Source: Lacipirellula parvula
Lineage (GTDB): Bacteria > Planctomycetota > Planctomycetia > Pirellulales > Lacipirellulaceae
Reading direction: 5' to 3'
DNA length: 64,000 bases
Assembly: GCF_009177095.1 (NCBI RefSeq)
Contig: NZ_AP021861.1
Location: 1,116,001-1,180,000, forward strand
Position numbers and translations under genes: made by a program
Notes under the pieces: generated by a model
What the model was told of the DNA's origin: nothing
The model's input: the letters and a program-made list of their open reading frames with translations, nothing else
Databases searched by the model: none
Shown: positions 1 through 64,000 of the stretch, one piece after another
Layout of the letters: each line of letters opens with the position of its first letter
Numbering within the stretch: position 1 is the first letter of the stretch

Positions 1-1326
1 CCACCAGCGGACGCGCATCGAGAGCCGCGTGAGGACCGGGTCGAGCAGCGGCAGCCAGACGGAGGAATCGACGGCGAAGGTGTCGGCAATCGCGGCGTCG
101 CCGCTGAGGCGGCGGGCGAATTCTGAGTTTCCGGGGGGGCGATCGAGCACGCCAACCGATTCGACGTCGGCGGCGGCGAGGCGTTCGATCAGCATCACCA
201 GTTCGTCGCCGCGGCGGGCGTCGGCGGGGTCGTACCAGACCGGCAGCTTCACCCAATTGATGGCGGCCTGCGGCAGCAGCTTCGCGAGGTCGTCGAATTT
301 GAGCGGGATCTCGTCGCCGGCGAGCGACCAGCCGAACTCGCCCCCTTCGGGACGCGCGAGCGGCGGGGCGACGACGATGTTGATCAAGTCCTGTTTGAGC
401 AACCCCTGATCGGTCGCCATCGAGACGCGGACTTTGTAGAAGCCATGCTTGCGGATCGGCGGCTTCCAGACGGTGCGGCCGGCGTAGGCGGTGCGCTCGC
501 CGCCGTTCGATTCGACGATTTCCGACGCTTTGCTGCGGCGCTCGGTGATCAGGCGGCCTTCGAACTGCACGCGGCTGCCATCGAGGCGTTGGCTGCTCGC
601 GTCGAGGAGTTCAAACAAGATGTCGGGGTCGCTGTCCATGATGCCCGAGAGGTCGCAAAGAACTTCGACCTCTTCGGGGCTGGAGTAAACGTTGAAGGCG
701 CTGTTGCTGCCGATCGTCATCCGCGGGAGTCGGCCGAGCCAGACGTTCGCGAGCGACGCTTCGCCGGAGAGGTCGGTGAGGGCGCCTGGTTCGACGACGA
801 GCGCGACGCGGGCGAGTTGCACGCGCGGGTCGGTCGGGCTGACGGGGCCTAGGTTGCAGTCGACCCAGCCGTCGGTGTTCCGGAACCATGGGCCTTCGAC
901 GGTTTCGATGACTTGCTTTTGGTCGTCGCAGAACTCGACGCGCAGCTGCACGCGGGAATGTTGCAGGCCGCGGACGCGGAGCTGCGATTCGACTTTGTAG
1001 CCGAAGGTTTCAGAGACTGATCCGCAGGGGCTGAGGAGCATCGCTCCGCCGCCGTTCACCTTGACGGTGAGGCAGTTGCCGCCGGGGGCGGTGGGGTCGG
1101 CGACGAGGCCGGCCTCGATGTACTTGGGCATGCCAGCGCCGAAGACGCGCTGCCAGCGATCGGGCCAGCGGTCGTAGTTCAGATCCCAGCCGGGGCCGAA
1201 GTCGCAAGCAAAGACCTCGACTGTGTCGGGGTGACGCGACTGGGTCGCGGTCGAGTCCTGCGGTGCCGCTTGGGTCGCAGTCGAGCCCAGAAGGGCTAGA
1301 ATCAGCAGTGAGGAAAGCGGCGACAT
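1..1326 (-). CDS. Secreted hypothetical protein, 3' part cut by window edge
   Basis: The frame is open from an ATG at 1324-1326 to the window edge, so the C-terminus is missing. The protein starts with a signal-peptide-like stretch (MSPLSSLLILALLGSTATQA). A beta-rich region that resembles carbohydrate-binding modules follows. Near the end of the visible part, a segment (NWVKLPVWYDPADARRGDEL) looks like the beginning of an alpha/beta barrel of the glycosidase kind. It is transcribed divergently from the isomerase-like gene at 1348, and the two starts are only 21 bases apart, so they must share a promoter region. The signal peptide and open frame are seen; a role in polysaccharide binding or breakdown is inference. 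I do not recognise a named family. Confidence 0.8.
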   Translation of the reverse strand, partial: MSPLSSLLILALLGSTATQAAPQDSTATQSRHPDTVEVFACDFGPGWDLNYDRWPDRWQRVFGAGMPKYIEAGLVADPTAPGGNCLTVKVNGGGAMLLSPCGSVSETFGYKVESQLRVRGLQHSRVQLRVEFCDDQKQVIETVEGPWFRNTDGWVDCNLGPVSPTDPRVQLARVALVVEPGALTDLSGEASLANVWLGRLPRMTIGSNSAFNVYSSPEEVEVLCDLSGIMDSDPDILFELLDASSQRLDGSRVQFEGRLITERRSKASEIVESNGGERTAYAGRTVWKPPIRKHGFYKVRVSMATDQGLLKQDLINIVVAPPLARPEGGEFGWSLAGDEIPLKFDDLAKLLPQAAINWVKLPVWYDPADARRGDELVMLIERLAAADVESVGVLDRPPGNSEFARRLSGDAAIADTFAVDSSVWLPLLDPVLTRLSMRVRWW

Positions 1327-1347
1327 ATCTAACCACGGGGAGCGGCA

Positions 1348-2124
1348 GTGATCGGCGTACGGATTGCCATACAGACGAAATGCCTGGCGCAGCCGCTAAG
1401 GCAAGCATTGCACATTGCGGGGAATTTGCAGGCCGAAGGGGTGCAGATCGACCTCCGTCAGGAGCTGGCCGTCGCCGAACTTTCGGACACGGCGCTCCGC
1501 CAGCTGCGGAAGATGCTGGATGATCTGAATTTGCGGGTTGGCTCGGTTTCGTTCCCGACGCGGCGGAGCTACGGCAATCCGGAGCAACTTGAGCGGCGGA
1601 TCGAGGCAACCGTGGCCGCGATGCATGGCGCTGGGCGGCTCGGCTGCCGGGTGATCGTGCTGACGCTGGGCCCCTGCCCTGCTCCGGAGTCGGCCGAGCG
1701 GGCGACGCTGCTCGAGGCGCTGGGGACGCTGGCCGTGCAAGGAAATCGGCTGGGGGTGGAGATTGCTCTCGCGTCGACGGCACCGGCGGAAGAGCTACAG
1801 AACCTGCTGGGCGAGTTGCCGGAGGGGGCGATCGGGCTCGACCTTAATCCGGCGGACCTGGTGCTGGCCGGGCAGTCGCCGCGGGAGTTTGCCGAGCGGC
1901 TGGGCAAGCACGTGGTGCACCTCGCGGCGAACGATGCGGTGCGCGGGTTTGGTTCGACCGGCGGCGGCGAGGTGGAGCTAGGCCGCGGAGCGGCGGACTT
2001 TCCGGAGCTGCTTGGGATGCTTGAAGAGTACGGCTACCGCGGGTGGGCGACGATCGAGCGGCGACAGTCGCGGCATCCGGTGGCGGATGTGGAGAACGCG
2101 GTGGCGTTTTTGCGGGCGCTGTGA
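1348..2124 (+). CDS. Sugar phosphate isomerase/epimerase-like TIM-barrel protein
   Basis: This 258-residue protein has the pattern of the xylose isomerase-like TIM barrel (AP endonuclease 2) superfamily: an early alternation of strands and helices, a mid-protein ELPEGAIGLDLNPADLVLAG segment, a metal-site-like VVHLAANDA strand, and a C-terminal GYRGWATIERR followed by ENAVAFLRAL, typical of the last helix. It starts with GTG at 1348; I see no in-frame ATG nearby that would keep the first strand (GVRIAIQTK). Family members isomerise or epimerise sugars or sugar phosphates using a divalent metal. The substrate cannot be read from the sequence. It is divergent from the secreted protein at 1326. 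Fold confidence is high and function confidence is low. Confidence 0.8.
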   Translation: MIGVRIAIQTKCLAQPLRQALHIAGNLQAEGVQIDLRQELAVAELSDTALRQLRKMLDDLNLRVGSVSFPTRRSYGNPEQLERRIEATVAAMHGAGRLGCRVIVLTLGPCPAPESAERATLLEALGTLAVQGNRLGVEIALASTAPAEELQNLLGELPEGAIGLDLNPADLVLAGQSPREFAERLGKHVVHLAANDAVRGFGSTGGGEVELGRGAADFPELLGMLEEYGYRGWATIERRQSRHPVADVENAVAFLRAL

Positions 2125-2167
2125 AGTGTGCGCGCGAGCGTTCGGGTTACGCGCACGGGATGGAGGC

Positions 2168-2200
2168 CGCATTGGACTGGTCGCTTAAGCGACCAGTCCG
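2168..2200. repeat. Palindromic repeat A, copy 1
   Basis: A 33-base unit holding a perfect 26-base palindrome at 2174-2199 (half-site GGACTGGTCGCTT followed by its reverse complement). An identical 33-base copy lies at 2716-2748, so this is a dispersed element and not just a terminator. It lies 44 bases after the TIM-barrel gene. Confidence 0.9.
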
Positions 2201-2344
2201 AAGTTCGTTTGGGGCGCCGATCGTAGGGGAGGCGCCGAGCAGCGCAGCACGGTTCGCGCGATGGCGCGAGCGGCTGGGGATCCGGCACGGAGCAGAAGGC
2301 GACGCGTGCGGAAACGAGACGGCAGTGACCCTGGGTACGCCAGA

Positions 2345-2434
2345 CTACTTCTTGCGATGGCGGATCTTGGCGCGCATCCGTCGCTTCTTGCGACCTTGCT
2401 TCCGCCGACCCTTGCCCGACTTCTTAGTACCCAA
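2345..2434 (-). CDS. 29-residue very basic protein (possible AURKAIP1/COX24-like small ribosomal protein)
   Basis: A short frame starts with TTG at 2432-2434 and ends with TAG at 2345-2347. The peptide begins MGTKKSGKGRRKQGRKKRRM and ends RAKIRHRKK; about two thirds of its residues are Lys or Arg. A GGAG Shine-Dalgarno-like sequence lies seven bases upstream of the TTG, which decides the start. The composition and the KKRRMR...RHRKK pattern recall the AURKAIP1/COX24 family, whose members include very small, late-found bacterial ribosomal proteins. That assignment is inference from pattern, without alignment. The gene lies next to tRNA-Val on the same strand, which fits a translation role. The alternative is a chance basic frame, but the ribosome site and composition argue against that. 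Confidence 0.55.
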   Translation of the reverse strand: MGTKKSGKGRRKQGRKKRRMRAKIRHRKK

Positions 2435-2451
2435 AGGAAAGCTCCGATTCG

Positions 2452-2510
2452 TAGGTCAGGCGCGAGGCCTGACAGAATGAGGTGTGCGTCGGGCCTGGAG
2501 GCCTGACCTA
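2452..2510. repeat. Inverted repeat with two self-complementary arms (family B)
   Basis: Outer arms TAGGTCAGGC (2452-2461) and GCCTGACCTA (2501-2510) pair with each other. Each arm also extends into its own hairpin: GTCAGGC-gcgag-GCCTGAC on the left, and a GTCGGGC...GCCTGAC hairpin on the right. It sits between the small basic gene and tRNA-Val. Confidence 0.8.
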
Positions 2511-2514
2511 ACAG

Positions 2515-2588
2515 TGGGCGATGAAGGGCTCGAACCTTCGACCCCCAGCTTGTCGAGCTGGTGCTCTAGCCAACTGAGCTAATCGCCC
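2515..2588 (-). tRNA. tRNA-Val (GAC)
   Basis: The reverse strand folds as a complete cloverleaf: acceptor GGGCGAT/ATCGCCC, D arm GCTC/GAGC, anticodon stem CCAGC/GCTGG, T arm GAAGG/CCTTC with loop TTCGAGC, and discriminator A. The seven-base anticodon loop is TCGACAA, giving anticodon GAC (valine). The body resembles E. coli tRNA-Val closely. Position 33, nearly always U, reads as C here. CCA is not encoded. Confidence 0.92.
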
Positions 2589-2715
2589 TGAACCCCGCCG
2601 CTTCGCAGCAGCTGGGTGCAAGTCCCGAATTTTAGCACGCGATCGCGGAGGGCGAAAGGGTGGTCGGGGGGCGGGGGTTTTAAGTTTTTTGGGAACGGTT
2701 TAAACGGGATGGGGG

Positions 2716-2748
2716 CGCATTGGACTGGTCGCTTAAGCGACCAGTCCG
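2716..2748. repeat. Palindromic repeat A, copy 2
   Basis: Exact 33-base repeat of 2168-2200, with the 26-base perfect palindrome at 2722-2747. The two copies bracket the small basic gene and tRNA-Val. Confidence 0.9.
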
Positions 2749-2785
2749 TGGGGGCGTGCCGATCGTTGGGAGCTGGCGGCGTGGC

Positions 2786-2814
2786 TGGACAGCGGTTGTT
2801 TTTGGTCCTAGAAT
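2786..2814 (+). promoter_or_regulatory. Sigma-70-type promoter for tRNA-Ala
   Basis: TGGACA at 2786-2791 and TAGAAT at 2809-2814 are separated by 17 bases. Transcription would begin about five bases before the tRNA-Ala gene. Each hexamer differs from consensus at one position. Confidence 0.6.
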
Positions 2815-2825
2815 TCGGGTCTCAT

Positions 2826-2898
2826 GGGGCGGTAGCTCAGTTGGGAGAGCGCTGCGTTCGCAATGCAGAGGTCGAGGGTTCGACTCCCTTTCGCTCCA
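2826..2898 (+). tRNA. tRNA-Ala (CGC)
   Basis: Complete cloverleaf: acceptor GGGGCGG/TCGCTCC containing the G3:U70 pair that is the alanine identity element, D arm GCTC/GAGC, anticodon stem CTGCG/TGCAG with loop TTCGCAA (anticodon CGC), T arm GAGGG/CCCTT, discriminator A. CCA is not encoded. It reads codon GCG, common in this GC-rich genome. Confidence 0.95.
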
Positions 2899-3310
2899 CT
2901 TTTTCTTTCGGGTCGTTCGCTGATCCGATCAACCTTGCTTGGCAAGAGTTTCTGGCGGGTGCCGACGTTTGGCAGGCTGCGATCTATCAAAAGTCACAAA
3001 CGGTGTGCGCCGTTTTCGGCTCGGCTAAGAGAAATCCGCATCCTGCCGTGGCCGATCGCCACCGGTCCAAGAGCTTCAGGGGGCAGGCGCCTAGTTGTAC
3101 ACGCGGACGCGCCAAGAAATGACGGCAGCACTATTCGAATAGCCGGGGAGCGCAGATCGCAATACGCTCTCTATGCAATTGAATTTATTGGGATTACAAA
3201 CTGCTACTTCGAGGACCGCAACTTCTAGGACCGTTTTAAGGCCCAGGAATTGTAGTCCGGCAAGCTCGCATAGCGTGAAAGCTGCGCGGTGGCCAGGTGG
3301 CATCGCTCAA
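2899..3310. other. Non-coding stretch after tRNA-Ala
   Basis: No convincing gene, RNA or paired repeat is visible. Base composition is lower in GC than in the surrounding genes. A short imperfect direct repeat (ACTTCGAGGACCGCA, then ACTTCTAGGACCG) lies near 3205-3235. Confidence 0.5.
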
Positions 3311-3499
3311 ATGGTCCGACACGACAGGCTAGGTATGATCGCTAAGCTCCTGCCCCCAACGATCGTGGTTCTCGGAATACCAATCCTCATGACGACGACC
3401 AGCATCGGGCTGTACCGATCCGCCCTCGTCTCCGTCGTCGTTGCCTTCGCCGTGCTCTTCTTGTTGGGGCGCTACACGAAGGGCCCGGGCGCGGCGTGA
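3311..3499 (+). CDS. Possible small two-helix membrane protein
   Basis: A 62-residue frame starts at ATG 3311 (alternative ATG at 3335). After a short basic N-terminus it has two hydrophobic stretches: LLPPTIVVLGIPILM, and SALVSVVVAFAVLFLLG. It ends with RYTKGPGAA. That layout is typical of small inner-membrane proteins. There is no strong ribosome site and I do not recognise the family. The frame is open further upstream, but that part lacks coding character. It converges on the PEP-CTERM gene ending at 3588. It could be a chance frame, so confidence is low. Confidence 0.35.
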   Translation: MVRHDRLGMIAKLLPPTIVVLGIPILMTTTSIGLYRSALVSVVVAFAVLFLLGRYTKGPGAA

Positions 3500-3587
3500 C
3501 TTGTGGCGATGCCGCGTTGGCGGTTCGCCGTTTTTTGAAAAAATCCGCGCACGAACAGTGGCGGTGTTCCGCTGAGCTGAAGGCGGT

Positions 3588-4628
3588 TCAGCGCCTTGTG
3601 CGATGAAGCCAGACGCCGGCGAGCGAAGCGGCGAGCAGTTGGACGGCGGCGGTTGGTTCGGGAACCGCACCCGACGTCGCGGCGAGGCTTGCCCCGGCGC
3701 TGCGTTGCCAGATGAGGAAGTCGGCGCCGTCGGTGACGCCGTCGGCGTTGGCGTCGGAGAGGCGGTTCTGGCCGAAGTCGGCCTGCCATTTGGTTAAGTC
3801 GAGGTCGTCGACGACGCCATCGTTGTTGAAGTCGCCCGGGAGCAGCGGGAGGTAGGCGAAGTCGTTGACGACGACTTCGACCGGCTGGTCGCCGGCGGGC
3901 GCGGTGCTTTGGAAGAGCCACAGGTTGAAGCGAAAGTTCTCGGCGCCGGGCGTGGGGACGCGGCGGGAGGTTCCGTTGGCGACGTAGACGTAGTGGTGGA
4001 GCACCGACTCCGCGGGGAAATCGGTCGGCGAGTAGTGGCCGCGGAGGGAATAGAACTCGACCTTGCCTGGCGACCAGATGAAGAAACGCGTCAGCGCGGC
4101 GTCTTCGCTCAAATCGGGGAGCGTGATCCGCTTCAAGTTGTTGGCGAGATAGTAGGGCTGGACGACGACTTGCGAGCTGGTGGGATCGGCGGCGTTGCCC
4201 CAGCGTCCGTCTTCGAAATCGATTTCACGGTTGGGGTTGTCGGGAATGGTGTCGCCGCCGGCGGTATCCCAGGTGAAGGCGCCGAAAGTGGCGTTCGCAT
4301 TGAGTATGTCTTGCCGGCTGGTGGTCTGGAACATGTACGTTCCGTAGCCGAAGCTCTCGTTGAGAATCACCTCCGTCGAGTACCAGAGCGAACCGGTTTT
4401 GCGAATCGTCAGGTGGAGGCCCGCCGCGTCCGACCAGACGTTGTTCGGGCTGGCGGAGAAGCGATTGGGGCCGGGGCCGACGGGGCTGTTCGACTGCTTG
4501 ATCGTCCAGGTACGCCCGGCGAATTGCAGCGTGGCGCCGCGGCTCACGCTCTCGGTCTTGACGAACAGACCGAGAGCGACGACCGCGGTGAGCAGGGCGA
4601 GCGAGCGGAGGGCAAACTTGCGAGACAC
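3588..4628 (-). CDS. GH16-like/concanavalin-fold secreted protein with dockerin-like repeats and PEP-CTERM
   Basis: A 346-residue protein starting with GTG at 4626-4628; the frame is open upstream, but the signal peptide (SRKFALRSLALLTAVVALG) fixes this start. The middle part resembles laminarinase-type beta-sandwich proteins. It holds EIDFE at about residues 135-139, which matches the ExDxE/ExDxxE catalytic pattern of glycoside hydrolase family 16. Around residues 283-330 are two EF-hand-like dockerin repeats (GDFNNDGVVDDLDL, then DANADGVTDGADFLIWQR). It ends with VPEP, a hydrophobic segment and HRTRR, a PEP-CTERM signal for exosortase-dependent surface anchoring. It follows the gene at 4682 by 53 bases on the same strand, likely in one transcript. 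Activity on beta-glucans or related polymers is inference. Confidence 0.85.
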   Translation of the reverse strand: MSRKFALRSLALLTAVVALGLFVKTESVSRGATLQFAGRTWTIKQSNSPVGPGPNRFSASPNNVWSDAAGLHLTIRKTGSLWYSTEVILNESFGYGTYMFQTTSRQDILNANATFGAFTWDTAGGDTIPDNPNREIDFEDGRWGNAADPTSSQVVVQPYYLANNLKRITLPDLSEDAALTRFFIWSPGKVEFYSLRGHYSPTDFPAESVLHHYVYVANGTSRRVPTPGAENFRFNLWLFQSTAPAGDQPVEVVVNDFAYLPLLPGDFNNDGVVDDLDLTKWQADFGQNRLSDANADGVTDGADFLIWQRSAGASLAATSGAVPEPTAAVQLLAASLAGVWLHRTRR

Positions 4629-4681
4629 GTCGGCTCCGGCGAAGGGACTGGCTGAGAGTTCTAACGAGGCAACGCGAACGC

Positions 4682-5536
4682 TTAACGGCTGGCGCGCCGT
4701 CGGCGAACCAGGGCGGTGAGACCAATTGCCGCGAGGAGTCCTGCGGCGGGTTCCGGAACCGCGGCGACGGCGGCGACGGCGGCGACGCTTCCCACTGTTC
4801 CGAATTTTGCCTTCCAAATCGCCAGGTCGGCGGCGTTGACGGAGCCGCTGCCGTTGGCGTCGCCCTGAGCCAGCGTCGCGCCGCTGCCGAAGTTGCGCTG
4901 CCAAATGAGGAAGTCGGCTCCGTTGACGATGTTGTCGTTATTAAAGTCGGCGTCTTCGACCACCGGCGCCAGGCCGGTGATTTGATCGTAGTCTAACCGC
5001 GCCAATCCCGTGCCGTTCGAGTTGTAGACGACGAGCTTGATGCGAATGTTGGCCAAGTCGGCGAGCGTCGGCGTTCCCTGATCGAGCGTGCTGATAAATT
5101 GGCTGAAGGGGACGGAAAACGTTTGGTAGACGTCGGTCATCGTATGCTTCGGCGCGAAGAATTCTTCCTCGGTCTCGTCCTCGCCGGTGGCGACGATGAT
5201 GTCGAGCTCTCGAACGCCTACGAAGGGATCGAAGCCGGGGACGTCGACGAATCGCGCGTCGACCGAGAGGCCGCTGTAAGTGGATAGGTTGAGGGCGCCC
5301 GGCGAAGCGTCGACGATGCCGAAGTTACCCGCATCGGGGACGCTGAAGTCGCCCGAGTGATAGCGTCCGAAGCCGGAGCTGCCGTCGATCGGTCCTTTGT
5401 CGGTGGTGATGGCTCCGTAGGATCCCCAGCCTTGCTCGTCGGTTTCGAAGTCGAACAGCACGGTTTGCGCGCTGGCAGACCGGGCGGCGAGCAGCAAGCC
5501 AACCAGCGTGACGCCGCAGAGGAAGATTCTTCTCAT
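4682..5536 (-). CDS. Secreted PEP-CTERM protein with dockerin-like repeats
   Basis: A 284-residue protein starting at ATG 5534-5536 with a clear signal peptide (MRRIFLCGVTLVGLLLAARS...ASAQ). The middle part is a beta-rich domain beginning TVLFDFETDEQGWGS, a style common in carbohydrate-binding or laminin-G-like jelly rolls. Dockerin-like repeats follow (DADFNNDNIVNGADFLIWQR, then GDANGSGSVNAADLAIW). The end is a PEP-CTERM signal: PEP, a hydrophobic helix, and RRRRASR. It lies 49 bases upstream of the phosphatase gene end (5586) and just before the GH16-like gene, all on the minus strand. I infer a cell-surface or matrix-binding role; no catalytic residues are recognisable. Confidence 0.85.
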   Translation of the reverse strand: MRRIFLCGVTLVGLLLAARSASAQTVLFDFETDEQGWGSYGAITTDKGPIDGSSGFGRYHSGDFSVPDAGNFGIVDASPGALNLSTYSGLSVDARFVDVPGFDPFVGVRELDIIVATGEDETEEEFFAPKHTMTDVYQTFSVPFSQFISTLDQGTPTLADLANIRIKLVVYNSNGTGLARLDYDQITGLAPVVEDADFNNDNIVNGADFLIWQRNFGSGATLAQGDANGSGSVNAADLAIWKAKFGTVGSVAAVAAVAAVPEPAAGLLAAIGLTALVRRRRASR

Positions 5537-5585
5537 GGTTCGTCCGTATGAAATGGGGAGCAAGGGAGCGGGAGGGCGGCGGCAC

Positions 5586-7592
5586 TCAGCGCCGGCCGAC
5601 GACGAATTCGGGAGGTTGCGGGTTCGACGACGCTTGGGAGCGGGCTCGGTGCTGCGCCGCTCGGGCGGGGTTTCGCAAGCGGTACAGCGCGGCGAGACGG
5701 TCGTGCATGGTTTGCGGTTCAAATCCCATGCCCAACGCGGTTTCGTACGCGGCAATCGCCTCGGCGTCGCGGCCGGCGCCGCTTAGCCCTTCGCCGAGGT
5801 GAAAATGAGCGGCGGGAAAGAAATGGGTCAGCTCCACGGCGCTGAGGGCCTGCTCGACGGCGGCGGGGAAGTCGTTGCGGCGGAGCGAGAGTTGCGCCAG
5901 GCCGTCGAGCGCCACTGAACTTTCGGGGAGCAGTTCGAGGGCGCGGCGGAAGGCTGCTTCGGCTTCGTTCCAGGCGCTAGTCGACAGGAAGAGTTGGCCC
6001 AGTTGATTGTAGAGGCCGGCGTCGGGGAGCGATGCGGCGGCGAGCGTGCGGGCGATCGCCTGTGCGTCGCCGAGGCGCTCTTCGCCGATGGCGAGCGAGG
6101 CTTCCAGCAGCTGTCCGTGCGGCGAGTGACGGAGCCCCGGCGGAAGCTTCTCGATCGCCTCGTGGCAGGCGTCCCATTGGCTCAAGCGGAGGCGGCAGGA
6201 GGCGACCTGAAACTGAAAGCCCGGTTCGTCGGGGTGGGCTGCGGCGAGTTCTTGCCAGAGTGGGAGCGCATTGGCGACGCGGCGGCTGGAAGCGACGGCG
6301 ACGGCGCGATTGATGCGTGCGTCTTTGATGGCTTGCTCGCACTCCGCGCGGCCATCCTCGTTTGCCGCGGAGAGGTAGCCGAGGTCGATGAGTTGCCGCA
6401 TCACCAGCGCCGAGGCGACAGGATCGTCGCGGAACTCTTCACGATGCATCCCGGCGTCGCTGGCGTCGGGTTCCCACGATTCGACGTAGTCGACGGTTGG
6501 CGGCTCCGTGCAGATTTCGAGCCACGGGCGGCCGTCCATATCGTTGCCGATGGGGAGGCCGAGCAGCGCGAGGACCGTGGGCGTGACGTCGAGCAGCGTG
6601 GCGCCGTGGAGGGCGCCGCCGCGGCGAATGCCAGGGCCGTGGATGCAGGCGACGCCGAACTCGCGGTGCCAGGTTTCCGGATGCTGCCAGGCGTCGGCGC
6701 CGGGCCGCCGTTCGGAATGGTGGAAGCCGTGATCGCTAACGAGGACGACGGTCGTCTCGGGGCCCGCGTAAGCGAGCAGCGATTCGAGCATCATGTCGTG
6801 GAAGCGGTAGCAACTGGCGACGGCGTCGCCGTAGATGGCTGCGTCGCGCTCGCTGACGCCCCCCACATGCGGCGGATGGTACGGCATGAAGTGGTGGCCG
6901 AACTCGTCGATGGCGGAGTAGTAAACCGCCATGAAGTCCCAGTCGTCTTGGTGGGCGAGTTGGCAAGCTGCGGCGTGAACGGTCGAGGTCCGGGCAACGA
7001 TGCCGGCGAGCTTTGCCAAGCGATCATCGTGTTCTTGGTCGATCTCGGCGGCGCGGGGGACGAAGGGGAGCAGCGCCGCAGCGTCTAGATCGCGCGGCGA
7101 CACGATGAATGGCGCCAACCGCTCGGCGAGGGAAGCGGGGTGAACCGTGCCGGCGGGAAGTTGCGCGCCGTCTTGCCAAGCGGCCGATTGTGCGGCGTAG
7201 CGATCGCTGACGATCGAGCCGCGGATCGGTTCGGCTGGGTGGCTGGCGAACCAGGAGACGACGTTGGAGGTGAGCCCCGCTTGCGTGAGGATGTTCCAGA
7301 TCGCCTTGCAGGTACGGCTCGTGCTGGCGACGGGGCGAATGCCGGAGAGATCGGGCAGCGGTTCGACGAAACTGCAGATGCCATGCTTGTCGGCGCGTTT
7401 GCCGGTGGCGATGGAATTCCAGAGCATCGGCGAGAGCATCGGTTGGATGGTCGCCAGATTGCCGCTGACGCCGCCGTCGATCAGGCGAGCGAGCGTCGGC
7501 AACTTGCCTTCCGCGAGCAGCGGGCGAATCACTTTCCAATCGGCGGCGTCCCAGCCGATTAGCAGGACGCGCTTGGCTAGTCGGTTGCTCAT
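5586..7592 (-). CDS. Type I phosphodiesterase/alkaline phosphatase superfamily protein fused to TPR repeats
   Basis: A 668-residue protein. The N-terminal half is a nucleotide pyrophosphatase/phosphodiesterase-type domain. Metal ligands are suggested by GWDAADW (residues 13-19), the nucleophile region LWNSIATGKRADKHG (about 58-71), and later a VSDHGFHHSERRPG motif. From roughly residue 430 to 650 the sequence is helical with a TPR pattern (WNEAEAAFRRALELLPESSV, AIAAYETALGMGF). No signal peptide is visible, so it probably acts in the cytoplasm. Family members hydrolyse phosphate mono- or diesters; the substrate is unknown. The fusion with TPRs recurs in planctomycetes and suggests a protein partner. 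It is in line with the neighbouring minus-strand PEP-CTERM genes. Confidence 0.85.
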   Translation of the reverse strand: MSNRLAKRVLLIGWDAADWKVIRPLLAEGKLPTLARLIDGGVSGNLATIQPMLSPMLWNSIATGKRADKHGICSFVEPLPDLSGIRPVASTSRTCKAIWNILTQAGLTSNVVSWFASHPAEPIRGSIVSDRYAAQSAAWQDGAQLPAGTVHPASLAERLAPFIVSPRDLDAAALLPFVPRAAEIDQEHDDRLAKLAGIVARTSTVHAAACQLAHQDDWDFMAVYYSAIDEFGHHFMPYHPPHVGGVSERDAAIYGDAVASCYRFHDMMLESLLAYAGPETTVVLVSDHGFHHSERRPGADAWQHPETWHREFGVACIHGPGIRRGGALHGATLLDVTPTVLALLGLPIGNDMDGRPWLEICTEPPTVDYVESWEPDASDAGMHREEFRDDPVASALVMRQLIDLGYLSAANEDGRAECEQAIKDARINRAVAVASSRRVANALPLWQELAAAHPDEPGFQFQVASCRLRLSQWDACHEAIEKLPPGLRHSPHGQLLEASLAIGEERLGDAQAIARTLAAASLPDAGLYNQLGQLFLSTSAWNEAEAAFRRALELLPESSVALDGLAQLSLRRNDFPAAVEQALSAVELTHFFPAAHFHLGEGLSGAGRDAEAIAAYETALGMGFEPQTMHDRLAALYRLRNPARAAQHRARSQASSNPQPPEFVVGRR

Positions 7593-7684
7593 GCGACGAT
7601 CGCGGCGGCGTTAGCGCACAGTGGATGTCCGGCTGCTTCCCCTTTTGAGGAGAAGGAGCCGCAAGAAGTGGATTTCCTGAACCT

Positions 7685-8356
7685 CTAGCAGGCCGTGCGC
7701 CGGCGGCGCTGCAGCGCTACGGCGCCGCCGCCGGCGGCGAGCAGGGCGAGCGTCGAGGGCTCCGGAACGGCGCCGGCGATGATCGAAGCGTTCGGCGTCG
7801 ATTCGTAGGCGTAGCTCAGGAGCGTCGCCGTGCCGTTGTTGGCGGCGGAGACGTCGATCCGGGCCCAACCGAAGCTAAAATTGCCGCCGCCGATGTCCCA
7901 TTTCAGGCCGACGTATTTGTCGGTTCCGACAAAGTTGTAGAAGTCGGCGCCGACTTGGCGGCCAGCGAAGCGCGCTCCGCCGGCTGCGATCGCGGCCGGG
8001 CCGATCTCTGCTCCGGGGGCGAACGAGTTGACGTAGTAGGTCGAGCTGGTGAGCGTCCTGCTCGCCTGCGGGCCGATGTTGTACGGATTGACGCGGACGC
8101 TGTTCGAAAATGCCGCGATCGCGAATTCGTTTTGCCCGACGTTGTCGAGGTTGAGATAGATCGGGCCTTGGCCTTGCGTGATCGTGACGTCGGGGACGTC
8201 GGTGTAGACGATGGCTCCCGCGGCGTCTTGCGCGACGCCGAAGGCGCCGAGGCCCGCGGCTGCAGCATAGGAAGCGAGACGAACGCTGACCCGCTCAGAG
8301 AGCGCGGGACTTTCGACGAGATTCGTCGAAGCAAGCGGCGTGACAAACGTTCGCAT
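7685..8356 (-). CDS. Secreted PEP-CTERM protein
   Basis: A 223-residue protein. The start at ATG 8354-8356 is chosen because a GAGGTG ribosome site lies seven bases upstream; the open frame continues further but without coding character. A hydrophobic Ala-rich segment (ASYAAAAGLGAFGVAQDAAG) serves as signal peptide. The body is beta-rich and without recognisable catalytic motifs. The C-terminus has VPEPSTLALLAAGGGAVAL followed by QRRRRTAC, a PEP-CTERM sorting signal. It lies 93 bases upstream of the phosphatase-TPR gene on the same strand. It is probably anchored or secreted through an exosortase encoded elsewhere. Function unknown. Confidence 0.8.
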   Translation of the reverse strand: MRTFVTPLASTNLVESPALSERVSVRLASYAAAAGLGAFGVAQDAAGAIVYTDVPDVTITQGQGPIYLNLDNVGQNEFAIAAFSNSVRVNPYNIGPQASRTLTSSTYYVNSFAPGAEIGPAAIAAGGARFAGRQVGADFYNFVGTDKYVGLKWDIGGGNFSFGWARIDVSAANNGTATLLSYAYESTPNASIIAGAVPEPSTLALLAAGGGAVALQRRRRTAC

Positions 8357-8711
8357 GTGGTGCACCTCGTGAGATGAATCTGCTGAGTAGCCGCCGTCGC
8401 CCAGCTTAGGGGAGCAGGCCGATGGAAGCAAGAAAATCTGGGCAATTCTCAGCGGTGGTTTGCCGCTGAAATGGCATTGCTGCGCTGGCTCATGCGGTCG
8501 CTGCAAAGTGAAGCGCCGCATCGCTCTCCGCACCTTCGTCGACGGCAGCGGTGGAGTGTGGGTAGCTGTTTCGCGAGCACCCTGTAGCGTGCCTCGGCGT
8601 CGCTTTGCAAAGGAAGCGACGCTCTCCTAAAATGCGGAACATCACTGGCAGCCGGCTCTTCGGCGGCCCTTTCATCGCGGCAATGAGGTTCGCGGCAGGT
8701 CCACGATCCGC
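8357..8711. other. Divergent intergenic region, PEP-CTERM gene / hemW
   Basis: This stretch must hold promoters for both divergent genes. I see no paired repeat, RNA gene or convincing frame in it. Confidence 0.5.
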
Positions 8712-9833
8712 ATGGCGCCACGTTCGGCTTACATTCACGTTCCCTTCTGCAAGTACCGTTGCGGGTACTGCGATTTCGCCATCGTGGCGAACCGGGACGA
8801 TCTGGTGGGCGCATATCTCGACGCCATCGCTGCCGAGCTGAGTTGGCTCGGCGAGCCGCGGAAGGTGGACACGCTGTACTTTGGCGGCGGGACGCCGAGC
8901 CATTTGGAGGCGGGGCCGCTGCGGCGGCTGGGCGAGACGGTGCGGCGGTGGCATCCGCTGGCGGCCGGGGGCGAGTGGACCGTCGAGGCGAATCCGGAAA
9001 GCCTGACGGCTGATCGAGTCGACGTGCTCGCGGAACTTGGTGTGACGCGGTTGAGTCTCGGGGCCCAGTCGCTCGACGATGCGAAGCTGCGGTCGCTCGA
9101 GCGGAATCACGATCGGGGCGATGTGCTGCGGTCGATGGAGTACGCCCGCGCGGCGGGGATGCAGGTGTCGGTCGACCTCATGTTCGCGGCGCCGGGGGAG
9201 ACGCTGGAGCTATGGCGGCGCGATTTGGCGGCGGTGATTGAGCTTGCGCCCGATCACATTTCAACCTACGGCCTCACCTGGGAGCCGGGGGCGGCGTTCA
9301 CCGTGAAGCGGGATAAAGGGCTGCTCCGACCGCTCGATGAAGAGCTCGAACGGACGATGTATGGCGAGGCAATCGATCGGCTCGCGGCGGCGGGGTTCGA
9401 GCATTACGAAGTTTCGAACTTTGCGCGGCCGGGCAGGCGAAGCCGGCACAACGAGGTGTATTGGGCCGGGAGCGAGTACTTTGCCGCGGGGCCGGGGGCG
9501 GCGCGATACGTCGACGGGGTGCGGTCGACGAACCATCGGAGCACGACGACCTATCTCAAACGCGTCGCAGCGGGCGAGTCGCCCGTCTTCGAGCAGGAAG
9601 AGTTGAATGCCGAAGAGCGGGCCCACGAGCTGCTGGTGCTGGGGCTGCGGCGGTTGGAGGGAATCGACCGGGCGAGCTTTGCGGCGAAGGCTGGCTACGA
9701 GGTCGACGCGATCGCGGGGGAGGCGATTCGCAAGTTCGTCGAGCTGGGGCTGCTCAGCGACGACGGCTCGCGGGTGAAACTAACCCGCGAGGGGCTCTTT
9801 GTGAGCGACGGCCTGTGGCCTGAGTTGCTTTAG
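8712..9833 (+). CDS. hemW: Radical SAM haem chaperone HemW (HemN-like)
   Basis: A 373-residue radical SAM protein. The motif CKYRCGYCDF (CxxxCxxC followed by Asp-Phe) binds the [4Fe-4S] cluster. The fourth Cys of true HemN is replaced by Phe, which marks HemW, the haem-trafficking relative of oxygen-independent coproporphyrinogen oxidase. The SAM-binding GGGTPS, and the family segments ANPES, SLGAQS and HISTYGL, are present in order, and a C-terminal HemN-type domain follows (ERAHELLVLGLRRLEGID). Length and domain order are normal. It is convergent with the gene ending at 9974, with an inverted repeat between them. The older name oxygen-independent coproporphyrinogen III oxidase would probably overstate its activity. 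Confidence 0.92.
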   Translation: MAPRSAYIHVPFCKYRCGYCDFAIVANRDDLVGAYLDAIAAELSWLGEPRKVDTLYFGGGTPSHLEAGPLRRLGETVRRWHPLAAGGEWTVEANPESLTADRVDVLAELGVTRLSLGAQSLDDAKLRSLERNHDRGDVLRSMEYARAAGMQVSVDLMFAAPGETLELWRRDLAAVIELAPDHISTYGLTWEPGAAFTVKRDKGLLRPLDEELERTMYGEAIDRLAAAGFEHYEVSNFARPGRRSRHNEVYWAGSEYFAAGPGAARYVDGVRSTNHRSTTTYLKRVAAGESPVFEQEELNAEERAHELLVLGLRRLEGIDRASFAAKAGYEVDAIAGEAIRKFVELGLLSDDGSRVKLTREGLFVSDGLWPELL

Positions 9834-9849
9834 CACTCCTTCGGTCTTC

Positions 9850-9936
9850 TTTGCGTTCCTTTGCGCCTTCGCGCCTTTGCGAGAAAGTTGCCGGTCAGTT
9901 TCACGTAAAGGCGCGAAGGCGCAAAGAAACGCGAAG
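9850..9936. repeat. Inverted repeat with iterated TTYGCGCC arms, copy 1 (family C)
   Basis: The left arm 9850-9881 is built from 8-10-base units (TTTGCGTTCC, TTTGCGCC, TTCGCGCC, TTTGCGAG). The right arm 9905-9936 is its near-perfect reverse complement. A 23-base loop separates them. A relative lies at 25485-25556 upstream of mutS. It sits between convergent genes. Confidence 0.9.
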
Positions 9937-9973
9937 CCGGAAAGCTAAGTTCTCTGCACTGCGAAGTGCCGAG

Positions 9974-10543
9974 TTATAGCGGGGCGCGAGGCAGGTCGCG
10001 CGGGTATGGCGGGTCGTCGACCGGGGGCAGGTAGCCTTCAGTCTCTTCGGCCCACATTTGGCGTTCGTCTTCGTTCGCGTAATAGCGGAGCCAGGCGTCT
10101 GGATCGCCATCGGTGTTAGCGCAGTCCCAGTGGAGGTAGTTGCTCTGGCGGCGGATCATCTTTTCGTGCGACGGGAGGATGTCGCGGTAGATGATGCAGT
10201 AAAGCTGGCGATCGGTCAGGTGATCGGTGAAGTCGAGCACGACGTGCTTTTCGTACAGCCGGCCGACGGTCTGGTAGAGGTAATCGCGGACCTGTTGGTC
10301 GTTGAGATCGTCGGGATGCGGCAGTTCGAGCTTCGGCTGGAACCATTCGCAGATCGGCAGGATCGGGGCGCGCTCCCACTCGAGCATCGATTCAAGGAAA
10401 TCATTCTCAGCGCCCGTGGTCATCACGTGGACGTTGACGCGATTGATCGATTCGTCGAACAGCGGCTCGAGGGCGTCGCGCAGTTGCGCGTTCCGCAGCA
10501 GGTGTTCGACTTCGTCGGAGCGTGGGGAGTTGGGGAGCATCAT
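9974..10543 (-). CDS. Conserved-looking hypothetical protein
   Basis: A 189-residue soluble protein, acidic and rich in aromatic residues (YCIIYRDILPSHEKMIRR, NYLHWDCANTDGDPDAWLRY), ending PPYPRDLPRAPL. The start is set at the double ATG 10538-10543. The frame stays open for 77 further codons upstream, but that part is lower in GC and lacks the codon bias of the rest. No signal peptide or membrane helix. I do not recognise the family; coding is supported by codon use and by strong third-position GC. Convergent with hemW. Confidence 0.7.
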   Translation of the reverse strand: MMLPNSPRSDEVEHLLRNAQLRDALEPLFDESINRVNVHVMTTGAENDFLESMLEWERAPILPICEWFQPKLELPHPDDLNDQQVRDYLYQTVGRLYEKHVVLDFTDHLTDRQLYCIIYRDILPSHEKMIRRQSNYLHWDCANTDGDPDAWLRYYANEDERQMWAEETEGYLPPVDDPPYPRDLPRAPL

Positions 10544-10861
10544 ATTCAGGGCGTGCCGCACGCGGAAAACGAAGAATTCCCAAAAGCAAACGTCATTCGC
10601 AGCAAACCAGGAAAAAGTTCGGTGCGACGTCAAAGTTGCGAGCGATTGTTGAAGCCAATCACACGCGGCCATGTGTTCGACTCTATCAACGGGAAAGAGC
10701 CGAGAGAATAGTTCTGCACCTTGTTTTGTCCGCTCGGAAAGAAAGCGGAAAAATACCACCGTTACGACCGGCAATGTTCTCCCAGCCTTCCGATTGTGCT
10801 AGCGGCGAGCGGAGGGGTGAGGGGGTGTTTGCGGTTGAGGGGCTGCAAGGGCGTCCCGAGC
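10544..10861. other. Intergenic stretch
   Basis: Lower GC than its surroundings, with no recognisable RNA or paired repeat. It may carry the promoter for the gene starting at 10543, or an N-terminal extension of it. Confidence 0.4.
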
Positions 10862-11164
10862 TCAGAAGGCTAGCTGGCGAGCGGCCCAGTAGGCGGCGAG
10901 GGCGGCTCCGAACGGCGTCAGGACGAGCACGGCGGGGGCGAGGAAGTAAGCGATGGGTATTAGCAGGAGCGCTGTTAGTGAGCCGGCGAAGCTGCTCAGA
11001 AGGCATAGCCACGCCAATTGCGAAGCTCGGTGGCGTCGGGGCGGCAGAAGCGCTGCCGCTGCGGCGAGGAAGCTGAGGATCGCGGCGATCAGGAGGTAAC
11101 CGCCAATCTCGGTGATCGCTTCTGCGATGAACAGAACGAAGGCATCTACCGGCGTGATGTTCAT
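10862..11164 (-). CDS. Small hypothetical membrane protein
   Basis: A 100-residue protein starting at ATG 11162-11164. Three hydrophobic segments can be seen: DAFVLFIAEAITEIGGYLLI and the adjoining AAILSFLAAAAALL; LAWLCLLSSFAGSLTALLLI; and FLAPAVLVLTPFGAALAAYW. A short basic loop (PPRRHRAS) separates the first two. The layout indicates an integral inner-membrane protein. There is no known motif. Neighbours give no clue: an inverted repeat lies upstream and an AT-richer gap lies downstream. Confidence 0.65.
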   Translation of the reverse strand: MNITPVDAFVLFIAEAITEIGGYLLIAAILSFLAAAAALLPPRRHRASQLAWLCLLSSFAGSLTALLLIPIAYFLAPAVLVLTPFGAALAAYWAARQLAF

Positions 11165-11260
11165 CGTTTCAGGCTAGCGGTCTTGCGGAGAGACGCAAGC
11201 AAGCTGAGCCGTAGCAGGTCGTCCAGCGTTGGTCGCACCCCGCATCATCTCTGAAATCTG

Positions 11261-11420
11261 TTGCTCCCTCCCCCTTGAGGGAGCAACGAGCACGATCGCC
11301 AGTGGCGATCGAGCGCAGGCGGTAGTCCGTGCGTAGCACTGGGCTGGGGAGGGGGGAGATCGCTGGTGCCCGCCTCAATCACCCCTCCCTAACCCTCCCC
11401 CTCAAGGGGAGGGGACCAGA
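11261..11420. repeat. Pyrimidine/purine-rich inverted repeat, copy 1 (family D)
   Basis: Arms of CCCTCCC-type sequence flank a core. The part 11346-11420, read on the minus strand, matches 62056-62160 over about 75 bases, including the core GGCGGGCACCAG-GATCT. The left arm TTGCTCCCTCCCCCTTGAGG (11260-11279) lies beyond a 60-base segment that contains its own hairpin, GATCGCC-A-GTGGCGATC. A shorter copy lies at 45009-45057. Confidence 0.85.
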
Positions 11421-11446
11421 AGAAAGTTTCGCTAGGGGGCGGGCGG

Positions 11447-12322
11447 TCAGTCGACCGGCGTGCCGAGTTCGCGCATGAGGAGCTTCATGTCTTCCCAGGT
11501 TTGCTTCTTTGCCGAGGGGGTCCGCAGCAGGTAGGCAGGGTGGTAGGTGCAGACGACTTTCACGCCTTGGAACTGGTGGACTCGGCCGCGGAGCTTGCCG
11601 ATCGTTTCGGTCGTGCCGAGCAGGTTTTGGGCGGCGACGGAGCCGAGGCAGCAGATGAACTCGGGGTTGATCAGCTGCAGCTGCCGGTTGAGGAAGCGGC
11701 GGCAGTTGTGTGCTTCCTCGGGGAGCGGGTTGCGATTCCCCGGGGGGCGGCACTTGAGGATATTGAGGATGTAAACATCCTCGCGGCGGAGGCGGCAGGC
11801 TTCGAGGATTTTGTTGAGCAGCTGCCCTGCCTTACCGACGAACGGCTCGCCTTGCTGGTCCTCGTCGGCGCCGGGGGCTTCGCCGAGGAAGATGAGCCGG
11901 GCCTGTGGATCGCCGACGCCGAAGACGGTTTGCTTGCGGGTGGTGGCGAGTTCGTAGCAGAGCGTGCAGGCGGCGACTTCTTCGGCGAGGATCTTGAGCG
12001 TTTTGGCTTGGGAGACATCGCCCGCTGAAGCGGGGGACGCCGCTGGCGTGGGGGCGGCCGTTGGGCGGGGCCTCGGGGGATCAAGAGAGCGTGCGGCGGC
12101 CGGGGCTGGGGTCGCGAGGCCAGCGCTGACGTGTGTCGCGGGCGGCGGTTCGATGGCCGCGGCAGCGGGTGGTTGCCTACGGGCGGCCTCACGCCACTCT
12201 TGGGCGATCGCGGCGCCGCTGGGGAGTTGTCGGACGCCGGCGCCGGCGAGGCTTTCCAGCGTCTGCCGCAGGGCGTGGCGGAGCCGGTCGTCGTTCGCGG
12301 GTGGCTGAGGCGCGTCGGCCAT
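11447..12322 (-). CDS. Type 4 uracil-DNA glycosylase with long N-terminal extension
   Basis: A 291-residue protein. Residues about 105-291 are a family 4 (UDGa-type) uracil-DNA glycosylase: [17 protein letters not shown] (motif A), [20 protein letters not shown] and FICCLGS supply the four Cys ligands of a [4Fe-4S] cluster, and HPAYLLR is motif B. It removes uracil from DNA to start base-excision repair. The first 105 residues are Ala/Pro-rich and low in complexity. In that linker the DNA holds a perfect 14-base hairpin (CCCGCTGAAGCGGG, 12021-12034) whose core recurs in dnaX. Older annotations call such proteins phage SPO1 DNA polymerase-related. Divergent from der. Confidence 0.92.
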
Positions 12323-12474
12323 GTGGGGGAGATCTCCTAACGTTTCCGTAAGGCCAGTTATAGGGCCAAAATTGGCCGCCGAAAGGGGTTCCGCCGCGGC
12401 TGGCGACGCTACTCCGCCCCGGCGGCGTAGATTATGATGGACTCCTCCATCGCCCCGCCGAGAAGTTGGTTCCC

Positions 12475-13875
12475 ATGGCCGTCCCCAAAGTTGTCATCGT
12501 CGGCCGTCCCAATGTCGGCAAGAGTAGCGTCTTCAATTGGCTCGCCGGCATTCGGCTGGCCATCGTCGAAGATCAGCCTGGCGTTACGCGCGATCGCGTC
12601 GACTATCTCACCGACCACGAAGGGCGCTACTTCGAGCTGGTCGACACGGGCGGCATCGGCATCGAGGACGAAGACAACCTCACGAAGCATATCGAAGATC
12701 AGATCCAGACGGCGATCGATTCGGCGGCGGTGATTTTGTTCGTCGTCGACACGCGGGCCGGGTTGATGCCGCTCGATGAAGAGGTCGGCCGCCGGCTGCG
12801 CGACGTCGAAGTGCCGGTGCTCTGCATCGCGAACAAGACCGACGACGAGAAGATGGACGTGCAAACGACCGACTTCTATCGCCTCGGCCGCGGCAAGATC
12901 GTGCCGGTCAGTACCAAGCAGAACCGCAATCGGACGGTGCTGCTGAACATGATCGTCGAGCGGTTGCCGCCCGAGAGCGCCGACGAGGGGCCGGCGGAAG
13001 AGCCGGAGATGAAGGTGGCGATCGTCGGCCGGCGGAACGTCGGCAAGAGCACGTTCGTCAACACGCTGGCCCAGGCCGAGCGGATGATTGTCAGCGAGGT
13101 CGCCGGCACAACCCGCGACAGCGTCGACGTGCGGTTTGAACTCGACGGCAAAGGGTTCGTCGCGATCGACACGCCTGGTATTCGCCGTACGAAGAGCCAA
13201 GGGGCGTCGATTGACTTCTACGGCGCCCACCGGGCCCACCGCAGCATTCGGCGGGCCGACGTGGTGCTGCTGTTCCTCGATGCGACGCAGAAGATCAGCA
13301 AGGTCGACAAGCAGCTTTGCGAATACATCGGCGAGGAATACAAGCCGGTGATCTTCGTTGTGAACAAGTGGGATTTGCTGGTCAATTCGATGCCGACCGA
13401 GAAGTGGGTGCGGTACTTGAATGACAGCTTCCGGGCCCAGCGGTACGCGCCGATCGCGTTCATCACCGGGCAGACCGGCAAGAACATGAAGGCGCTGCTG
13501 AACCACGCCCAAATGTTGTTTAAGCAAGCCCGGCAGCGCGTGACCACGGGCCAACTGAACCGGATGCTGAAGGAAGCGCTGCAGCGGACGCCGCCGCCGC
13601 TGTTCCAGGGGCGCCGGCCGAAGATTTACTACGGCACCCAGGTGAGCGCCCAGCCGCCGACCATCGTGCTGTTCTGCAACGATCCGGCGGCCATCTCGAA
13701 GCCGTATCAGCGGTATCTGCTCTCCACGGTGCGCGAGTATATGCACTTCGAGGAAGTGCCGATCAAGCTTTATCTACGCCGTCGCCAGGCGAGCGACACG
13801 CGGGACGATACGGGCGCCGACGAGATCGGGCCGATCGTGGATGAGGGCGAAGATCAAGCGGTGCACTCGGAGTAG
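12475..13875 (+). CDS. der: Ribosome biogenesis GTPase Der (EngA)
   Basis: A 466-residue protein with two tandem GTPase domains, the mark of Der. G1 motifs are GRPNVGKSS near the N-terminus and GRRNVGKST near residue 185. G3 motifs are DTGG and DTPG. G4 motifs are NKTD and NKWD. The C-terminal KH-like domain ends with the conserved VPIKLYLRRR. Der acts in maturation of the 50S subunit. The start is ATG 12475; a TTG nine bases earlier is in frame but has no ribosome-site spacing. Length is normal for planctomycetes. It is divergent from the uracil-DNA glycosylase gene. Confidence 0.95.
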   Translation: MAVPKVVIVGRPNVGKSSVFNWLAGIRLAIVEDQPGVTRDRVDYLTDHEGRYFELVDTGGIGIEDEDNLTKHIEDQIQTAIDSAAVILFVVDTRAGLMPLDEEVGRRLRDVEVPVLCIANKTDDEKMDVQTTDFYRLGRGKIVPVSTKQNRNRTVLLNMIVERLPPESADEGPAEEPEMKVAIVGRRNVGKSTFVNTLAQAERMIVSEVAGTTRDSVDVRFELDGKGFVAIDTPGIRRTKSQGASIDFYGAHRAHRSIRRADVVLLFLDATQKISKVDKQLCEYIGEEYKPVIFVVNKWDLLVNSMPTEKWVRYLNDSFRAQRYAPIAFITGQTGKNMKALLNHAQMLFKQARQRVTTGQLNRMLKEALQRTPPPLFQGRRPKIYYGTQVSAQPPTIVLFCNDPAAISKPYQRYLLSTVREYMHFEEVPIKLYLRRRQASDTRDDTGADEIGPIVDEGEDQAVHSE

Positions 13876-13878
13876 TTT

Positions 13879-13906
13879 CGAGTTGCGGGTAGCGAGTTAC
13901 GAGTGG
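13879..13906. repeat. Heptamer-iterated arm (family E), unpaired
   Basis: Four consecutive heptamers: CGAGTTG, CGGGTAG, CGAGTTA, CGAGTGG. The same heptamer family builds both arms of the element inside mutS (27399-27476). Here no partner arm is seen; it directly abuts the element at 13905. Confidence 0.7.
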
Positions 13907-13982
13907 GTGCTACTGGCATTTTGCCGGTGTTGAACTTGAGGCCTGCTCGGCAGTTCTCACTGGCGAAATGCCAGTGGCACCC
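13905..13982. repeat. Cloverleaf-like inverted repeat (family F)
   Basis: The outer arms (GGGTGCTACTGGCATTTTGC... and its near reverse complement ending GCCAGTGGCACCC) pair with each other. Each also folds alone, for example CACTGGC-gaaat-GCCAGTG on the right. A central hairpin GAACT (13932-13936) / AGTTC (13952-13956) completes a four-way-junction shape. Located between der and the small gene at 14075. Confidence 0.85.
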
Positions 13983-14074
13983 AGGAGGCTGCGTGGAAGA
14001 CGCTGAGCCGTGCAGCAATGCGCATGGGGAGCGTTCTGACGCAGGCATGGTTCGCCGGGAAGAAAGCCGGGCGA

Positions 14075-14248
14075 TTAATCGATGCGGGGGACGGTCGCTT
14101 TGCGTTCGCCGCTGACGGCGACTTTGGCGCCGCTCTTATGGTCGCGGGCGGCGTAGTCGGCCCATACGGCACCGAGGCCGACCGTCCAGGCCAGCACGAG
14201 GCACAGCAGTTCGCCGAATCCAGAAAATTCCCGCCAGTCCTGTCGCAT
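14075..14248 (-). CDS. Small single-helix membrane protein, hypothetical
   Basis: A 57-residue frame from ATG 14246-14248. An amphipathic start (MRQDWREFSGFG) leads into one hydrophobic helix (ELLCLVLAWTVGLGAVW) and then a charged tail (DHKSGAKVAVSGERKATV). AAGG lies a few bases upstream of the start. The frame can extend another 30 codons upstream, but that part looks non-coding. No family recognised. It is flanked by repeats on both sides, so some caution is needed. Confidence 0.45.
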   Translation of the reverse strand: MRQDWREFSGFGELLCLVLAWTVGLGAVWADYAARDHKSGAKVAVSGERKATVPRID

Positions 14249-14396
14249 ATCGCCTTGCCTGGACACCCGTGTCCAACTCGCTCCGTCGTCTCCGCCTACT
14301 TCGCAGGGGCGCCGCCTCGTGCGGCACAACCCTACCAAGCGGGAAGTAGAGCGAAATCGTTAAGGTTCCGCAAGCACAATATGAAGGCTGCTAGCA

Positions 14397-14416
14397 GCTG
14401 CCGCTTAGGCGGCAGC
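14397..14416. repeat. Solo hairpin next to family G element
   Basis: GCTGCCGC-ttag-GCGGCAGC, a perfect 8-bp stem. It abuts the heptamer element at 14417. It could serve as a terminator for fliG read from the minus strand, but no T tract follows. Confidence 0.6.
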
Positions 14417-14510
14417 GTCCGTAGTCCGTTGTCAGTAGTCAGTTGCGGCTGTCGCAGGGGCATGCAGCCGCCTGGTTCCAGCAACTGACCACGGACCACT
14501 GACAACTGAC
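14417..14510. repeat. Heptamer-iterated inverted repeat with central hairpin, copy 1 (family G)
   Basis: The left arm 14417-14445 is four heptamers GTCMGTN plus G; the right arm 14482-14510 is the reverse complement pattern with the same length, 29 bases. The centre folds as CGGCTG (14446-14451) / CAGCCG (14465-14470). A second copy is at 59029-59103. Confidence 0.9.
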
Positions 14511-14558
14511 ATAGCCCGCCGATTGGCGGATTCCAGGCGAAAAGGCGCCGCCGGCGGG

Positions 14559-15548
14559 CTATTGTACGAGCGCTTCTTGCTCGCCGCCGGGGTTGAGTTC
14601 CAGCTCGCCGGAGTCTTCGAGGCGACGGACGATGTCGACGATTTCCTGCTGCTTCGCTTCGACCGCCGAGAGTTTGACCGGGCCGAGGTAGCCGATTTCT
14701 TCCTTGAGCATGTCGGCGGCGCGGGTCGACATGTTTTTGAAGACCTTGTCCCGCAGCTCGGTGCTGCAGCCTTTGAGCGCCGTGGCCCACTGCGAGGTCT
14801 CGACGTTCTTCATGACGATCTGCAGGTCCTTGTCGTTGAACTTCGCCATGTCTTCGAAGACGAACATCAGGCGGCGAATTTCTTCGACCAGCTCGGCGTC
14901 TTCGAGCGAGAGTTGCTCCATCAGCTGCCGCTCGGTGGCGCGGTCGGCGACGTTGAGCATCTCGGCCACGGCGCCGACGCCGCCGGCGTTTTCAAAGCTC
15001 TGGCTCATGACGCTCGACATGCGGCGTTCGAGGCCATGCTCGACTTCCTTGATGATGTCGGGGCTCGTCTGGCCCATTTGGGCGATCCGCTGGACGACCG
15101 AGATTTGGCGTTCGGGCGGCAGGCCGGCAAGGATCGCGGCGCCCGCCGCGGCCGGCAGGTGCGAGAGGACGAGCGCGATCGTCTGCGGGTGTTCGTCGAT
15201 GACGTAGGTGAGGATGTTCTGGCTGTCGATCGTGCGGAGGAACGCGAAGGGGACCTCTTCGATCGCTTGGCGGATCGTGTCGAGCGTGCCGCCGGCGTTT
15301 TTGCCGAAGGCTTTTTGCACGAGGTTTTTCGCGCGATCGAGACCGCCCCCTTCGGCGGTGGCCGCGGGATTCGACTCGGCGAACTGGACGATGATTTGTT
15401 CTTGCTCTTCGGCTGAGACCGACTTGAGCTTGGCAATTTCGATCGACACCATCTCGACTTGCTTGGAGTCGAGCCGCTGGAGGATGTCGGCCGCCTCTTC
15501 CTCGGGAAGGGTAGTGAGGAGGACGGCGGCTTTGCGGATGTCACCCAT
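14559..15548 (-). CDS. fliG: Flagellar motor switch protein FliG
   Basis: A 329-residue protein with the full FliG layout: the N-terminal helical domain (MGDIRKAAVLLTTLPEEEAA), the middle domain with EHPQTIALVLSHLP (the EHPQR-like motif), and the C-terminal domain with the charged torque helix region (LMFVFEDMAKFNDKDLQIVM, then ELRDKVFKNMSTRAA). It forms the rotor C-ring and contacts MotA and FliM. The start is ATG 15546-15548; a TTG 18 bases upstream runs into a repeat. No other flagellar gene is present nearby. Repeats flank it on both sides. Confidence 0.94.
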   Translation of the reverse strand: MGDIRKAAVLLTTLPEEEAADILQRLDSKQVEMVSIEIAKLKSVSAEEQEQIIVQFAESNPAATAEGGGLDRAKNLVQKAFGKNAGGTLDTIRQAIEEVPFAFLRTIDSQNILTYVIDEHPQTIALVLSHLPAAAGAAILAGLPPERQISVVQRIAQMGQTSPDIIKEVEHGLERRMSSVMSQSFENAGGVGAVAEMLNVADRATERQLMEQLSLEDAELVEEIRRLMFVFEDMAKFNDKDLQIVMKNVETSQWATALKGCSTELRDKVFKNMSTRAADMLKEEIGYLGPVKLSAVEAKQQEIVDIVRRLEDSGELELNPGGEQEALVQ

Positions 15549-15570
15549 GGGAGCGGACGGCCCCAAACTC

Positions 15571-15661
15571 TGTGGGAGGGGTCTCTGACCCCGAAACTGC
15601 GTTGCGCTACCGCAACCGCCTATATTGGTGAGCGGAATCGGCGTCGGAGACGCCTCCCACA
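15571..15661. repeat. Cloverleaf-like inverted repeat, copy 1 (family H)
   Basis: The left arm is TGTGGGAG plus the hairpin GGGGTCTCTGACCCC. The right arm is the hairpin GGCGTCGGAGACGCC plus CTCCCACA. The centre holds GTTGCG (15601-15606) / CGCAAC (15611-15616). So one outer stem carries three inner hairpins. Both 24-base arms recur exactly, in swapped order, at 46531-46620. Confidence 0.92.
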
Positions 15662-15826
15662 GCGGACGGTTGGGTAACTCGGCGTGATGCGCGTAGTTTG
15701 CCGTATGGGTTTAATCGTCGCGGGCGGCGCGGGGACTTGATGCGGGCGCGCGGGGGCGGCGTCGGCACGCCAGGCCGGATAATCGTTAGGGTTTGTGCGT
15801 GGTGCGGCGTAGCGTGGAGTGGGGGC

Positions 15827-15852
15827 AGCCCCGGGCAAGCTTGCCCGGGGCT
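15827..15852. repeat. Perfect 26-base palindrome (family I), copy 1
   Basis: Half-site AGCCCCGGGCAAG followed by its exact reverse complement. A near-identical copy is at 16551-16576. Located 31 bases after the PTPS-like gene end. Confidence 0.85.
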
Positions 15853-15882
15853 ATTCGGGGGACGGGACTGCACAAGAAGCAT

Positions 15883-16383
15883 TTAGGCACGCCAGCGGTA
15901 CACGCCCCATTGGCCGTCGCATTCGTCGACGCCGACTTCCATCGAGACGAGCGCGTCGCGGACGGCGGGGGCGAGGGTGGCGAGCGTTTCACTGGCGATG
16001 TGTTTGGCTAGCAGCTCCGCCGTCGTGTTCTCGACTTCGAGCAGCACGCAATCTTGGCGGGGGAAAATCCAGCGACGCTTGCCGTGGGTGGCGACGACTT
16101 CGCCCGCTTCGCCGCCCGGCTGTTCGACGACCTTGATCGTCGGGTGTCGCAGCGGCAGCACAACGCGGTGGTCGAGGCCGTCGACGATCTTTTGCAGGGC
16201 GTCGCGGAGCGCGATGAAGTCGATGACGTACTGGTTGCCGTCGAGCGGGCCTTCGACTTCACAGTAGACGTGGTAGTTGTGGCCGTGGATCGGCTCGCAA
16301 ATGTCGCCGGCGTAGGTGATGAAGTGGGCCGTGCTGAAGACGAGCCGTTCCTTGTGGATGCGGACGCGGTAGGTTTCGGGCAT
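15883..16383 (-). CDS. 6-pyruvoyltetrahydropterin synthase / QueD family protein
   Basis: A 166-residue T-fold enzyme. Zinc ligands are His20 (FSTAHF) and His33/His35 in CEPIHGH. Cys29, four residues before His33, matches the CxxxHGH signature of 6-carboxytetrahydropterin synthase (QueD) rather than the animal PTPS spacing. The substrate-binding Glu is in LLEVENTTAELLA. The typical reaction converts dihydroneopterin triphosphate to a tetrahydropterin, either for queuosine or, in planctomycetes, possibly for methanopterin-type cofactors. The neighbouring CitG-like gene makes the second option worth considering, but this is inference. The protein is longer than a minimal QueD because of an insertion around HGKRRWIFPRQD. 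Confidence 0.88.
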   Translation of the reverse strand: MPETYRVRIHKERLVFSTAHFITYAGDICEPIHGHNYHVYCEVEGPLDGNQYVIDFIALRDALQKIVDGLDHRVVLPLRHPTIKVVEQPGGEAGEVVATHGKRRWIFPRQDCVLLEVENTTAELLAKHIASETLATLAPAVRDALVSMEVGVDECDGQWGVYRWRA

Positions 16384-16430
16384 GGCGGTTACACGGCTGG
16401 CTTTGCTTGAAGTAAGAAAGACTGAATGCT

Positions 16431-16520
16431 TTCAACACAGAGAGCACAGAAGGCACGGAGAAGACGTAGGAAAGAGGATTATCGTTCTTACTCCGTGCTC
16501 TCTGTGTCCTCTGTGTTGAA
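16431..16520. repeat. Nonamer-iterated inverted repeat (family J)
   Basis: The left arm 16431-16462 is built from CACAGAGAG, CACAGAAGG, CACGGAGAA. The right arm 16485-16520 is its reverse complement pattern (CACAGAGGA, CACAGAGAG, CACGGAGTA when reversed). It lies 48 bases upstream of the PTPS-like start. Confidence 0.9.
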
Positions 16521-16550
16521 GTCTTAATTAAAAAGCGGTTTGTCAGGAGC

Positions 16551-16576
16551 AGCCCCGAGCAAGCTTACTCGGGGCT
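16551..16576. repeat. Near-perfect 26-base palindrome (family I), copy 2
   Basis: It differs from copy 1 (15827) at three positions. It overlaps the 3' end of the CitG-like gene: the last codons (ISPE) and the TAA stop at 16565-16567 are read from inside the palindrome. Confidence 0.85.
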
Positions 16577-17470
16577 AATTGGGGGGGCGTAGAATTTTAC
16601 CGGCCAGGCAAGTCTGTTTTCGCGGAGGAGCACGAAGAGGGCGGCGGCGATGACGTCGGCCGTTGTGCCAGGGTTGCGGCGGTGGCCGTCGGCGCGGAGC
16701 CAGAAATCGTACTCGGCCCGCATCGCTTGGAACGAGTCCTCGCCGTGACGGCGGGAGTCGAGGATCGTCGCGGCGTGTTGCGACACTTCGCGAGCGGCCT
16801 CGGGGCCGAGCTTGCGGGCGATCAGCGAATCGGGCTCTTCGGCCAGCAGTTCCATGAAGGCCAGTACGATCGCCTCGCCGAGCGGTTGGCCCGCGGCGGC
16901 GTGGTTTGCGATGCGATCGGCCGTGCGGAAGACTTCGACGAAGCCGTTCGCATACTGCCGAGCGATGAGATCGCGATCGGCGGCCATTTGCATCGCGGCG
17001 CGGAGCGTCAGGCCGGCGGGGGGCGGTTCGTGCACGTCGGCCTCGGCGACTTCGCCCATGCCGCCGGGTTGGGCGAGGGGGATCGCGCGGTAGACGGCGC
17101 ACGTGTCGTCATAGTTCAGGCCTGCGAGTACCTGCTCAATGCTCTCGCGAAGCGGCACGCCGCAGGGGACTGCGGCCAGCGGGGCGATGAGCAACAGCAT
17201 GCCGAGGTTGGTGTTCGTGGCGACGGCGGCGCGGGTGGCGGCGACGGCGGCGAAGATCGTGGCGCCGACCCCCTGTTCTGCCGTGCGATCAATCACCGGG
17301 CCGATCACCGCGGCGCTGGTGAGGAAGTCGGCGTAGGTGAGATCCTCGAAGTCGGCTCCGCGGTAGACATTCCCCGGCTTGGCGGCGGTCGCTTCCCAGG
17401 TGCAGGCGAGCGTCGCGCAACCGCCGAGGGTGAGGGGCGGCGCGGCGGGTGGTCGAGCGGCAGCGCTCAT
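16565..17470 (-). CDS. Triphosphoribosyl-dephospho-CoA synthase (CitG/MdcB) family protein
   Basis: A 301-residue protein. Family marks are CTWEATAAKPGNVYRG near residue 25 (KPGNV motif) and the segment FLTSAAVIGPVIDRTAEQ. Next come TNTNLGMLLLIAPLAA near residue 95, and a C-terminal RRNPGTTADVIAAALFVLL (the NPGTTAD motif). CitG makes the precursor of the citrate/malonate lyase prosthetic group; no lyase genes are here. Homologues also occur in planctomycetes and methylotrophs alongside tetrahydromethanopterin C1 genes, a likelier context (inference). The start, ATG 17468-17470, overlaps the stop of the upstream hydrolase by four bases, so the two are translationally coupled. Its stop codon lies inside palindrome 16551-16576. 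Confidence 0.87.
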   Translation of the reverse strand: MSAAARPPAAPPLTLGGCATLACTWEATAAKPGNVYRGADFEDLTYADFLTSAAVIGPVIDRTAEQGVGATIFAAVAATRAAVATNTNLGMLLLIAPLAAVPCGVPLRESIEQVLAGLNYDDTCAVYRAIPLAQPGGMGEVAEADVHEPPPAGLTLRAAMQMAADRDLIARQYANGFVEVFRTADRIANHAAAGQPLGEAIVLAFMELLAEEPDSLIARKLGPEAAREVSQHAATILDSRRHGEDSFQAMRAEYDFWLRADGHRRNPGTTADVIAAALFVLLRENRLAWPVKFYAPPISPE

Positions 17471-18387
17471 GCGTCGGTCCGGTGGAGGAAGCTGCGCACC
17501 GCCCGTTCCGCTTCTTCGGGGGCGTCTTCCACGACCCAGTGGCCGACGTCGGGAAGGCGAACGACGTCGGCGTCGGGCCATTCTTCGACGAACCGCGTGA
17601 GGCACTGCGTGTTGAAGCACCAGTCTTGCTCGCCCCAAACGAGCAGCGTCGGCAGGTCGGCCATTTGCGGGAGCTTGCGTTCGATGCCTTCGAGCGTCTG
17701 CCACGTCGGGTGGCGGTCGTTCGAGGGAATGTCGCGGACGAACTGGTAAACGGCCGCGCGACGACGCCACGAGTTGTACGGGGCGAGATAGCCGGCGCGG
17801 ACGTCTGGTTCGAGCTCTTTCTTGCGGGCCAGCGTCATCGTGAGCGCGGCCCGCGAGAAGGCGTTGGCGCCTTGCAGCATCAATCGGCCGAGGACCTTGC
17901 CGCGGCAGGCGCGGATTCGCCACGGGATGAACCAGGGGCGGAAGGCGCCGGTGTTGAACAGGACGATCCGCTCGAAGCGTTCGCGTTCGGCGAGCAGCGT
18001 GCCGAGGCCGATGGCGCCCCCCCAGTCTTGGGCGACGAGGGTCACGCGTTGCAGGTCGAGCGATTCGACGAGCTTGCGGAGGTTGGCGATGTGGTCGGCG
18101 AGTTGCAGCGGACGAGGCTGCAGGTCGCTCAGCCCGCAGCCCATGTGATCGGGGGCGATGCAGCGGTACTCGCCGCGAAGCGACTGGATGAGCCGCCGCC
18201 AGTGGAACGACCAGGTGGGGTTGCCGTGGACGAACAGCAGGGTCCGCTCGGCGTCGCGGGGGCCTTCATCGAGGTAGTGGAGCCGCCGGCCATCGGTGAG
18301 GAACCAGCGCGATTCGAAGGGGTAGAGGGCTCGCCACGGCGCGGCGGAGGCGGCGGGCGGGTCGATGGTGGTCGGTTGCAGGCTCAA
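17467..18387 (-). CDS. Alpha/beta hydrolase, haloalkane dehalogenase-like
   Basis: A 306-residue alpha/beta-hydrolase. Residues 53-58 VHGNPT hold the oxyanion-hole/halide-binding Asn. AQDWGG puts an Asp nucleophile (Asp121) followed by Trp, the haloalkane-dehalogenase pattern rather than the Ser of esterases. DVGHWV near residue 284 provides the catalytic His. The family cleaves carbon-halogen bonds, though many members have unknown natural substrates. The start is TTG 18385-18387; no better in-frame start keeps the first strand. It overlaps the CitG-like gene by four bases (ATGA), an unexpected partner. Confidence 0.85.
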   Translation of the reverse strand: MSLQPTTIDPPAASAAPWRALYPFESRWFLTDGRRLHYLDEGPRDAERTLLFVHGNPTWSFHWRRLIQSLRGEYRCIAPDHMGCGLSDLQPRPLQLADHIANLRKLVESLDLQRVTLVAQDWGGAIGLGTLLAERERFERIVLFNTGAFRPWFIPWRIRACRGKVLGRLMLQGANAFSRAALTMTLARKKELEPDVRAGYLAPYNSWRRRAAVYQFVRDIPSNDRHPTWQTLEGIERKLPQMADLPTLLVWGEQDWCFNTQCLTRFVEEWPDADVVRLPDVGHWVVEDAPEEAERAVRSFLHRTDA

Positions 18388-18527
18388 GGGGCGCGAGCGG
18401 AGTGGGGCAAGTCGGTTTGGGGGACGCTCCGGCGGGGCGTGGACCCGCGGCTACAAGCGGTTCAGCCTAGCGGGTTGGGGGGCGGGACGCCACTTGGGAA
18501 TTGGCGGGCGGCGGGGGCGGCGGGCCT

Positions 18528-18556
18528 TTGACGGGGGGGAGTGGGGCGCGTACAAC
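18528..18556 (+). promoter_or_regulatory. Sigma-70-type promoter of the SRP RNA
   Basis: TTGACG (18528-18533) and TACAAC (18551-18556) with a 17-base spacer, about 20 bases before the predicted 5' end of the RNA. Confidence 0.6.
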
Positions 18557-18577
18557 TGAGGGTCTTGAACGCCGTGC

Positions 18578-18694
18578 GCGGCGGTCGTCGACGAGGGGCC
18601 CTTGCAATGGGGGCCTTACGAACCTGGTCAGGGCGGAAACGCAGCAGCCATAAGTTTGCGTCTCTTTGTGTGGGGGCCTCTCGTCGTCGGCCGT
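18578..18694 (+). ncRNA. ffs: Signal recognition particle RNA (4.5S type)
   Basis: The apical domain signature is present: GAACCTGGTCAGG followed by CGGAAACGCAGCAGCC at about 18630-18650. This is the Ffh-binding symmetric and asymmetric loop region. The flanks form a long helix: CGTCGACGAGGGGCCC on the left with GGGGGCCTCTCGTCG on the right. There is no Alu domain. With Ffh it targets nascent membrane proteins. Its place directly before dnaX matches the order in many bacteria. Exact ends are estimated from the helix. Confidence 0.9.
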
Positions 18695-18723
18695 GGAGCG
18701 GGGCGGTTCTGGCTTGGCGCCTC

Positions 18724-18744
18724 CCGGAGGGCGTGGCCCTCCGG
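18724..18744. repeat. Solo hairpin arm
   Basis: CCGGAGGGC-gtg-GCCCTCCGG, a perfect 9-bp stem 30 bases after the SRP RNA and 47 before dnaX. No T tract follows. It resembles the single hairpin arms of the cloverleaf families; it could also end the SRP transcript. Confidence 0.6.
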
Positions 18745-18790
18745 CTAACGGGTGAGGGCGCTGCACTGTTTCGCGAACCCTCCCTGCCCT

Positions 18791-20749
18791 ATGAACGAGT
18801 CGCCGTCACCTTCGAACGCAGACACTGGCGGCGAATATGTCGTCGTCGCGCGACGGTATCGGCCGCAGGCGTTTGATCAGCTCGTCGGGCAAGAGCATGT
18901 CGCCAAGGCGCTCAAGGGCGCCATCGAGAGCGACCGCGTCGGGCATGCCTACCTCTTCACCGGCGCGCGCGGGGTCGGCAAGACTTCCTCCGCCCGCATT
19001 CTGGCGAAGGCCCTCAACTGCGAGCGAGGCACGTCGGCTTACCCGTGCGGCGAGTGCGAGGTTTGCCAGAGCATTGCCAGCGGCGACGACGTCGACGTGC
19101 TCGAGATCGACGGCGCCAGCAATCGCGGCATCGACGAGATTCGCCAACTGCGGCAGAACGTTGCCGTGCGGCCGGCGCGGGCGCGGTTCAAGATCTACAT
19201 CATCGACGAAGTCCACATGCTGACGAAGGAGGCGTTCAACGCCCTCCTGAAGACGCTCGAAGAGCCGCCGGAGCATGTGAAGTTCATTTTCGCCACGACC
19301 GAAGCGAACAAGATCCCGATCACGATCCTCTCGCGGTGCCAGCGGTACGACTTCGCGGGGATCGAGCCGACGGCGATTCACAAGCGGCTGAGCGAGATCG
19401 CGACGAACGAAGGGGTCGAGGTAGAGTCTGACGCGCTACAGATCATCGCGATGCGGGCGGCGGGGTCGATGCGCGACAGCCAGTCACTGCTCGAGCAATT
19501 GCTGTCGACCGGCAGCCGGCAGATTTCGACGAAGGACGTCACCGAACTGCTCGGCCTAGCGCCGGCGGCGCGGCTGACGCGGCTCGTTGAACCGCTCGTG
19601 AATCGTGACGCGGCGGCGGCGCTCGCGGAACTTGACGCGGCGATCGTCGAGGGCGCCGAGGTGGGGCAGCTGATTGATCAGCTACTCGGGTACTTCCGCG
19701 ATGCGATGACGCAGGCCGTTGGATGCGACGCGAGCCAACTGCTGTATGCGTTGCCAACGCAGCGGGAGGAGATGCTGAGCGTCGGGCAGCGACTCGGCGT
19801 GCAGACGCTGCTGGCGGTTTCGCAGGTGCTTGATCAGACGGCCGCGCGGCTGCGCGTGAGCACGCAGGTGCGGACGTTGGCCGAGATGGCGCTAGTGCGG
19901 ATTTGCCATTTGCAGAATCTCGATGAGATTGCGGCGCTGATTGAGCAGCTCAAGGGGGGCGAGGCGCTGCCGGTGCGGGCGGCGGCGAGCGCGGCTCCTG
20001 TGGGGAGCGCTGCGGCGCTGGGCGCAAAAAAAAACGAGATAGCTAGCCCGGCGATGCCTATGGCAGCCAAGCCACCGGCTCCGCTGGTGAATGTCGCGCC
20101 GGTTGAGGTGGCTCGCGCGGTGGATCGTCCACCGGCGGAGTCGGTGGCTTCTGTGAGGCCCAACGCCGCGGAGGATTACTCCCGAGCGGAGCCCGGGGTT
20201 AGGGAAAGTGCGGAGCCTGACGCTGGGGCGGGAAGGCGGACCGCTGAAGCGGAGCGCCCCGAGAGCGTGGCTCAGCCTGCGGCAGTGAGTGCGCCGCCGA
20301 CTTCTGCGGGACCGGTGCGGATTGATGCTGCTGCAGCGGAGCGGATTTGGCGCGAGGCGCTCGAACAGCTCGAAGCGATCTCCGGCGTCGTCGCGGCGTC
20401 GGCGCACGAAGCGACGCGGATCAGCGCGGATGCTCAGGGGCGGCTCGTCGTGAGCTTTCCCGAAAGCAAAAAATACATGCGCGAGACCTGCCTGCGGCCG
20501 CAGAATCTCAGCAAGCTCGACGCGGTGCTCGAACAGATTTGCGGCGGCCGCGTGCCGCTGACGTTGACGACGCACGCCGACCCTGCCGGTTCAGGCCCGG
20601 CAGCCGCCGCTGCTTCGCGGCCAAATCCGAAACAGCAGCAAGCCGACGCGGCGGCCGACCCGTTCGTGAAGCGCGCGGTAGAATTGTTCGACGCCGACGC
20701 GGATCGGTTGCGTTACGTGGCGCCGCGCGTCGACGGGCCGGCGAATTAA
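18791..20749 (+). CDS. dnaX: DNA polymerase III subunit gamma/tau
   Basis: A 652-residue clamp-loader ATPase. N-terminal marks are ARRYRPQAFDQLVGQEHV, Walker A GARGVGKTS, the four-Cys zinc module CERGTSAYPCGECEVC, Walker B IIDEVHML, and sensor 1 FIFATTEANKIP. Domain III follows, then a low-complexity Ala/Pro linker (about residues 405-520) and a C-terminal domain similar to tau domain IV/V. The start is ATG 18791 (MNESPSPS); an in-frame GTG at 18752 lies inside the preceding hairpin region. In the linker, bases 20179-20202 match 21 of 24 positions of the repeat arm beside recG, and 20241-20252 carry CCGCTGAAGCGG, also found in the uracil-DNA glycosylase linker. Confidence 0.95.
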   Translation: MNESPSPSNADTGGEYVVVARRYRPQAFDQLVGQEHVAKALKGAIESDRVGHAYLFTGARGVGKTSSARILAKALNCERGTSAYPCGECEVCQSIASGDDVDVLEIDGASNRGIDEIRQLRQNVAVRPARARFKIYIIDEVHMLTKEAFNALLKTLEEPPEHVKFIFATTEANKIPITILSRCQRYDFAGIEPTAIHKRLSEIATNEGVEVESDALQIIAMRAAGSMRDSQSLLEQLLSTGSRQISTKDVTELLGLAPAARLTRLVEPLVNRDAAAALAELDAAIVEGAEVGQLIDQLLGYFRDAMTQAVGCDASQLLYALPTQREEMLSVGQRLGVQTLLAVSQVLDQTAARLRVSTQVRTLAEMALVRICHLQNLDEIAALIEQLKGGEALPVRAAASAAPVGSAAALGAKKNEIASPAMPMAAKPPAPLVNVAPVEVARAVDRPPAESVASVRPNAAEDYSRAEPGVRESAEPDAGAGRRTAEAERPESVAQPAAVSAPPTSAGPVRIDAAAAERIWREALEQLEAISGVVAASAHEATRISADAQGRLVVSFPESKKYMRETCLRPQNLSKLDAVLEQICGGRVPLTLTTHADPAGSGPAAAAASRPNPKQQQADAAADPFVKRAVELFDADADRLRYVAPRVDGPAN

Positions 20750-20762
20750 AAAAGAAGAATTG

Positions 20763-20972
20763 AACCGCCAAGGACGCCAAGGTTCGCCAAGGAAATGCAT
20801 GGGGCGCTGAACCACGGCGGCACGGCGGACACGACGAAAAGCTGAGAGACAGCCCGCGAATCACGCAAATCTGCGCGAATGGAATCCATCTGTTTTTGAT
20901 TCGCGACAATTCGCGTGATTCGCGGGCTAGTTATTGCTCTTCCCCTTGGCGTCCTTGGCGTCCTTGGCGGTT
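20763..20972. repeat. Nested composite of iterated inverted repeats (families K, L and a half M)
   Basis: The outer arms at 20763-20792 and 20944-20972 are iterations of GCCAAGGAC. Inside lies an unpaired arm of CACGGCGGA units (20812-20836), then a second complete pair, 20851-20880 and 20899-20928, built from GCGAATCAC units. So one element encloses another. The whole fills the gap between dnaX and ybaB. Confidence 0.9.
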
Positions 20973-21001
20973 AGTCTTCATAGCGAAGCGGAGATGATGC
21001 G

Positions 21002-21373
21002 ATGTTCAAAGGCTTAGAAAATCTCGCCAACCTGCCGGGGCTGATCAAGCAAGCGCAGGAGATGGGGAGCAAGATGCAGCAGCTCACCGCGGAGCTGAAG
21101 ACGAAGCGCGTCACCGGTTCGGCGGGGGGCGGGCTCGTCGAGGTCGACGCCAACGGGTTGGGCGAGGCGCTCGCGGTGCGGATCGACCCGTCGCTCATCG
21201 CGAAGCAAGACCGCGAGTTGCTCGAAGATTTGCTGCCGGCGGCGATTAACGCGGCCCAGCAGAAGGCGAAGGAACTTCACGCCGAGCAAATGCAATCCCT
21301 CGCGGGCGGGATGAATATTCCGGGACTGTCCGACGCCCTGGGCGGTTTGGGCAACATGCAGCCGCCGGAATAG
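21002..21373 (+). CDS. YbaB/EbfC family nucleoid-associated protein
   Basis: A 123-residue protein with the YbaB pattern: an N-terminal helix (MFKGLENLANLPGLIKQAQE) with KMQQLTAEL, a beta-hairpin region (VTGSAGGGLVEVDANGLGE), and a long C-terminal helix (LLEDLLPAAINAAQQKAKEL). A Gly/Met-rich tail (LSDALGGLGNM) follows. These dimers bind DNA and bridge the nucleoid. The order dnaX-ybaB is conserved in many bacteria; the usual third gene, recR, is absent here and rpoN follows instead. A 250-base repeat cluster separates it from dnaX. Confidence 0.9.
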   Translation: MFKGLENLANLPGLIKQAQEMGSKMQQLTAELKTKRVTGSAGGGLVEVDANGLGEALAVRIDPSLIAKQDRELLEDLLPAAINAAQQKAKELHAEQMQSLAGGMNIPGLSDALGGLGNMQPPE

Positions 21374-21470
21374 GTCGTAGGGGCTCCAAATGGGGCCAAA
21401 ATGGCGAGACTCGCGGCAGATTCTTGGGGTAAAATTAAGGCGTCGCAGGCGTGGTTGGCAGGGCTAATCA

Positions 21471-21640
21471 CGACGGCACAAAGACGCCAAGAACGACACG
21501 AAGAGCCGCCCGGTTACGTTGCGATCATCATCGCGCGCGGGCGCTTGTGGGGAACATGTCGGCCGCTAGATCTCAGCGATCGTTGCGTGTTTCTCCTTCG
21601 CGCTTTTCTTCAAGCTCTTTGAGCTTTCGTGGTTCGTTCT
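21471..21640. repeat. Degenerate iterated inverted repeat, probable decayed copy
   Basis: The left part (GGCACAAAGACGCCAAGAAC and CACGAAGAG) and the right part, which reversed reads CCACGAAAGCTCAAAGAGC..., share the CACRAAG-type iteration, but pairing is imperfect. Ends are approximate. It lies between ybaB and the rpoN promoters. Confidence 0.4.
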
Positions 21641-21665
21641 CACAGCCGCAATCGCGGCGGAATGT

Positions 21666-21695
21666 TTGACCTGCCGCGAAGCTGGCCAGTATGCT
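21666..21695 (+). promoter_or_regulatory. Sigma-70-type promoter upstream of rpoN
   Basis: TTGACC (21666-21671) and TATGCT (21690-21695) with an 18-base spacer. The predicted start, near 21702, falls at the -24 element of the sigma-54 site, so the two would compete for space. Confidence 0.55.
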
Positions 21696-21703
21696 ACAGG
21701 TAC

Positions 21704-21720
21704 TTGGCACGCCGATTGCA
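21704..21720 (+). promoter_or_regulatory. Sigma-54 (-24/-12) promoter upstream of rpoN
   Basis: TTGGCACG, four bases, then TTGCA: every position of the YTGGCACG-N4-TTGCW consensus is met, and the GG and GC dinucleotides are 12 bases apart. Transcription would start near 21731, leaving a leader of about 78 bases before the rpoN ATG. This implies that RpoN acts on its own gene. Confidence 0.8.
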
Positions 21721-21808
21721 GTCGTGCAACGTCCAACTTTTTCCGACGCTGCAATTCAGACCACGCGTCACTGACACCACTCGACCTTCTGCGGAACGAA
21801 CACACGCC

Positions 21809-23341
21809 ATGCGACTCTCCCTCGGCCAAAGCATGCAGATGGCCCAGAAGCAGGTGCTGGCGCCGCGGATGATCCAGTCGATGGAAATCCTACAACTGCC
21901 GATCATCGCGCTGCAGGAGCGGATCGAGCAGGAGATGGAAGACAACCCGGTGCTCGATCAGATCGAGCCGTCTGGTGAGATCGAAGAAAACGGTTTTGAA
22001 GAGACCCTTGCGGTCGCCGACGGACCAGATGCGCCGGCCGACACCGAGCGCGAGTTGGTCGTCAGCGAAAACACGAACAACGAGGATGACTTCGAACGTC
22101 TCCTCAACATGGCAGAGAATCTGCCGGATGATTACGAGGAGCGCAGCCGGCCGTCGCGCGGGGAGATCGAAGCCGAGGGGGACCGTCGTCACGATCAGAT
22201 GGCGAACATGGTTGCCCGGCCCGAGTCGCTGCAGGATTATCTGGATCATCAGCTGAGCTGGTTCGATCTCGACGAAGAAACGCGGCGGATGGCCGACCGC
22301 ATTATCTACAACCTCGACAGCAACGGTTACCTCAAGTCGCCGCTGGAGGATTTGATTCCGCCGGCGCCTCCCGAGGTGAACGGCAACGCCGAGGCGTGGC
22401 GTGCTCAGCAACTCGCGATGGCCGAACGGGCGCTCGCCGTGGTGCAGCGACTCGATCCGCCAGGCGTCGGGGCCCGCAGCTTGAAAGAGTGCTTGCTACT
22501 CCAATTGACGCCGGGGCTATTGTTCTACGAGGAACTGCAGGTGCTCATCGAGCATCATCTCGAAGACCTGGAGAACAACCGGCTGCCGCTGATCTCGAAG
22601 AAGACCGGCTTCTCGATCGAGACGATTCAAGAAGCGTGGGAAGACCTGCGGACGCTGAAGCCGAAGCCAGGCGCCGACTTCACCGAGACGAGCGCTCCGG
22701 CGGTGACGCCCGACGTGTTCGTCGAGAAGAACGACGAAGGCAAGTACGCCGTTCACCTCGAAGACGGCGATCTGCCGTCGCTCTACATCAGCCCCTACTA
22801 CCGGCGGCTGCTGCAGGAGTCGGGGACCTCGGCCGAGACGCGTGATTACATCAAGCGGAAGGTGAACGCCGCGCAGTGGCTGATCGAAGCGATCGAGCAG
22901 CGCCGCAGCACGCTCACGCGAGTGTCGCAGGCGATCGTCGATCACCAGACGAAGTTCCTCGACGACGGCCCCGACCACATCGAACCGCTGAAGATGCAGC
23001 AGATTGCCGACAAGGTCGGCGTGCACGTCACGACGGTGAGCCGCGCGGTCGACGATAAGTGGATTCAAACGCCGCGCGGGATCTTCCCGCTGAAGCGGTT
23101 CTTCGTCGGCGGCACCACTGGCGCCGACGGCGAAGAAGTGGCGTGGGATCGCGTGCGGCTGAAGCTGCAGGAGATCATCGACGGTGAAGATAAGACGAAG
23201 CCGCTGTCGGATGACGCGCTGGTCGACGAACTCGGCAAGGCGGGCGTCACCGTGGCACGGCGGACCGTGACCAAGTATCGCAAGGCGATGAATATTCCCA
23301 GCAGCCGGCAGCGGCGAGATTGGTCGGCGGAGGGGAAGTAG
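21809..23341 (+). CDS. rpoN: RNA polymerase sigma-54 factor
   Basis: A 510-residue sigma-54. Region I is the Gln/Leu-rich activator-responsive segment (LSLGQSMQMAQKQVLAPRMI, then QSMEILQLP). An acidic region II follows (residues about 45-110). The core-binding and DNA-binding domains come next (PPGVGARSLKECLLLQ; VGVHVTTVSRAVDDKWIQTP). The RpoN box near the C-terminus is seen as VARRTVTKYRKAMNIPSS. It directs core polymerase to -24/-12 promoters and needs an enhancer-binding ATPase. The start at ATG 21809 gives the usual N-terminus; the frame is open upstream but covers the promoters. Confidence 0.95.
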   Translation: MRLSLGQSMQMAQKQVLAPRMIQSMEILQLPIIALQERIEQEMEDNPVLDQIEPSGEIEENGFEETLAVADGPDAPADTERELVVSENTNNEDDFERLLNMAENLPDDYEERSRPSRGEIEAEGDRRHDQMANMVARPESLQDYLDHQLSWFDLDEETRRMADRIIYNLDSNGYLKSPLEDLIPPAPPEVNGNAEAWRAQQLAMAERALAVVQRLDPPGVGARSLKECLLLQLTPGLLFYEELQVLIEHHLEDLENNRLPLISKKTGFSIETIQEAWEDLRTLKPKPGADFTETSAPAVTPDVFVEKNDEGKYAVHLEDGDLPSLYISPYYRRLLQESGTSAETRDYIKRKVNAAQWLIEAIEQRRSTLTRVSQAIVDHQTKFLDDGPDHIEPLKMQQIADKVGVHVTTVSRAVDDKWIQTPRGIFPLKRFFVGGTTGADGEEVAWDRVRLKLQEIIDGEDKTKPLSDDALVDELGKAGVTVARRTVTKYRKAMNIPSSRQRRDWSAEGK

Positions 23342-23359
23342 GAGAAGATTTCTGCTTCT

Positions 23360-23641
23360 TCAGAACAACTCCGTCAGGTCGCGAGCGCCGTGAACAACCC
23401 TGAGGACGATCACCGCGTCATCGTCGATACGGAAGAAGATGAGGTAGCTCTGATAGCTCAGCCGCCTCATGCCAGGGCCAAACTCACTGCAATCTTCGCC
23501 GACGAATGGATTTTTGGTCAGCGGTAGGCAGCGGCGTCTCAGACGCTGCACGAAGTGCAGAGCTGCAACAGGCTTAAACGAGAAGATTCCGTCCAGATCG
23601 TTTTCGGCGTCCTGCGTGATATCCAGACGCCGTACTTTCAA
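23360..23641 (-). CDS. RelE/ParE-family toxin
   Basis: A 93-residue protein typical of the ParE fold: the start VRRLDITQDAENDLDGIF, the middle LRRRCLPLTKNP, then GMRRLSYQSYLIFFRIDDDA and the last strand VIVLRVVHGARDLTELF. It is predicted to poison gyrase (ParE) or cleave mRNA (RelE); the sequence leans to ParE. It begins with TTG at 23639-23641, and this start overlaps the TGA of the antitoxin gene, so the toxin depends on antitoxin translation. Convergent with rpoN, 18 bases away. Confidence 0.85.
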   Translation of the reverse strand: MKVRRLDITQDAENDLDGIFSFKPVAALHFVQRLRRRCLPLTKNPFVGEDCSEFGPGMRRLSYQSYLIFFRIDDDAVIVLRVVHGARDLTELF

Positions 23642-23889
23642 GAGGCCTCTTTCTGCTGCCGCATCAGCTCAAGAGCGCGTTTCTCAAGTCGATCGAAGAC
23701 TTCCTCCGCGGGTTTGCAGAGGCCGGCCTCGATCTGCTTTTCAGCGACTTCAAGCATGCCTCGAAGCTCATCGCGGCGTTGCAGCAGATGCACCGCCTGA
23801 TTAAGCGCTTCGGCTTCGCTTTGGTAGCGCCCGCTGGCAATGGCTGCGGCAATGTACTGCGAATGCTCGGGTGAGAGGTTGTCTAGCAT
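23638..23889 (-). CDS. ParD/CopG-type antitoxin
   Basis: An 83-residue protein with a ribbon-helix-helix-like N-terminus (LDNLSPEHSQYIAAAIASGR) and the ParD signature YQSEAEALNQAVHLLQRRDE. An acidic helical C-terminus would wrap the toxin. It is the first gene of the pair and probably represses its own promoter as a complex with the toxin. The start is ATG 23887-23889. The frame is open upstream, but the family N-terminus fixes the start. Confidence 0.85.
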   Translation of the reverse strand: MLDNLSPEHSQYIAAAIASGRYQSEAEALNQAVHLLQRRDELRGMLEVAEKQIEAGLCKPAEEVFDRLEKRALELMRQQKEAS

Positions 23890-23984
23890 GACGAAACGCC
23901 TCTGCGGAAGATGTTCAAATCGGCTGCCTTGAATTATCGCCCGCAGAGGCCGTGAAGTCAAAGTCCATGGGTTCGCAGTGAATT

Positions 23985-24629
23985 CTACACCGATTCGATA
24001 TACATCCCCCGCCGGCGGCGTTCTTTGCGGCGGGCATCGTCGATCAGCGACGCGACTTGGCGGACGTTCTCGATCCCCTGGATCATGAATTCCGGCGTCG
24101 AGGCGTCGCTCGAGCGCAGGCGGATCGAGCCGATTTTCAGCATCCGCTCGACGGGGCCTTGGACGACGCCGACGTCGTCGATGTCGATCGTTTCGATGCG
24201 GTCGACTTCGCGCCACAGCAGGCCGCGCTCGTGGATGAAGCGTTGGTTCGTGAGGTAGTAGTGAAGGCTGAGCTGCAGGTAGAGGAGCCGCAGGACGAGC
24301 GCAATCCAGACGAGCACGATGGCGCCGGCGGCGATCGCCCACGCGCCGCCGGTGAAGCTAGCAAAGAAGCCGATGACGATGATAACGAGCGTGAACGCCC
24401 CGCCGGCGATCCAGGCGCCGAGCATCGCGAGCTTCGAGAATTGGCCCTGCCACAACACTTCCTCTTGGTCCTCCCCCGCCGTGGGGGGAACTGCAGCCCG
24501 CGGCCGCTTCGCGGCGGCGGGCCCGCCGGCTGCCGCTGGTTGGTCGACGGAGGAGCTGATCGCGACGCCGCACTTGTGGCAGAAGGCGGCTTCGGCGGGA
24601 AGCTCCGCGGCGCAGGCAGGGCATTTCAT
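23985..24629 (-). CDS. Zinc-ribbon membrane protein with bacterial PH domain
   Basis: A 214-residue protein. It opens with a zinc ribbon (CPAC...FCHKCG, four Cys), followed by a Pro/Ala linker. Two transmembrane helices come next (LGAWIAGGAFTLVIIVIGFF and AIAAGAIVLVWIALVLRLLY). The C-terminal bacterial PH-like domain contains YYLTNQRFIHERGLLWREVD and IGSIRLRSSDASTPEF, the usual layout of YdbT/bPH2 proteins. It sits in the membrane with the PH domain inside the cell. Its role is unknown; such proteins often sense membrane or stress states. Divergent from nrdR. Confidence 0.85.
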   Translation of the reverse strand: MKCPACAAELPAEAAFCHKCGVAISSSVDQPAAAGGPAAAKRPRAAVPPTAGEDQEEVLWQGQFSKLAMLGAWIAGGAFTLVIIVIGFFASFTGGAWAIAAGAIVLVWIALVLRLLYLQLSLHYYLTNQRFIHERGLLWREVDRIETIDIDDVGVVQGPVERMLKIGSIRLRSSDASTPEFMIQGIENVRQVASLIDDARRKERRRRGMYIESV

Positions 24630-24930
24630 CGGCGGGGAATCCTCGCGGGAAGCGGCTGAAGGGTAGCGGCCGGACGATGGAACACGGCGGCCTGCGGATC
24701 GGGGGAGCGGCGAGCATTATAGCGGTCGGCCGCAGCGGCGCAGAGAGTCGCGGAGCGGCTCTGCGAGGCGACGCGGCGGGTACACCGGGAACGCTGTGCC
24801 AGCGATTCTGCGGGGTATTCGCCGGCGGGCGGTACAGCTTGCCAGCACTGCTCCTCGGTTTGTCGAAATGTGCCGCCCTCCCCTCGACGGCGCCGTGGAC
24901 GAGGCGCGCGCCTGGTGTATGATGGCGACC
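24630..24930. other. Divergent intergenic region, PH-domain gene / nrdR
   Basis: It must hold both promoters. No repeat pair, RNA gene or clear NrdR box is visible. Confidence 0.45.
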
Positions 24931-25401
24931 ATGAAATGCCCCTTCTGTCGCATCGACAACGATCGTGTGATTGACTCGCGGGCTTGCCAGGATGGCTTCT
25001 CGATCCGTCGGCGGCGGGAATGCCTTTCTTGCAAGCGGCGGTACACCACGTACGAGCGGATCGAAGAGACCGCCATCAAGGTGGTGAAGAAGGATGGCTC
25101 GCGCGTTCCCTTCTCGCGCGACAAAATCAAAGGGGGCCTCGAACGCGCCTGCTGGAAGCGGCCGATTAGCGACCGCGACATCGAACGCACGGTGGCCGCG
25201 ATTGAGAACGACGTTTATACGACGTTCGACAGCGAGATCGAGAGCCATCGGCTCGGCGAGTTGGTGATGGACCACTTGCGAGATCTCGATCCGGTGGCGT
25301 TCGTCCGCTTCGCGAGCGTCTATCGCCAATTCGCCGACGCGGGCGATTTCTTCGACGAATTGCGGCCATTTCTTACCGAAGCGCGGAAGACGCCGCGCTA
25401 A
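24931..25401 (+). CDS. nrdR: Transcriptional repressor NrdR
   Basis: A 156-residue protein starting MKCPFC at ATG 24931 (two in-frame ATGs lie just upstream, but the family starts here). The zinc ribbon uses CPFC and CLSC with the typical RVIDSR and SIRRRRECLSCKRRYTTYER segments. The ATP-cone domain follows (VVKKDGSRVPFSRDKIKGGL, then DRDIERTVAAIENDVY) and ends with VAFVRFASVYRQFADAGDF. NrdR represses ribonucleotide reductase genes when dATP is high. No nrd gene is in the window. Length and motifs are normal. Confidence 0.95.
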   Translation: MKCPFCRIDNDRVIDSRACQDGFSIRRRRECLSCKRRYTTYERIEETAIKVVKKDGSRVPFSRDKIKGGLERACWKRPISDRDIERTVAAIENDVYTTFDSEIESHRLGELVMDHLRDLDPVAFVRFASVYRQFADAGDFFDELRPFLTEARKTPR

Positions 25402-25484
25402 TCGACAGGCTCCGCGGTGCTGGTTGAGGCCGACGCCCGTGCGCTGGTAGCATGGCGTGCTGCGAGTCCCCTGCCCTTTCCCGT

Positions 25485-25556
25485 ATTCCTTTGCGCCTTC
25501 GCGCCTTTGCGTGAGACAATCTTGATTTAGATCTCACGCAAAGGCGCAAAGGAAAT
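25485..25556. repeat. Inverted repeat with iterated TTYGCGCC arms, copy 2 (family C)
   Basis: The left arm 25485-25515 (TTCC, TTTGCGCC, TTCGCGCC, TTTGCGTG) and the right arm 25533-25556 are reverse complements apart from one missing unit. It ends 27 bases before the mutS start, so it would lie in the mutS leader or promoter. Copy 1 is at 9850-9936. Confidence 0.9.
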
Positions 25557-25583
25557 GCAATAACTCAGAAGCGAAATAGTTCG

Positions 25584-28310
25584 ATGGCTCTCTCTCCGAT
25601 GATGCAGCAGTATCACGACGCCAAGCAGGTGGCGGGTGATGCGATTTTGCTGTTTCGGATGGGAGACTTCTACGAGCTGTTTCACGAGGATGCGAAAACT
25701 TGTGCGCGGGAGTTGGGACTGTCGCTCACCAGCCGCGACAAGGGTGAAAACCCGATCCCGATGGCGGGATTTCCGCACCACCAGCTTGACCAGTATTTGG
25801 CGAAGCTGATCGCCCGCGGATTTCGGGCCGCCGTCTGCGAACAGATGGAAGATCCCAAGCAGGCGAAGGGGATCGTCAAACGCGAGGTCGCACGGATCGT
25901 GAGCCGCGGGACGGTGACCGACGATTCGCTGCTGGAACCGTCGACGGCGAACTTCCTGCTGGCACTGGCGGCGAGCCCGACGAAGGACGCCTGCGGGTTG
26001 GCGTGGGTCGACGTGTCGACCGGGCGGTTCGAGGCGACCGTGACGACCGCGGAACGGCTCGGCGACGAACTCGCTCGCGTGGCGCCGGTGGAAATTCTGG
26101 TTCGCGAGGATGCGGGAGAGTTGCCGGGGGAGTGGTGCGAAGGGCGGATGATCACGCGGCGGCCGACGTGGGCCTTCAGCCGTGAGGCGGGCGACGACGC
26201 GCTGACGCGGCACTTTGGCGCCCACTCGCTCGACGGGTTCGGTTTTACCGACGACGACGGCCCGGCGATCCAGGCCGCGGGGGCGGTGCTCGACTATCTC
26301 AACGAAACGCAGAAGACCTCGCTGGGGCATATCGATCGGCTGATTCCCTACCGCCGCGAGACGCGACTGGAAATCGATCAAGCGACGCGACGGAGTTTGG
26401 AAATCAGCCAAACGATCCGCGATGGGCGGCGCGAGGGTTCGCTGCTCGGCGTGATGGATCGGACCGTCACCTCGATGGGCGCTCGGCTGCTGGGCGAATG
26501 GCTGGCGGCGCCGCTCACTGACGTGGCGGCGATTGATTCACGACTTGATGCTGTGGGCGAGTTGCACGCCGATCCGTCGTTTACCGGCGACCTGCGCGAG
26601 GCGCTCCGTTCGATTTACGACATCGAACGACTGCTGGCCCGCGTGACGACTGGTCGCGCGACGCCGCGAGATCTCAGCTTCGTCGCCAGGACGCTCCGCT
26701 GCTTGCCGGTGGTGAAGGCGAAGCTAACGGGGCGAAAGTCGGCGCGGCTGTCGCAGTTGGAAGAGCGGATCGACCTGTGCGGCGACGTGCGGGAGAAGCT
26801 GGAGACGGCGCTCGCCGACGATTGTCCGCTGAACGCCCGCGACGGCGGCTTCGTGCGGCCTGGCTTTCATGCGGAACTCGACGAGCAGCGTGAGCTTTCC
26901 AAGGGTGGCAAGCAGTGGATCGCCGCCTATCAGGCCGAGGCGATCGAGCGGACCGGCATCGCGTCGATGAAGGTCGGGTTTAACAACGTCTTCGGCTACT
27001 ACCTCGAAATTACTCACGCCCATCGCGACAAGATTCCGGCCGACTTCATCCGCAAGCAGACGTTGAAGAATGCCGAACGGTATGTGACTCCGGAGCTGAA
27101 GGTTCACGAAGAGAAGGTCCTCGCCGCGGAAGAGCGGGCGAAGGATATCGAGTACGACTTGTTCGTCGAGCTGCGCGAGACGGTTGCCGCGGCCGCGCGG
27201 CGGATTCTGGCGACGGCCGATGCGCTGGCGGAAATCGACGTGCTGGCGGGGCTGGCGGAACTGGCGCGGTCGCGCAATTACTGCCGGCCGACGATCGTTG
27301 CCGAGCCGCGGTTGGAACTGATCGCGGGGCGGCACCCGGTGCTCGATGCGACCGAGGCGGCGGGGACGTTTGTGCCGAACGATACGAGCTGCGAGGGACG
27401 AGTCGCGAGTCGCGAGTTGGAACCAGCAGGCGCCGAACTTCCTCCTAATAACTCGCACCCCGCCACTCGCCACTCGATACTCTTGATTACCGGCCCCAAC
27501 ATGGCTGGTAAGAGTACCTACATCCGGCAGACGGCGTTGTTGCAGTTGATGGCGCAGGTCGGCAGCTTTGTGCCGGCGAAGAGTGCGACGGTGGGCGTCG
27601 CCGATCGGATCTTCGCCCGCGTCGGAGCCAGCGATGATTTGGCCCGCGGCCGTAGTACGTTCATGGTCGAGATGACCGAGACGGCGCGGATTCTCAACAC
27701 GGCCACCGCGCGGAGCCTCGTGATTCTCGACGAGATTGGCCGCGGCACGAGCACCTACGACGGGCTGTCGCTCGCGTGGGCAGTGGTCGAGCATTTGCAC
27801 GATCAGATTGGTTGCCGGACGCTCTTTGCGACGCACTATCACGAATTGACGCAACTGGCGAAGGAGTTGCCGCAGTTAGCGAACTTCAACGTCGCGGTTC
27901 GCGAGTGGCAGGACCAAGTGGTGTTCTTGCACCAGATTATCCCCGGGGCGGCGGAGAAGAGCTTCGGCATTCATGTCGCGCAGCTGGCCGGCGTGCCGCG
28001 GGAAGTGAATCAGCGGGCGGAGCAGATTCTTGCGAGCCTGGAGAAGGGCTCCGCCGCGGCGAGCCAAAATCGGGCCGAGGACGTAGAACTAACGCGCGTC
28101 GACGGTTCGCACGCGGGGGCGAACGGCGTGAAACGCGGACGGCGTCGCGCGGGGGCCCAACTGCAGATGACGTTGTTCGAAGCGGCCGAGCATCCGCTGC
28201 TCGAACTCATTCGCGGCGTCGATCTCGACGCGACCAGCCCGCGCGACGCGATGAAGTTAATCGATCACTGGCAGGAGCAACTGCTGGCCGAAGCCAACGG
28301 ATCTGCTTAG
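25584..28310 (+). CDS. mutS: DNA mismatch repair protein MutS with in-frame repeat insertion
   Basis: A 908-residue MutS. Residues 29-31 are the mismatch-reading Phe-x-Glu (GDFYELF). Connector, core and clamp domains follow (VGFNNVFGYYLEITHAH). The ATPase has Walker A GPNMAGKST at 637-645, the Walker B region LVILDEIGRGTSTYDG, and FATHYHELTQL. Between FVPND (about residue 600) and ILLITGPNM, where MutS proteins normally have only a few residues, there are roughly 25 extra residues (GRVASRELEPAGAEL...NNSHPATRHS). They are encoded by an inverted repeat at 27399-27476. The frame is kept. The insertion lies in the loop just before the P-loop strand, so the protein may still work. A family C repeat lies just upstream. 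Confidence 0.95.
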   Translation: MALSPMMQQYHDAKQVAGDAILLFRMGDFYELFHEDAKTCARELGLSLTSRDKGENPIPMAGFPHHQLDQYLAKLIARGFRAAVCEQMEDPKQAKGIVKREVARIVSRGTVTDDSLLEPSTANFLLALAASPTKDACGLAWVDVSTGRFEATVTTAERLGDELARVAPVEILVREDAGELPGEWCEGRMITRRPTWAFSREAGDDALTRHFGAHSLDGFGFTDDDGPAIQAAGAVLDYLNETQKTSLGHIDRLIPYRRETRLEIDQATRRSLEISQTIRDGRREGSLLGVMDRTVTSMGARLLGEWLAAPLTDVAAIDSRLDAVGELHADPSFTGDLREALRSIYDIERLLARVTTGRATPRDLSFVARTLRCLPVVKAKLTGRKSARLSQLEERIDLCGDVREKLETALADDCPLNARDGGFVRPGFHAELDEQRELSKGGKQWIAAYQAEAIERTGIASMKVGFNNVFGYYLEITHAHRDKIPADFIRKQTLKNAERYVTPELKVHEEKVLAAEERAKDIEYDLFVELRETVAAAARRILATADALAEIDVLAGLAELARSRNYCRPTIVAEPRLELIAGRHPVLDATEAAGTFVPNDTSCEGRVASRELEPAGAELPPNNSHPATRHSILLITGPNMAGKSTYIRQTALLQLMAQVGSFVPAKSATVGVADRIFARVGASDDLARGRSTFMVEMTETARILNTATARSLVILDEIGRGTSTYDGLSLAWAVVEHLHDQIGCRTLFATHYHELTQLAKELPQLANFNVAVREWQDQVVFLHQIIPGAAEKSFGIHVAQLAGVPREVNQRAEQILASLEKGSAAASQNRAEDVELTRVDGSHAGANGVKRGRRRAGAQLQMTLFEAAEHPLLELIRGVDLDATSPRDAMKLIDHWQEQLLAEANGSA
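27399..27476. repeat. Heptamer-iterated inverted repeat inside mutS (family E)
   Basis: The left arm 27399-27418 is CGAGTCG, CGAGTCG, CGAGTT. The right arm 27450-27476, reversed, is CGAGTGG, CGAGTGG, CGGGGTG, CGAGTT. The intervening 31 bases are unrelated. It encodes residues 606-631 of MutS without a stop or frameshift. The same heptamers occur unpaired at 13879-13906 after der. Confidence 0.88.
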
Positions 28311-28338
28311 CCTGTCGGAACTCTCACGGAAGACGACC

Positions 28339-30033
28339 ATGTCACGGCGCCTCGCGACTCTGCTGCTGGCCGCTGTCGCGGCGGCAGCCTTGAACTGTGC
28401 CATTGCCGTCGCCGGCGGCGGACCGCAGAACGTGGCGCTGCTGGTCAATTCGAACGATCCCGATTCGCTGGCGGTCGCGAACTGCTACATCGAATTGCGG
28501 CAGATCCCGGCGACCAACGTCGTTTACATCCCGTGGAAAGGGGACGATCGCAGCACTTCGGGGGTGCTGTTTCGCGATTCGATCATGAAGCCGGCGCTTG
28601 CGGAGCTAGAGCAGCGAGGCGTGCTGCCGCAGATCGACTGCATCGCGTTCAGCAGCGGGTTTCCCTATCTGATCGACTGCGCGCGGATGTGGCCGAACGA
28701 GCAGTTCCCGAAGACCTCGCGACCGGTGACGTCGCTCACGTCGGCAGCGTACCTTTCCCAGTTCTTGTTCGCGGAGCGGAAGGAGATGTTCCTGGGCAAC
28801 GTGAATCTGTATTACGCGCCGACGGTCGCCGGTAAAACGAAGTCGCGGGCGTTCTCGGCGAGCGAAGGCTGGGGGCCGAACGGTCCCGAACCTGGCGGGT
28901 TGAAGTATTACCTCTCGACGGCGCTCGGCATTACGCATGGTCAGGGAAACACTGTGGATGAGGTGATCGCGTCGCTGCGCCGTTCGAAAGGGGCCGATGG
29001 CGCCAATTATCGCGGCACCATTTACTACATGGCGAACAACAACGTCCGCTCGAAGGTTCGCGACGCGGGCTATCGCGACGCGGTGGCGGAATTGGCGGCG
29101 CTTGGCGTGAGGGGCGTCGTCGACCAGGGGACGGCGCCGTTGGCGAAACTCGACGTCGCGGGGCTGACGACGGGGACGCCCCACCTGTTGCTGCGCGATT
29201 CGGGGAGCACGATTTTGCCGGGCGCTTTGGTCGACAACCTGACGAGCGCCGGCGGGCAGATGATGCTGCGCGAAGAAGTGAATCCGCAAACGCGGATCAG
29301 CGAGTTCATTCGGCTTGGCGCCGCCGGGGCGTCGGGAACGGTGTGCGAGCCGTTCGCGCTGGCGGCGAAGTTTCCGTCGCCGGCGTTGCATGTGCACTAT
29401 GCCCGCGGCTGCTCGCTGGCGGAATCGTACTATCAGTCGGTGGCGGCGCCATGCCACTTGCTGATTATTGGCGATCCGCTTTGCCATCCATGGGCGAAGA
29501 CGCCGAAGGTGAGCTTGCCCGGCTTTGACGTGACGACGCCGCTGAAGGGCACCGTCACGCTGACGCCGTCGGCCGCGTATCCCGACAGTCGCCAGGCGAG
29601 CCGGTTTGAGGCGATCGTCGACGGCGTGCGGACCGCGACGGCGAATCCGGGGCAACCGCTCACGATCGATACGACGAAGCTAGTCGACGGCTGGCATGAT
29701 CTGTGGGTCGTGGCCGTCGACAACACGCCGATCGCGGTGCAGGGAGGCTGGGTGGGCGTCGTCGAGGTTCGCAACGGAAAGGGTTCCGTCTTGCTGAGCG
29801 TCGTGACGCCGTCGGTGGGGATCGACGAGTCGGTCGTTCTGAAAGTAACGGCGACGCAGAAGGGGGACGTCGAGGTGTTCCAGAACAGCGAGTCGCTGGC
29901 GACCGTCGCGGGCGGCGAGGGAGAGGTTTCCATTCCGGCGAAGACGCTGGGCCGCGGCAAGGTGAAGCTGACGGCGATCCAGGCGGGGACGCCGGGAATT
30001 CGCTCGCGGTCCCTCACGGTGGAGATTCGGTAG
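28339..30033 (+). CDS. Secreted TIGR03790-like protein
   Basis: A 564-residue protein with a signal peptide (SRRLATLLLAAVAAAALNCA...AVAG). The N-terminal half matches the pattern I associate with the TIGR03790 family: VALLVNSNDPDSLAVANCY, then LRQIPATNVVYIPW, IDCIAFSSGFPYLID and HLLIIGDPLCHPWA. The C-terminal part (from about 395) consists of two beta-sandwich-like segments (TVTLTPSAAYPDSRQASRFE; ITPSVGIDESVVLKV-like). No biochemical function is known to me. It follows mutS by 28 bases on the same strand but is unlikely to be functionally linked to it. Convergent with the sulfatase at 30128. Confidence 0.8.
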   Translation: MSRRLATLLLAAVAAAALNCAIAVAGGGPQNVALLVNSNDPDSLAVANCYIELRQIPATNVVYIPWKGDDRSTSGVLFRDSIMKPALAELEQRGVLPQIDCIAFSSGFPYLIDCARMWPNEQFPKTSRPVTSLTSAAYLSQFLFAERKEMFLGNVNLYYAPTVAGKTKSRAFSASEGWGPNGPEPGGLKYYLSTALGITHGQGNTVDEVIASLRRSKGADGANYRGTIYYMANNNVRSKVRDAGYRDAVAELAALGVRGVVDQGTAPLAKLDVAGLTTGTPHLLLRDSGSTILPGALVDNLTSAGGQMMLREEVNPQTRISEFIRLGAAGASGTVCEPFALAAKFPSPALHVHYARGCSLAESYYQSVAAPCHLLIIGDPLCHPWAKTPKVSLPGFDVTTPLKGTVTLTPSAAYPDSRQASRFEAIVDGVRTATANPGQPLTIDTTKLVDGWHDLWVVAVDNTPIAVQGGWVGVVEVRNGKGSVLLSVVTPSVGIDESVVLKVTATQKGDVEVFQNSESLATVAGGEGEVSIPAKTLGRGKVKLTAIQAGTPGIRSRSLTVEIR

Positions 30034-30060
30034 CAAATCGCCGCATCCGCGCACGAAAAT

Positions 30061-30087
30061 GGCGGCCCCAACGTGGTCGGGGCCGCC
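30061..30087. terminator. Hairpin between convergent genes, probable bidirectional terminator
   Basis: GGCGGCCCC-aacgtggtc-GGGGCCGCC, a perfect 9-bp GC stem. The minus-strand reading is followed by ATTTTC. It lies 28 bases after the TIGR03790-like gene and 41 before the end of the sulfatase gene. Confidence 0.65.
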
Positions 30088-30127
30088 ATCACGATGCTTG
30101 CCGTCTGTCCAATCGCAGACGTTTTCG

Positions 30128-33100
30128 TTACGCGGTCTGCCGACGACGGGCTGCCCAGCCAGCCACGGCGGCGATCGCCAGGAGCGACGCTGCCGCAGGC
30201 TCCGGCACCGTGGCCGAGGCCGCCGTCGTCGCGACGGGGCCAGTTCCGAAGGTTTGTTGCCAGACCAGGAAGTCGGCCCCGTCGGTGACGCCGTCGCCGT
30301 TGGCGTCGCCAGCCGTCGTGGTTCCGAAGGCGCCCTTCCAGATGACGAGGTCGTCGTTGTTCACGTAGCCGTCGTTGTTGAAGTCAGCGTCGTTGGGCGT
30401 GAGATTAAGCGCCGTCAGCACGCGGAACTGCAACGCATCGTCGCCTGCCACGCTCAGGTTGAAGGTGATCGTGCGATGGTCGGCGGAAATCGTGACCTGA
30501 TTCGCCGGGTCGAAGGCGACCCCGCGATTGGCCGCTTGTCCGTAGTTGCCAAAGCCGCCGACGATTTTGTCGGAGAGAGCCAGCGTGCCGACGTTGGTAA
30601 TCAAACCGATGATGTCGTCGGAGAAGGTGACCGACCCGACGATTTGCTTCATCGTGCCGACTTCGTTGCCTTGCGGATCGAAGTTCAGCATGTAGCTGAC
30701 GTACTCGGCGTTTTGGGCCAGCACGCCGCTGGAGAAGCCGTTGTTGGCCGAGTTGTTTTCGCCGGGAGTGACGATGGCGTCGACGCTGAGCGCTTGCAGG
30801 AGTCGTCCCCGCGTCTCCTGAGAGACTTGCATTCCGGCCGATTCCGACATCCCCAGCGAGAGATCGGTGGGCCGTGCGCCGGGAACGGCGGCTTGACCGC
30901 TCACGCCTTGAACGCGGTAGCCGGCCGCGTCGAACTTGGCGTTGTACATGCTGGCGACGTTGGCTGCGGTGACCGCGTAGTTAGCGAAGCGCATCTCGGC
31001 GATCTGGCCGCGGAAGCCGCCGAGGAACGGCCGCGGGCCAGTGCCGCCGTTACCGCCGACGTTGTTCGAAGAATAGCCGCGGGCGTTGCCGAGGCCGGCT
31101 TCGTCGAGCCCGTCCCAATTGACCGTACCGGCGGCGCCCGCGATGCCGGCGATGTGGGTAAAGAGGGCGCCGTTGATGTAGAGATCGAGGTAGCGATTTG
31201 CCGGGTCGTCCGAAATGACGGCCGTCACTTCCATGAACCGTTTGGTCGGGTTGTCGAAGACGTCGAGCTTGCCGGTGGCGGTCAGGCTGACGTCGCCCTG
31301 CCCGAGCACCCGAACGCGAACGTCGTTGAACACGCCGTCGCCGTCGGCGTCGCCGATCGACATCGACATGCCGGCTGAATTTCCATCGCCGGTTTCGAAG
31401 ACGAGTTGGTTGCGATCCATCGCGTCGATTTTGAGCCACATGCTCAGCGTCGCCGAGTTGTCTTTGTCGTAGGGGCTATTCGCCTTCGGGTCGGAGACGC
31501 GGAAGAAGGGACGGAACATGTAGTCGTTGCCGTCGAACTTGTAGGCGTCGTGGGCCAGATTCGGTTGGAGCGGAGTCGTCGCGACGAGCTTCGCGTCATA
31601 GGCCGGATTGTGGGGCTGGTTGTGAACGGCGTCCCAGGTTTCGCTGCGGAAGTCTTTCACCCGCGTGGTCGAGCGCCACTGCGTCGGGTATTCGCCGCGT
31701 TGGCTGGCGTTCCAGGTGAACATGACGGGGTCGGTGTCGCGTTGCGGCATCGAGGCGTCGACGCCGGTGAGCCAATTGTCCAACTTGCCGAGCATTTGCT
31801 GCACCTTCTGCGGCATTTGCGAGGCAAGGTTTAGCGGCGAATTGACGTTCGTGCTTTCCGTCGGGTTGGCGGCGATGTTGAAGAGCATGATTTGCTCAGG
31901 ATTGCCGCTCTCGGCATAGATCTTAATGAGCTTGTAATCGCCGTCGCGGATCGCCGACATCGGCGTGGCGTTGTCGGAGTAGTGGGGAATGTGGAAGAAC
32001 AACTCGCCGTTGGCCCCGAACGCCCGTTGCAGCGGCACGCCGCCCGGCAACTGGCCGTTATTGTGGAGGACCGGCAGGATCGAGGCGCTTTCGAGCATGG
32101 GGTCGAGCGGCGCCGTGATGCCGGCGATTTCCGAGGCGGTAGCGAAGAGATCCATGCCGACGGTGGGGACGCTGCTCGTGGAGTTCGGCGCGATGCCGGG
32201 CCCCCTGACGATGAACGGCACGCGCAAGCCGCCTTCGTAGATGTTGCCTTTGCCGCCGATCAGCGGCTCGTTGAATCGCGCCGAGGCGTTGCCGCCGTTG
32301 TCGGAGGTGAAGAAGACGTAGGTGTTGTCGGAGAGTCCCTGCGCATCCAAATTATCGAGCACCTGGCCGACCATGGCGTCCAATTCGAACGTGTCGGCGG
32401 CCAACTGGTCCGACTTGTGGCGAGCGCCTTTCGCTTTGTTTTGGAAGTACTGGAACGTCGACTGTCGGTACTCGTACGGAGCATGCGACGCGCTGGGCGC
32501 CAGCAGCATGAAGAAGGGCTTGTCTTGCGAGGCCTGGTCGTTGATGTAGGCGTTCGCGCGATTGGCCGTGCTGAACAACTTGTGCGGATCTTCGCCGGCC
32601 GGGGCGTACCCGTTCAGGAAGAAGTCGTACAAATCGAAGCCATATTCGGTCGGCGTCGCTCCGACGTGATCCTTGCGGATCATCGCGGTGCCGTAGTCGG
32701 GGGTCTTCGCTTTCAGCCAATCGGCGACCGTCTTGTTTTCATCCAACTTGTACATGGGCAGGACGCCGGTGAGTTCGTGCCCGGAGTAGACGGCGTCGGG
32801 GAACAACGTGTAGTCGATGACGTTGTTCATTTGATTCTGGGCGGGACTTTTGCCGGTCAGCAGCGCGATCTTGCCGGGCGAGCACATCGGCTGGCCGTAA
32901 GCGTTGGAGAACCGCATGCCTTGCGAGGCGAGCCGTTCGAGATTGGGAGTTTCGTGGTAGTCGCTTTTGGAGAAAGGAATGTTCGGGTCCATTTGGACCG
33001 ACGTCTGCGTCCAACCGATGTCATCGCCGAGGATGAACAAGATATTCGGTTTCGACGAGGCGGCGAACGCCTGCAACGGGCAGGCGAGAACAAGTGCGCC

Positions 33101-33151
33101 GACAGTCATTGTCGTACGTCGAAGCCAGACGAAAGGCATGCACCGCTTCAT
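30128..33151 (-). CDS. Giant sulfatase-like protein with LamG-like, dockerin-like and PEP-CTERM regions; Arg of sulfatase motif replaced
   Basis: A 1007-residue protein. A signal peptide (TMTVGALVLACPLQAFAASS) leads into an arylsulfatase-type domain, KPNILFILGDDIGW, with metal-binding Asp43-Asp44. The formylglycine signature reads C90-S-P-G-K94 followed by IALLTG: the Cys is present but the Arg of CxPxR is Lys. Later sulfatase parts (SDNGGNASARFNEPLIGGKG, GGLRVPFIVRGPGIA) are intact. Residues about 560-750 look like a LamG/concanavalin domain. The dockerin-like repeats are DADFNNDGYVNNDDLVIWKG and GDANGDGVTDGADFLVW. The C-terminus is VPEPAAASLLAIAAVAGWAA plus RRRQTA. It is a paralogue of the gene at 33359, probably surface-anchored. 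Confidence 0.9.
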   Translation of the reverse strand: MKRCMPFVWLRRTTMTVGALVLACPLQAFAASSKPNILFILGDDIGWTQTSVQMDPNIPFSKSDYHETPNLERLASQGMRFSNAYGQPMCSPGKIALLTGKSPAQNQMNNVIDYTLFPDAVYSGHELTGVLPMYKLDENKTVADWLKAKTPDYGTAMIRKDHVGATPTEYGFDLYDFFLNGYAPAGEDPHKLFSTANRANAYINDQASQDKPFFMLLAPSASHAPYEYRQSTFQYFQNKAKGARHKSDQLAADTFELDAMVGQVLDNLDAQGLSDNTYVFFTSDNGGNASARFNEPLIGGKGNIYEGGLRVPFIVRGPGIAPNSTSSVPTVGMDLFATASEIAGITAPLDPMLESASILPVLHNNGQLPGGVPLQRAFGANGELFFHIPHYSDNATPMSAIRDGDYKLIKIYAESGNPEQIMLFNIAANPTESTNVNSPLNLASQMPQKVQQMLGKLDNWLTGVDASMPQRDTDPVMFTWNASQRGEYPTQWRSTTRVKDFRSETWDAVHNQPHNPAYDAKLVATTPLQPNLAHDAYKFDGNDYMFRPFFRVSDPKANSPYDKDNSATLSMWLKIDAMDRNQLVFETGDGNSAGMSMSIGDADGDGVFNDVRVRVLGQGDVSLTATGKLDVFDNPTKRFMEVTAVISDDPANRYLDLYINGALFTHIAGIAGAAGTVNWDGLDEAGLGNARGYSSNNVGGNGGTGPRPFLGGFRGQIAEMRFANYAVTAANVASMYNAKFDAAGYRVQGVSGQAAVPGARPTDLSLGMSESAGMQVSQETRGRLLQALSVDAIVTPGENNSANNGFSSGVLAQNAEYVSYMLNFDPQGNEVGTMKQIVGSVTFSDDIIGLITNVGTLALSDKIVGGFGNYGQAANRGVAFDPANQVTISADHRTITFNLSVAGDDALQFRVLTALNLTPNDADFNNDGYVNNDDLVIWKGAFGTTTAGDANGDGVTDGADFLVWQQTFGTGPVATTAASATVPEPAAASLLAIAAVAGWAARRRQTA

Positions 33152-33175
33152 ATGGTTCTAGAATTCTTGGTCTGA

Positions 33176-33194
33176 GACTAACGGGCCGTTAGTC
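33176..33194. promoter_or_regulatory. Operator-like palindrome upstream of the sulfatase gene
   Basis: GACTAACGG-G-CCGTTAGTC: perfect 9-base arms around a single base, 24 bases upstream of the ATG at 33151. It could bind a dimeric regulator or form a small hairpin in the leader. No second copy was found upstream of the paralogue. Confidence 0.4.
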
Positions 33195-33358
33195 GATGGA
33201 AATAGCGGTCGGGGAGCTGCAATCATTTGCCGCCTGGCATACGTGGCGCCCGCGTCTGCAGACGTTGCGGGTGCGCACGGCTCTCTCTCTGTTCCGAAAA
33301 GAATTACTGCGAAAAGGACGCCTGCCGACGCGTACCGTGCAGTCGGCGCTGAAGGACG

Positions 33359-36300
33359 TCATCCGATGCGAACCGCTTTCTTCCGCCGCTGGATTCCTGC
33401 GGCGGAAGCCGCCATGCCGATCAACAACATTGCCGCCGCCGAGGGTTCCGGAACCGCGGCGACGCTCGTCGTGTTAGCAGCGACGTTGGTCACGTTGCTG
33501 GCGACGGCCGACGATCCGTAGGCGACGCCCGTGCCGTTGTTCTGCTGCCAGATCATGAAGTCGGCCCCGTCGGTGATGCCGTCGCCGTTGGCGTCGCCGG
33601 CGGCTGACGTGCCGAAGGCCGTCTTCCACACGGTGAGATCGGCGCTGTTGACGATGCCGTCGCCGTTGAAATCTCCCGGGCCCATAAACCCGGTGACCAC
33701 GCGGAACTGCTGCATCTGGTCGCCGGCCGCGGTAAGCCGGAAGCTCAGGGTGAGGCGATCGGCGGAGATCTTGATGAAGTCGCCGGTGGATCCAGACCCC
33801 ATGAGCGTCAGGCCGCGATCGCTCGTCACGCCGTAGTCGCCGATCGAGCCGAGGATTTTGTCGGTGGCGGCCAGCGAGGCGTCGTCGAACATGATGCCGA
33901 GGATAATCTGGTTAAACGTAATGACGCCCGAGGAGGTGACGGCGCTTCCCGCCGAGCCGACGGGGTCGAGGTCGAACAGGTAGCTGCTGACCAGGGTGCC
34001 CGCCGCCAATTGGGCGGTGGATCCCATGGCGCCCGGCCGCAGGATGACGTTGGCGGGCAAGGCCGCGTCGAGCGTCAGGCTTTGGTCGAGGCGGTCGCTG
34101 CGTTCGTGGAAGATGCGGACGGCTGCGGATTCCACGGCCGCCGAATTCTTTGCGACGCTGCTGGGGCGGCTGGCAAGGCTGGTGGCGCCGCCGCCGAAGC
34201 TCTTCACGCCGAACGTGACGGGCGCCAACGCCGAATTGTAGCTGGCGAGCACATTCGCCGGCGTCAGAGCGTAGTTATTGAATTTGGCGCTCGCCATCTC
34301 GCCGCGGAAACCGCCGGTGAACGGCTGGACGCCGGAACCGCCGGCCGCGCCGAGCCCGTCGCCGCCGACGTTGCCGAGGCCGGCGCGATCGTAGCCGTCC
34401 CACTGCAGGCTGTGCGCATCGCCCAGCTGGCCGTTGATTTGGCCGACAAGCGCGCCGTTGACGTACAGCTGGAGATAGCGGTCGGTGTTGCTGTCGTTGA
34501 AGACGGCAGTGGCCTGAATGAAGTCCTTCGTCGGATCGGCGAAACGGTCGATCGGGACGTCGAGCGTGAGGGCCTCGCCGTTGGCGCCGAGGACGCGGAA
34601 GCGGAGATCGTTGCTGCCGCCGACGCCGTCGGCGTTGCCGAGGGTGAGCGACATGCCCTTCGTGCCGTCGCCCGATTCCATCAGGATGCCGCTGCCTTGC
34701 AAGTCGTCGGCGCGGAACCAGACTTGGGCCGACATCGAACGGTCGAAGTCGTTGGTGCCGGGATTGAGCGTCGTCGTGCGGGCGGTCGGGTCGCTCACAT
34801 GGAAGAAACGAGTGTTCATGCCGTCGCCGCCGTCGAAGTTGAACGCCGCCTTCGACAGATTGGCCTGGTAGCGCTCGGCAGCGAGACGAGTCGGCGCTTC
34901 GCCTCCCGCGTTAATCGTCCAGCTTTCGCGAGCCTTGTAATCGACGTTTTCCAGTGAGCGCCAGAGGGTGGTGTCGACTCCCGGCGTTTCGGCATTCCAA
35001 GTGAGGTTGATGTTCGTCCGGACGTCGTAGGCGAACGAGGCGTCGATTTTTGCCAAGTAGTTGTTGAGCTTGGCCTTCAGATCGGCGACGATCGTCGGGT
35101 TTTGGTTCGCAACGTTGACGGCTTCGCCGATGTCGGTCTTGAGGTTGTAAAGGAAGTACTTGTCGGCGGCCCCGTTTTCGCCGTATTGGCGGTAGAGCTT
35201 GTAATCGCCTTCGCGGACGAACGATGCGGGAATGAGCCGCGTGCTCGGACCAACCGCCATGTACTGCGGTTGGTGAACGTAGATTTCGCCCCCTTCGCTG
35301 TACTGCCGCTCCAGGTGGTCGACGCCGGCGGGCAGGACGCCGCCGTTTTTCAGCACGACGTTGAGGTCGGCGCCTTCAACCCCTTGCGGGACCGGTCCGG
35401 TGTAGCCGCCCCAGGAAGCGACGGTCGAGAAGATATCCATCGTCGTGACGGGGAGATCGCTGAACGTATTCGCAGCGATGCCGGGGCCCGCGACGATATA
35501 GGGGACGCGAACGCCGCCTTCAAGGATCGATGACTTTCCGCCGCGCAGCGGGTAGCCGGAGCTGAGGTTGAGCGCGGCGCCGTGGTCGGACGTGAACAGG
35601 ATGTAGGTGTTGTCGGCGATGCCGAGTTCTTGGACGCGATCGAGCACGGCGCCGACGGAGTCGTCCATGTGTTCGATCATGGCGGCGTAGCCGGGATCTT
35701 TGTGGACGGCCCCCTTGGGGAGCGCTTCGTACTTGGCGCGGGTTTCGGGCTTGGCGTAGATCGGGGGATGGGGCGCCTTCGGCGCGTACTGCATGAAGAA
35801 GGGCGTGTTGCTATTCACCGACTGCGTCATGAACGTGTCGGCTTCGTGCGCGAGGGCTTCGAGGCCCCACGGGTCGACGTTCTGCGAAGGGACGCCAACG
35901 TCTCGGTAGTAGTCGAAGCCTGCGGAGGCAGGCGTGACCGTCGTGGGAATGTCGAGATGCCACTTACCGATGAGCCCCGACGTGTAGTTGGGGTTCGACT
36001 GTTTCAGGATGCGCGGAATTGTGAGTTGGGTGGGGTCGAAGAATTCAGGCGTCGGAGGAGTGAGCGGCAATCCCGTAAAGGAACCCATGTAACGGTCCGT
36101 GCCAGGCTGCGCGTCTTTCAGCTCCGTTGATTGAAGTTGGCCGGGGCTTTTGCCGGTGAGCAGTGCGGCGCGCGTCGGGCTGCACATCGACGTGGGAGCG
36201 TAACCATTGCTGAACCGCATGCCGGACTGCGCGAGCGCCCCGATGTGCGGGGTTTGATAGAAGTCGCTCTTGGAATTCGGCACGTTCGGATCCATGAGGA

Positions 36301-36478
36301 CCGAGAGGCCGTTCCAGCTCAGGTCGTCCATGATCATCACGATGATGTTCGGCGCGGCAGGCTGGGCCGAGGCTGTCTCGACGGAGACGAGCGCGAAGGC
36401 CCCAAGGGTTGCCAAGGCAATGGCAGGCCGAGCGAACTTGGTGGCAGCAAATCGGACCGCGGAAGAGAAGTTAGTCAT
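33359..36478 (-). CDS. Giant sulfatase with LamG-like, dockerin-like and PEP-CTERM regions
   Basis: A 1039-residue protein. The signal peptide covers roughly residues 12-38 (FARPAIALATLGAFALVSVE...ASAQ). The sulfatase domain has PNIIVMIMDDLSWNG (Asp51-Asp52) and the intact formylglycine motif C99-S-P-T-R103 followed by AALLTGKSP. KWHLDIP and FTSDHGAALNLSSGYPLRGG are further active-site strands. A LamG-like region lies at about 570-780. The dockerin-like pair is GDFNGDGIVNSADLTVW and GDANGDGITDGADFMIWQQ. The C-terminus is VPEPSAAAMLLIGMAASAAG plus a basic tail. It should remove sulfate from a polysaccharide at the cell surface once matured by a formylglycine-generating enzyme. The gene at 30128 is its paralogue, 207 bases downstream. 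Confidence 0.92.
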   Translation of the reverse strand: MTNFSSAVRFAATKFARPAIALATLGAFALVSVETASAQPAAPNIIVMIMDDLSWNGLSVLMDPNVPNSKSDFYQTPHIGALAQSGMRFSNGYAPTSMCSPTRAALLTGKSPGQLQSTELKDAQPGTDRYMGSFTGLPLTPPTPEFFDPTQLTIPRILKQSNPNYTSGLIGKWHLDIPTTVTPASAGFDYYRDVGVPSQNVDPWGLEALAHEADTFMTQSVNSNTPFFMQYAPKAPHPPIYAKPETRAKYEALPKGAVHKDPGYAAMIEHMDDSVGAVLDRVQELGIADNTYILFTSDHGAALNLSSGYPLRGGKSSILEGGVRVPYIVAGPGIAANTFSDLPVTTMDIFSTVASWGGYTGPVPQGVEGADLNVVLKNGGVLPAGVDHLERQYSEGGEIYVHQPQYMAVGPSTRLIPASFVREGDYKLYRQYGENGAADKYFLYNLKTDIGEAVNVANQNPTIVADLKAKLNNYLAKIDASFAYDVRTNINLTWNAETPGVDTTLWRSLENVDYKARESWTINAGGEAPTRLAAERYQANLSKAAFNFDGGDGMNTRFFHVSDPTARTTTLNPGTNDFDRSMSAQVWFRADDLQGSGILMESGDGTKGMSLTLGNADGVGGSNDLRFRVLGANGEALTLDVPIDRFADPTKDFIQATAVFNDSNTDRYLQLYVNGALVGQINGQLGDAHSLQWDGYDRAGLGNVGGDGLGAAGGSGVQPFTGGFRGEMASAKFNNYALTPANVLASYNSALAPVTFGVKSFGGGATSLASRPSSVAKNSAAVESAAVRIFHERSDRLDQSLTLDAALPANVILRPGAMGSTAQLAAGTLVSSYLFDLDPVGSAGSAVTSSGVITFNQIILGIMFDDASLAATDKILGSIGDYGVTSDRGLTLMGSGSTGDFIKISADRLTLSFRLTAAGDQMQQFRVVTGFMGPGDFNGDGIVNSADLTVWKTAFGTSAAGDANGDGITDGADFMIWQQNNGTGVAYGSSAVASNVTNVAANTTSVAAVPEPSAAAMLLIGMAASAAGIQRRKKAVRIG

Positions 36479-37148
36479 TGATGAGTCGGTCAGGGAACTT
36501 AGTGGAGATCCTTAGCGCTCAAGCGACGTCCCTGCCACTTTTCTGCTGACAATCGGGCCTTTTCGTGCGTTCGTTGGAGGAGTGACCTTGAGTATTCACC
36601 AACTGCGGAGAATGTACAGATTTTTGGCGAAATTGAATGCGTTTTCGTCGCTCAGATTCAGTTACATTTGCGAAATAATCCGGTCAGGGATAGCAAGCCG
36701 TTCGCTTTCCACGGAGACCTCCCTTTTAAGGGCCTTGCGTGTCGCCAGAAGTCACTTCGACGGGACGCTCCGGCGGCTTCGGATTTGTGAAATCGACTGC
36801 TCGGATTCTGCGTTTAGTGTAAAGCCAGTTTTCTGCTTGCAATTGCCCGCGTCCACCCGTCGCCAAGGGCCGTGATATGTCGCGGGTGCACCGTGGATTT
36901 CAGCGGACAAGGGGGTGATTGAGAGCTCCTCGACGGGCGTCGTCGGCCTCTCGTGCTGGACACTCCTTCGCGACCCTCCCTCGCGGCTTCCCGCCCTTCT
37001 ATCTGGTTCGAACGGCAAATTCGGAGAGATCCTCCTTCGATCTCGGCGAATTTGCGGTCCCCGTGATAGACGGCGCTGGCTTTGGATAGCCAGAATGAGT
37101 CCATTCCTTAGGTAATGAATGCGGCGCCGAGGCATTGGTCCAGGGTTG
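36479..37148. other. Long intergenic region before the EPS locus
   Basis: 670 bases between the divergent sulfatase and the first EPS gene, noticeably richer in A/T than the flanks. It must carry promoters for both. A GGAGG followed by TTG at 36588 starts a 95-codon frame on the plus strand, but its composition is not coding-like. No inverted repeat family is seen here. Confidence 0.45.
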
Positions 37149-38012
37149 ATGGAAGCAGATTCTTTAGATCGCCCGATTATCGTCGTCGGGGCGCCGCGCT
37201 CCGGGACGACCCTGCTGGGGCGATTGCTCGGCGAGCACCCTGCGCTGGCGCACGTCGATGAGCCTCGCCTTACCTGGCGGTACGGTAACGACGCCAAGGG
37301 GGATATGCTCACCGGCCGCGACGCCCGCCCGGAAGTTTGCCGGCATATCCGCGCGAAGTTCGCGGAGGCCGTGCGTAATGACGGGAAGCAACGGCTGCTG
37401 GAAAAGACGCCGAGCAACTCGCTGCGGATGGAGTTCGTCGATCGGGCGTTGCCGGGCTGTATTTTCGTTCACATCATTCGCGACGGCGTGGAATCGTCGC
37501 TCGCGATTCGGCGGTTCTGGCAAGATCACGCCCACGGCGTCGACCGCGGCAAACTGTGGGAGCGGCTGCGGGAGATTCGCCTGCGGCAGTTGCCGTACTA
37601 CGGCCGCGAGTTCATTCGGCGCGTCGCTCCCAAGTCGATGTCGGGGCTCGTACGGCGCCCCGTTTGGGGGCCCCGCATTCCGGGGATCGATTCGCTGCTG
37701 CTGGAACTGGAACTGATTGAAGTTTGCGCCCTGCAGTGGCGGACGTGCGTCGAGGCGGCCTGCCATTACGGCCGCGAGCTGCCGGCCGACCGCTACCGGG
37801 AAGTTCGGTTGGAGGAGATGTCGCTCGAGAAGCTGCGAGAGATTCTCGCCTTCTGCCAACTCGAACCGTCGCCGGAAGTCGAGGCGGCGTTCGCGCGGGA
37901 CTTCGATTCGCAGCAGACGGCCCACCGGCGGAGCGTCGCCCAGCCGGAAGATTTGGAACTGATCAACAAGTGGACCGAGTCGACCCGCAAGTGGCTCGGC
38001 TACAGTGACTGA
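37149..38012 (+). CDS. Sulfotransferase family protein, first gene of EPS locus
   Basis: A 287-residue protein (start ATG 37149 with AGGG upstream; an ATG at 37119 would add ten residues). The PAPS 5'-phosphosulfate loop is PIIVVGAPRSGTTLLGRLLG, and the 3'-phosphate region is VHIIRDGVESSLAIRRF (Arg and Ser of the RDxxxS pattern). EKTPSNSLR also fits the family. It transfers sulfate from PAPS to a hydroxyl of a sugar or other acceptor in the cytoplasm. The next gene, a glycosyltransferase, starts 12 bases later. With the sulfotransferase at 52795 this points to a sulfated polymer. Confidence 0.88.
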   Translation: MEADSLDRPIIVVGAPRSGTTLLGRLLGEHPALAHVDEPRLTWRYGNDAKGDMLTGRDARPEVCRHIRAKFAEAVRNDGKQRLLEKTPSNSLRMEFVDRALPGCIFVHIIRDGVESSLAIRRFWQDHAHGVDRGKLWERLREIRLRQLPYYGREFIRRVAPKSMSGLVRRPVWGPRIPGIDSLLLELELIEVCALQWRTCVEAACHYGRELPADRYREVRLEEMSLEKLREILAFCQLEPSPEVEAAFARDFDSQQTAHRRSVAQPEDLELINKWTESTRKWLGYSD

Positions 38013-38024
38013 AGTCGTTGAAAC

Positions 38025-39260
38025 ATGCCTGCAAAAACGCCCCCGACATTGCTGTTAATTTCGCAGGTCTACCCTCCCGACCCGACGTCGGTGGGGCAGC
38101 ACATGCATGACGCGGCCGTGGAGATTGTGAACCGCGGCTGGCGGGTGATCGTGTACACCTCGGCGCGCGGATACACCGATTCGTCGCAAAAGTACCTGCG
38201 GCGGGAGACGCGCGACGGCGTCGAGATTCGTCGGCTGCCGCTTTCAAGTTTTGGCAAAAGCACGCTGGCGTTGCGGCTGCTGGGGCAGATTCTATTCGTG
38301 GCGCAAGTGGCGCTGCGCGGGATGTTCTTGCCAAAGCTCTCAGCGATTCTGGTGAGCACCAGCCCGCCTATGGCAGGCGCGGCAGCACTCTGGATTCGTT
38401 TCTTCCGCCGCGTGCCGGTGAAGTTCTGGGTGATGGACCTGAGCGTCGATCAGATGATCGAGGCGGGGCTCGCCAAGCCGAACGCAATCACTACTCGGCT
38501 GCTGCGCGGGGTCTACCGCCGGACGCTGCAGAAGTCGCAGGGGATCGTCGCGCTCGACCGGTTCATGGAAGAGCGGATCGCCAAGACCTACGGCGTCGAT
38601 AAGAACGTCTACGTGATGCCGCCCTGGCCGCATGAGGATCACGTCGATCCAGTATCGCATGCGGAGAACCCGTTCCGCACGCAGCATGAACTGACGGACA
38701 AATTCGTCTTCATGTACAGCGGCAACATGGGGATTGGGCATCCGATCGACGTGCTGCTGCAAGCGGCGCGGCAGCTAGAGGATATGCCCAACGTGATGCT
38801 GTTGTTTATCGGCGGCGGCGTGCGGCGGGCGGAAGTTGAGCGCGAGATCGCCGAGCGGAAGCCGAAGAACGTCATGCTGCTGCCGTACCAGCCGATCGAC
38901 CAGCTGCGGTATTCGCTTTCGGCGGCCGACGTCCATCTGGTGACGATGGAAGACGGCGGCATCGGCTGTTTTCACCCCTGTAAAGTCTACGGGGCGATGG
39001 CCGTGGGGCGTCCGGTGCTGTTTGCCGGGCCCGATCCGTCGCATGTGACAGACCTGATTGAGCGATATATGATGGGGTGGCGTATTTCACCCCACGATCC
39101 GGCCCAAGCAGCCCAGGAAATGCGGCGAATTGCGGGTCTGCCGACGGCGGAGCTCCAAGCGATGGGCGAGCGAGCGCGAGCCGCGATCACCCAGGCTCTA
39201 AGCAAGACCCAACTCTGTAATCGGTTCTGCGACGTCGTCGTGAGCGGCGTCGGCGGGTGA
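38025..39260 (+). CDS. Glycosyltransferase family 4 protein
   Basis: A 411-residue GT-B glycosyltransferase. The N-terminal domain opens LLLISQVYPPDPTSVGQHMH, a WbuB-like start with a Gly/Ser-rich sugar-binding loop. The C-terminal donor domain contains KFVFMYSGNMGIGHPIDVLL, VMLLFIGGGVRR, NVMLLPYQPIDQL, and a GCFHPCKVYGAMAVGRPVLF segment in place of the classical EX7E site (the PCKxxEYMA-type signature, here with Gly for Glu). It adds a sugar to the growing lipid-linked EPS unit in the cytoplasm. Preceded by a sulfotransferase and followed by the acyl carrier module. Confidence 0.9.
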   Translation: MPAKTPPTLLLISQVYPPDPTSVGQHMHDAAVEIVNRGWRVIVYTSARGYTDSSQKYLRRETRDGVEIRRLPLSSFGKSTLALRLLGQILFVAQVALRGMFLPKLSAILVSTSPPMAGAAALWIRFFRRVPVKFWVMDLSVDQMIEAGLAKPNAITTRLLRGVYRRTLQKSQGIVALDRFMEERIAKTYGVDKNVYVMPPWPHEDHVDPVSHAENPFRTQHELTDKFVFMYSGNMGIGHPIDVLLQAARQLEDMPNVMLLFIGGGVRRAEVEREIAERKPKNVMLLPYQPIDQLRYSLSAADVHLVTMEDGGIGCFHPCKVYGAMAVGRPVLFAGPDPSHVTDLIERYMMGWRISPHDPAQAAQEMRRIAGLPTAELQAMGERARAAITQALSKTQLCNRFCDVVVSGVGG

Positions 39261-39308
39261 GCCATATTCGAGAAGAAATCCTTTCGAGGAAAGATAGCGA
39301 GCGAGTTT

Positions 39309-39611
39309 ATGAGCAAACGTGATCAGGTGATGCAGCTGCTGCGCGAATGCGTCGCGGAGTATGGCGAGCAGACGGGCGGCGAATACGACCTGAAGGACGA
39401 GACGCCGCTCATCGGCCCCGACTCGCCGGTCGACTCGCTCGGCTTGGTGATGATCATCACCGGGTTCGAGTGCAAGTTGAACGAAACGTTCAACGCGGAA
39501 GTCGTTCTCGCCAGCGAAAAGGCGATGTCGATGAATCGGAGCCCGTTCCGGACGCTCGGCGCGATGGCCGACTACGGCGTCGAATTGCTCGATGAAGAGG
39601 CCGCCGCATGA
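39309..39611 (+). CDS. Acyl carrier protein-like protein
   Basis: A 100-residue acidic protein with the carrier-protein fold. The attachment site for phosphopantetheine is DSLGLV (Ser near residue 44, in PDSPVDSLGLVMIITGFE). Helix I is QVMQLLRECVAEYGEQ and helix III lies around SPFRTLGAMADYGVEL. It is longer than AcpP at both ends. The stop overlaps the start of the SDR gene by four bases (ATGA), so carrier, SDR and ligase form a tightly coupled trio. I infer that it carries an acyl or amino-acyl group destined for the polysaccharide or a precursor. A phosphopantetheinyl transferase is not in the window. Confidence 0.85.
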   Translation: MSKRDQVMQLLRECVAEYGEQTGGEYDLKDETPLIGPDSPVDSLGLVMIITGFECKLNETFNAEVVLASEKAMSMNRSPFRTLGAMADYGVELLDEEAAA

Positions 39612-40312
39612 AGCCGCAAGATTCCGCGATCGTCATCACCGGTTCCAGCCGCGGCATCGGCCTGGGGCTCACCAACGTCATGCTCGAACGGGGCTGGCAT
39701 GTCTTCGGCTGCAGCCGCGGCCCGAGCGAGGTGCAGCACGAGCGCTACCAGCATTTCGAAATCGACGTCGCCGATGAGAAGGGCGTCGTCCACCTGTTCG
39801 GCGGCGTTCGCAAGAGCGGCAAGCCGTTGTACGCGGTGCTGAACAACGCCGGCACGGCGTCGATGAACCACGTGCTGACGACGCCGTTCGAAACGATGAA
39901 GAAGCTGTTCGCCGTGAACGTCTTCGGCACGATGCTTTGCAGCCGCGAAGCGGCGAAGCTGATGCTGCGGCACAAGACAGGCCGGATCATCAACTTCGGC
40001 AGCGTCGCGGTGCCGTATTCGCTGGAAGGCGAGGCGGTCTACACGGCGTCGAAATCGGCGGTCGAGGCCTACACGAAGGTGCTGGCCCGCGAGATGGGCG
40101 AGCATGGGATCACCGCCAACTCGGTGTCGCCGAACCCGGTGAAAACCGACCTGATTGCCGGCGTGCCGGTCGAGAAGATGACGCGGCTGATCAACCGGCA
40201 GTCGATCAAGCGGTACGGCGAGTTCGAAGACGTGCTGCGGGTGGTCGACTTCCTGCTCGATCCGGAAAACACGTTCGTCACCGGGCAGGTGATTTATCTC
40301 GGAGGTCCGTGA
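39608..40312 (+). CDS. Short-chain dehydrogenase/reductase, FabG-like
   Basis: A 234-residue SDR. The NAD(P)-binding motif is TGSSRGIGLG near residues 11-20, the NNAGTAS motif follows near residue 80, and the catalytic Tyr-x-x-x-Lys is VYTASKSAVEAY with the Ser in INFGSVAV. FabG enzymes reduce 3-ketoacyl-ACP, which fits the carrier protein encoded just upstream. A sugar-reducing role is the alternative. It overlaps both neighbours: four bases with the ACP gene, and a TGATG junction with the ligase gene. Confidence 0.9.
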   Translation: MKPQDSAIVITGSSRGIGLGLTNVMLERGWHVFGCSRGPSEVQHERYQHFEIDVADEKGVVHLFGGVRKSGKPLYAVLNNAGTASMNHVLTTPFETMKKLFAVNVFGTMLCSREAAKLMLRHKTGRIINFGSVAVPYSLEGEAVYTASKSAVEAYTKVLAREMGEHGITANSVSPNPVKTDLIAGVPVEKMTRLINRQSIKRYGEFEDVLRVVDFLLDPENTFVTGQVIYLGGP

Positions 40313-41664
40313 TGCCGCTCACGTGGCTGCTGGACCGATTTCGGGAACATGCCGACGACGACGCGATCGTTTGGCACGACCAGATCACGCGCTACGGCGA
40401 ACTGCTGGAGCGGGTTGAACGGGCCGAGGAATTTCTGCGGGCGAACGACGTGCGGCCGGGCCAGGCCGTGATGCTCGACGCCGATTTTTCGCCCAACGCG
40501 ATCGCGCTGCTGCTCGCGGCCATGCAGAACCGCAACATCATCGTGCCGATTGCTCGGCATGTGACGGCTGATCGCGATAAGTATTGCCGCCTGGCGCAGG
40601 TGAGTCACCGACTAAGCGTTAACGCCGACGACAGCTACGGCTGCGTTTCGGAAACGGGCATCGAGCCGTCCCATGAGCTGTACAAGCAGCTGCACGAATC
40701 GCAAAGCCCAGGGCTCATCCTGTTCAGCTCTGGTTCGACCGGCGAGCCGAAGGGGGCGGTCCACAGCCTCGACTTCCTGCTGAACAAGTTCAAGCTTTCC
40801 CGCCACACGCAGCGAATGATCACGTTCCTGCTGTTCGACCATATCGGCGGGTTCAACACGATGATGTACGGCCTGGCCAATCATGGCTGCATCATCACGC
40901 TGCCGTCGCGCGACGCGGCGACTGTTTGCCGGGCGGTGGAGAAGTATCGGGCCGAGGTGCTGCCGGCGTCGCCGACGTTCCTCAACTTGCTGCTGGTTAG
41001 CGGCGAGTACGCGAAGCACGACCTCTCGAGCCTGAAGATCATCAACTACGCCACCGAGGTGATGCCGGCGGCGACGCTCGAGCGGCTGAACGCCGCGTTC
41101 CCGGGGGTGACGTTCCGGCAGTCGTACGGCATGACGGAACTGGGAATCATGCGGACCCAGTCGCGGGACAACGCCTCGACCTGGATTCGCGTCGGCGGCG
41201 AGGATTACCAGACGCGGGTGGTCGACAACATCCTGCACATCAAGGCGAAGTCGTCGATGCTGGGCTATTTGAACGCTCCGTCGCCGTTCGACGCCGAGGG
41301 GTGGTTCAACACGCAGGACGAGGTGGAAGTCGACGGCGAGTGGCTGCGATTTAAGGGCCGTAAGTCGGACATCATTAACGTCGGCGGCGAGAAGGTTTAC
41401 CCGGCCGAGGTCGAGACCGTCATTTTGGAAGTCGACAACATTGCCGACGCCACGGTGACGAAGGAAGCGAATCCGCTCACGGGCAGCATCGTCGTCGCCG
41501 AGGTGACGCTCCACCAGGACGAGCCGTTGCCGAACGTCATCAAGCGGATTCGGCAGCATTGCTTCTCGAAATTGCCGTCGTATAAAGTTCCGGTGAAGAT
41601 CCGGCTGAGCGACGCGTCGGCGCGGGTGAGCGAGCGGTTCAAGAAACAGCGAGGCGAAAAGTAG
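40312..41664 (+). CDS. AMP-binding acyl ligase (acyl-CoA or acyl-ACP synthetase-like)
   Basis: A 450-residue member of the adenylate-forming family. The motifs are in order: A3 LFSSGSTGEPKGAV, A5 SYGMTELG, A7/A8 around WFNTQDEVEVDGEWLRFKGR followed by KSDIINVGGEKVYPAEVE, and a C-terminal lid whose A10-like Lys is in SERFKKQR. It activates a carboxylic acid as acyl-AMP and transfers it to CoA or a carrier protein. The start, ATG 40312, shares a base with the SDR stop; the frame is open upstream but belongs to the SDR gene. With the carrier protein two genes up, acyl-ACP formation is a reasonable inference. Confidence 0.9.
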   Translation: MPLTWLLDRFREHADDDAIVWHDQITRYGELLERVERAEEFLRANDVRPGQAVMLDADFSPNAIALLLAAMQNRNIIVPIARHVTADRDKYCRLAQVSHRLSVNADDSYGCVSETGIEPSHELYKQLHESQSPGLILFSSGSTGEPKGAVHSLDFLLNKFKLSRHTQRMITFLLFDHIGGFNTMMYGLANHGCIITLPSRDAATVCRAVEKYRAEVLPASPTFLNLLLVSGEYAKHDLSSLKIINYATEVMPAATLERLNAAFPGVTFRQSYGMTELGIMRTQSRDNASTWIRVGGEDYQTRVVDNILHIKAKSSMLGYLNAPSPFDAEGWFNTQDEVEVDGEWLRFKGRKSDIINVGGEKVYPAEVETVILEVDNIADATVTKEANPLTGSIVVAEVTLHQDEPLPNVIKRIRQHCFSKLPSYKVPVKIRLSDASARVSERFKKQRGEK

Positions 41665-41750
41665 GCATCAGCCACCGCCTGCCGTTCCGCACCGTGCCGC
41701 GGAGCGCGGTATGATTGTGATCTTCGCCACCTCGCTTACTATCGGTCGCC

Positions 41751-42863
41751 ATGTCGTCGCCCTCCCCTGCCCCGTCTGCCGCTGCTGGCGTCGCCAAGAT
41801 TCGGCCGCTCGGGCCTGAGGACATTGGCCACGTGCGGGCGATGCTGGCCAAGCGCGACGGCCATGCGTGGGACGAACGTTCGACGGCGTGGTTTCTGCAT
41901 GGGCTCGATCCGCAGCGCTGCATGGCGTGGGGGGCGTTTGTCGGCGACAAGCCGGTTGGGCTGACGTCGATGTTCTTGCGAACGCTGTCGGTCGGCGGCG
42001 GGACGGAACGAGTCGCCTATTGGGCGAACCTGTATGTCGACCCCGACTATCGCGACCAGATGCTCTACCCGCGGTTGCCGATGATGATGCTCACGTCGCT
42101 TAAGGCACTTGGGATCGAGATGCTGTACGCGCCGGTGCGGCTGCCGCAGCTGACGAAGGCTCACCTCGGGTTGGGGTTCGCCAAGGTGGGCGCCATGGAG
42201 GTGCTTGTACGGCCATTGCGGCCGGCGCGGTTCATTTGCAAGTACAAGCGGCTGGGCTGGGCGCGGCCGCTCGCCGGGACGGTGGATGCAGCGTTCGGCG
42301 CCGTGTTGGCGCTGACGGCGGCACGGCCTGCAACTGGGGCGCGGATCGATGATGGGCCGATCGAGCAGCGGCCGGTGGAGCAACTTCAGGCTGTGGCGAC
42401 GCTCATCGGCGAGCGCTCGGCGGGGCGAATCGCCCAACTCTGGTCGGCCGAACTGCTGCAGCAGCGGTATGGTCAGACCCGCGAAGGCGGAAGTTACCGC
42501 TTGGCGACCGCCTGGCGGGGAGACGCGCTGCAAGCGGCGGCGATCTACCGGTTAGCGGAGCGCGGCGACGGCATTCAAGTTGGCGTGTTGATGGATTTTG
42601 CGTTCCGCGAGGGGGGCGAGGCCGACGGCGCCGTGGCGCTGCGAGCCGTCGAGAAAGCGACGCTCGCTGCGGGGGGCGAACTGCTGCTCTACCTCGATGG
42701 TTTGGGCGACGCGAATCGGCAGTTGCTCAAGCGGCGCGGGTTCCGCTCGTCGCCCGAGAACTACGAGTTCCTCGTCTGGCCGAAGAAGCTGGCGACCGCC
42801 GAGGCGCGCTTCGGCGATTGGAATCGTTGGGCCTTTTCCTTCCGCGACCACGACGCATTTTGA
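41751..42863 (+). CDS. GNAT-type acyltransferase, two-domain
   Basis: A 370-residue protein. The N-terminal part (KIRPLGPEDIGHVRAMLAKR, ERVAYWANLYVDPDYRDQM) has the GNAT start and the acyl-CoA binding strand. The second half (about 215-365) repeats a similar fold and ends with GGELLLYLDGLGDANRQLLK and an RGFRSSPENYEFLVW strand. It belongs with FemAB/GNAT-like enzymes that acylate sugars or peptides from acyl-CoA, acyl-ACP or aminoacyl donors. It lies 86 bases after the ACP-SDR-ligase trio, so it could use the activated acyl group made there; this is inference. It is followed closely by the deacetylase gene. Confidence 0.75.
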   Translation: MSSPSPAPSAAAGVAKIRPLGPEDIGHVRAMLAKRDGHAWDERSTAWFLHGLDPQRCMAWGAFVGDKPVGLTSMFLRTLSVGGGTERVAYWANLYVDPDYRDQMLYPRLPMMMLTSLKALGIEMLYAPVRLPQLTKAHLGLGFAKVGAMEVLVRPLRPARFICKYKRLGWARPLAGTVDAAFGAVLALTAARPATGARIDDGPIEQRPVEQLQAVATLIGERSAGRIAQLWSAELLQQRYGQTREGGSYRLATAWRGDALQAAAIYRLAERGDGIQVGVLMDFAFREGGEADGAVALRAVEKATLAAGGELLLYLDGLGDANRQLLKRRGFRSSPENYEFLVWPKKLATAEARFGDWNRWAFSFRDHDAF

Positions 42864-42876
42864 GAGGTGACGTGAC

Positions 42877-43734
42877 ATGAAGAGCGCCGCCGCGTCGCCG
42901 GTCGTCAACGCCCTGTCGTTCGACATCGAAGATTGGTTCCACATGGTCGGGATCGACGCTGTCGATAAGCCCGAGCTGTGGCCGACGTTTCCATCGCTGG
43001 CCGAACGCTACACCGATCAAATTCTGCAGGCGCTCGCCGATGCGAACGTGCGGGCGACGTTCTTCACGCTGGGATGGATTGCCGATCGGCACCCGGCGCT
43101 CGTGCGGCGGATTGCCGACGCGGGGCATGAACTCGGCACGCACTCGTACTGGCACCGGCAATGCTTCACGCTGACGCCGGAAGAACTGCGCGAAGATTTG
43201 CGGCGTTCGATCGATGCGATCGAAAACGCGGGGGGGCAGAAACTGCTCGGGTTTCGTGCGCCGACGTTCTCGATCATCCCGGGGAGCGAGTGGGTTTTCG
43301 ACGTACTGCTCGACCTAGGGCTGAAGTACGACGCCAGCCTGTTCCCGGGCGTACATGGCGGCGGCGGGTACCCTTGTCCGATGGAACGGCACTACTTCAC
43401 CGGCGCCCCGTCGGGCCGGCCGATGCCGGAACTGCCGATGAGCATGATGACGCTGCTGGGGCGGCGGATTGCGTTTTCCGGCGGCGGCTATTTGCGGCTG
43501 CTGCCGCCCTGGCTAATTCGCCGCGGGTTCGACCAGCTTAACGCTCAGGGCATCCCGGTGGTGGCTTACCTCCACCCGCGCGACTTCGCGGCGGATTGCC
43601 CGCGAGTGCCGATGCCGCCGCATCGGAAGTTCAAGTGTTACGTCGGCCTCGGATCGACGGCGGCGAAGTTCAAGATGCTGCTCGAGCGCTATCGGTTTAC
43701 CACCTGCGCCGAGGTGGCGGGTATTGTCCAGTGA
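42877..43734 (+). CDS. Polysaccharide deacetylase (NodB fold, DUF3473-type)
   Basis: A 285-residue protein. The NodB motifs are LSFDIEDWF (Asp16, Asp19 region), FFTLGWIADRHP, and GTHSYWH (His89 and His93, the metal ligands). FRAPTFSI is motif 3. The C-terminal PVVAYLHPRDF and FKCYVGL resemble the extension found in deacetylases tied to exosortase/EPS loci. It removes N- or O-acetyl groups from a polysaccharide. A good ribosome site (AGGTGA) precedes ATG 42877, 13 bases after the GNAT gene. No signal peptide is seen, as is usual for this subgroup, so it probably acts on cytoplasmic intermediates. Confidence 0.88.
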   Translation: MKSAAASPVVNALSFDIEDWFHMVGIDAVDKPELWPTFPSLAERYTDQILQALADANVRATFFTLGWIADRHPALVRRIADAGHELGTHSYWHRQCFTLTPEELREDLRRSIDAIENAGGQKLLGFRAPTFSIIPGSEWVFDVLLDLGLKYDASLFPGVHGGGGYPCPMERHYFTGAPSGRPMPELPMSMMTLLGRRIAFSGGGYLRLLPPWLIRRGFDQLNAQGIPVVAYLHPRDFAADCPRVPMPPHRKFKCYVGLGSTAAKFKMLLERYRFTTCAEVAGIVQ

Positions 43735-43850
43735 GCGCGTCGTTCATCCGGTCTTAACGATTATGCCGGAGAAACTAGTTTTCCGGGCCTGTCGGCGGAC
43801 GGCCCGGCGGCGCCGCTTCGCCAATCCATTTACCTTCCCCAGGGAGGCAA

Positions 43851-43878
43851 CTAGACTCAAGGCTCACGGGGATATAAT
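43851..43878 (+). promoter_or_regulatory. Candidate promoter before the GDP-mannose 3,5-epimerase gene
   Basis: A perfect -10 hexamer TATAAT at 43873-43878 with a poor -35 (CTAGAC, 43851-43856, 16-base spacer). The predicted leader is about 60 bases. It suggests a second transcription start within the EPS locus. Confidence 0.4.
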
Positions 43879-43944
43879 CCCTAGCGGAGGCGCTAGTTAC
43901 GTCCGTTCCACACGGCCTTTTCACGAAGTCGGAAGTTTAACGAC

Positions 43945-44937
43945 ATGAGCAAGAAGAAAGTCCTCGTCGCCGGCGGCGGCGGTTTCATTGGCGGTCACCT
44001 GGCGGCTCGTTTGCTGAAAGATGGCTTCGACGTCCGTTGCGTCGACGTGAAGCCGATGGACGAATGGTATCAGGTGTTCGACGAAGCCGAGAACATCGTC
44101 GCCGATCTCAAGGATCGCCACGCCTGTGATGAAGCTTGTCATGGCGTCGACGACGTTTACAACCTCGCTGCCGACATGGGCGGCATGGGGTTCATCGAAA
44201 ATAACAAGGCGCTCTGCATGCTGTCGGTGTTGATCAACACCCACTTGCTGCAGGCCGCGCAGAAGGAAGGCGTGAAGCGGTTCTTCTACGCGAGCAGCGC
44301 GTGCGTGTACAACGCCGAGAAGCAAGTCAACGAAGACGTCATTCCGCTGAAGGAAGAAGACGCCTACCCCGCGATGCCGGAAGATGGCTACGGCTGGGAG
44401 AAGCTGTTCTCCGAGCGGATGTGCCGCCACTTCCGCGAAGACTACGGTCTGCGGACGCGGGTCGCGCGGTTCCACAACGTCTACGGCCCCTACGGCACCT
44501 GGGAAGGCGGCCGCGAAAAGGCGCCCGCCGCTGTCTGTCGGAAGGTGATTCACGCCAAGGAAACCGGCGCGACCGAGATTGAAATCTGGGGCGACGGCAA
44601 GCAGACCCGCAGCTTCATGTACATCGACGATTGCGTGAAGGGGATTCTGGCCATCATGGACAGCGACATCCTCGAACCGATCAACCTCGGCTCGGACGAG
44701 ATCGTGACGATCAACGGTCTGAGCGATTTGGTCGAAGACATCGCCGGCGTGAAGTTGAAGCGGACGCACAACCTGAGCGCCCCCAAGGGCGTGAACGGCC
44801 GCAACAGCGACAACACGAAGATCATGCAGTACTTGGGTTGGGCCCCCGGCATTAAGCTCCGCGAGGGGATGGCCAAGACTTACGATTGGATTCTGGGCGA
44901 ATACCAGGCCAAGTATGCCGCGACGGCTTCGAAGTAA
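43945..44937 (+). CDS. GDP-mannose 3,5-epimerase-like NAD-dependent epimerase
   Basis: A 330-residue extended SDR. The Gly-rich NAD motif is VAGGGGFIGGHLA. NLAADMGGMGFIENN, FFYASSACVY (with the catalytic-type Cys120), DGYGWEKLFSE (Tyr149, Lys153), and RFHNVYGPYGTWEGGREKAP follow plant GDP-mannose 3,5-epimerase motif for motif. The enzyme converts GDP-D-mannose to GDP-L-galactose or GDP-L-gulose. Combined with gmd and fcl further on, GDP-mannose is the hub for at least two deoxy or L-sugars. The match is by remembered motifs; a different sugar-nucleotide epimerase is possible. A strong terminator follows. Confidence 0.88.
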   Translation: MSKKKVLVAGGGGFIGGHLAARLLKDGFDVRCVDVKPMDEWYQVFDEAENIVADLKDRHACDEACHGVDDVYNLAADMGGMGFIENNKALCMLSVLINTHLLQAAQKEGVKRFFYASSACVYNAEKQVNEDVIPLKEEDAYPAMPEDGYGWEKLFSERMCRHFREDYGLRTRVARFHNVYGPYGTWEGGREKAPAAVCRKVIHAKETGATEIEIWGDGKQTRSFMYIDDCVKGILAIMDSDILEPINLGSDEIVTINGLSDLVEDIAGVKLKRTHNLSAPKGVNGRNSDNTKIMQYLGWAPGIKLREGMAKTYDWILGEYQAKYAATASK

Positions 44938-44967
44938 GGGCCGACGCGAGAGATTGAGCAGCTACCA

Positions 44968-45001
44968 GGGAGGCGGCGAATTTGCCGCCTCCCTTTTTTT
45001 G
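44968..45001 (+). terminator. Rho-independent terminator after the epimerase gene
   Basis: A perfect 10-bp stem GGGAGGCGGC / its complement ending GCCGCCTCCC, loop GAATTT-like, followed by eight T's. It ends one transcriptional unit of the EPS locus 30 bases after the stop codon. Confidence 0.9.
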
Positions 45002-45008
45002 TTTTTGG

Positions 45009-45057
45009 GTGAGGGGAGGGGAATTCTGGCGCCCGCTTCAATTCCCCCTCCCCAAGG
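45009..45057. repeat. Short member of family D repeats
   Basis: G-rich left arm, C-rich right arm, and the core which reversed reads TTGAAGCGGGCGCCAG, matching the cores at 62101-62112 and 11346-11420. It directly follows the terminator. Confidence 0.75.
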
Positions 45058-45108
45058 CTCGTCATCGATTGGAGTATACATCGGCTCGCCGCATGGATTG
45101 CTGGCTGC

Positions 45109-45318
45109 ATTGGCCCCGGAGGGGCCGAGTCATGTAGCCAGGGGCGCGAGCCCCTGGTCTTCGGTTCGAATTGGTTCCATAGCCCCGCGAGGGGCGGCAC
45201 TGTTCGCCATCGCAGGCGGGAGCTGTGTCGCCCCTCACGGGGCTAAGGAGCATTCCGGTGTTTGAAACCAGGGGCTAACGCCCCTGGCTACACCATGCCG
45301 CCCCCGCCGGGGGCTAAT
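45109..45318. repeat. Triple-nested inverted repeat (families N, O and P)
   Basis: Layer 1: ATTGGCCCCGGAGGGGCC (from 45109) pairs with the arm ending GGGGGCTAAT (to 45318). Layer 2: TGTAGCCAGGGGC (from 45133) pairs with GCCCCTGGCTACA (to 45292). Layer 3: TAGCCCC (from 45180) pairs with GGGGCTA (to 45245). Each arm is also a hairpin by itself, for instance CCAGGGGC-gcga-GCCCCTGG. It lies between the terminator and wecB. Confidence 0.9.
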
Positions 45319-45365
45319 AGCAGATGCACTTTCCCGCTCACGAGCGGAAACTTCAAGGTTTACAA

Positions 45366-46511
45366 ATGGCTCATTGCATTGCGGTTCTCATCGGCACGCG
45401 GCCTGAAGCGATCAAAATGGCGCCCGTCATTGCGGCGTTGCGCGACGATCCGTTGCTCGAGCCGTACGTCATCAACGCTGGGCAGCATCGCGAGATGATT
45501 GCCCAGGTGGTGGAGCTGTTCGGCATCCAGGTCGACGCCGATCTCGCGGCGATGGAGCCGAGCCAAACGCTCGCCGGGTTGACGTCGCGGTTGGTCGACC
45601 GAATCGATCAAGCCCTCGCGGCGGCGCAGCCAGAGATGGTGCTCGTGCAGGGCGACACGACGACGGTGTTGTGCGCGGCGCTTGCGAGTTTCTACCGCCG
45701 GATTCCGATCGGGCATGTCGAAGCGGGACTGCGAACGGGGACGATCGATTCGCCGTTTCCGGAAGAGGCCAACCGGCGGCTGACGAGCCCACTCGTGGCG
45801 CTGCATTTCGCGCCTACGGAAACCTCGCGGCAGGCGCTCTTGGCCGAACGGATTCCCGATGAATCAATCTTCGTCACCGGCAACACGGTGATCGACGCGC
45901 TGTTGGCGGAAGTTCGCCGGCAGCAAGATGCGGAGGTGCGGGGGTCGCTCCATAGCCAATTTGAACAAGTGATCGGCAGCGACTGGAACGCGCGGCCGTT
46001 CATTTTGGTGACGGGGCATCGGCGCGAGAATTTCGGTTCCGGGTTCGAGTCGATTTGCGCGGCCCTCGCCGAGCTCGCGACGAGGCGGCCCGACGTGCTG
46101 ATCGTTTACCCAGTGCACCTCAACCCGCAGGTGAAAGAAGTGGTTCACGCCCGGCTGGGGAATCTGCCGAATGTGCGGCTGATTCCGCCACAGCCGTACG
46201 CGCAGTTCGTCGCCCTGGCGACGGCGTGCAAGTTGATCCTCACCGATTCGGGCGGCGTCCAGGAAGAGGCCCCGTCGCTTGGCAAGCCGGTGCTGGTGAT
46301 GCGGGAGTCGACCGAACGGCCCGAGGGGGTGGCGGCGGGGGCGGTGCGGCTGGTGGGGCCCCACGCCGACCGGATCGTCACGGAGACATTGCGGCTGCTC
46401 GACGACGAGGCGGCCTACGGGGCCATGGCCCAGGTGGCGAATCCCTATGGCGACGGCGAGGCGGCGGGGCGGATTGTCGCGGCGATTCGCCAGTATCTGA
46501 GTGGTCGTTAG
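45366..46511 (+). CDS. wecB: UDP-N-acetylglucosamine 2-epimerase (non-hydrolysing)
   Basis: A 381-residue GT-B-like epimerase. The start, MAHCIAVLIGTRPEAIKMAP, is the classical N-terminus and sets ATG 45366. QGDTTTVLCAAL, HVEAGLRTG, PFPEEANRRL, TGHRRENFG, VYPVHLNPQV and TDSGGVQEEAPSLGKPVLVMR-type segments all appear in order. It interconverts UDP-GlcNAc and UDP-ManNAc, giving a ManNAc donor for EPS. It follows the triple-nested repeat and is the first gene after the terminator, so a new promoter must lie within 45001-45365. Confidence 0.94.
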   Translation: MAHCIAVLIGTRPEAIKMAPVIAALRDDPLLEPYVINAGQHREMIAQVVELFGIQVDADLAAMEPSQTLAGLTSRLVDRIDQALAAAQPEMVLVQGDTTTVLCAALASFYRRIPIGHVEAGLRTGTIDSPFPEEANRRLTSPLVALHFAPTETSRQALLAERIPDESIFVTGNTVIDALLAEVRRQQDAEVRGSLHSQFEQVIGSDWNARPFILVTGHRRENFGSGFESICAALAELATRRPDVLIVYPVHLNPQVKEVVHARLGNLPNVRLIPPQPYAQFVALATACKLILTDSGGVQEEAPSLGKPVLVMRESTERPEGVAAGAVRLVGPHADRIVTETLRLLDDEAAYGAMAQVANPYGDGEAAGRIVAAIRQYLSGR

Positions 46512-46530
46512 ACACAGTCGCGGAAGCGTT

Positions 46531-46620
46531 TGTGGGAGGCGTCTCCGACGCCGATGCCGGTCACAACAACCAGTGGCTCTGCCTGCACAAGCTGCTTCGG
46601 GGTCAGAGACCCCTCCCACA
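46531..46620. repeat. Cloverleaf-like inverted repeat, copy 2 with arms swapped (family H)
   Basis: The left arm 46531-46554 equals the right arm of 15571-15661 reversed; the right arm 46597-46620 equals its left arm reversed, both exact over 24 bases. The 42-base centre differs. It lies 19 bases after wecB. Confidence 0.92.
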
Positions 46621-47058
46621 AGTTAATAATTTCGGCCGGCTTAGCGGGCTTGCGGGCGGGCGTGCCAGCGGCTGTTCGCCCGGCTCTCCCAACCGTTACA
46701 ACCGGGCCGCCGGGGGCGTTGTAAGATCGCAACATCGCGGGCCGAGATGTTCCATTCATTTGACATGTCGGCGGCGATTGGTAACGATGACAACTGGGTC
46801 GAACGCGAGAACATCTTAGCCGGGCGAATGATCGCAACGTCTTATCTGGCCGGCAATTGCGAAGCCGCAAGTCGCCAATCGGCCAGGGCCCAAAGACGCC
46901 GCAAGCGGTCCGCCTGCCAGGCTTGGTCCGCCGATTGCTTCGACGGCCTCTTCGCGTTGTGGACAGCGAGCGAAGGCCGTCATGGCCGCATCGCCAGCTG
47001 CCTGCACGACTGCTACGACCCGACGCCGTTGATGTGCAACTAGAGGAGCCCGTACCGG
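46621..47058. other. Intergenic stretch before the WecA-like gene
   Basis: No convincing gene. A perfect -35 (TTGACA, 46759-46764) has only a weak -10 at the right distance. A 98-codon frame from 46747 has no coding bias and is Ser/Arg/Cys-rich, so I do not count it as a gene. Confidence 0.4.
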
Positions 47059-48582
47059 ATGCAGTACGTACTAACCATGAGCTGCATTGCTGCGATCGTC
47101 AGCTACCCGCTGACGCATTTCGTGGCTTCGTTGGCTCAGCGGTGGGGCTTCGTCGACCGGCCCGACGGGCATCACAAAAGTCACAAGAAGCCGGTCTCGC
47201 TCGGCGGCGGCTTTGCCGTCTTCATGGCAGCGGTGGTGACGTTCGCGGTCGAATTTTTCTCTTCGCAGAATCTGCAAGAGTCGCTTCACGACAATGCCCC
47301 GTTCCTTGCCGGCTTGCTGCTGGCGGGGGGCTGGATCGTGCTACTAGGTTTGTACGACGACCGCTTCGGGATGAAGGGGCGGTACAAGCTGCTCGGACAG
47401 ATTGTCGCGGCGCTGATCGTCATTGGCTCGGGATTGGAGATCAAGGCGTTCTCACTGTTCGGCGAACGCATTCCGTTGGGTTACCTCTCCGTTCCATTCA
47501 CTTTGTTCTGGTTGGTCGGCGCCATCAATTCGCTGAACCTGCTCGATGGCATCGACGGACTGGCGACGACGATCGGCATCATCCTCTGTTCGGCGATCAC
47601 CGTGATGGCGCTCTGGTTCGGACAACCGGCCGTCGCCGTCGTCGCTGCGGTATTCGCTGGAGCGCTACTTGGATTTCTACGGTTTAACTTTCCGCCAGCG
47701 AGTATTTTTCTGGGCGACGCCGGAAGCATGCTGATCGGACTGATCGTCGGTTCGCTGGCAATCGGCGCCTCGCTGAAGGGCCCGGCTACCGTCGCGATGG
47801 CGGCGCCGCTGGCGATCTGGTCGTTGCCGATGTTTGATTCGTTCGTCGCGATCTTGCGGCGGAAGCTGACCGGCCGCAGCATCTACGCCACCGACCGCGG
47901 GCATTTGCATCACCGGCTGATGGCCCGTTTTGGCAAGAACACCCGCGTGCTGGCGGTGGTGGCGCTCTGCTGTGCGGTGACGTGCGGCGGCGCCTTGCTG
48001 AGCATGTTCATGCAGAACGACCTGATGGCGATCGGGTCGGTGCTGCTCGTGATTTGCATTCTGGTGGCGACGCAGATCTTTGGCCACGTTGAGTTCATGA
48101 TGCTAGCCAACCGCGTGAAGTCGGTCGGCATGTCGTTCGTCAAACCCTCCAACGGCAGCGGCGCATGGCACTCGTCAGTGCGTCTACAGGGGACGCGCGA
48201 GTGGGACATGCTGTGGCAGTCGCTGATCGAATACGCGGAGAAGTCGCGGTTGGTGGAGGTGCGGATCGACCTCAACCTCGCGTCGATTCAAGAGGCGTAC
48301 CATGCTTCGTGGAAGCGTCGCAGCAGTTGCGAACGCCGCGAGCTGTGGCGAACGGAAGTGCCGCTGTTCGTCAATCAACACGTCGTCGGCCGGATTTCGA
48401 TCTGCGGCGAACGGACCGACGGAGCGCTGGTCTGCGATGTGATCGGCCGCGTGATGGACATGCTCGAAACGGTGGAAGTGGAGATCGCTTCGCTGGCGTC
48501 GACGCAGTCGCTGCCTCCGCAAATCGCTCCCGTTCCCGCCGCGCCCATCGAAGAGGTTTCGTCGACGCCGGTCGGCTCCTGA
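47059..48582 (+). CDS. WecA-like polyprenyl-phosphate sugar-1-phosphate transferase with C-terminal extension
   Basis: A 507-residue protein. Residues 1-340 form about ten membrane helices with the MraY/WecA motifs GFVDRPDGHHKSHKKPVSLG, GLYDDRFGMKGRYKLLGQ, INSLNLLDGIDGLA, SIFLGDAGSMLIG, and a late DRGHLHHRLMARFG His motif. It transfers a sugar phosphate (probably GlcNAc-1-P) to undecaprenyl phosphate, starting EPS assembly. The last 165 residues are a soluble domain (REWDMLWQSLIEYAEKSRLV, VPLFVNQHVVGRISICG) ending in a helix. WecA proteins usually lack such a tail; its role is unknown and may be regulatory. Confidence 0.92.
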   Translation: MQYVLTMSCIAAIVSYPLTHFVASLAQRWGFVDRPDGHHKSHKKPVSLGGGFAVFMAAVVTFAVEFFSSQNLQESLHDNAPFLAGLLLAGGWIVLLGLYDDRFGMKGRYKLLGQIVAALIVIGSGLEIKAFSLFGERIPLGYLSVPFTLFWLVGAINSLNLLDGIDGLATTIGIILCSAITVMALWFGQPAVAVVAAVFAGALLGFLRFNFPPASIFLGDAGSMLIGLIVGSLAIGASLKGPATVAMAAPLAIWSLPMFDSFVAILRRKLTGRSIYATDRGHLHHRLMARFGKNTRVLAVVALCCAVTCGGALLSMFMQNDLMAIGSVLLVICILVATQIFGHVEFMMLANRVKSVGMSFVKPSNGSGAWHSSVRLQGTREWDMLWQSLIEYAEKSRLVEVRIDLNLASIQEAYHASWKRRSSCERRELWRTEVPLFVNQHVVGRISICGERTDGALVCDVIGRVMDMLETVEVEIASLASTQSLPPQIAPVPAAPIEEVSSTPVGS

Positions 48583-48642
48583 GCATTCCGGTCAAACCCG
48601 CGACGTTCCCGCCCTGCCAGTTCTGGCGACGTCGACCACTCG

Positions 48643-50265
48643 TTGAAAGCTGCGCCTCCTACCTTGTCTGCTTCCAATCCTTCAGGCGAAGCCGTTGAGC
48701 CAGCAGACCAGCCGCCGGCTGCGAGTCGGGGTCCGTCGTTGGCCGTCGTCGTGGGGCGAGGTTTTTCGTGGCTGACGCTGAGCATCGTGGCGGGGAAGCT
48801 CCTCGGCGGCGTCACGCAGTTGCTGCTTGGCCGCTGGATCAGCGATGAGCAGTTCGGCGACATTGCGATCATGCTGTCGATCGCCGCGGTCGTCAAAGTC
48901 TTTCAAGACGGCGGCGTGCCGCAGGTCCTCGTGCAACGCGGGGCCGAGGCTTTCGACCGCACGATGGGGGCGGCGTTCTGGTTGAGCATGGCCCTGGCGA
49001 CGGTCTCGGCGGCGGCGCTGGCGGTCGCGGCGCCGATCATCGCCGACGTGTACGACACCCCCATGTTGACGAGCCTGTTGTGGGTCGTCGCGGCGTCGTT
49101 GCCGCTCGGGGGCATCAGCACGTTTCTGCGCGCCAAGCTGCGGGTCGATTTGCGATTTAAGACGATCGCTTACGTCGCGATGGCGTGGTTCGTCATTAGG
49201 AACATCAGCACGATCGGGCTCGCCTCGGCGGGCTTCGGCACGATGAGCCTCGCGATTCCGCTGGTGATCGTCGCGATCTACGAAGCGTTCGCCGACTATT
49301 ACGCGACGCGCATCAAACCTTGGCGGCTGCCGTTCGGCTTTTCACAGTGGCCCGACTTACTGGGAAGTTCGTTCTGGGTCGGCGCCGCCGCGGTGAGTCG
49401 CGGCGTGGCGCGGATGGGCGACTACCTCGCGCTCGGCATTTTCTTGCCGATGGGTGTCGTCGGCAAGTACTTCTTCGGCTACCAATTCACGGCGCAGGTT
49501 CTTGAACTGTTGGCGACGAATCTGCAGCACGTGCTGTTTCCTGCGCTCAGTCGGCTCGCCGATCAGCCGGAGCGGCAAGCTCGCGCGATCGTTCGCAGTA
49601 TCCGGATGTTGGTGTTCATTGCGGCTCCGGTCAGCGTGTGCCTGGCAGTCGTCATCAGCCCGCTGGTCACGATCCTTGACGAGATTGTGTGGAATCACAA
49701 ATGGTCGTCGACGATCGGCCTCATGCAGATCTTCGCGGTGACGGCGCCGATGCGGATGTTCACGGACTTGCTCGCCGCGGCGCTGTCGTCGCAGGGAAAG
49801 TTTCGGTCGAGTGCAATCGTCTATTCGTGCGAGGGGCTGTGGCTGGTCGTCGCGGCGTCGATCGCGGTGGCGATCTACGGCGAGAACTTGGTCGGGCTCG
49901 CGGTCTTGATTTCGCTCGCACAAGCGGTGTTCAGCGTCGGGGCGTCGATTCGCATGTTGCGTGATTTCGGGATCGATTGGCAAAGCTGCCTGAGGTCGAT
50001 GCTGCCGGCGTGGTTCGTCGCCCTGGCCGCCGGCGGGGGGACGCTCGCTTTGCTGGCCCTGCTGCCGGCCGGCTCCGCTCAGCTGGTGCTTTTGATCTGC
50101 GGCGGGTGCTTTTTCGGGGTGACGTTTATAGCAATGGCTAGGGTTTTTCTGGCGGCCGATCTCATGGAACTCGCCGGTTTGGCCCCGGCTAAGATCGGGC
50201 GGCTGGCGCGGGCCCTGTTGCTATTGCCTTCCCCGCCGTTGGCCTATGATAGAGCAAGCAAATGA
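48643..50265 (+). CDS. Wzx-like oligosaccharide flippase
   Basis: A polytopic protein of up to 540 residues with some 12-14 hydrophobic helices. The start LAVVVGRGFSWLTLSIVAGK and VTQLLLGRWISDEQFGDIAI are typical of the polysaccharide-export (MOP/RfbX) family. It flips the lipid-linked repeat unit across the inner membrane. The start is uncertain: TTG 48643 is the first, TTG 48664 another. The N-terminal 30 residues are low in complexity, so a shorter protein is possible. It follows the WecA-like gene by 60 bases, as expected for a Wzx/Wzy system. Confidence 0.88.
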   Translation: MKAAPPTLSASNPSGEAVEPADQPPAASRGPSLAVVVGRGFSWLTLSIVAGKLLGGVTQLLLGRWISDEQFGDIAIMLSIAAVVKVFQDGGVPQVLVQRGAEAFDRTMGAAFWLSMALATVSAAALAVAAPIIADVYDTPMLTSLLWVVAASLPLGGISTFLRAKLRVDLRFKTIAYVAMAWFVIRNISTIGLASAGFGTMSLAIPLVIVAIYEAFADYYATRIKPWRLPFGFSQWPDLLGSSFWVGAAAVSRGVARMGDYLALGIFLPMGVVGKYFFGYQFTAQVLELLATNLQHVLFPALSRLADQPERQARAIVRSIRMLVFIAAPVSVCLAVVISPLVTILDEIVWNHKWSSTIGLMQIFAVTAPMRMFTDLLAAALSSQGKFRSSAIVYSCEGLWLVVAASIAVAIYGENLVGLAVLISLAQAVFSVGASIRMLRDFGIDWQSCLRSMLPAWFVALAAGGGTLALLALLPAGSAQLVLLICGGCFFGVTFIAMARVFLAADLMELAGLAPAKIGRLARALLLLPSPPLAYDRASK

Positions 50266-50481
50266 TCGGCCCATTCCTCATCCGCGGGGAGTCCGTCGTC
50301 CAGCACGACGACCCGCCGCGCGAGTCGATCGCCAAGCAGGCAGCAGCCTTTCGGCTGCGACCGAACGTCGTTGAGTGTAGGGCGGCGGCAGAGTCCATCC
50401 TTTGATCTGGTCGCAGCGCTCCGCATGTTCGCCGGCGCGTGACTGGAAACCGTCATTCATTTCACAGAGGCATCGTCGAGA

Positions 50482-51384
50482 ATGGCCGCTCCGTTGAAAA
50501 TCGAACCATCGGCTGCGACTGGCTGGTCCGACAGCAATTCGTTGATCGTTTCCGCTGCGAACTGGTGGGCCGAGACGATGCCGCGCGGCCGGGGCGCCGT
50601 GCCGCGCTTCCTGAGCAAGCTGGTGCCGAAAGGGCGCAAGGAAACATTCAAGACGAAGCATGGCGCGAAGCTGGCGATGGTGCCGCGGGTGCTCGACATC
50701 TACGCCGCGATGAAGCGCAAGGGTCGTACTTGGGATGCGTACGTTTTCGAAACGTGCCGCAGCCTGCTCAAGCCGGGGGACGTTTTCTACGACCTGGGGG
50801 GCAGCGTCGGTTACATGACGATCGAGATGGCGACGCTGTTCGCCGGCAAGGTGCGTTGCTTCACCTTCGAACCGCAACCAGACTTGGCGCGCTCGATCGC
50901 GATTTCCGCGGCCCTCAACGGCGTCGGCGACGCGGTGACAATTTTCGAAACCATGGTCGGCGAGACGGAGCGCGAAGAGACGCTGATGCTCACTTCGCAC
51001 TCGCTGCACGCGTCGGTCAACGCCGCGGAAGAGGGCGGGCAAGAACTGAAACGCCAGATGGTTTCGCTCGATCAACTCGTCGGCAGCGGAGAAATTCCGC
51101 CGCCCGACGTGATCAAGATCGACATCGAAGGGGGCGAATTGCAGGCGTTCCGCGGCGCTCAGGAAGTGATTCGCCAGCATAGCCCGCACATCGTGTTTGA
51201 AGTCAACTCTTGCGCCGACCGGTTCGGCTACGGCCGCAAGGATCTCTTTGAATTGCTGCAAGGATTGGCGGAGTACGAGTTCTTCGAAATCGAGCACGAT
51301 GGTTCGCTGCGTCCCGCCCGCAGCGACGAAGGAACTCCCGACATTCTCGCGCGCAGCGTCGCCCGAACCCGAGCCTCTGCGTGA
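50482..51384 (+). CDS. FkbM family methyltransferase
   Basis: A 300-residue protein. A leader of about 85 residues precedes a Rossmann methyltransferase: DVFYDLGGSVGYMTIEMATL is motif I for SAM binding, RCFTFEPQPDLARSIAISAA holds the acidic residue for the ribose, and the later VIKIDIEGGELQAFRGAQEV is the diagnostic FkbM segment. It is likely to O-methylate a sugar. A gap of about 215 bases separates it from the flippase gene and may hold a promoter; I see no clear one. Confidence 0.9.
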   Translation: MAAPLKIEPSAATGWSDSNSLIVSAANWWAETMPRGRGAVPRFLSKLVPKGRKETFKTKHGAKLAMVPRVLDIYAAMKRKGRTWDAYVFETCRSLLKPGDVFYDLGGSVGYMTIEMATLFAGKVRCFTFEPQPDLARSIAISAALNGVGDAVTIFETMVGETEREETLMLTSHSLHASVNAAEEGGQELKRQMVSLDQLVGSGEIPPPDVIKIDIEGGELQAFRGAQEVIRQHSPHIVFEVNSCADRFGYGRKDLFELLQGLAEYEFFEIEHDGSLRPARSDEGTPDILARSVARTRASA

Positions 51385-51478
51385 GGCAACGATCGACGCG
51401 AGACGACGCTTTGCCGCCGGCAGCGCACCTCCTGCCTGATGCGGGCGAGATTCTCTCCGTCGGCCGAAAGGCTGCCCT

Positions 51479-52759
51479 ATGAGCACCCCCGCAAAACGGA
51501 AGCTGGCGATCATTGCGAATGCGCCATCGCCCTATCGGATCGCGCAGCATCTTCGCATTGCCGATGAGCTTGGCGACCAGGTCGAGCTGTGGTCGCTGTT
51601 TCTGTGTGAACACAATTGGCAGCCGTGGAACTTTGAACTGCCGGAGCGGATTCGGCCGGTGATTTTCGGCCCCGGCGAGTCGGTGGGGAAGAAGCACAGC
51701 CTGAAGCACTTCTGGAAGGATTGGAAGAAGGGGGGCGAGGTCGTCCGCTGGCTGCAAGAACATGGCGTCGAGGCGGTGATCTCGACCGGCTATAACAGCC
51801 CGGCGCTCGTTCGCCTGATCGCCTGGTGCCGGCGGCACGGGATGCCGAACTACATGTTTGGCGACTCGAACGTTCACGGCGATCGCGTTAAAGGTTGGCG
51901 GCGGTGGTTGAAGCTGCGCTATGTGAGATGGGTTGTGCGGAGCGTGTCGGGGTTGATGCCATGCGGGGAGTATGGCCGGCGGTACTTCGAGCCGTACGGC
52001 GGCAGCGCGAAGCCCTGCTTCTTCATGCCGCACGAACCCGACTATCGCCGGATCTTTGAGGTAACTGACGAAGCGCAGGCTCGCGTTAAGCAGAAGTTTC
52101 AACTGAGCGAAGGGCGCCGCCGCATTGTTTACTCGGGGAGACTGGCGCCTGTCAAACGAGTCGACACGCTGATCGATGCGTTCGTACGAATTGCCGCGGA
52201 GCGCCCCGAGTGGGATTTGCTCGTCGTCGGCGGCGGGCCGCTGGAAACGGAGTTGAAGGCGCGAGTTCCGGAGGAGTTGAAAAACCGCGTCGCTTGGACC
52301 GGCTTCATCGACGATCCGCATGAACTGGCGACGCTGTATACGTGCGGCGAAGCGTTCGTTCTGCCTAGCAGTTACGAGCCGTGGGCCGTCGTGGTATGCG
52401 AGGCCGCTGCGGCGGGGCTTGCGATCGCGTCGAGCCGCGTCGTTGGCGCCGCCGGCGAACTGTGCCGCGACAACGTCAACGGCCGGCTTTTCACGCCGGG
52501 AGACGTCGACGGGTTGGCCGCGGCGTTGCTCGATATGACTGAGAACGACGACCGCCTGCGGCACTACCGGCTCGCGAGCTTGCGGCTGCTGGATGATTGG
52601 CGGCGGCGCGGCGATCCGGTGCAAGGCGTGCGGCTGGCGCTGGCCGAGGAAGGGCTGCTGCCCTCGCCTCCGCCGGTGACGCCGATTCCCGCGACCCCCA
52701 CGACTCTCCGCGCGCAACCGCTGGCTGCGGGCGCGCTGCCGCCCGGTTCGATTCACTAG
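51479..52759 (+). CDS. Glycosyltransferase family 4 protein
   Basis: A 426-residue GT-B protein. The start is LAIIANAPSPYRIAQHLRIA, a variant of the N-terminal loop. The C-terminal donor domain shows RRRIVYSGRLAPVKRVDTLI, LLVVGGGPLETELKA, VAWTGFIDD, and PSSYEPWAVVVCEAAAAGLA, where the two Glu residues form the EX7E-type site. The last 50 residues are Pro/Ala-rich. It adds one sugar of the repeat unit. It lies 94 bases after the FkbM gene and 35 before the second sulfotransferase. Confidence 0.92.
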   Translation: MSTPAKRKLAIIANAPSPYRIAQHLRIADELGDQVELWSLFLCEHNWQPWNFELPERIRPVIFGPGESVGKKHSLKHFWKDWKKGGEVVRWLQEHGVEAVISTGYNSPALVRLIAWCRRHGMPNYMFGDSNVHGDRVKGWRRWLKLRYVRWVVRSVSGLMPCGEYGRRYFEPYGGSAKPCFFMPHEPDYRRIFEVTDEAQARVKQKFQLSEGRRRIVYSGRLAPVKRVDTLIDAFVRIAAERPEWDLLVVGGGPLETELKARVPEELKNRVAWTGFIDDPHELATLYTCGEAFVLPSSYEPWAVVVCEAAAAGLAIASSRVVGAAGELCRDNVNGRLFTPGDVDGLAAALLDMTENDDRLRHYRLASLRLLDDWRRRGDPVQGVRLALAEEGLLPSPPPVTPIPATPTTLRAQPLAAGALPPGSIH

Positions 52760-52794
52760 CCCGTTTCCGTAAACTGCACAGTAGTTATCGATCC

Positions 52795-53640
52795 ATGTCG
52801 CTACCCAGCATCTTGATCATTGGCTCGATGAAGGCGGGGACCACCAGCCTGTACATGGATCTCGCGCAGCATCCGGCTGTCTTCTTTCAAGCCGACAAGG
52901 AGCCGCACTCGCTCTGCAGCGACGACGTGCTGACGCCGGCCGGCCTAGAGCAGTACGCCGCACTGTACGCAAAGGCGGAGCCGGGCCAACGCAGTTGCGA
53001 CGCATCGACTGGCTACACGAAACTGCCGGACTTCCCCGGCGTGCCGGCGCGCGCGACGCAGGTGTTGCCCGCGGACTTCCAAGCGATTTACTTGGTGCGG
53101 CATCCGATCGATCGGATCGTTAGCCAGCATCATCACGAGTTCTTCGCGGGAGAAGCGGGGCCGTCGATCGACGACGAGATTCGCACGCAACCTCGCTACA
53201 TCCAATACAGCCGCTACTACGAGCAGCTGGCGCCGTGGGTCGATGCAATCGGCAAAGATCGCATCCTTGTCGTGCGATTCGAGGATTATGTCGAACGTCG
53301 GCCCGAGGCGATGGAACGGATCTGCCAATTCCTGGGGCTGGACGCCGCGGAGTTCGTCGATCGAGAAGCCGTGGCGTATAATAAGAGCCAGGGCAAACCG
53401 GTGCTGTCCAGCGTCTGGCGGCAGGCGCGCGAGAGCGGTTTTTACCGCAAAATCGTGCGTCCACTGATGCCTGCGGGCATGCGACAGGCGGTGCGCGGGT
53501 TGCTGCTGCCGAAGGCGAAGCAAGAATTACCGAAGCTTAGCGCCGAGGGCAGGGAATACTTGCGTCGGGAGCTGAAAGGCGACGTTGAGGCCTTGAGCCG
53601 ATATCTCAATCTCAACGAGCCGCTGTGGGAAGGCTTTTAA
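52795..53640 (+). CDS. Sulfotransferase
   Basis: A 281-residue sulfotransferase of the heparan sulfotransferase-like kind. The PAPS loop is ILIIGSMKAGTTSLYMDLAQ, with the Lys-x-Gly-Thr-Thr that contacts the 5'-phosphosulfate. IYLVRHPIDRIVSQHHHEFF is the 3'-phosphate site (Arg, Ser). ASTGYTKLP and ILVVRFEDYVERRPEAM also fit. It sulfates a sugar hydroxyl. The start, ATG 52795, leaves 35 bases after the glycosyltransferase stop. Together with 37149 this gives two distinct sulfotransferases in one locus. Confidence 0.92.
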   Translation: MSLPSILIIGSMKAGTTSLYMDLAQHPAVFFQADKEPHSLCSDDVLTPAGLEQYAALYAKAEPGQRSCDASTGYTKLPDFPGVPARATQVLPADFQAIYLVRHPIDRIVSQHHHEFFAGEAGPSIDDEIRTQPRYIQYSRYYEQLAPWVDAIGKDRILVVRFEDYVERRPEAMERICQFLGLDAAEFVDREAVAYNKSQGKPVLSSVWRQARESGFYRKIVRPLMPAGMRQAVRGLLLPKAKQELPKLSAEGREYLRRELKGDVEALSRYLNLNEPLWEGF

Positions 53641-53683
53641 GAATTGAGCATGATTCGTCGCCTAGACGAAACGATTCAATTCT
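53640..53683. other. Hairpin between sulfotransferase and Wzy-like genes
   Basis: AGAATTGA (53640-53647) pairs with TCAATTCT (53676-53683), and TTCGTC (53654-53659) with GACGAA (53665-53670) inside it. It begins at the last base of the stop codon. No T tract follows, so it may slow degradation or attenuate and need not terminate. Confidence 0.5.
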
Positions 53684-53742
53684 AACGAGCATCATCGTCG
53701 TGATCGCACGCCTCTAGTTTTCTAATTGTTGGCATTGAGACT

Positions 53743-55050
53743 ATGGATCGCGTCGCACGGCATCTCGAGAACATCTCGCTCGCGCACTTCTTGCTCGCGC
53801 TGATCGCGATGGGCATCGCCGCCATCTTGGTTCCCAAGAAGTACGGCATGGAGATCTCGATCATCATCGCGGCCGCGTGGTTGAATCTCAATCGCTTCAC
53901 GAACCTCGGTCCGATCGCATCGATTTCGAAGGCGACCTACTGGATGCCAGTGTTGTCGATTATGTGGTTCGCCTACATGCGGCCCGGAAATCGTAATCCG
54001 GTGCCGGGAATCGCGTGGCTGTACTTGATCACGCCGGTCATCGGCTGCATTTGCGTGGCGACGACGGCGGACCGCATGCTCGGTTTCGTCCAGTTTGCGA
54101 GCATGTTCTTGCTGGCGTTGACGGCGATCTTGGTGTATCGCACCGTCGACTCGGAAGAGTCGCTGATTCGCGTCGTTGCGAGCGTCTTTATCGGGCTGAT
54201 GGTCCCGCTGGGGATCTCGGTGCTGGCGCTCGTGTTCTTTCGGGCGCAGTCGTTCGTGCCGGGCATCGGTCGGTTCGCACCGTTTGGGATTAACGCCAAT
54301 CAACTCGTGCCGATTTTGGCGACGGTGATGGCGCTCGCTGGCTGCGGCTTGATCGGCTTCAAAGCCAAACCGTGGCGCATCGTCTGCATGGCGGCAATCG
54401 GGGCATCGGCGACGCTGCTGGTTGCTACCGCGAGCCGTCAGGGCATCGTGGTCGCGGGCATCGCCGTGCTGCCCGCGGCGTTCTGGGCGGCAAAACGACC
54501 AATCGTGATCGTGGCGATGGCGGTGGTGGCCGTCGGCGTCGGCGTCTGGTTGTTCCGCTTCACTGAAGGCGCCGCCCAGACCGACCGGTTGTCCGACGTC
54601 TCGACCTCGGGGCGTTATGAAAATGCGTTCGTCTACGCCAATACGATCGCCAAACGGCCGATCGGCGGGTTGCTGGGTACGAAGGGGCAATCGGTCGTCG
54701 TCAGCCAAGACGCTGACAAAATTCCGCATAACTCCTACGTCGGCATGTTGTACTTAGGCGGCATGCTGCTGGGCGTGCCGCTAGCGCTGGCGATGTTCAA
54801 AACGATGACGTCGATGTACTACGTCCTCCATAATCGGGCGCGCGTCAACATGCAGCCGGCGCTGCTGTGGACCGCGGCCTCGATCATGGGGGCGATCTAC
54901 CTGCACGGCTTGGTGAACGACATGATCTTCTGGTCGGTGTCGACGTGGACGTTCCTGCATTACTTCCTGTCTTGCTTGTTCCTCGGGTTGGCCAATCAAC
55001 TGCGCGAGAATCGTTACTCGTATGCAGCTCAGCAGTGGCAGTACGCGTAA
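53743..55050 (+). CDS. O-antigen ligase/polymerase (Wzy-like) membrane protein
   Basis: A 435-residue protein with about eleven membrane helices. The large periplasmic loop after helix 9 holds TSGRYENAFVYANTIAKRPI and the DKIPHNSYVGMLYLGGMLLG segment; the HNSY pattern is the mark of the Wzy_C (O-antigen ligase/polymerase) family. It joins repeat units in the periplasm. The start ATG 53743 gives a short amphipathic lead before the first helix. It fits with the flippase and WecA-like transferase of the locus. Confidence 0.88.
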   Translation: MDRVARHLENISLAHFLLALIAMGIAAILVPKKYGMEISIIIAAAWLNLNRFTNLGPIASISKATYWMPVLSIMWFAYMRPGNRNPVPGIAWLYLITPVIGCICVATTADRMLGFVQFASMFLLALTAILVYRTVDSEESLIRVVASVFIGLMVPLGISVLALVFFRAQSFVPGIGRFAPFGINANQLVPILATVMALAGCGLIGFKAKPWRIVCMAAIGASATLLVATASRQGIVVAGIAVLPAAFWAAKRPIVIVAMAVVAVGVGVWLFRFTEGAAQTDRLSDVSTSGRYENAFVYANTIAKRPIGGLLGTKGQSVVVSQDADKIPHNSYVGMLYLGGMLLGVPLALAMFKTMTSMYYVLHNRARVNMQPALLWTAASIMGAIYLHGLVNDMIFWSVSTWTFLHYFLSCLFLGLANQLRENRYSYAAQQWQYA

Positions 55051-55080
55051 CCCCTTCACTTGGTCTACGCTCGCCGTGCC

Positions 55081-56244
55081 ATGCCGTTTAGCTGCGTTCA
55101 CTTCATCCGCGAGATTCGCTCCGAACTAGGCGGCGTCGTTACGGCCGTGCTGGATCTCAGCCAAGCAATGGCGGCGCGGGGGCATCGCGTAACGATCGTG
55201 ACTTGCGATGGGCAGGACGTGCCGGCGGAATGGCGCGGAGCCGGCGATTGGCCGACTGTCATCGAGGTTCCGCACGCACGGCTTAGCAGGCAGTTTCTTA
55301 GCCGAGCGGCGCTCGCCAACTTCGGAGAGTTGCTGCCGAACGCCGACGCCGTGCATCTCCACACGCCGTGGGAGCTGGCGAACTTTCAACTTGCGCCGTT
55401 GATCAGAAGGAGCGGCACGCCGTACGTCGTGACGCCTCATGGGATGCTCGACCACTACTCGATGAGCAAGAAGGCAGCGAAGAAGCACGCATTTCTAGCG
55501 CTCGGCGGCCGGTCGCTGTTTCGCACGGCGACGACGGTGCACTTCACCGCCCAGGCCGAAATGGATCAGGCGCTGAAGTACGTGCCGGTCACGGGGAACA
55601 CGGCGGTGATCAGCTGTTTGCTCGACTTGTCGGCCTACAGCGAACTGCCGGGGCCAGAGCCGACGCTGCGGGCATTTCCGCAGATTCAGGCCGACAAGTT
55701 CAAGATTCTGTTCCTTAGCCGCGTTCATCCGAAGAAGGGCGTCGATCTACTGATTCAGGCGGTCGCCGAGCTGCGGCGGCGCGGGAGGCAATCGGTGCAG
55801 GCGCTTATCGCCGGTCCCGGCGAGGAGGCGTACATCGCGGAGCTGAAGCGCCTCGCCACGTCGTTGGGAGTGCAGGACGCGGTCGAGTTTCTCGGCATGG
55901 TTCGCGGTGTCGAGAAGCGTTCGCTGTATCAAGCGGCCGACGTGTTTGTCCTGCCGACGCATCAAGAGAACTTCGGCCTCGTGCTGGCGGAAGCGATGGC
56001 GTGCGGTACGCCGGTCGTGACGACGCGCGGCGCCGACATTTGGCAAGAACTGCAATCGGGCGGCGCCGAGATCGTCGCTGCCGCGCCGGCGAGCATCGCG
56101 GAGGGGATCGAGCGCATCGCTGCCGACCCGCCGCGCTCGCGCGAGATTGGGCTGCAGGGGCGCGCGTTCGTGAACGAGTGGCTTAATCGCGATCGCGTCG
56201 CCGCTGCTTATGAAGCGATGTACCAGGAGGCGATCAAACGATGA
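55081..56244 (+). CDS. Glycosyltransferase family 4 protein
   Basis: A 387-residue GT-B protein. The N-terminal domain opens CVHFIREIRSELGGVVTAVL with the Gly-rich acceptor loop. HLHTPWELANFQLAPLIRRS and PYVVTPHGMLDHYSMSKKAA follow. The donor domain has KILFLSRVHPKKGVDLLI, LIAGPGEEAYI, VEFLGMVRG, and the EX7E site in PTHQENFGLVLAEAMACGTP. ATG 55081 is chosen over TTG 55060. The stop overlaps the next gene by four bases, pairing it with an acetyltransferase, as is common in colanic-acid-like loci (WcaI/WcaF arrangements). Confidence 0.92.
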   Translation: MPFSCVHFIREIRSELGGVVTAVLDLSQAMAARGHRVTIVTCDGQDVPAEWRGAGDWPTVIEVPHARLSRQFLSRAALANFGELLPNADAVHLHTPWELANFQLAPLIRRSGTPYVVTPHGMLDHYSMSKKAAKKHAFLALGGRSLFRTATTVHFTAQAEMDQALKYVPVTGNTAVISCLLDLSAYSELPGPEPTLRAFPQIQADKFKILFLSRVHPKKGVDLLIQAVAELRRRGRQSVQALIAGPGEEAYIAELKRLATSLGVQDAVEFLGMVRGVEKRSLYQAADVFVLPTHQENFGLVLAEAMACGTPVVTTRGADIWQELQSGGAEIVAAAPASIAEGIERIAADPPRSREIGLQGRAFVNEWLNRDRVAAAYEAMYQEAIKR

Positions 56245-56807
56245 GCGACGAGTCCTGGATTGATTTGGCCAGCTACGACAACTCCGACTTCGATCCAGGT
56301 CGAGGCCGCGGAATGCGCACGCTCTGGTATTTCGTCAGCGTGGCGCTGTTCGAAGGGGGCTGGTTTCCGGTCAGCGGCTTGAAGGTGCGATTGCTGCGGA
56401 TGTTCGGCGCGCGTATCGGCCGCGGGGTGGTGATCAAACCGCATGTTCGCATCAAGTTTCCGTGGCGGCTTGCCGTCGGCGATCATTGTTGGATTGGGCA
56501 GGAGTCGTGGATCGACAACATGGTCGAGGTGGAAGTCGGCGACAATGTTTGCATTTCGCAGCTCGTCTACCTTTGCACCGGGAGCCACGATCACCGGCGG
56601 CGGACGTTCGATCTGCTACCGTCGCCGATTCGCATTGGGAATGGAGCGTGGGTCGGCGCGCGGGCGACGGTGATGCCGGGCGTCAGCGTTGGGCCGAACG
56701 CCTTGGTCGCGGGGGGGAGCATCGTGGTGAAGGACGTGCCCGCAGGCGTCATCGTGGGGGGGAATCCGGCCAAGGAGATTGGCCGTCGCGAACCCCCAGC
56801 CTCGTAA
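56241..56807 (+). CDS. WcaF-like hexapeptide acetyltransferase
   Basis: A 188-residue left-handed beta-helix protein. The hexapeptide pattern runs from about residue 60 (VVIKPHVRIKFPWRLAVGDH) to 180, with the catalytic His in CTGSHDHRRRTFDLL. The end, VKDVPAGVIVGGNPAKEIGR, is the usual cap. The lead YDNSDFDPGRGRG matches WcaF-type enzymes. It O-acetylates a sugar from acetyl-CoA. It overlaps the upstream glycosyltransferase by four bases (ATGA). Confidence 0.9.
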   Translation: MSDESWIDLASYDNSDFDPGRGRGMRTLWYFVSVALFEGGWFPVSGLKVRLLRMFGARIGRGVVIKPHVRIKFPWRLAVGDHCWIGQESWIDNMVEVEVGDNVCISQLVYLCTGSHDHRRRTFDLLPSPIRIGNGAWVGARATVMPGVSVGPNALVAGGSIVVKDVPAGVIVGGNPAKEIGRREPPAS

Positions 56808-56922
56808 TTCCACGGGTTATCCGCAATCTGCCGGGGCAAATCACCGCAAAACCGCGGGCAAATCGAGACGCCGGCGGGAAGTTGCTTAACTCTCCCGCGA
56901 CCGCTGTTTAGACTCGATTCAT

Positions 56923-57870
56923 ATGATCGAACGCAACTTACCCATTTTCGTCACGGGCCATCGCGGGATGGTCGGTTCGGCGCTCGTCCGCCGGCTGTCG
57001 TCCGCTGGCTTCACCGACGTTCTCACGGCGACGCGGAGCGAGCTTGATCTGCGCGAGCAAGCCGCCGTCGACGCCTGGTTCGACGCCCATCGGCCGGCGT
57101 ACGTCATCCACGCGGCCGGCACGGTCGGCGGCATTCAGGCGAACTCAACGCGGCCCGCTGAGTTTCTGTACGACAACCTGATGATCCATGCCACGGTGCT
57201 GCAGGCGGCCTACCGCACGGGCGTGGAAAAGCTGCTGTATCTCGGCAGCTCGTGCATCTACCCGCGCGATTGCCCGCAGCCGATCAAGGAGGAGTATCTC
57301 CTCACAGGCCCGCTCGAAAAAACGAACGAAGCCTATGCCGTCGCGAAGATCGCCGGCCTCAAGTCGTGCGAAGCGTATCGCAAGCAGTACGGCTGCCGGT
57401 TCATCTCGGCGATGCCGACGAACCTTTACGGGCCGAACGACAACTTCGACCTCACTAGCTCGCACGTCGTGCCGGCGCTGATTCGCAAGTTCCACGAAGC
57501 GAAGGTGAGCAACGCCTCGCATGTGCCGGTGTGGGGTTCGGGGCGGCCGAAGCGAGAATTTCTCCACGTCGACGATCTGGCCGACGCCTGCTTGTTCCTG
57601 ATGAACGAGTACGAGGGCGACAGTACGATCAACGTCGGCTCGGGTGAGGATCTGACGATCGCCGAGCTGGCCGGCCTGATTCGCGACGCGGTTTGCCCTG
57701 GCGTCGAAATCAGGTTTGACGCTAGCATGCCCGACGGCACGCCGAGAAAGTTGCTCGACGTGTCGAAGCTTCACGCCCTCGGTTGGCGCCATCGCACCCC
57801 GCTGAACGAGGGGTTGGCGTCTGCCTACGAGTGGTACTGCTCCCGCTTGCCGGTCGCCGCCGCTGGTTAA
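56923..57870 (+). CDS. fcl: GDP-L-fucose synthase
   Basis: A 315-residue extended SDR. Marks are ILPIF-like start then [16 protein letters not shown] for [24 protein letters not shown], the [20 protein letters not shown] segment and [13 protein letters not shown] with Tyr-x-x-x-Lys. [12 protein letters not shown] and [16 protein letters not shown] finish the match. It converts GDP-4-keto-6-deoxymannose to GDP-L-fucose by 3,5-epimerisation and reduction. The enzyme for the step before, gmd, is the next gene. Confidence 0.95.
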
Positions 57871-57924
57871 TCCGGTCCCGCCTAGCCTTATGCGGCGTCT
57901 CGCGCGTCGCTGCGAAGAATTGCC

Positions 57925-58983
57925 ATGTCTGACTCGACCGCGTCGCGGAAAACTGCACTGATTACCGGCATCACCGGCCAAGACGGTTCGTACTTGGCCG
58001 AGCTGCTGCTGGAGAAGGGGTACGACGTCTGGGGGATTATCCGCCGCAGCTCGTCGTTCAACACCGGCCGCATCGATCACCTCTATCGCGATCCGCACGA
58101 ATCAGACGTCCACCTGCGGCTCGTCTACGGCGATCTGAGCGATGCGTCGAGCATTAATCACATTCTCAAGCGGGTTCGTCCCGACGAGATTTACAACCTC
58201 GGCGCCCAGTCGCACGTGAAGGTATCGTTTGACGTGCCGGAGTACACGGGCGACGTCACCGGCCTCGGCGTGACGCGGATTCTCGAGGCGATTCACGAGT
58301 TGGGGCTCAACTCGAAGTTCTATCAAGCCTCGTCTTCGGAACTGTACGGCAAGGTCGTCGAAACGCCGCAAACGGAAACGACGCCGTTCCACCCGCGCAG
58401 CCCGTACGCGGCGGCGAAGGCGTATGCGTTCTACATCGCGCAGAACTACCGCGAGTCGTACGGCATGTTCGCGGTGAACGGCATCTTGTTCAATCACGAA
58501 TCGCCCCGGCGCGGCGAAACGTTCGTCACGCGCAAGATCACGCGCGCGGCGGCCCGCATCAAGCTCGGGCTGCAGCCGAAGCTGTACCTCGGTAACCTCG
58601 ACGCCAAACGCGACTGGGGGTTCGCCGGCGACTACGTCGAAGCGATGTGGCTGATGTTGCAGGCTGAAGTGCCGGACGACTATGTGATCGCGACGGGCGA
58701 AACGCACTCGGTTCGCGAGTTTTGCGAGGTGTCGTTCAGCCACATCGGCTTGCCGATTCACTGGGAAAGCGAGGGCGTCAACGAACGGGGCATTGGCCCC
58801 GACGGCAAGACGCTGATCGAGATCGATCCGCGCTACTTCCGTCCCGCCGAAGTCGATTTGCTGCTAGGCGACGCCGCGAAGGCGCGTCGCGATCTCAACT
58901 GGCAGCCGAAGGTGACGTTTGCGGGGCTGGCGAAGATGATGGTTGACGCTGATCTTAAGAACGAGACGGAAAATCCGCGGTAG
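57925..58983 (+). CDS. gmd: GDP-mannose 4,6-dehydratase
   Basis: A 352-residue extended SDR. The N-terminus [20 protein letters not shown] is diagnostic, followed by [38 protein letters not shown], the SSSELYGKV catalytic Thr/Ser-Glu region, and [20 protein letters not shown] with Tyr-x-x-x-Lys. [19 protein letters not shown] completes it. It makes GDP-4-keto-6-deoxy-D-mannose, the fucose precursor. It is the last gene of the EPS locus, 54 bases after fcl, and converges with the PepSY gene. Confidence 0.96.
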
Positions 58984-59028
58984 GCCGCGGGGAAGTTGTT
59001 GTTTGGCTTCCAGCACGACTCGGCGGCC

Positions 59029-59103
59029 GTCAGTAGTCAGTTGTCCGTCGTCAGTTGCTGACGATGGCAACGTCTTTCGCAACTGACAACGGACAACTGA
59101 CAA
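59029..59103. repeat. Heptamer-iterated inverted repeat with central hairpin, copy 2 (family G)
   Basis: The left arm 59029-59057 is GTCAGTA, GTCAGTT, GTCCGTC, GTCAGTT, G. The right arm 59080-59103 mirrors three of these units. The centre folds as GACG (59060-59063) / CGTC (59071-59074). It has the same layout as 14417-14510. It lies between convergent gmd and the PepSY gene. Confidence 0.9.
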
Positions 59104-59110
59104 TTTCAAA

Positions 59111-59584
59111 TTAATCATCCAATCGATCCGACACGACTTTTCCCGTCATCGGGTCGACGTGGATCTCGTGCTCGCCATCTTTCTGGTACGTTTCGATTTC
59201 CCAGTAGCGGCGTTCGAACGAGACGTCGTCGATGTCGTCGTAGCCCGCCTTCGCGAGCAGTTGCAGAATCTCAGAGAGCGGCTTCGCGTCTTGCGGCGGG
59301 CGGGGCTCGGAATCGTCGCGGTGTTCCGACAGGATTTCGCCCGTCTTCGGATCGACGTGGAGTTCGTACGGAACGTCGTCCTTGTAAACCTCGGCTTCCC
59401 ACACGCCGTCGTCCATTGATAGCTCCGTAAACGGGGCGTAGCCGGATTGTTCGAGTTGCCGCACGATCTTCACGATCGGTTGGACCTTTTCGGGCTTGGT
59501 CGCATCGCCGGGAGCGGCGGTGATGGCCGCCATCGGGGTGGCTGCCGCGGCGGTGGCCAGGACGAATGACTTCAAGAAACTCAT
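59111..59584 (-). CDS. Secreted protein with two PepSY-like domains
   Basis: A 157-residue protein. A signal peptide (MSFLKSFVLATAAAATPMAA) is followed by two similar units of about 60 residues. Unit 1 has LEQSGYAPFTELSMDDGVWE and YELHVDPKTGEILSEHRDD; unit 2 has LLAKAGYDDIDDVSFERRYW and HEIHVDPMTGKVVSDRLDD. The W-E-x-E-x-Y-K-D and H-V-D-P-x-T-G patterns are PepSY. Such proteins are periplasmic and acidic, and may bind metals or inhibit proteases. Upstream is an open promoter region; no partner sensor gene is adjacent. Confidence 0.88.
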   Translation of the reverse strand: MSFLKSFVLATAAAATPMAAITAAPGDATKPEKVQPIVKIVRQLEQSGYAPFTELSMDDGVWEAEVYKDDVPYELHVDPKTGEILSEHRDDSEPRPPQDAKPLSEILQLLAKAGYDDIDDVSFERRYWEIETYQKDGEHEIHVDPMTGKVVSDRLDD

Positions 59585-59774
59585 CGCAATGCTCCTTATG
59601 AGTGGGCGTTTGAGCCGAGCGTTCTCGGATATTTCTCTGGCTGGCTCGAACGTCGGGGTGATGATCGGACGCCGTGGCGTGGGGAACTCATTGGTTCCTT
59701 GCTTGAATCATCGCCCGATGCGGTGAGATGGCGGTGAGCGGAAGATAAAATCGGCTTTATGTTCAGCGCATTCG

Positions 59775-59859
59775 TAGCCCCGGGCTCTGCCCGGGGGTGG
59801 CGTTGCTAGCCGCGACGCCTAGCGGAATGGAGGACACCCCCGGGCGGAGCCCGGGGCTA
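59775..59859. repeat. Cloverleaf-like inverted repeat overlapping recG stop (family Q)
   Basis: The outer arms TAGCCCCGGGC and GCCCGGGGCTA pair. Each arm folds alone (CCCCGGGC-tct-GCCCGGGG and CCCCGGGC-gga-GCCCGGGG). The centre folds GGCGT (59799-59803) / ACGCC (59815-59819). Its last three bases, CTA at 59857-59859, are the recG stop codon TAG on the minus strand. A 21/24 match to its right arm lies in dnaX at 20179-20202. Confidence 0.92.
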
Positions 59860-61974
59860 GCCGACGTCGCCGAGTTCCAGCGACTTGCCGTAGCGCGTCA
59901 TCATCTGCTGTCGCAGCGGCGCGTTGTCGGCATGCTTCAGGCCAGGGTCGGCGGCGACGAGAAGCTGCGCCTCGCGGCGGGCTTCTTCAAGAATGTCGCG
60001 GTCGGTCATGAGATTGGCGATCCGCAGCGGCGGCATGCCGTGCTGCTGCGTGCTGAAGAGGTCGCCGGGGCCGCGGTACTCGAAATCGAGCTCCGCGAGC
60101 GCGAAGCCGTCGTTCGACTTGGAGAAGGATTCAAGCCGTTCGCGCGCCTCTTCGTTCGTCGCTTCGAGCAAGATGCCGCAGTAGCCTGCCCTGCTGCCGC
60201 GGCCAACGCGGCCGCGCAGCTGGTGAAGCTGCGCGAGGCCGAAGCGGTCGGCGCCGAGCACGGTCATCACCGAGGCATTGGGAACGTCAACGCCGACTTC
60301 GATCACGGACGTGCTCACCAGGACCTGCGTCTCGCCGCTGCGGAAGCGTTCCATCACGTCCTGCTTCTCGCCGGAGGTCATCCGGCCATGCAGCAAGCCG
60401 ACGCGGAACTCGGCCAGCTCGCCGTTGGTGAGCCGCTCGAACGCTTCGGCGACGCTTGGCGCCGGCATGTTCTCCGATTCGTCGACGAGCGGGGCGACGA
60501 CGAACGCTTGCCGCCCCTCGCGCAGCCGTTCGCCGACGAAGTGCCACCAGCGCGGCTCTTGCTCGGGTTCGACGAGGTAGGTGTTGATCGGCTGCCGCCC
60601 GGCGGGGGAGGCGTCGAGAGTGGAGAAATCGAGATCGCCGAAGAGCGTCATGCTGAGCGTCCGCGGAATCGGCGTCGCGGTCATCACGAGGTAGTGGGGC
60701 GCCACGTCGCCTTGCCGCAGGGCGGAGCGCTGCCGCACGCCGAACTTGTGCTGCTCGTCGACGACGATGAGGCCGAGATCCTTAAATTTTACCGACTCTT
60801 GGACGACGGCGTGCGTGCCGATGATGAGATTGACCTCTCCCGCAGCGAGTCGGCGGAGCGTTTCGTCGCGTTCGCTGCGGGTGTTGCCGCCGGTGACGAG
60901 GGCCCATTCGACGCGGCTCTCTTCGAGCATCTTCGCCAGCGTCTCGGCGTGCTGGCGGGCGAGGATTTCAGTGGGCGCCATCAGCGCCGCTTGCCGGCCG
61001 TTGGCGACGCAAACGAGCATTGCGTAGAGGGCGACGATCGTTTTGCCGCTGCCGACGTCGCCTTGCAGTAGGCGGTTCATCGGACGATCCAGAGCCATGT
61101 CGGCGGAGATTTCGGTGATCGCCTTCTCCTGGCTGGCGGTCAGTTCGAACGGCAACAACCGGCGAATGCGGGCGTCGACCTTCGCGGTGGCGGGGAGTTC
61201 ATACGCCTTTAGCTGCCGTTGTTCGCTGCGGCGGATCGAGAGGGCGAGCTGCAGGACGAATAGTTCCTGGAAGATGAAGCGGCGGCGGGCTTGTTCAAGT
61301 ACTTCGCGGTCGGCCGGCTGATGGATCGCGCGGACCGCCTCGACGAGCGGCATCAGCTTGTATCGCTTGAGCAGCGGCGACGGAAAAACTTCCTCAAGCT
61401 GATCGGCGAACTCTTCGACCGCCGCCTGCTCGATCCGCCGCATGTGATACTGCGATAGGCCCTCGGTGAGGCTGTAGACCGGCAGTAGCTTCGCGTCGAG
61501 CGTCGCCTCTTCGTCGGCGAGTACGGTGACCTGGGGGTGAGACATTTCCCACATGAGGCCGCGCATCTTCGGCGACGCGGTGAGCAGCACGTGCATTCCC
61601 TCGCGGAAGCGGTCGCGCATGAAGGGCTGATTGAACCACATGCCGCGGAGGTGGCCGGTGCCGTCGGAGATCAGTACCGCGAGGCGGCTCTTGCCAAAAC
61701 CTTTCGAGGTGGCCGAGATTTCCGCGACGACGCCGCGGACGCTTTGGAGCCGGCCCTCTTCGAGCTGCTCGATCGTCCGTTCGTTGGAGAGATCTTGGTA
61801 ATCGCGGGGGAAGTTGAAGAGAAGATGCCCGGCATTGCGGAGGCCGATGCGTTCGAGCAGTTGGGCTCGCCCCGGGCCGACGCCGCGGATGAACTCGACC
61901 GGCGTCGCGAGGCGACGTTTGACGTCGTCGGACGGCGTGGCGGAGGTCGGCGGCGGGGAGGGGAGAGGATCCAT
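59857..61974 (-). CDS. recG: ATP-dependent DNA helicase RecG
   Basis: A 705-residue superfamily 2 helicase. The N-terminal wedge domain has an OB fold (LQSVRGVVAEISATSKGFGK, LRGMWFNQPFMRDRF). Walker A is LLQGDVGSGKTIVAL, motif II is the RecG-specific DEQHKFG, motif III is VMTATPIPRTLSMTLFGDLD, and motif VI is HQLRGRVGRGSRAGYC. The C-terminal TRG-like element is EYRGPGDLFSTQQHGMP. It remodels stalled replication forks. The last codon before the stop abuts repeat 59775-59859, which provides the TAG. Length is normal. Confidence 0.96.
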   Translation of the reverse strand: MDPLPSPPPTSATPSDDVKRRLATPVEFIRGVGPGRAQLLERIGLRNAGHLLFNFPRDYQDLSNERTIEQLEEGRLQSVRGVVAEISATSKGFGKSRLAVLISDGTGHLRGMWFNQPFMRDRFREGMHVLLTASPKMRGLMWEMSHPQVTVLADEEATLDAKLLPVYSLTEGLSQYHMRRIEQAAVEEFADQLEEVFPSPLLKRYKLMPLVEAVRAIHQPADREVLEQARRRFIFQELFVLQLALSIRRSEQRQLKAYELPATAKVDARIRRLLPFELTASQEKAITEISADMALDRPMNRLLQGDVGSGKTIVALYAMLVCVANGRQAALMAPTEILARQHAETLAKMLEESRVEWALVTGGNTRSERDETLRRLAAGEVNLIIGTHAVVQESVKFKDLGLIVVDEQHKFGVRQRSALRQGDVAPHYLVMTATPIPRTLSMTLFGDLDFSTLDASPAGRQPINTYLVEPEQEPRWWHFVGERLREGRQAFVVAPLVDESENMPAPSVAEAFERLTNGELAEFRVGLLHGRMTSGEKQDVMERFRSGETQVLVSTSVIEVGVDVPNASVMTVLGADRFGLAQLHQLRGRVGRGSRAGYCGILLEATNEEARERLESFSKSNDGFALAELDFEYRGPGDLFSTQQHGMPPLRIANLMTDRDILEEARREAQLLVAADPGLKHADNAPLRQQMMTRYGKSLELGDVG

Positions 61975-62055
61975 GCCGCTATCTTAACGCGATGGCTCGG
62001 CGGAGTGGATGCTTCATTTAGAGCCCGGCAAGCTTGCGGGAGAAAATGAAACCTT

Positions 62056-62160
62056 GAGGTCCCCTCCCCTTGATGGGGAGGGTTAGGGAGGGGTGAATGA
62101 AGCGGGTACCAGAGATCTACCCCCTCCCCCCGCCCTCCCCTCGAGGGGGAGGGAGCCAGA
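62056..62160. repeat. Pyrimidine/purine-rich inverted repeat, copy 2 (family D)
   Basis: Left arm 62058-62096 (TCCCCTCCCC, then GGGGAGGGTTAGGGAGGGGTG), core GAAGCGGGTACCAG, right arm CCCCCTCCCCCCGCCCTCCCC then GAGGGGGAGGGA-type sequence. About 75 bases match the minus strand of 11346-11420. It lies between recG and rnhA. Confidence 0.88.
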
Positions 62161-62184
62161 ACATTCTGAGTAGGTAACCGGGTT

Positions 62185-62649
62185 CTACTTGCCGAGCAGA
62201 CGTTGGTACGCCTCGACCGCCATGCCGTCGACGCGGTCGTTTTCGAGATGCCCGCTGTGGCCGGCGACGCGGGTGTACTTCACCTGATGCTGCGCCAGCA
62301 GCCCGTCGAGCCGTTGCCAGAGTTCAGCGTTTTTCAGCTCGGCGAACTTGGTTCCTTCCTTGCGGCGCCAACCGTTCGCCTTCCACTTCGGCATGTACTC
62401 GGAGATTCCTTTGCCGACGTAGACGCTGTCGGTGAAGACTTCGACTCGCGTCGGCCGCTTGAGCGTCGCGAGACCCTCGATGACCGCTTGGAGCTCCATG
62501 CGGTTGTTGGTTGTCTCGCGTTCGGCCCCGGAGCGTTCCATTTCCTTACCGGTGGCGGGGTGGATCAGCAGAAAGGCCCAGCCGCCGGGGCCGGGGTTGC
62601 CGCTGCAGGCGCCGTCGGTGTAGAGCAGAACTTCGGGGGAGATCGTCAT
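62185..62649 (-). CDS. rnhA: Ribonuclease HI
   Basis: A 154-residue RNase HI. The four acidic catalytic residues are in LLYTDGACSGNPGPGGWAF (Asp), NNRMELQAVIEGL (Glu), VEVFTDSVYVGKG (Asp) and HLENDRVDGMA (Asp). AGHSGHLEN carries the conserved His loop. The start is ATG 62647-62649; the frame is open 19 codons upstream but the family begins here. It removes RNA from RNA-DNA hybrids such as primers and R-loops. Between the kinase gene (upstream) and recG (downstream), all on the minus strand. Confidence 0.95.
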   Translation of the reverse strand: MTISPEVLLYTDGACSGNPGPGGWAFLLIHPATGKEMERSGAERETTNNRMELQAVIEGLATLKRPTRVEVFTDSVYVGKGISEYMPKWKANGWRRKEGTKFAELKNAELWQRLDGLLAQHQVKYTRVAGHSGHLENDRVDGMAVEAYQRLLGK

Positions 62650-62722
62650 GGCGGATTCAGCGAGCGGCGCGGTGGCAACGAATGAGAGGAGATAGCTTCT
62701 CCCCAAACGTGCGAGGCGTCAA

Positions 62723-64000
62723 TTAGAGGGCGTCGCCATCCCCATTGTGACCGCCGACCGCGGCCAGCGGCCCGTCGCTGCGAGATTTTGCTAGCTGCCG
62801 GAGCTCGTCAGCGAGCGGCGATTCGATGCGATTCGGTTCGGCGACGCTCCAGGGCAAGATGACGGTGAACTCGCTTCCCTTGCCGAGTTCGCTCTCCAGC
62901 GTGACGTCGCCGCCGAGGAGCCGGCAAAGTTCGCGGACGATCGACAGGCCGAGGCCGCTGCCAGAGTACTCGCGGGTCATCGCGTTGCCGCCGGCGAGTA
63001 CGTTGGAGCCTTGGCGGAACTTTTCGAAGACCGTCACTTGCTCGGAATCGTTGATGCCGACGCCCGTATCGGCGACGCTTAGCCGCAGATCGCCGCGGCG
63101 ATCTTTGCGGGCGGAAACGTGGATGCGGCCGCCGTCGGGGGTGAACTTGATCGCATTCGACAGCAAGTTGTTCAGCACTTGCTCGAGCTTGCCGCGGTCT
63201 TGGCGAATTGGCGGCAGACCGGCGGCGATTTCGCAGTCGAGGTCGATGTGCTTCTTTTCGCTCAGCGGGCGGGCCAGATCGCACTGGGTGAGCACCACGG
63301 CGCCGATGTCGAATTCGCTCGCCCGCACTTCCATGCGGCCGCTTTCGATCTTCGCAAGATCGAGAATGTCGTTGATCATGTCGAGCAACTGCCGGCCCGA
63401 TCGTTCGATGTTGCCGGCGTACCGACGCTGCTTGTCGTCGAGCGCCTTGCCTTTGGCGAGTAGATCGCTGAAACCGAGGATACTGTTGAGCGGCGTGCGG
63501 AGTTCGTGGCTCACCGTGGCAAGGAAGTCGCTCTTCACCTGGTTCATTTCGAACAGCCGCATGTTCACTTGGGCGAGCTCGTCGATCTTGCCGTCGAGTT
63601 CGTCGTTGACGCTGCGGAGTTGATCTTGCTGGCGGAGAAGCTGCCGCAGCATCCGGTTGAACGCGGCGCCAAGCTCTTCGAATTCGTCGCCCGTGTGAAT
63701 GACGGCCCGCTGTTCGACGTCGCCGCGGCGAATCGAGTCGGCCACTTCTCGCAAGTGGGCGAGCGGCTTGACGATGATGTAGCGGATAATCACATAGAGC
63801 GCCGCCATCGCCAGGAAGACGGTGATCACGCCCAGGGTGATTAGCAGCGAGCGGTTTTTCGCTTGGGCGTATTGCGTGTCTTTCGTGTTCATCGTCACGC
63901 GAAAGACTGCCATCAGGTCGCCCTGCTTCAGGTCGGGCAAGACGAGCTGGTCGACGCTGCCTTTCTGCTTGTGGCAGACAATGCAGTCGGCCTTCGCGAA
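62723..64000 (-). CDS. Membrane sensor histidine kinase with CxxCH haem-binding motif (N-terminus cut off)
   Basis: The frame runs off the window, so the start is missing; 425 residues are visible. The first visible residues (FAKADCIVCHKQKGSV) contain CxxCH, a covalent c-type haem site, in the periplasmic sensor part. Then come one membrane helix (SLLITLGVITVFLAMAALYV), a HAMP domain (VKPLAHLREVADSIRRGDVE), a coiled coil, and a HisKA box SHELRTPLNSILGFSDLL. The ATPase domain has VLNNLLSNAIKFT (N box), VADTGVGI (G1) and GSGLGLSIV (G2). It probably senses redox state or a gas and phosphorylates a response regulator not in this window. Confidence 0.92.
   Translation of the reverse strand, partial: FAKADCIVCHKQKGSVDQLVLPDLKQGDLMAVFRVTMNTKDTQYAQAKNRSLLITLGVITVFLAMAALYVIIRYIIVKPLAHLREVADSIRRGDVEQRAVIHTGDEFEELGAAFNRMLRQLLRQQDQLRSVNDELDGKIDELAQVNMRLFEMNQVKSDFLATVSHELRTPLNSILGFSDLLAKGKALDDKQRRYAGNIERSGRQLLDMINDILDLAKIESGRMEVRASEFDIGAVVLTQCDLARPLSEKKHIDLDCEIAAGLPPIRQDRGKLEQVLNNLLSNAIKFTPDGGRIHVSARKDRRGDLRLSVADTGVGINDSEQVTVFEKFRQGSNVLAGGNAMTREYSGSGLGLSIVRELCRLLGGDVTLESELGKGSEFTVILPWSVAEPNRIESPLADELRQLAKSRSDGPLAAVGGHNGDGDAL

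Follow-up and report, generated by a model that had tools for sequence, protein, structure and literature searches.

A carrier protein, reductase and ligase gene trio with a TmlQ-related ligase in an exopolysaccharide locus of Lacipirellula parvula

We sought to understand why genes for an acyl carrier protein (ACP), a FabG-like SDR and an AMP-forming ligase lie together in an exopolysaccharide (EPS) locus of the planctomycete Lacipirellula parvula, and what acyl group they might provide. The window analysed here is a stretch of 64,000 nucleotides (contig NZ_AP021861.1, positions 1,116,001 to 1,180,000), and all coordinates below are positions in it.

Anatomy and conservation of the trio

The product of 39309-39611 (+, 100 aa) is called an ACP here from its carrier serine, which lies in DSLGL, and from its membership of a family with the motif LADEKAMS...SPFR; no Pfam or NCBIfam model matched it at E 0.01, and no match to the PDB was found up to E 1. 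The strict carrier-site motif is present in 74 of 85 members of this family, and the other 11 have the serine there too. The FabG-like SDR (39608-40312, +, 234 aa) contains TGxxxGIG, NNAG and YxxxK and matches Pfam PF13561/PF00106. The ligase (40312-41664, +, 450 aa) matches PF00501 and PF13193, and its identification also draws on a structure model; a longer ligase reading frame from 39937 was rejected as a start artefact. The ACP and SDR genes overlap by 4 bases at ATGA and the SDR and ligase genes by 1 base at TGATG, confirming the overlapping arrangement, with a tandem GNAT after it, that was given in a preliminary description of this DNA. The GNAT gene (41751-42863, +, 370 aa) follows the ligase gene after a gap of 86 bases. 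Its product, a proposed N-acyltransferase, scored 21.5 bits against PF00583, barely over the Pfam cut-off of 20.7, and its structure model (mean pLDDT 77, 5 sequences) has two GNAT domains.

A GT4 glycosyltransferase gene (38025-39260, +) lies immediately 5' of the ACP gene, and a sulfotransferase gene (37119-38012, +) lies upstream of it. The placement of the set between glycosyltransferases, as described earlier, was therefore correct on this side; directly downstream of the GNAT gene we found instead a polysaccharide deacetylase gene (42877-43734, +; PF01522, with TIGR03006 below cut-off), whose product is proposed to expose an amine. Further downstream are genes for an NAD-dependent sugar epimerase/dehydratase (43945-44937, +), the UDP-GlcNAc 2-epimerase WecB (45324-46511, +; TIGR00236 above cut-off), a possible source of ManNAc, and a WecA-like sugar-phosphate transferase (47059-48582, +). 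Among the window genes scanned, no ketosynthase or PKS adjoins the trio.

The conserved unit consists of ACP, SDR and ligase, and the GNAT lies outside it. In 87 of 92 loci, which were chosen for the ligase, an ACP and an SDR adjoin the ligase gene, and the order ACP-SDR-ligase was found in 83 of 85 scored loci. The 92 loci (L037-L041, L049-L128, L145-L147 and L153-L156, with the window itself not counted) include the best 80 matches of a genome scan and are not independent, since L054/L055, L078/L081 and others are close. L049 comes from Lacipirellula limnantheis I41, which thus has the locus too. Left out were duplicates (L034-L036, L138, L142-L144), loci of the PKS type (L042-L045), plasmid loci (L129-L132), L148, where the contig ends within the trio, and L046-L048, which have other ligases. 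Among the best 80 matches of the scan, the trio is present in many bacterial phyla, judging by record titles, and because the same order recurs in many phyla it is not a chance assembly. Divergence was correlated among the trio proteins (r 0.62-0.72), with 0 of 1000 permutations as high. Plasmid records name the trio ligase a fatty acid--CoA ligase or adenylate-forming enzyme, the SDR an SDR oxidoreductase and the carrier an ACP or hypothetical protein. Searches of viral contigs and phage records were without yield, and a DNA-level search of E. coli genomes, using two trios from gammaproteobacteria as queries, found nothing. The four-gene unit proposed in the preliminary description did not hold up: by tblastn the tandem GNAT occurs at only 4 places in the 92 loci, two of which are also present twice as duplicates, and other acyltransferases occur elsewhere. 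At 3 of these 4 places it directly follows the ligase, and in L052 it lies one gene further.

Polysaccharide and acyltransferase neighbours

With 4-kb flanks, a polysaccharide gene was found in 42 of 50 trio loci as against 5 of 19 control windows from four genomes, and an acyltransferase in 41 of 50 as against 3 of 19, in a neighbour panel that was partly built from families met in trio loci and so favours them. The panel polysaccharide gene was missing in 8 of the 50 loci and the panel acyltransferase in 9. The trio is thus not found mainly outside polysaccharide loci, the outcome named beforehand as refuting, and the earlier idea of a dedicated carrier, ligase and reductase set for sugar acylation is supported. 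Directly downstream of the trio (64 same-strand genes no more than 400 bases away, being 67 found minus three of the PKS type) we counted Hexapep proteins 8 times, GNATs (PF00583) 7 times, KAS III 7 times and AAC(3)-type enzymes twice; in L099 the trio is followed by an NRPS-like gene. A KAS occurs in 11 trio loci, and a second ACP and a second SDR adjoin some trios. In L153 the trio is flanked by PseG and PseH, and the locus also has PseB and Maf, which is the setting of a flagellin-glycan island; FliD, FliS, PseC, PseF and PseI of this locus were named by eye from their first residues, as were the PseH-/PseG-like proteins of L124, the PKS of L042-L045 and the GNAT-like protein of L131. Since the type of acyltransferase varies, the trio is probably the maker of the acyl-ACP donor for sugar acylation.

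A polysaccharide deacetylase is present in 9 of 11 loci with the window's GNAT type and in 1 of 39 other loci, a difference inflated by kinship among the loci. This co-occurrence suggests deacetylation followed by re-acylation at loci of this type. In Nod-factor synthesis (NodB/NodA/NodF), an amino sugar is deacetylated and then N-acylated from a dedicated ACP, in the manner suggested here. The Nod system differs in working on an oligosaccharide rather than an EPS and is not known to use an AMP ligase; NodA is likened here by description.

Ligase kinship and the acyl product

By sequence comparison the window ligase is kin of the thiomarinol priming ligase TmlQ and belongs to the TmlQ/MupQ family. 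The ligase profile gave TmlQ 404 bits and 18 other ligases at most 178 bits. Across residues 201-285 the identity to TmlQ is 51-52%, with other ligases there reaching at most 40-43%, and 45 shared positions are rare in outgroup ligases. In the ligase tree, a family of 50 rows is split from 12 other ligases with an SH-aLRT of 96; within it, the PKS type is set to one side by a branch with a value of 91, and the EPS type by one of 63. The tree holds 12 of the 18 comparison ligases, with 6 near-alike ones left out, and MupQ itself was not in the comparison. The exosortase-A ligase TIGR03098 has in common with the window ligase that it is an AMP ligase of EPS loci; the window ligase scored 89.9 bits against a cut-off of 592.35 and is not a member.

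The other two proteins are of other subfamilies than their antibiotic counterparts. By profile scores and clades, the window SDR lies outside the MupS subfamily: MupS comes only at rank 27 with 88 bits, with a FabG reaching 108.5, and TmlS gets 126 bits from the trio SDR profile, under the 168 of an ordinary SDR from the same genome. The trio SDRs and the Mup/Tml SDR types form separate clades. The trio ACP scored 7 bits against the Tml ACP and falls outside the MacpD/Tml type.

The MupQ/TmlQ route proceeds through a bis-thioester, and succinyl-CoA is assigned to TmlQ. Conversion of malonyl-CoA to a 3-hydroxypropionyl starter by MupQ/MupS/MacpD is described in passages of PMC10098928, and incorporation of succinate and 4-hydroxybutyrate into thiomarinol in passages of PMC4685789; the symposium volume PMC7024214 and the mupirocin genetics paper PMC6367315 give no mechanism. 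Given the kinship of the ligase to TmlQ, an omega-hydroxyacyl product (4-hydroxybutyryl or 3-hydroxypropionyl) is favoured. The 3-hydroxyacyl product suggested earlier as possible is less favoured, since the closest relatives of the ligase that have been studied work on omega-hydroxyacyl starters. Neither the SDR nor the ACP is related to its antibiotic counterpart, so the omega-hydroxy chemistry is transferred from the ligase alone, and some probability stays with a 3-hydroxyacyl product.

We infer the following scheme for the chemistry, including the acyl group, the acceptor and the sequence of steps. ACP, SDR and ligase would act as one cassette that builds a short hydroxyacyl thioester on a carrier of its own. 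A carboxylic acid, most likely succinyl-CoA or malonyl-CoA at its free end, would be adenylated by the ligase and loaded onto the ACP. The SDR would then reduce the loaded acid, most likely turning the thioester at its opposite end into an alcohol, yielding 4-hydroxybutyryl- or 3-hydroxypropionyl-ACP. At the window locus the NodB-type deacetylase would uncover the amine on an amino sugar, which the tandem GNAT would re-acylate from acyl-ACP, giving an N-hydroxyacylated exopolysaccharide. We hold this reading, with its favoured omega-hydroxyacyl group, tentatively and at somewhat below an even chance. Amide-linked 4-hydroxybutyrate has been reported on Pse (PMC9912281), and a title cited in two reference lists places it on an Idiomarina 3-amino sugar as well. 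The O-antigen of Idiomarina abyssalis KMM 227T carries a 3-N-(4-hydroxybutanoyl) sugar. Among the loci examined, no trio could be matched to the organism of a known acylated glycan.

Alternatively, the ACP could be loaded by the ligase with acetoacetate or another 3-oxo acid; reduction by the SDR would give 3-hydroxyacyl-ACP, from which an acyltransferase could pass the acyl group to an amino sugar. The trio SDR is indeed closer to FabG than to MupS, and according to passages of PMC10609480 no fatty N-acyl group is more abundant on bacterial surface glycans than 3-hydroxybutyryl. Where a KAS, a further ACP and a further SDR adjoin the trio, they would also fit extension to 3,5-dihydroxyhexanoyl, which the same source names as an O-antigen acyl group; the passages of a Flavobacterium psychrophilum serotype paper (PMC5601056) name no genes for it. 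The 11 KAS loci could equally extend a 3-hydroxyacyl unit. Against this route, the ligase pocket and kinship indicate the TmlQ type. A free 3-oxo acid is, moreover, an unusual substrate, and we consider this route unlikely, if still a credible competitor.

Transfer of the acyl group to a hydroxyl, with a deacetylase unrelated to the GNAT, is improbable: hexapeptide transferases beside many trios could be O-acyltransferases, but the association of GNAT and deacetylase speaks against it, as do the PseH, NeuD-like and AAC(3)-type neighbours, which act on amines in known cases. Production of a lipid or a secondary metabolite by the trio, with its place in polysaccharide loci being incidental, would accord with its PKS-linked cousins, the gene after the trio in L099 and the loci lacking a panel polysaccharide gene, but the excess of polysaccharide genes over controls and the pse/Maf island of L153 make it very improbable. 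Activation of a different hydroxy or amino acid (lactate, glycerate or the 2,4-dihydroxybutyrate of V. cholerae O1), with the SDR oxidising or reducing it before sugar transfer, is rather improbable. Many such N-acyl groups are known (passages of PMC10609480 and PMC9912281) and RfbL/RfbK offer a precedent (passages of PMC12208996), but RfbL resembles the trio ligase by description only, and a conserved SDR requires a carbonyl/alcohol step that simple loading would not need.

Known systems and meaning

The mupirocin MupQ/MupS/MacpD set and the thiomarinol pTML1 ligase, SDR and ACP have the ligase family and three side-by-side activities in common with the trio. They differ from it in their order, ligase-SDR-ACP followed by a polyketide synthase, in feeding an antibiotic side chain, and in the subfamilies of their SDR and ACP. 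V. cholerae O1 has other reductases and is not known to use a FabG-like SDR here. Its RfbK/RfbL, likened here by description from passages of PMC12208996, are a carrier protein and ligase in an O-antigen cluster for an N-acyl group, as the trio would be.

The preliminary description knew of no described system of this make-up, but this set of three annotations has been published before, with no function proven for it, in passages of the open-licence PMC literature on flagellin-glycosylation islands and Yersinia ruckeri O1. In group II polar-flagellin islands of Aeromonas, orf1-3 are an ACP, a 3-oxoacyl-ACP reductase and an AMP-dependent synthetase, in the trio's order and with pse genes (PMC7874193); in flagellin islands of Enterobacteriaceae, Acp/FabG/CaiC have these annotations in glycan loci with pse genes (PMC4875605). 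Unlike the trio, these islands have luxE/luxC alongside, and the published passages interpret them in terms of fatty acid synthesis or of a possible liposugar. The likeness is one of annotation; the window, too, has ACP, SDR and AMP ligase together in a glycan locus, and L153 shows the same setting as the islands. The Y. ruckeri O-antigen reportedly contains 4-hydroxybutanoyl legionaminic acid. Table 2 of PMC5552943 lists an O1-specific ACP, AMP synthetase and 3-oxoacyl-ACP reductase by annotation, with a polysaccharide deacetylase as in the window, in the order ACP-synthetase-reductase, unlike the trio; the review passages of PMC6770984 do not give the O-antigen chemistry. The Shewanella oneidensis sfm cluster was rejected as a counterpart, since its FabG-like gene accompanies a TPP enzyme, a methyltransferase and an ATP-grasp protein (passages of PMC3765264).

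More broadly, one ligase lineage with a carrier and a reductase may feed omega-hydroxyacyl units to antibiotic PKSs and, across many phyla, to acyltransferases acting on the amino sugars of flagellin glycans and of polysaccharides at the cell surface. The Lacipirellula type would have the deacetylase strip the N-acetyl group and the tandem GNAT re-acylate, as with Nod factors but on an exopolysaccharide, and SDR and ACP would have been recruited separately in the two branches. This wider picture we regard as possible but doubtful. To our knowledge, little is known of planctomycete exopolysaccharides, and if the proposal is true, this would be the first acyl decoration predicted for them. A widespread unnamed gene trio would then be a marker for hydroxyacylated surface sugars, antibiotic starter-unit chemistry would be linked to cell-surface glycans, and one could test directly where the amide-linked 4-hydroxybutyrate of bacterial polysaccharides comes from.

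A conserved ACP-SDR-ligase unit

The four open reading frames of the preliminary description are present as it gave them: an ACP (39309-39611), an SDR (39608-40312), an AMP ligase (40312-41664) and a tandem GNAT (41751-42863), with the ACP and SDR genes overlapping by 4 bases and the SDR and ligase genes by 1. Gene ends in six relatives (L035, L037-L041) show the same close SDR/ligase coupling, with overlaps of 1 or 4 bases; from SDR stop to ligase domain start the median distance was 2 bases, and it was at most 30 bases in 72 of 85 loci. In 87 of 92 loci the ligase had both an ACP and an SDR no more than 4.5 kb away, in one locus only the SDR and in two only the ACP. The fourth gene did not prove part of this unit as had been proposed: the tandem GNAT was found only at L049, L050, L053 and, with one intervening gene, L052. 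The conserved unit is the trio ACP-SDR-ligase. Pairwise distances of its three proteins correlate (0.72, 0.67 and 0.62; 0 of 1000 permutations equally high), which fits trio genes travelling together, and shared descent of the hosts would contribute some correlation too. One locus, L122 (1263-2600), has a stop codon inside the ligase match range and the order ligase-ACP-SDR.

Within the order, 13 of 296 genomes held a ligase scoring above 400 bits, the next best scoring 123 bits. The genes ran consecutively as ACP-SDR-ligase in 8 of these 13 and were interrupted by a contig end in one; in the other four, a large, apparently PKS-like protein came after ligase and SDR, and three of these four had a separate ACP call. 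Of at least 549 relatives across species genomes, the 80 best-scoring had record titles naming Planctomycetes, Chloroflexi, Rokuibacteriota, Firmicutes groups, Bacteroidota, Proteobacteria, Desulfobacterales, Cyanobacteria, Gemmatimonadetes, Acidobacteria, Verrucomicrobia, Ignavibacteriota, Cloacimonadota, Omnitrophota and others. The distribution is patchy: at E 1e-80, matches came from 8 of 369 genomes of one gammaproteobacterial class, and from 5 of 394 genomes of an order.

The cassette is real, widespread and previously annotated. Its three annotations appear as orf1-3 (ACP, 3-oxoacyl-ACP reductase, AMP-dependent synthetase) of Aeromonas group II flagellin islands among 98 strains (PMC7874193), as Acp, FabG and CaiC genes of Enterobacteriaceae islands, 71-72 strains each, interpreted as a possible liposugar (PMC4875605), and, together with a polysaccharide deacetylase, among Y. 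ruckeri O1-specific genes (PMC5552943); the portions of these papers available to us assign the trios no function. In the open-licence literature searched we found no paper linking these trios to the antibiotic cassette or to glycan N-acylation. Among four trio ACPs scanned (window 39309-39611; L154:8153-8452; L041:8248-8553; L119:8166-8498), three were without a Pfam model and one fell under the PP-binding cut-off, and for this reason trio ACPs tend to be left unannotated.

Polysaccharide loci and a changing acyltransferase

The window is part of a 6.92-Mb contig. Around its trio lie genes for a glycosyltransferase, deacetylase (42877-43734), epimerase, WecB, WecA-like protein, flippase, FkbM methyltransferase, two more GT4 enzymes, a WcaF-family acetyltransferase, two extra sugar epimerase/dehydratases (one a GDP-mannose dehydratase type) and a protein whose match to O-antigen ligase falls below threshold, from which we infer an exopolysaccharide locus of Wzx/Wzy type. 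Two sulfotransferases (37119-38012 and 52597-53640) lie inside it. Next to it are two adjacent, large sulfatase-like proteins (30128-33151 and 33359-36478, both minus strand) with sub-threshold NCBIfam sulfatase matches; the second has a PEP-CTERM-like tail at its end (26.4 bits to NF038126, under the cut-off of 50).

The polysaccharide setting, also claimed earlier, was borne out across 50 loci with at least 4 kb on each side, compared with 19 control windows. At least one polysaccharide family was present in 42/50 loci and 5/19 controls, at least two in 31/50 and 1/19, and an acyltransferase in 41/50 and 3/19. Fewer than two such families were found in 19/50 loci, and L086, L104, L105, L125 and L126 gave zero matches to the panel families. 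The 50 loci included KAS in 11, deacetylase in 10, PseH-type GNAT in 7 and NeuB/PseI in 4, and the gene directly 3' of the ligase (n=64) matched Hexapep in 8, GNAT (PF00583) in 7, KAS III in 7, DegT in 2 and AAC(3) type in 2.

The clearest case of such a setting is L153, in which flagellar-cap-like genes, PseB, an aminotransferase, a nucleotidyltransferase, a PseI-like gene and PseG are followed by ACP, SDR, ligase, PseH and a glycosyltransferase, with Maf at greater distance; PseB, PseG and PseH passed NCBIfam cut-offs and Maf that of Pfam. In L124 (Anoxynatronum buryatiense), PseI (above cut-off) precedes a trio that has a PseH-like GNAT on one side and a gene resembling PseG on the other. 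The trio therefore occurs where a sugar amine is acylated.

Other neighbours were also observed. An aminoglycoside-3-N-acetyltransferase-type enzyme (PF02522; L145:5955-6728), another acyltransferase type, adjoins the trio at the same place. A family of 485-554 aa lies directly 3' of the ligase in 11 loci, all Chloroflexi groups by record title (L061:10327-11985, L054:11347-12825 and kin), with a hexapeptide-type gene next in 8 of 11; two members scanned had no Pfam match. A Parabeggiatoa MAG has a gene of 1921 aa after its trio (L099:4146-9908), and this is most likely the one of 64 downstream genes scanned that carries condensation and AMP-binding domains. A Rhizobium plasmid (L131:6076-11729) has a trio-type ACP annotated as hypothetical, an SDR, a ligase and a gene that looks GNAT-like by eye; close to them is one whose annotation is halogenase CmlS.

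Ligase kinship and the acyl group

By sequence, the trio ligase belongs with that of the thiomarinol plasmid, TmlQ, which scored 404 bits against the trio profile, compared with 65-178 bits for 18 other ligases. Fifty family ligases separated from 12 others at SH-aLRT 96; within the family a branch at 91 set off the polyketide-linked (PKS) type, and a weak one at 63 the polysaccharide-locus (EPS) type. Both types share 104 conserved ligase positions, 45 of which occur in at most one fifth of the 18 other ligases. Residues 201-285, which from the motif layout we take to hold the acyl pocket, are 51-52% identical to TmlQ, other ligases reaching at most 40-43%. The plasmid SDR is kin to the mupirocin SDR MupS (PDB 4yxf, E 1.4e-94), and the plasmid trio is therefore identified. 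Both ligase types meet in L146 (5500-13000), where EPS-type SDR and ligase and a polysaccharide deacetylase are followed by PKS-type ligase, SDR, an ACP-like and a PKS-like protein.

What is published on these relatives describes terminally hydroxylated units: MupQ, MupS and MacpD turn malonyl-CoA into a 3-hydroxypropionyl starter (PMC10098928), and the thiomarinol C4 unit originates from succinate or 4-hydroxybutyrate (PMC4685789). Amide-linked 4-hydroxybutyrate is reported on Pse (PMC9912281) and, going by a title in two reference lists, on 3-amino-3,6-dideoxyglucose of Idiomarina abyssalis. That title also names the 4-hydroxybutanoyl-bearing sugar as sulfated, a likeness to the window sulfotransferases that is possibly coincidence. 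A 3-hydroxyacyl product is a possible alternative to the omega-hydroxyacyl-ACP that we favour, and 3-hydroxybutyryl is termed the most abundant such group in the part of a review available to us (PMC10609480). The trio SDR scores 108.5 bits with a FabG but only 88 bits with MupS. In the SDR tree the trio members and the Rhizobium SDR group in a clade at 100, PKS SDRs form a separate one at 99, and between the two fall ordinary SDRs of the same genome. The trio ACP likewise stands apart from the antibiotic types, at 7 bits against the thiomarinol carrier. Kinship thus carries over the loading step only, and the SDR and ACP comparisons count against an omega-hydroxy product.

Proposed sugar acylation in the window

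A polysaccharide deacetylase is present in 9 of 11 loci with the tandem GNAT or a second ligase-near GNAT family versus 1 of 39 others (Fisher 2e-7, inflated by kinship among loci), and in 0 of 11 KAS loci. The window GNAT model has two GNAT domains in an N-myristoyltransferase-like arrangement (TM about 0.6, mean pLDDT 77). Because no aminotransferase was seen among the window genes scanned, the free amine probably comes from the deacetylase; this enzyme would de-N-acetylate a sugar, which the GNAT would then re-N-acylate. We hold this favoured scheme, with omega-hydroxyacyl-ACP as exact product, tentatively, at slightly less than an even chance. The role of the trio is better founded than its exact product: it probably supplies acyl-ACP for sugar acylation.
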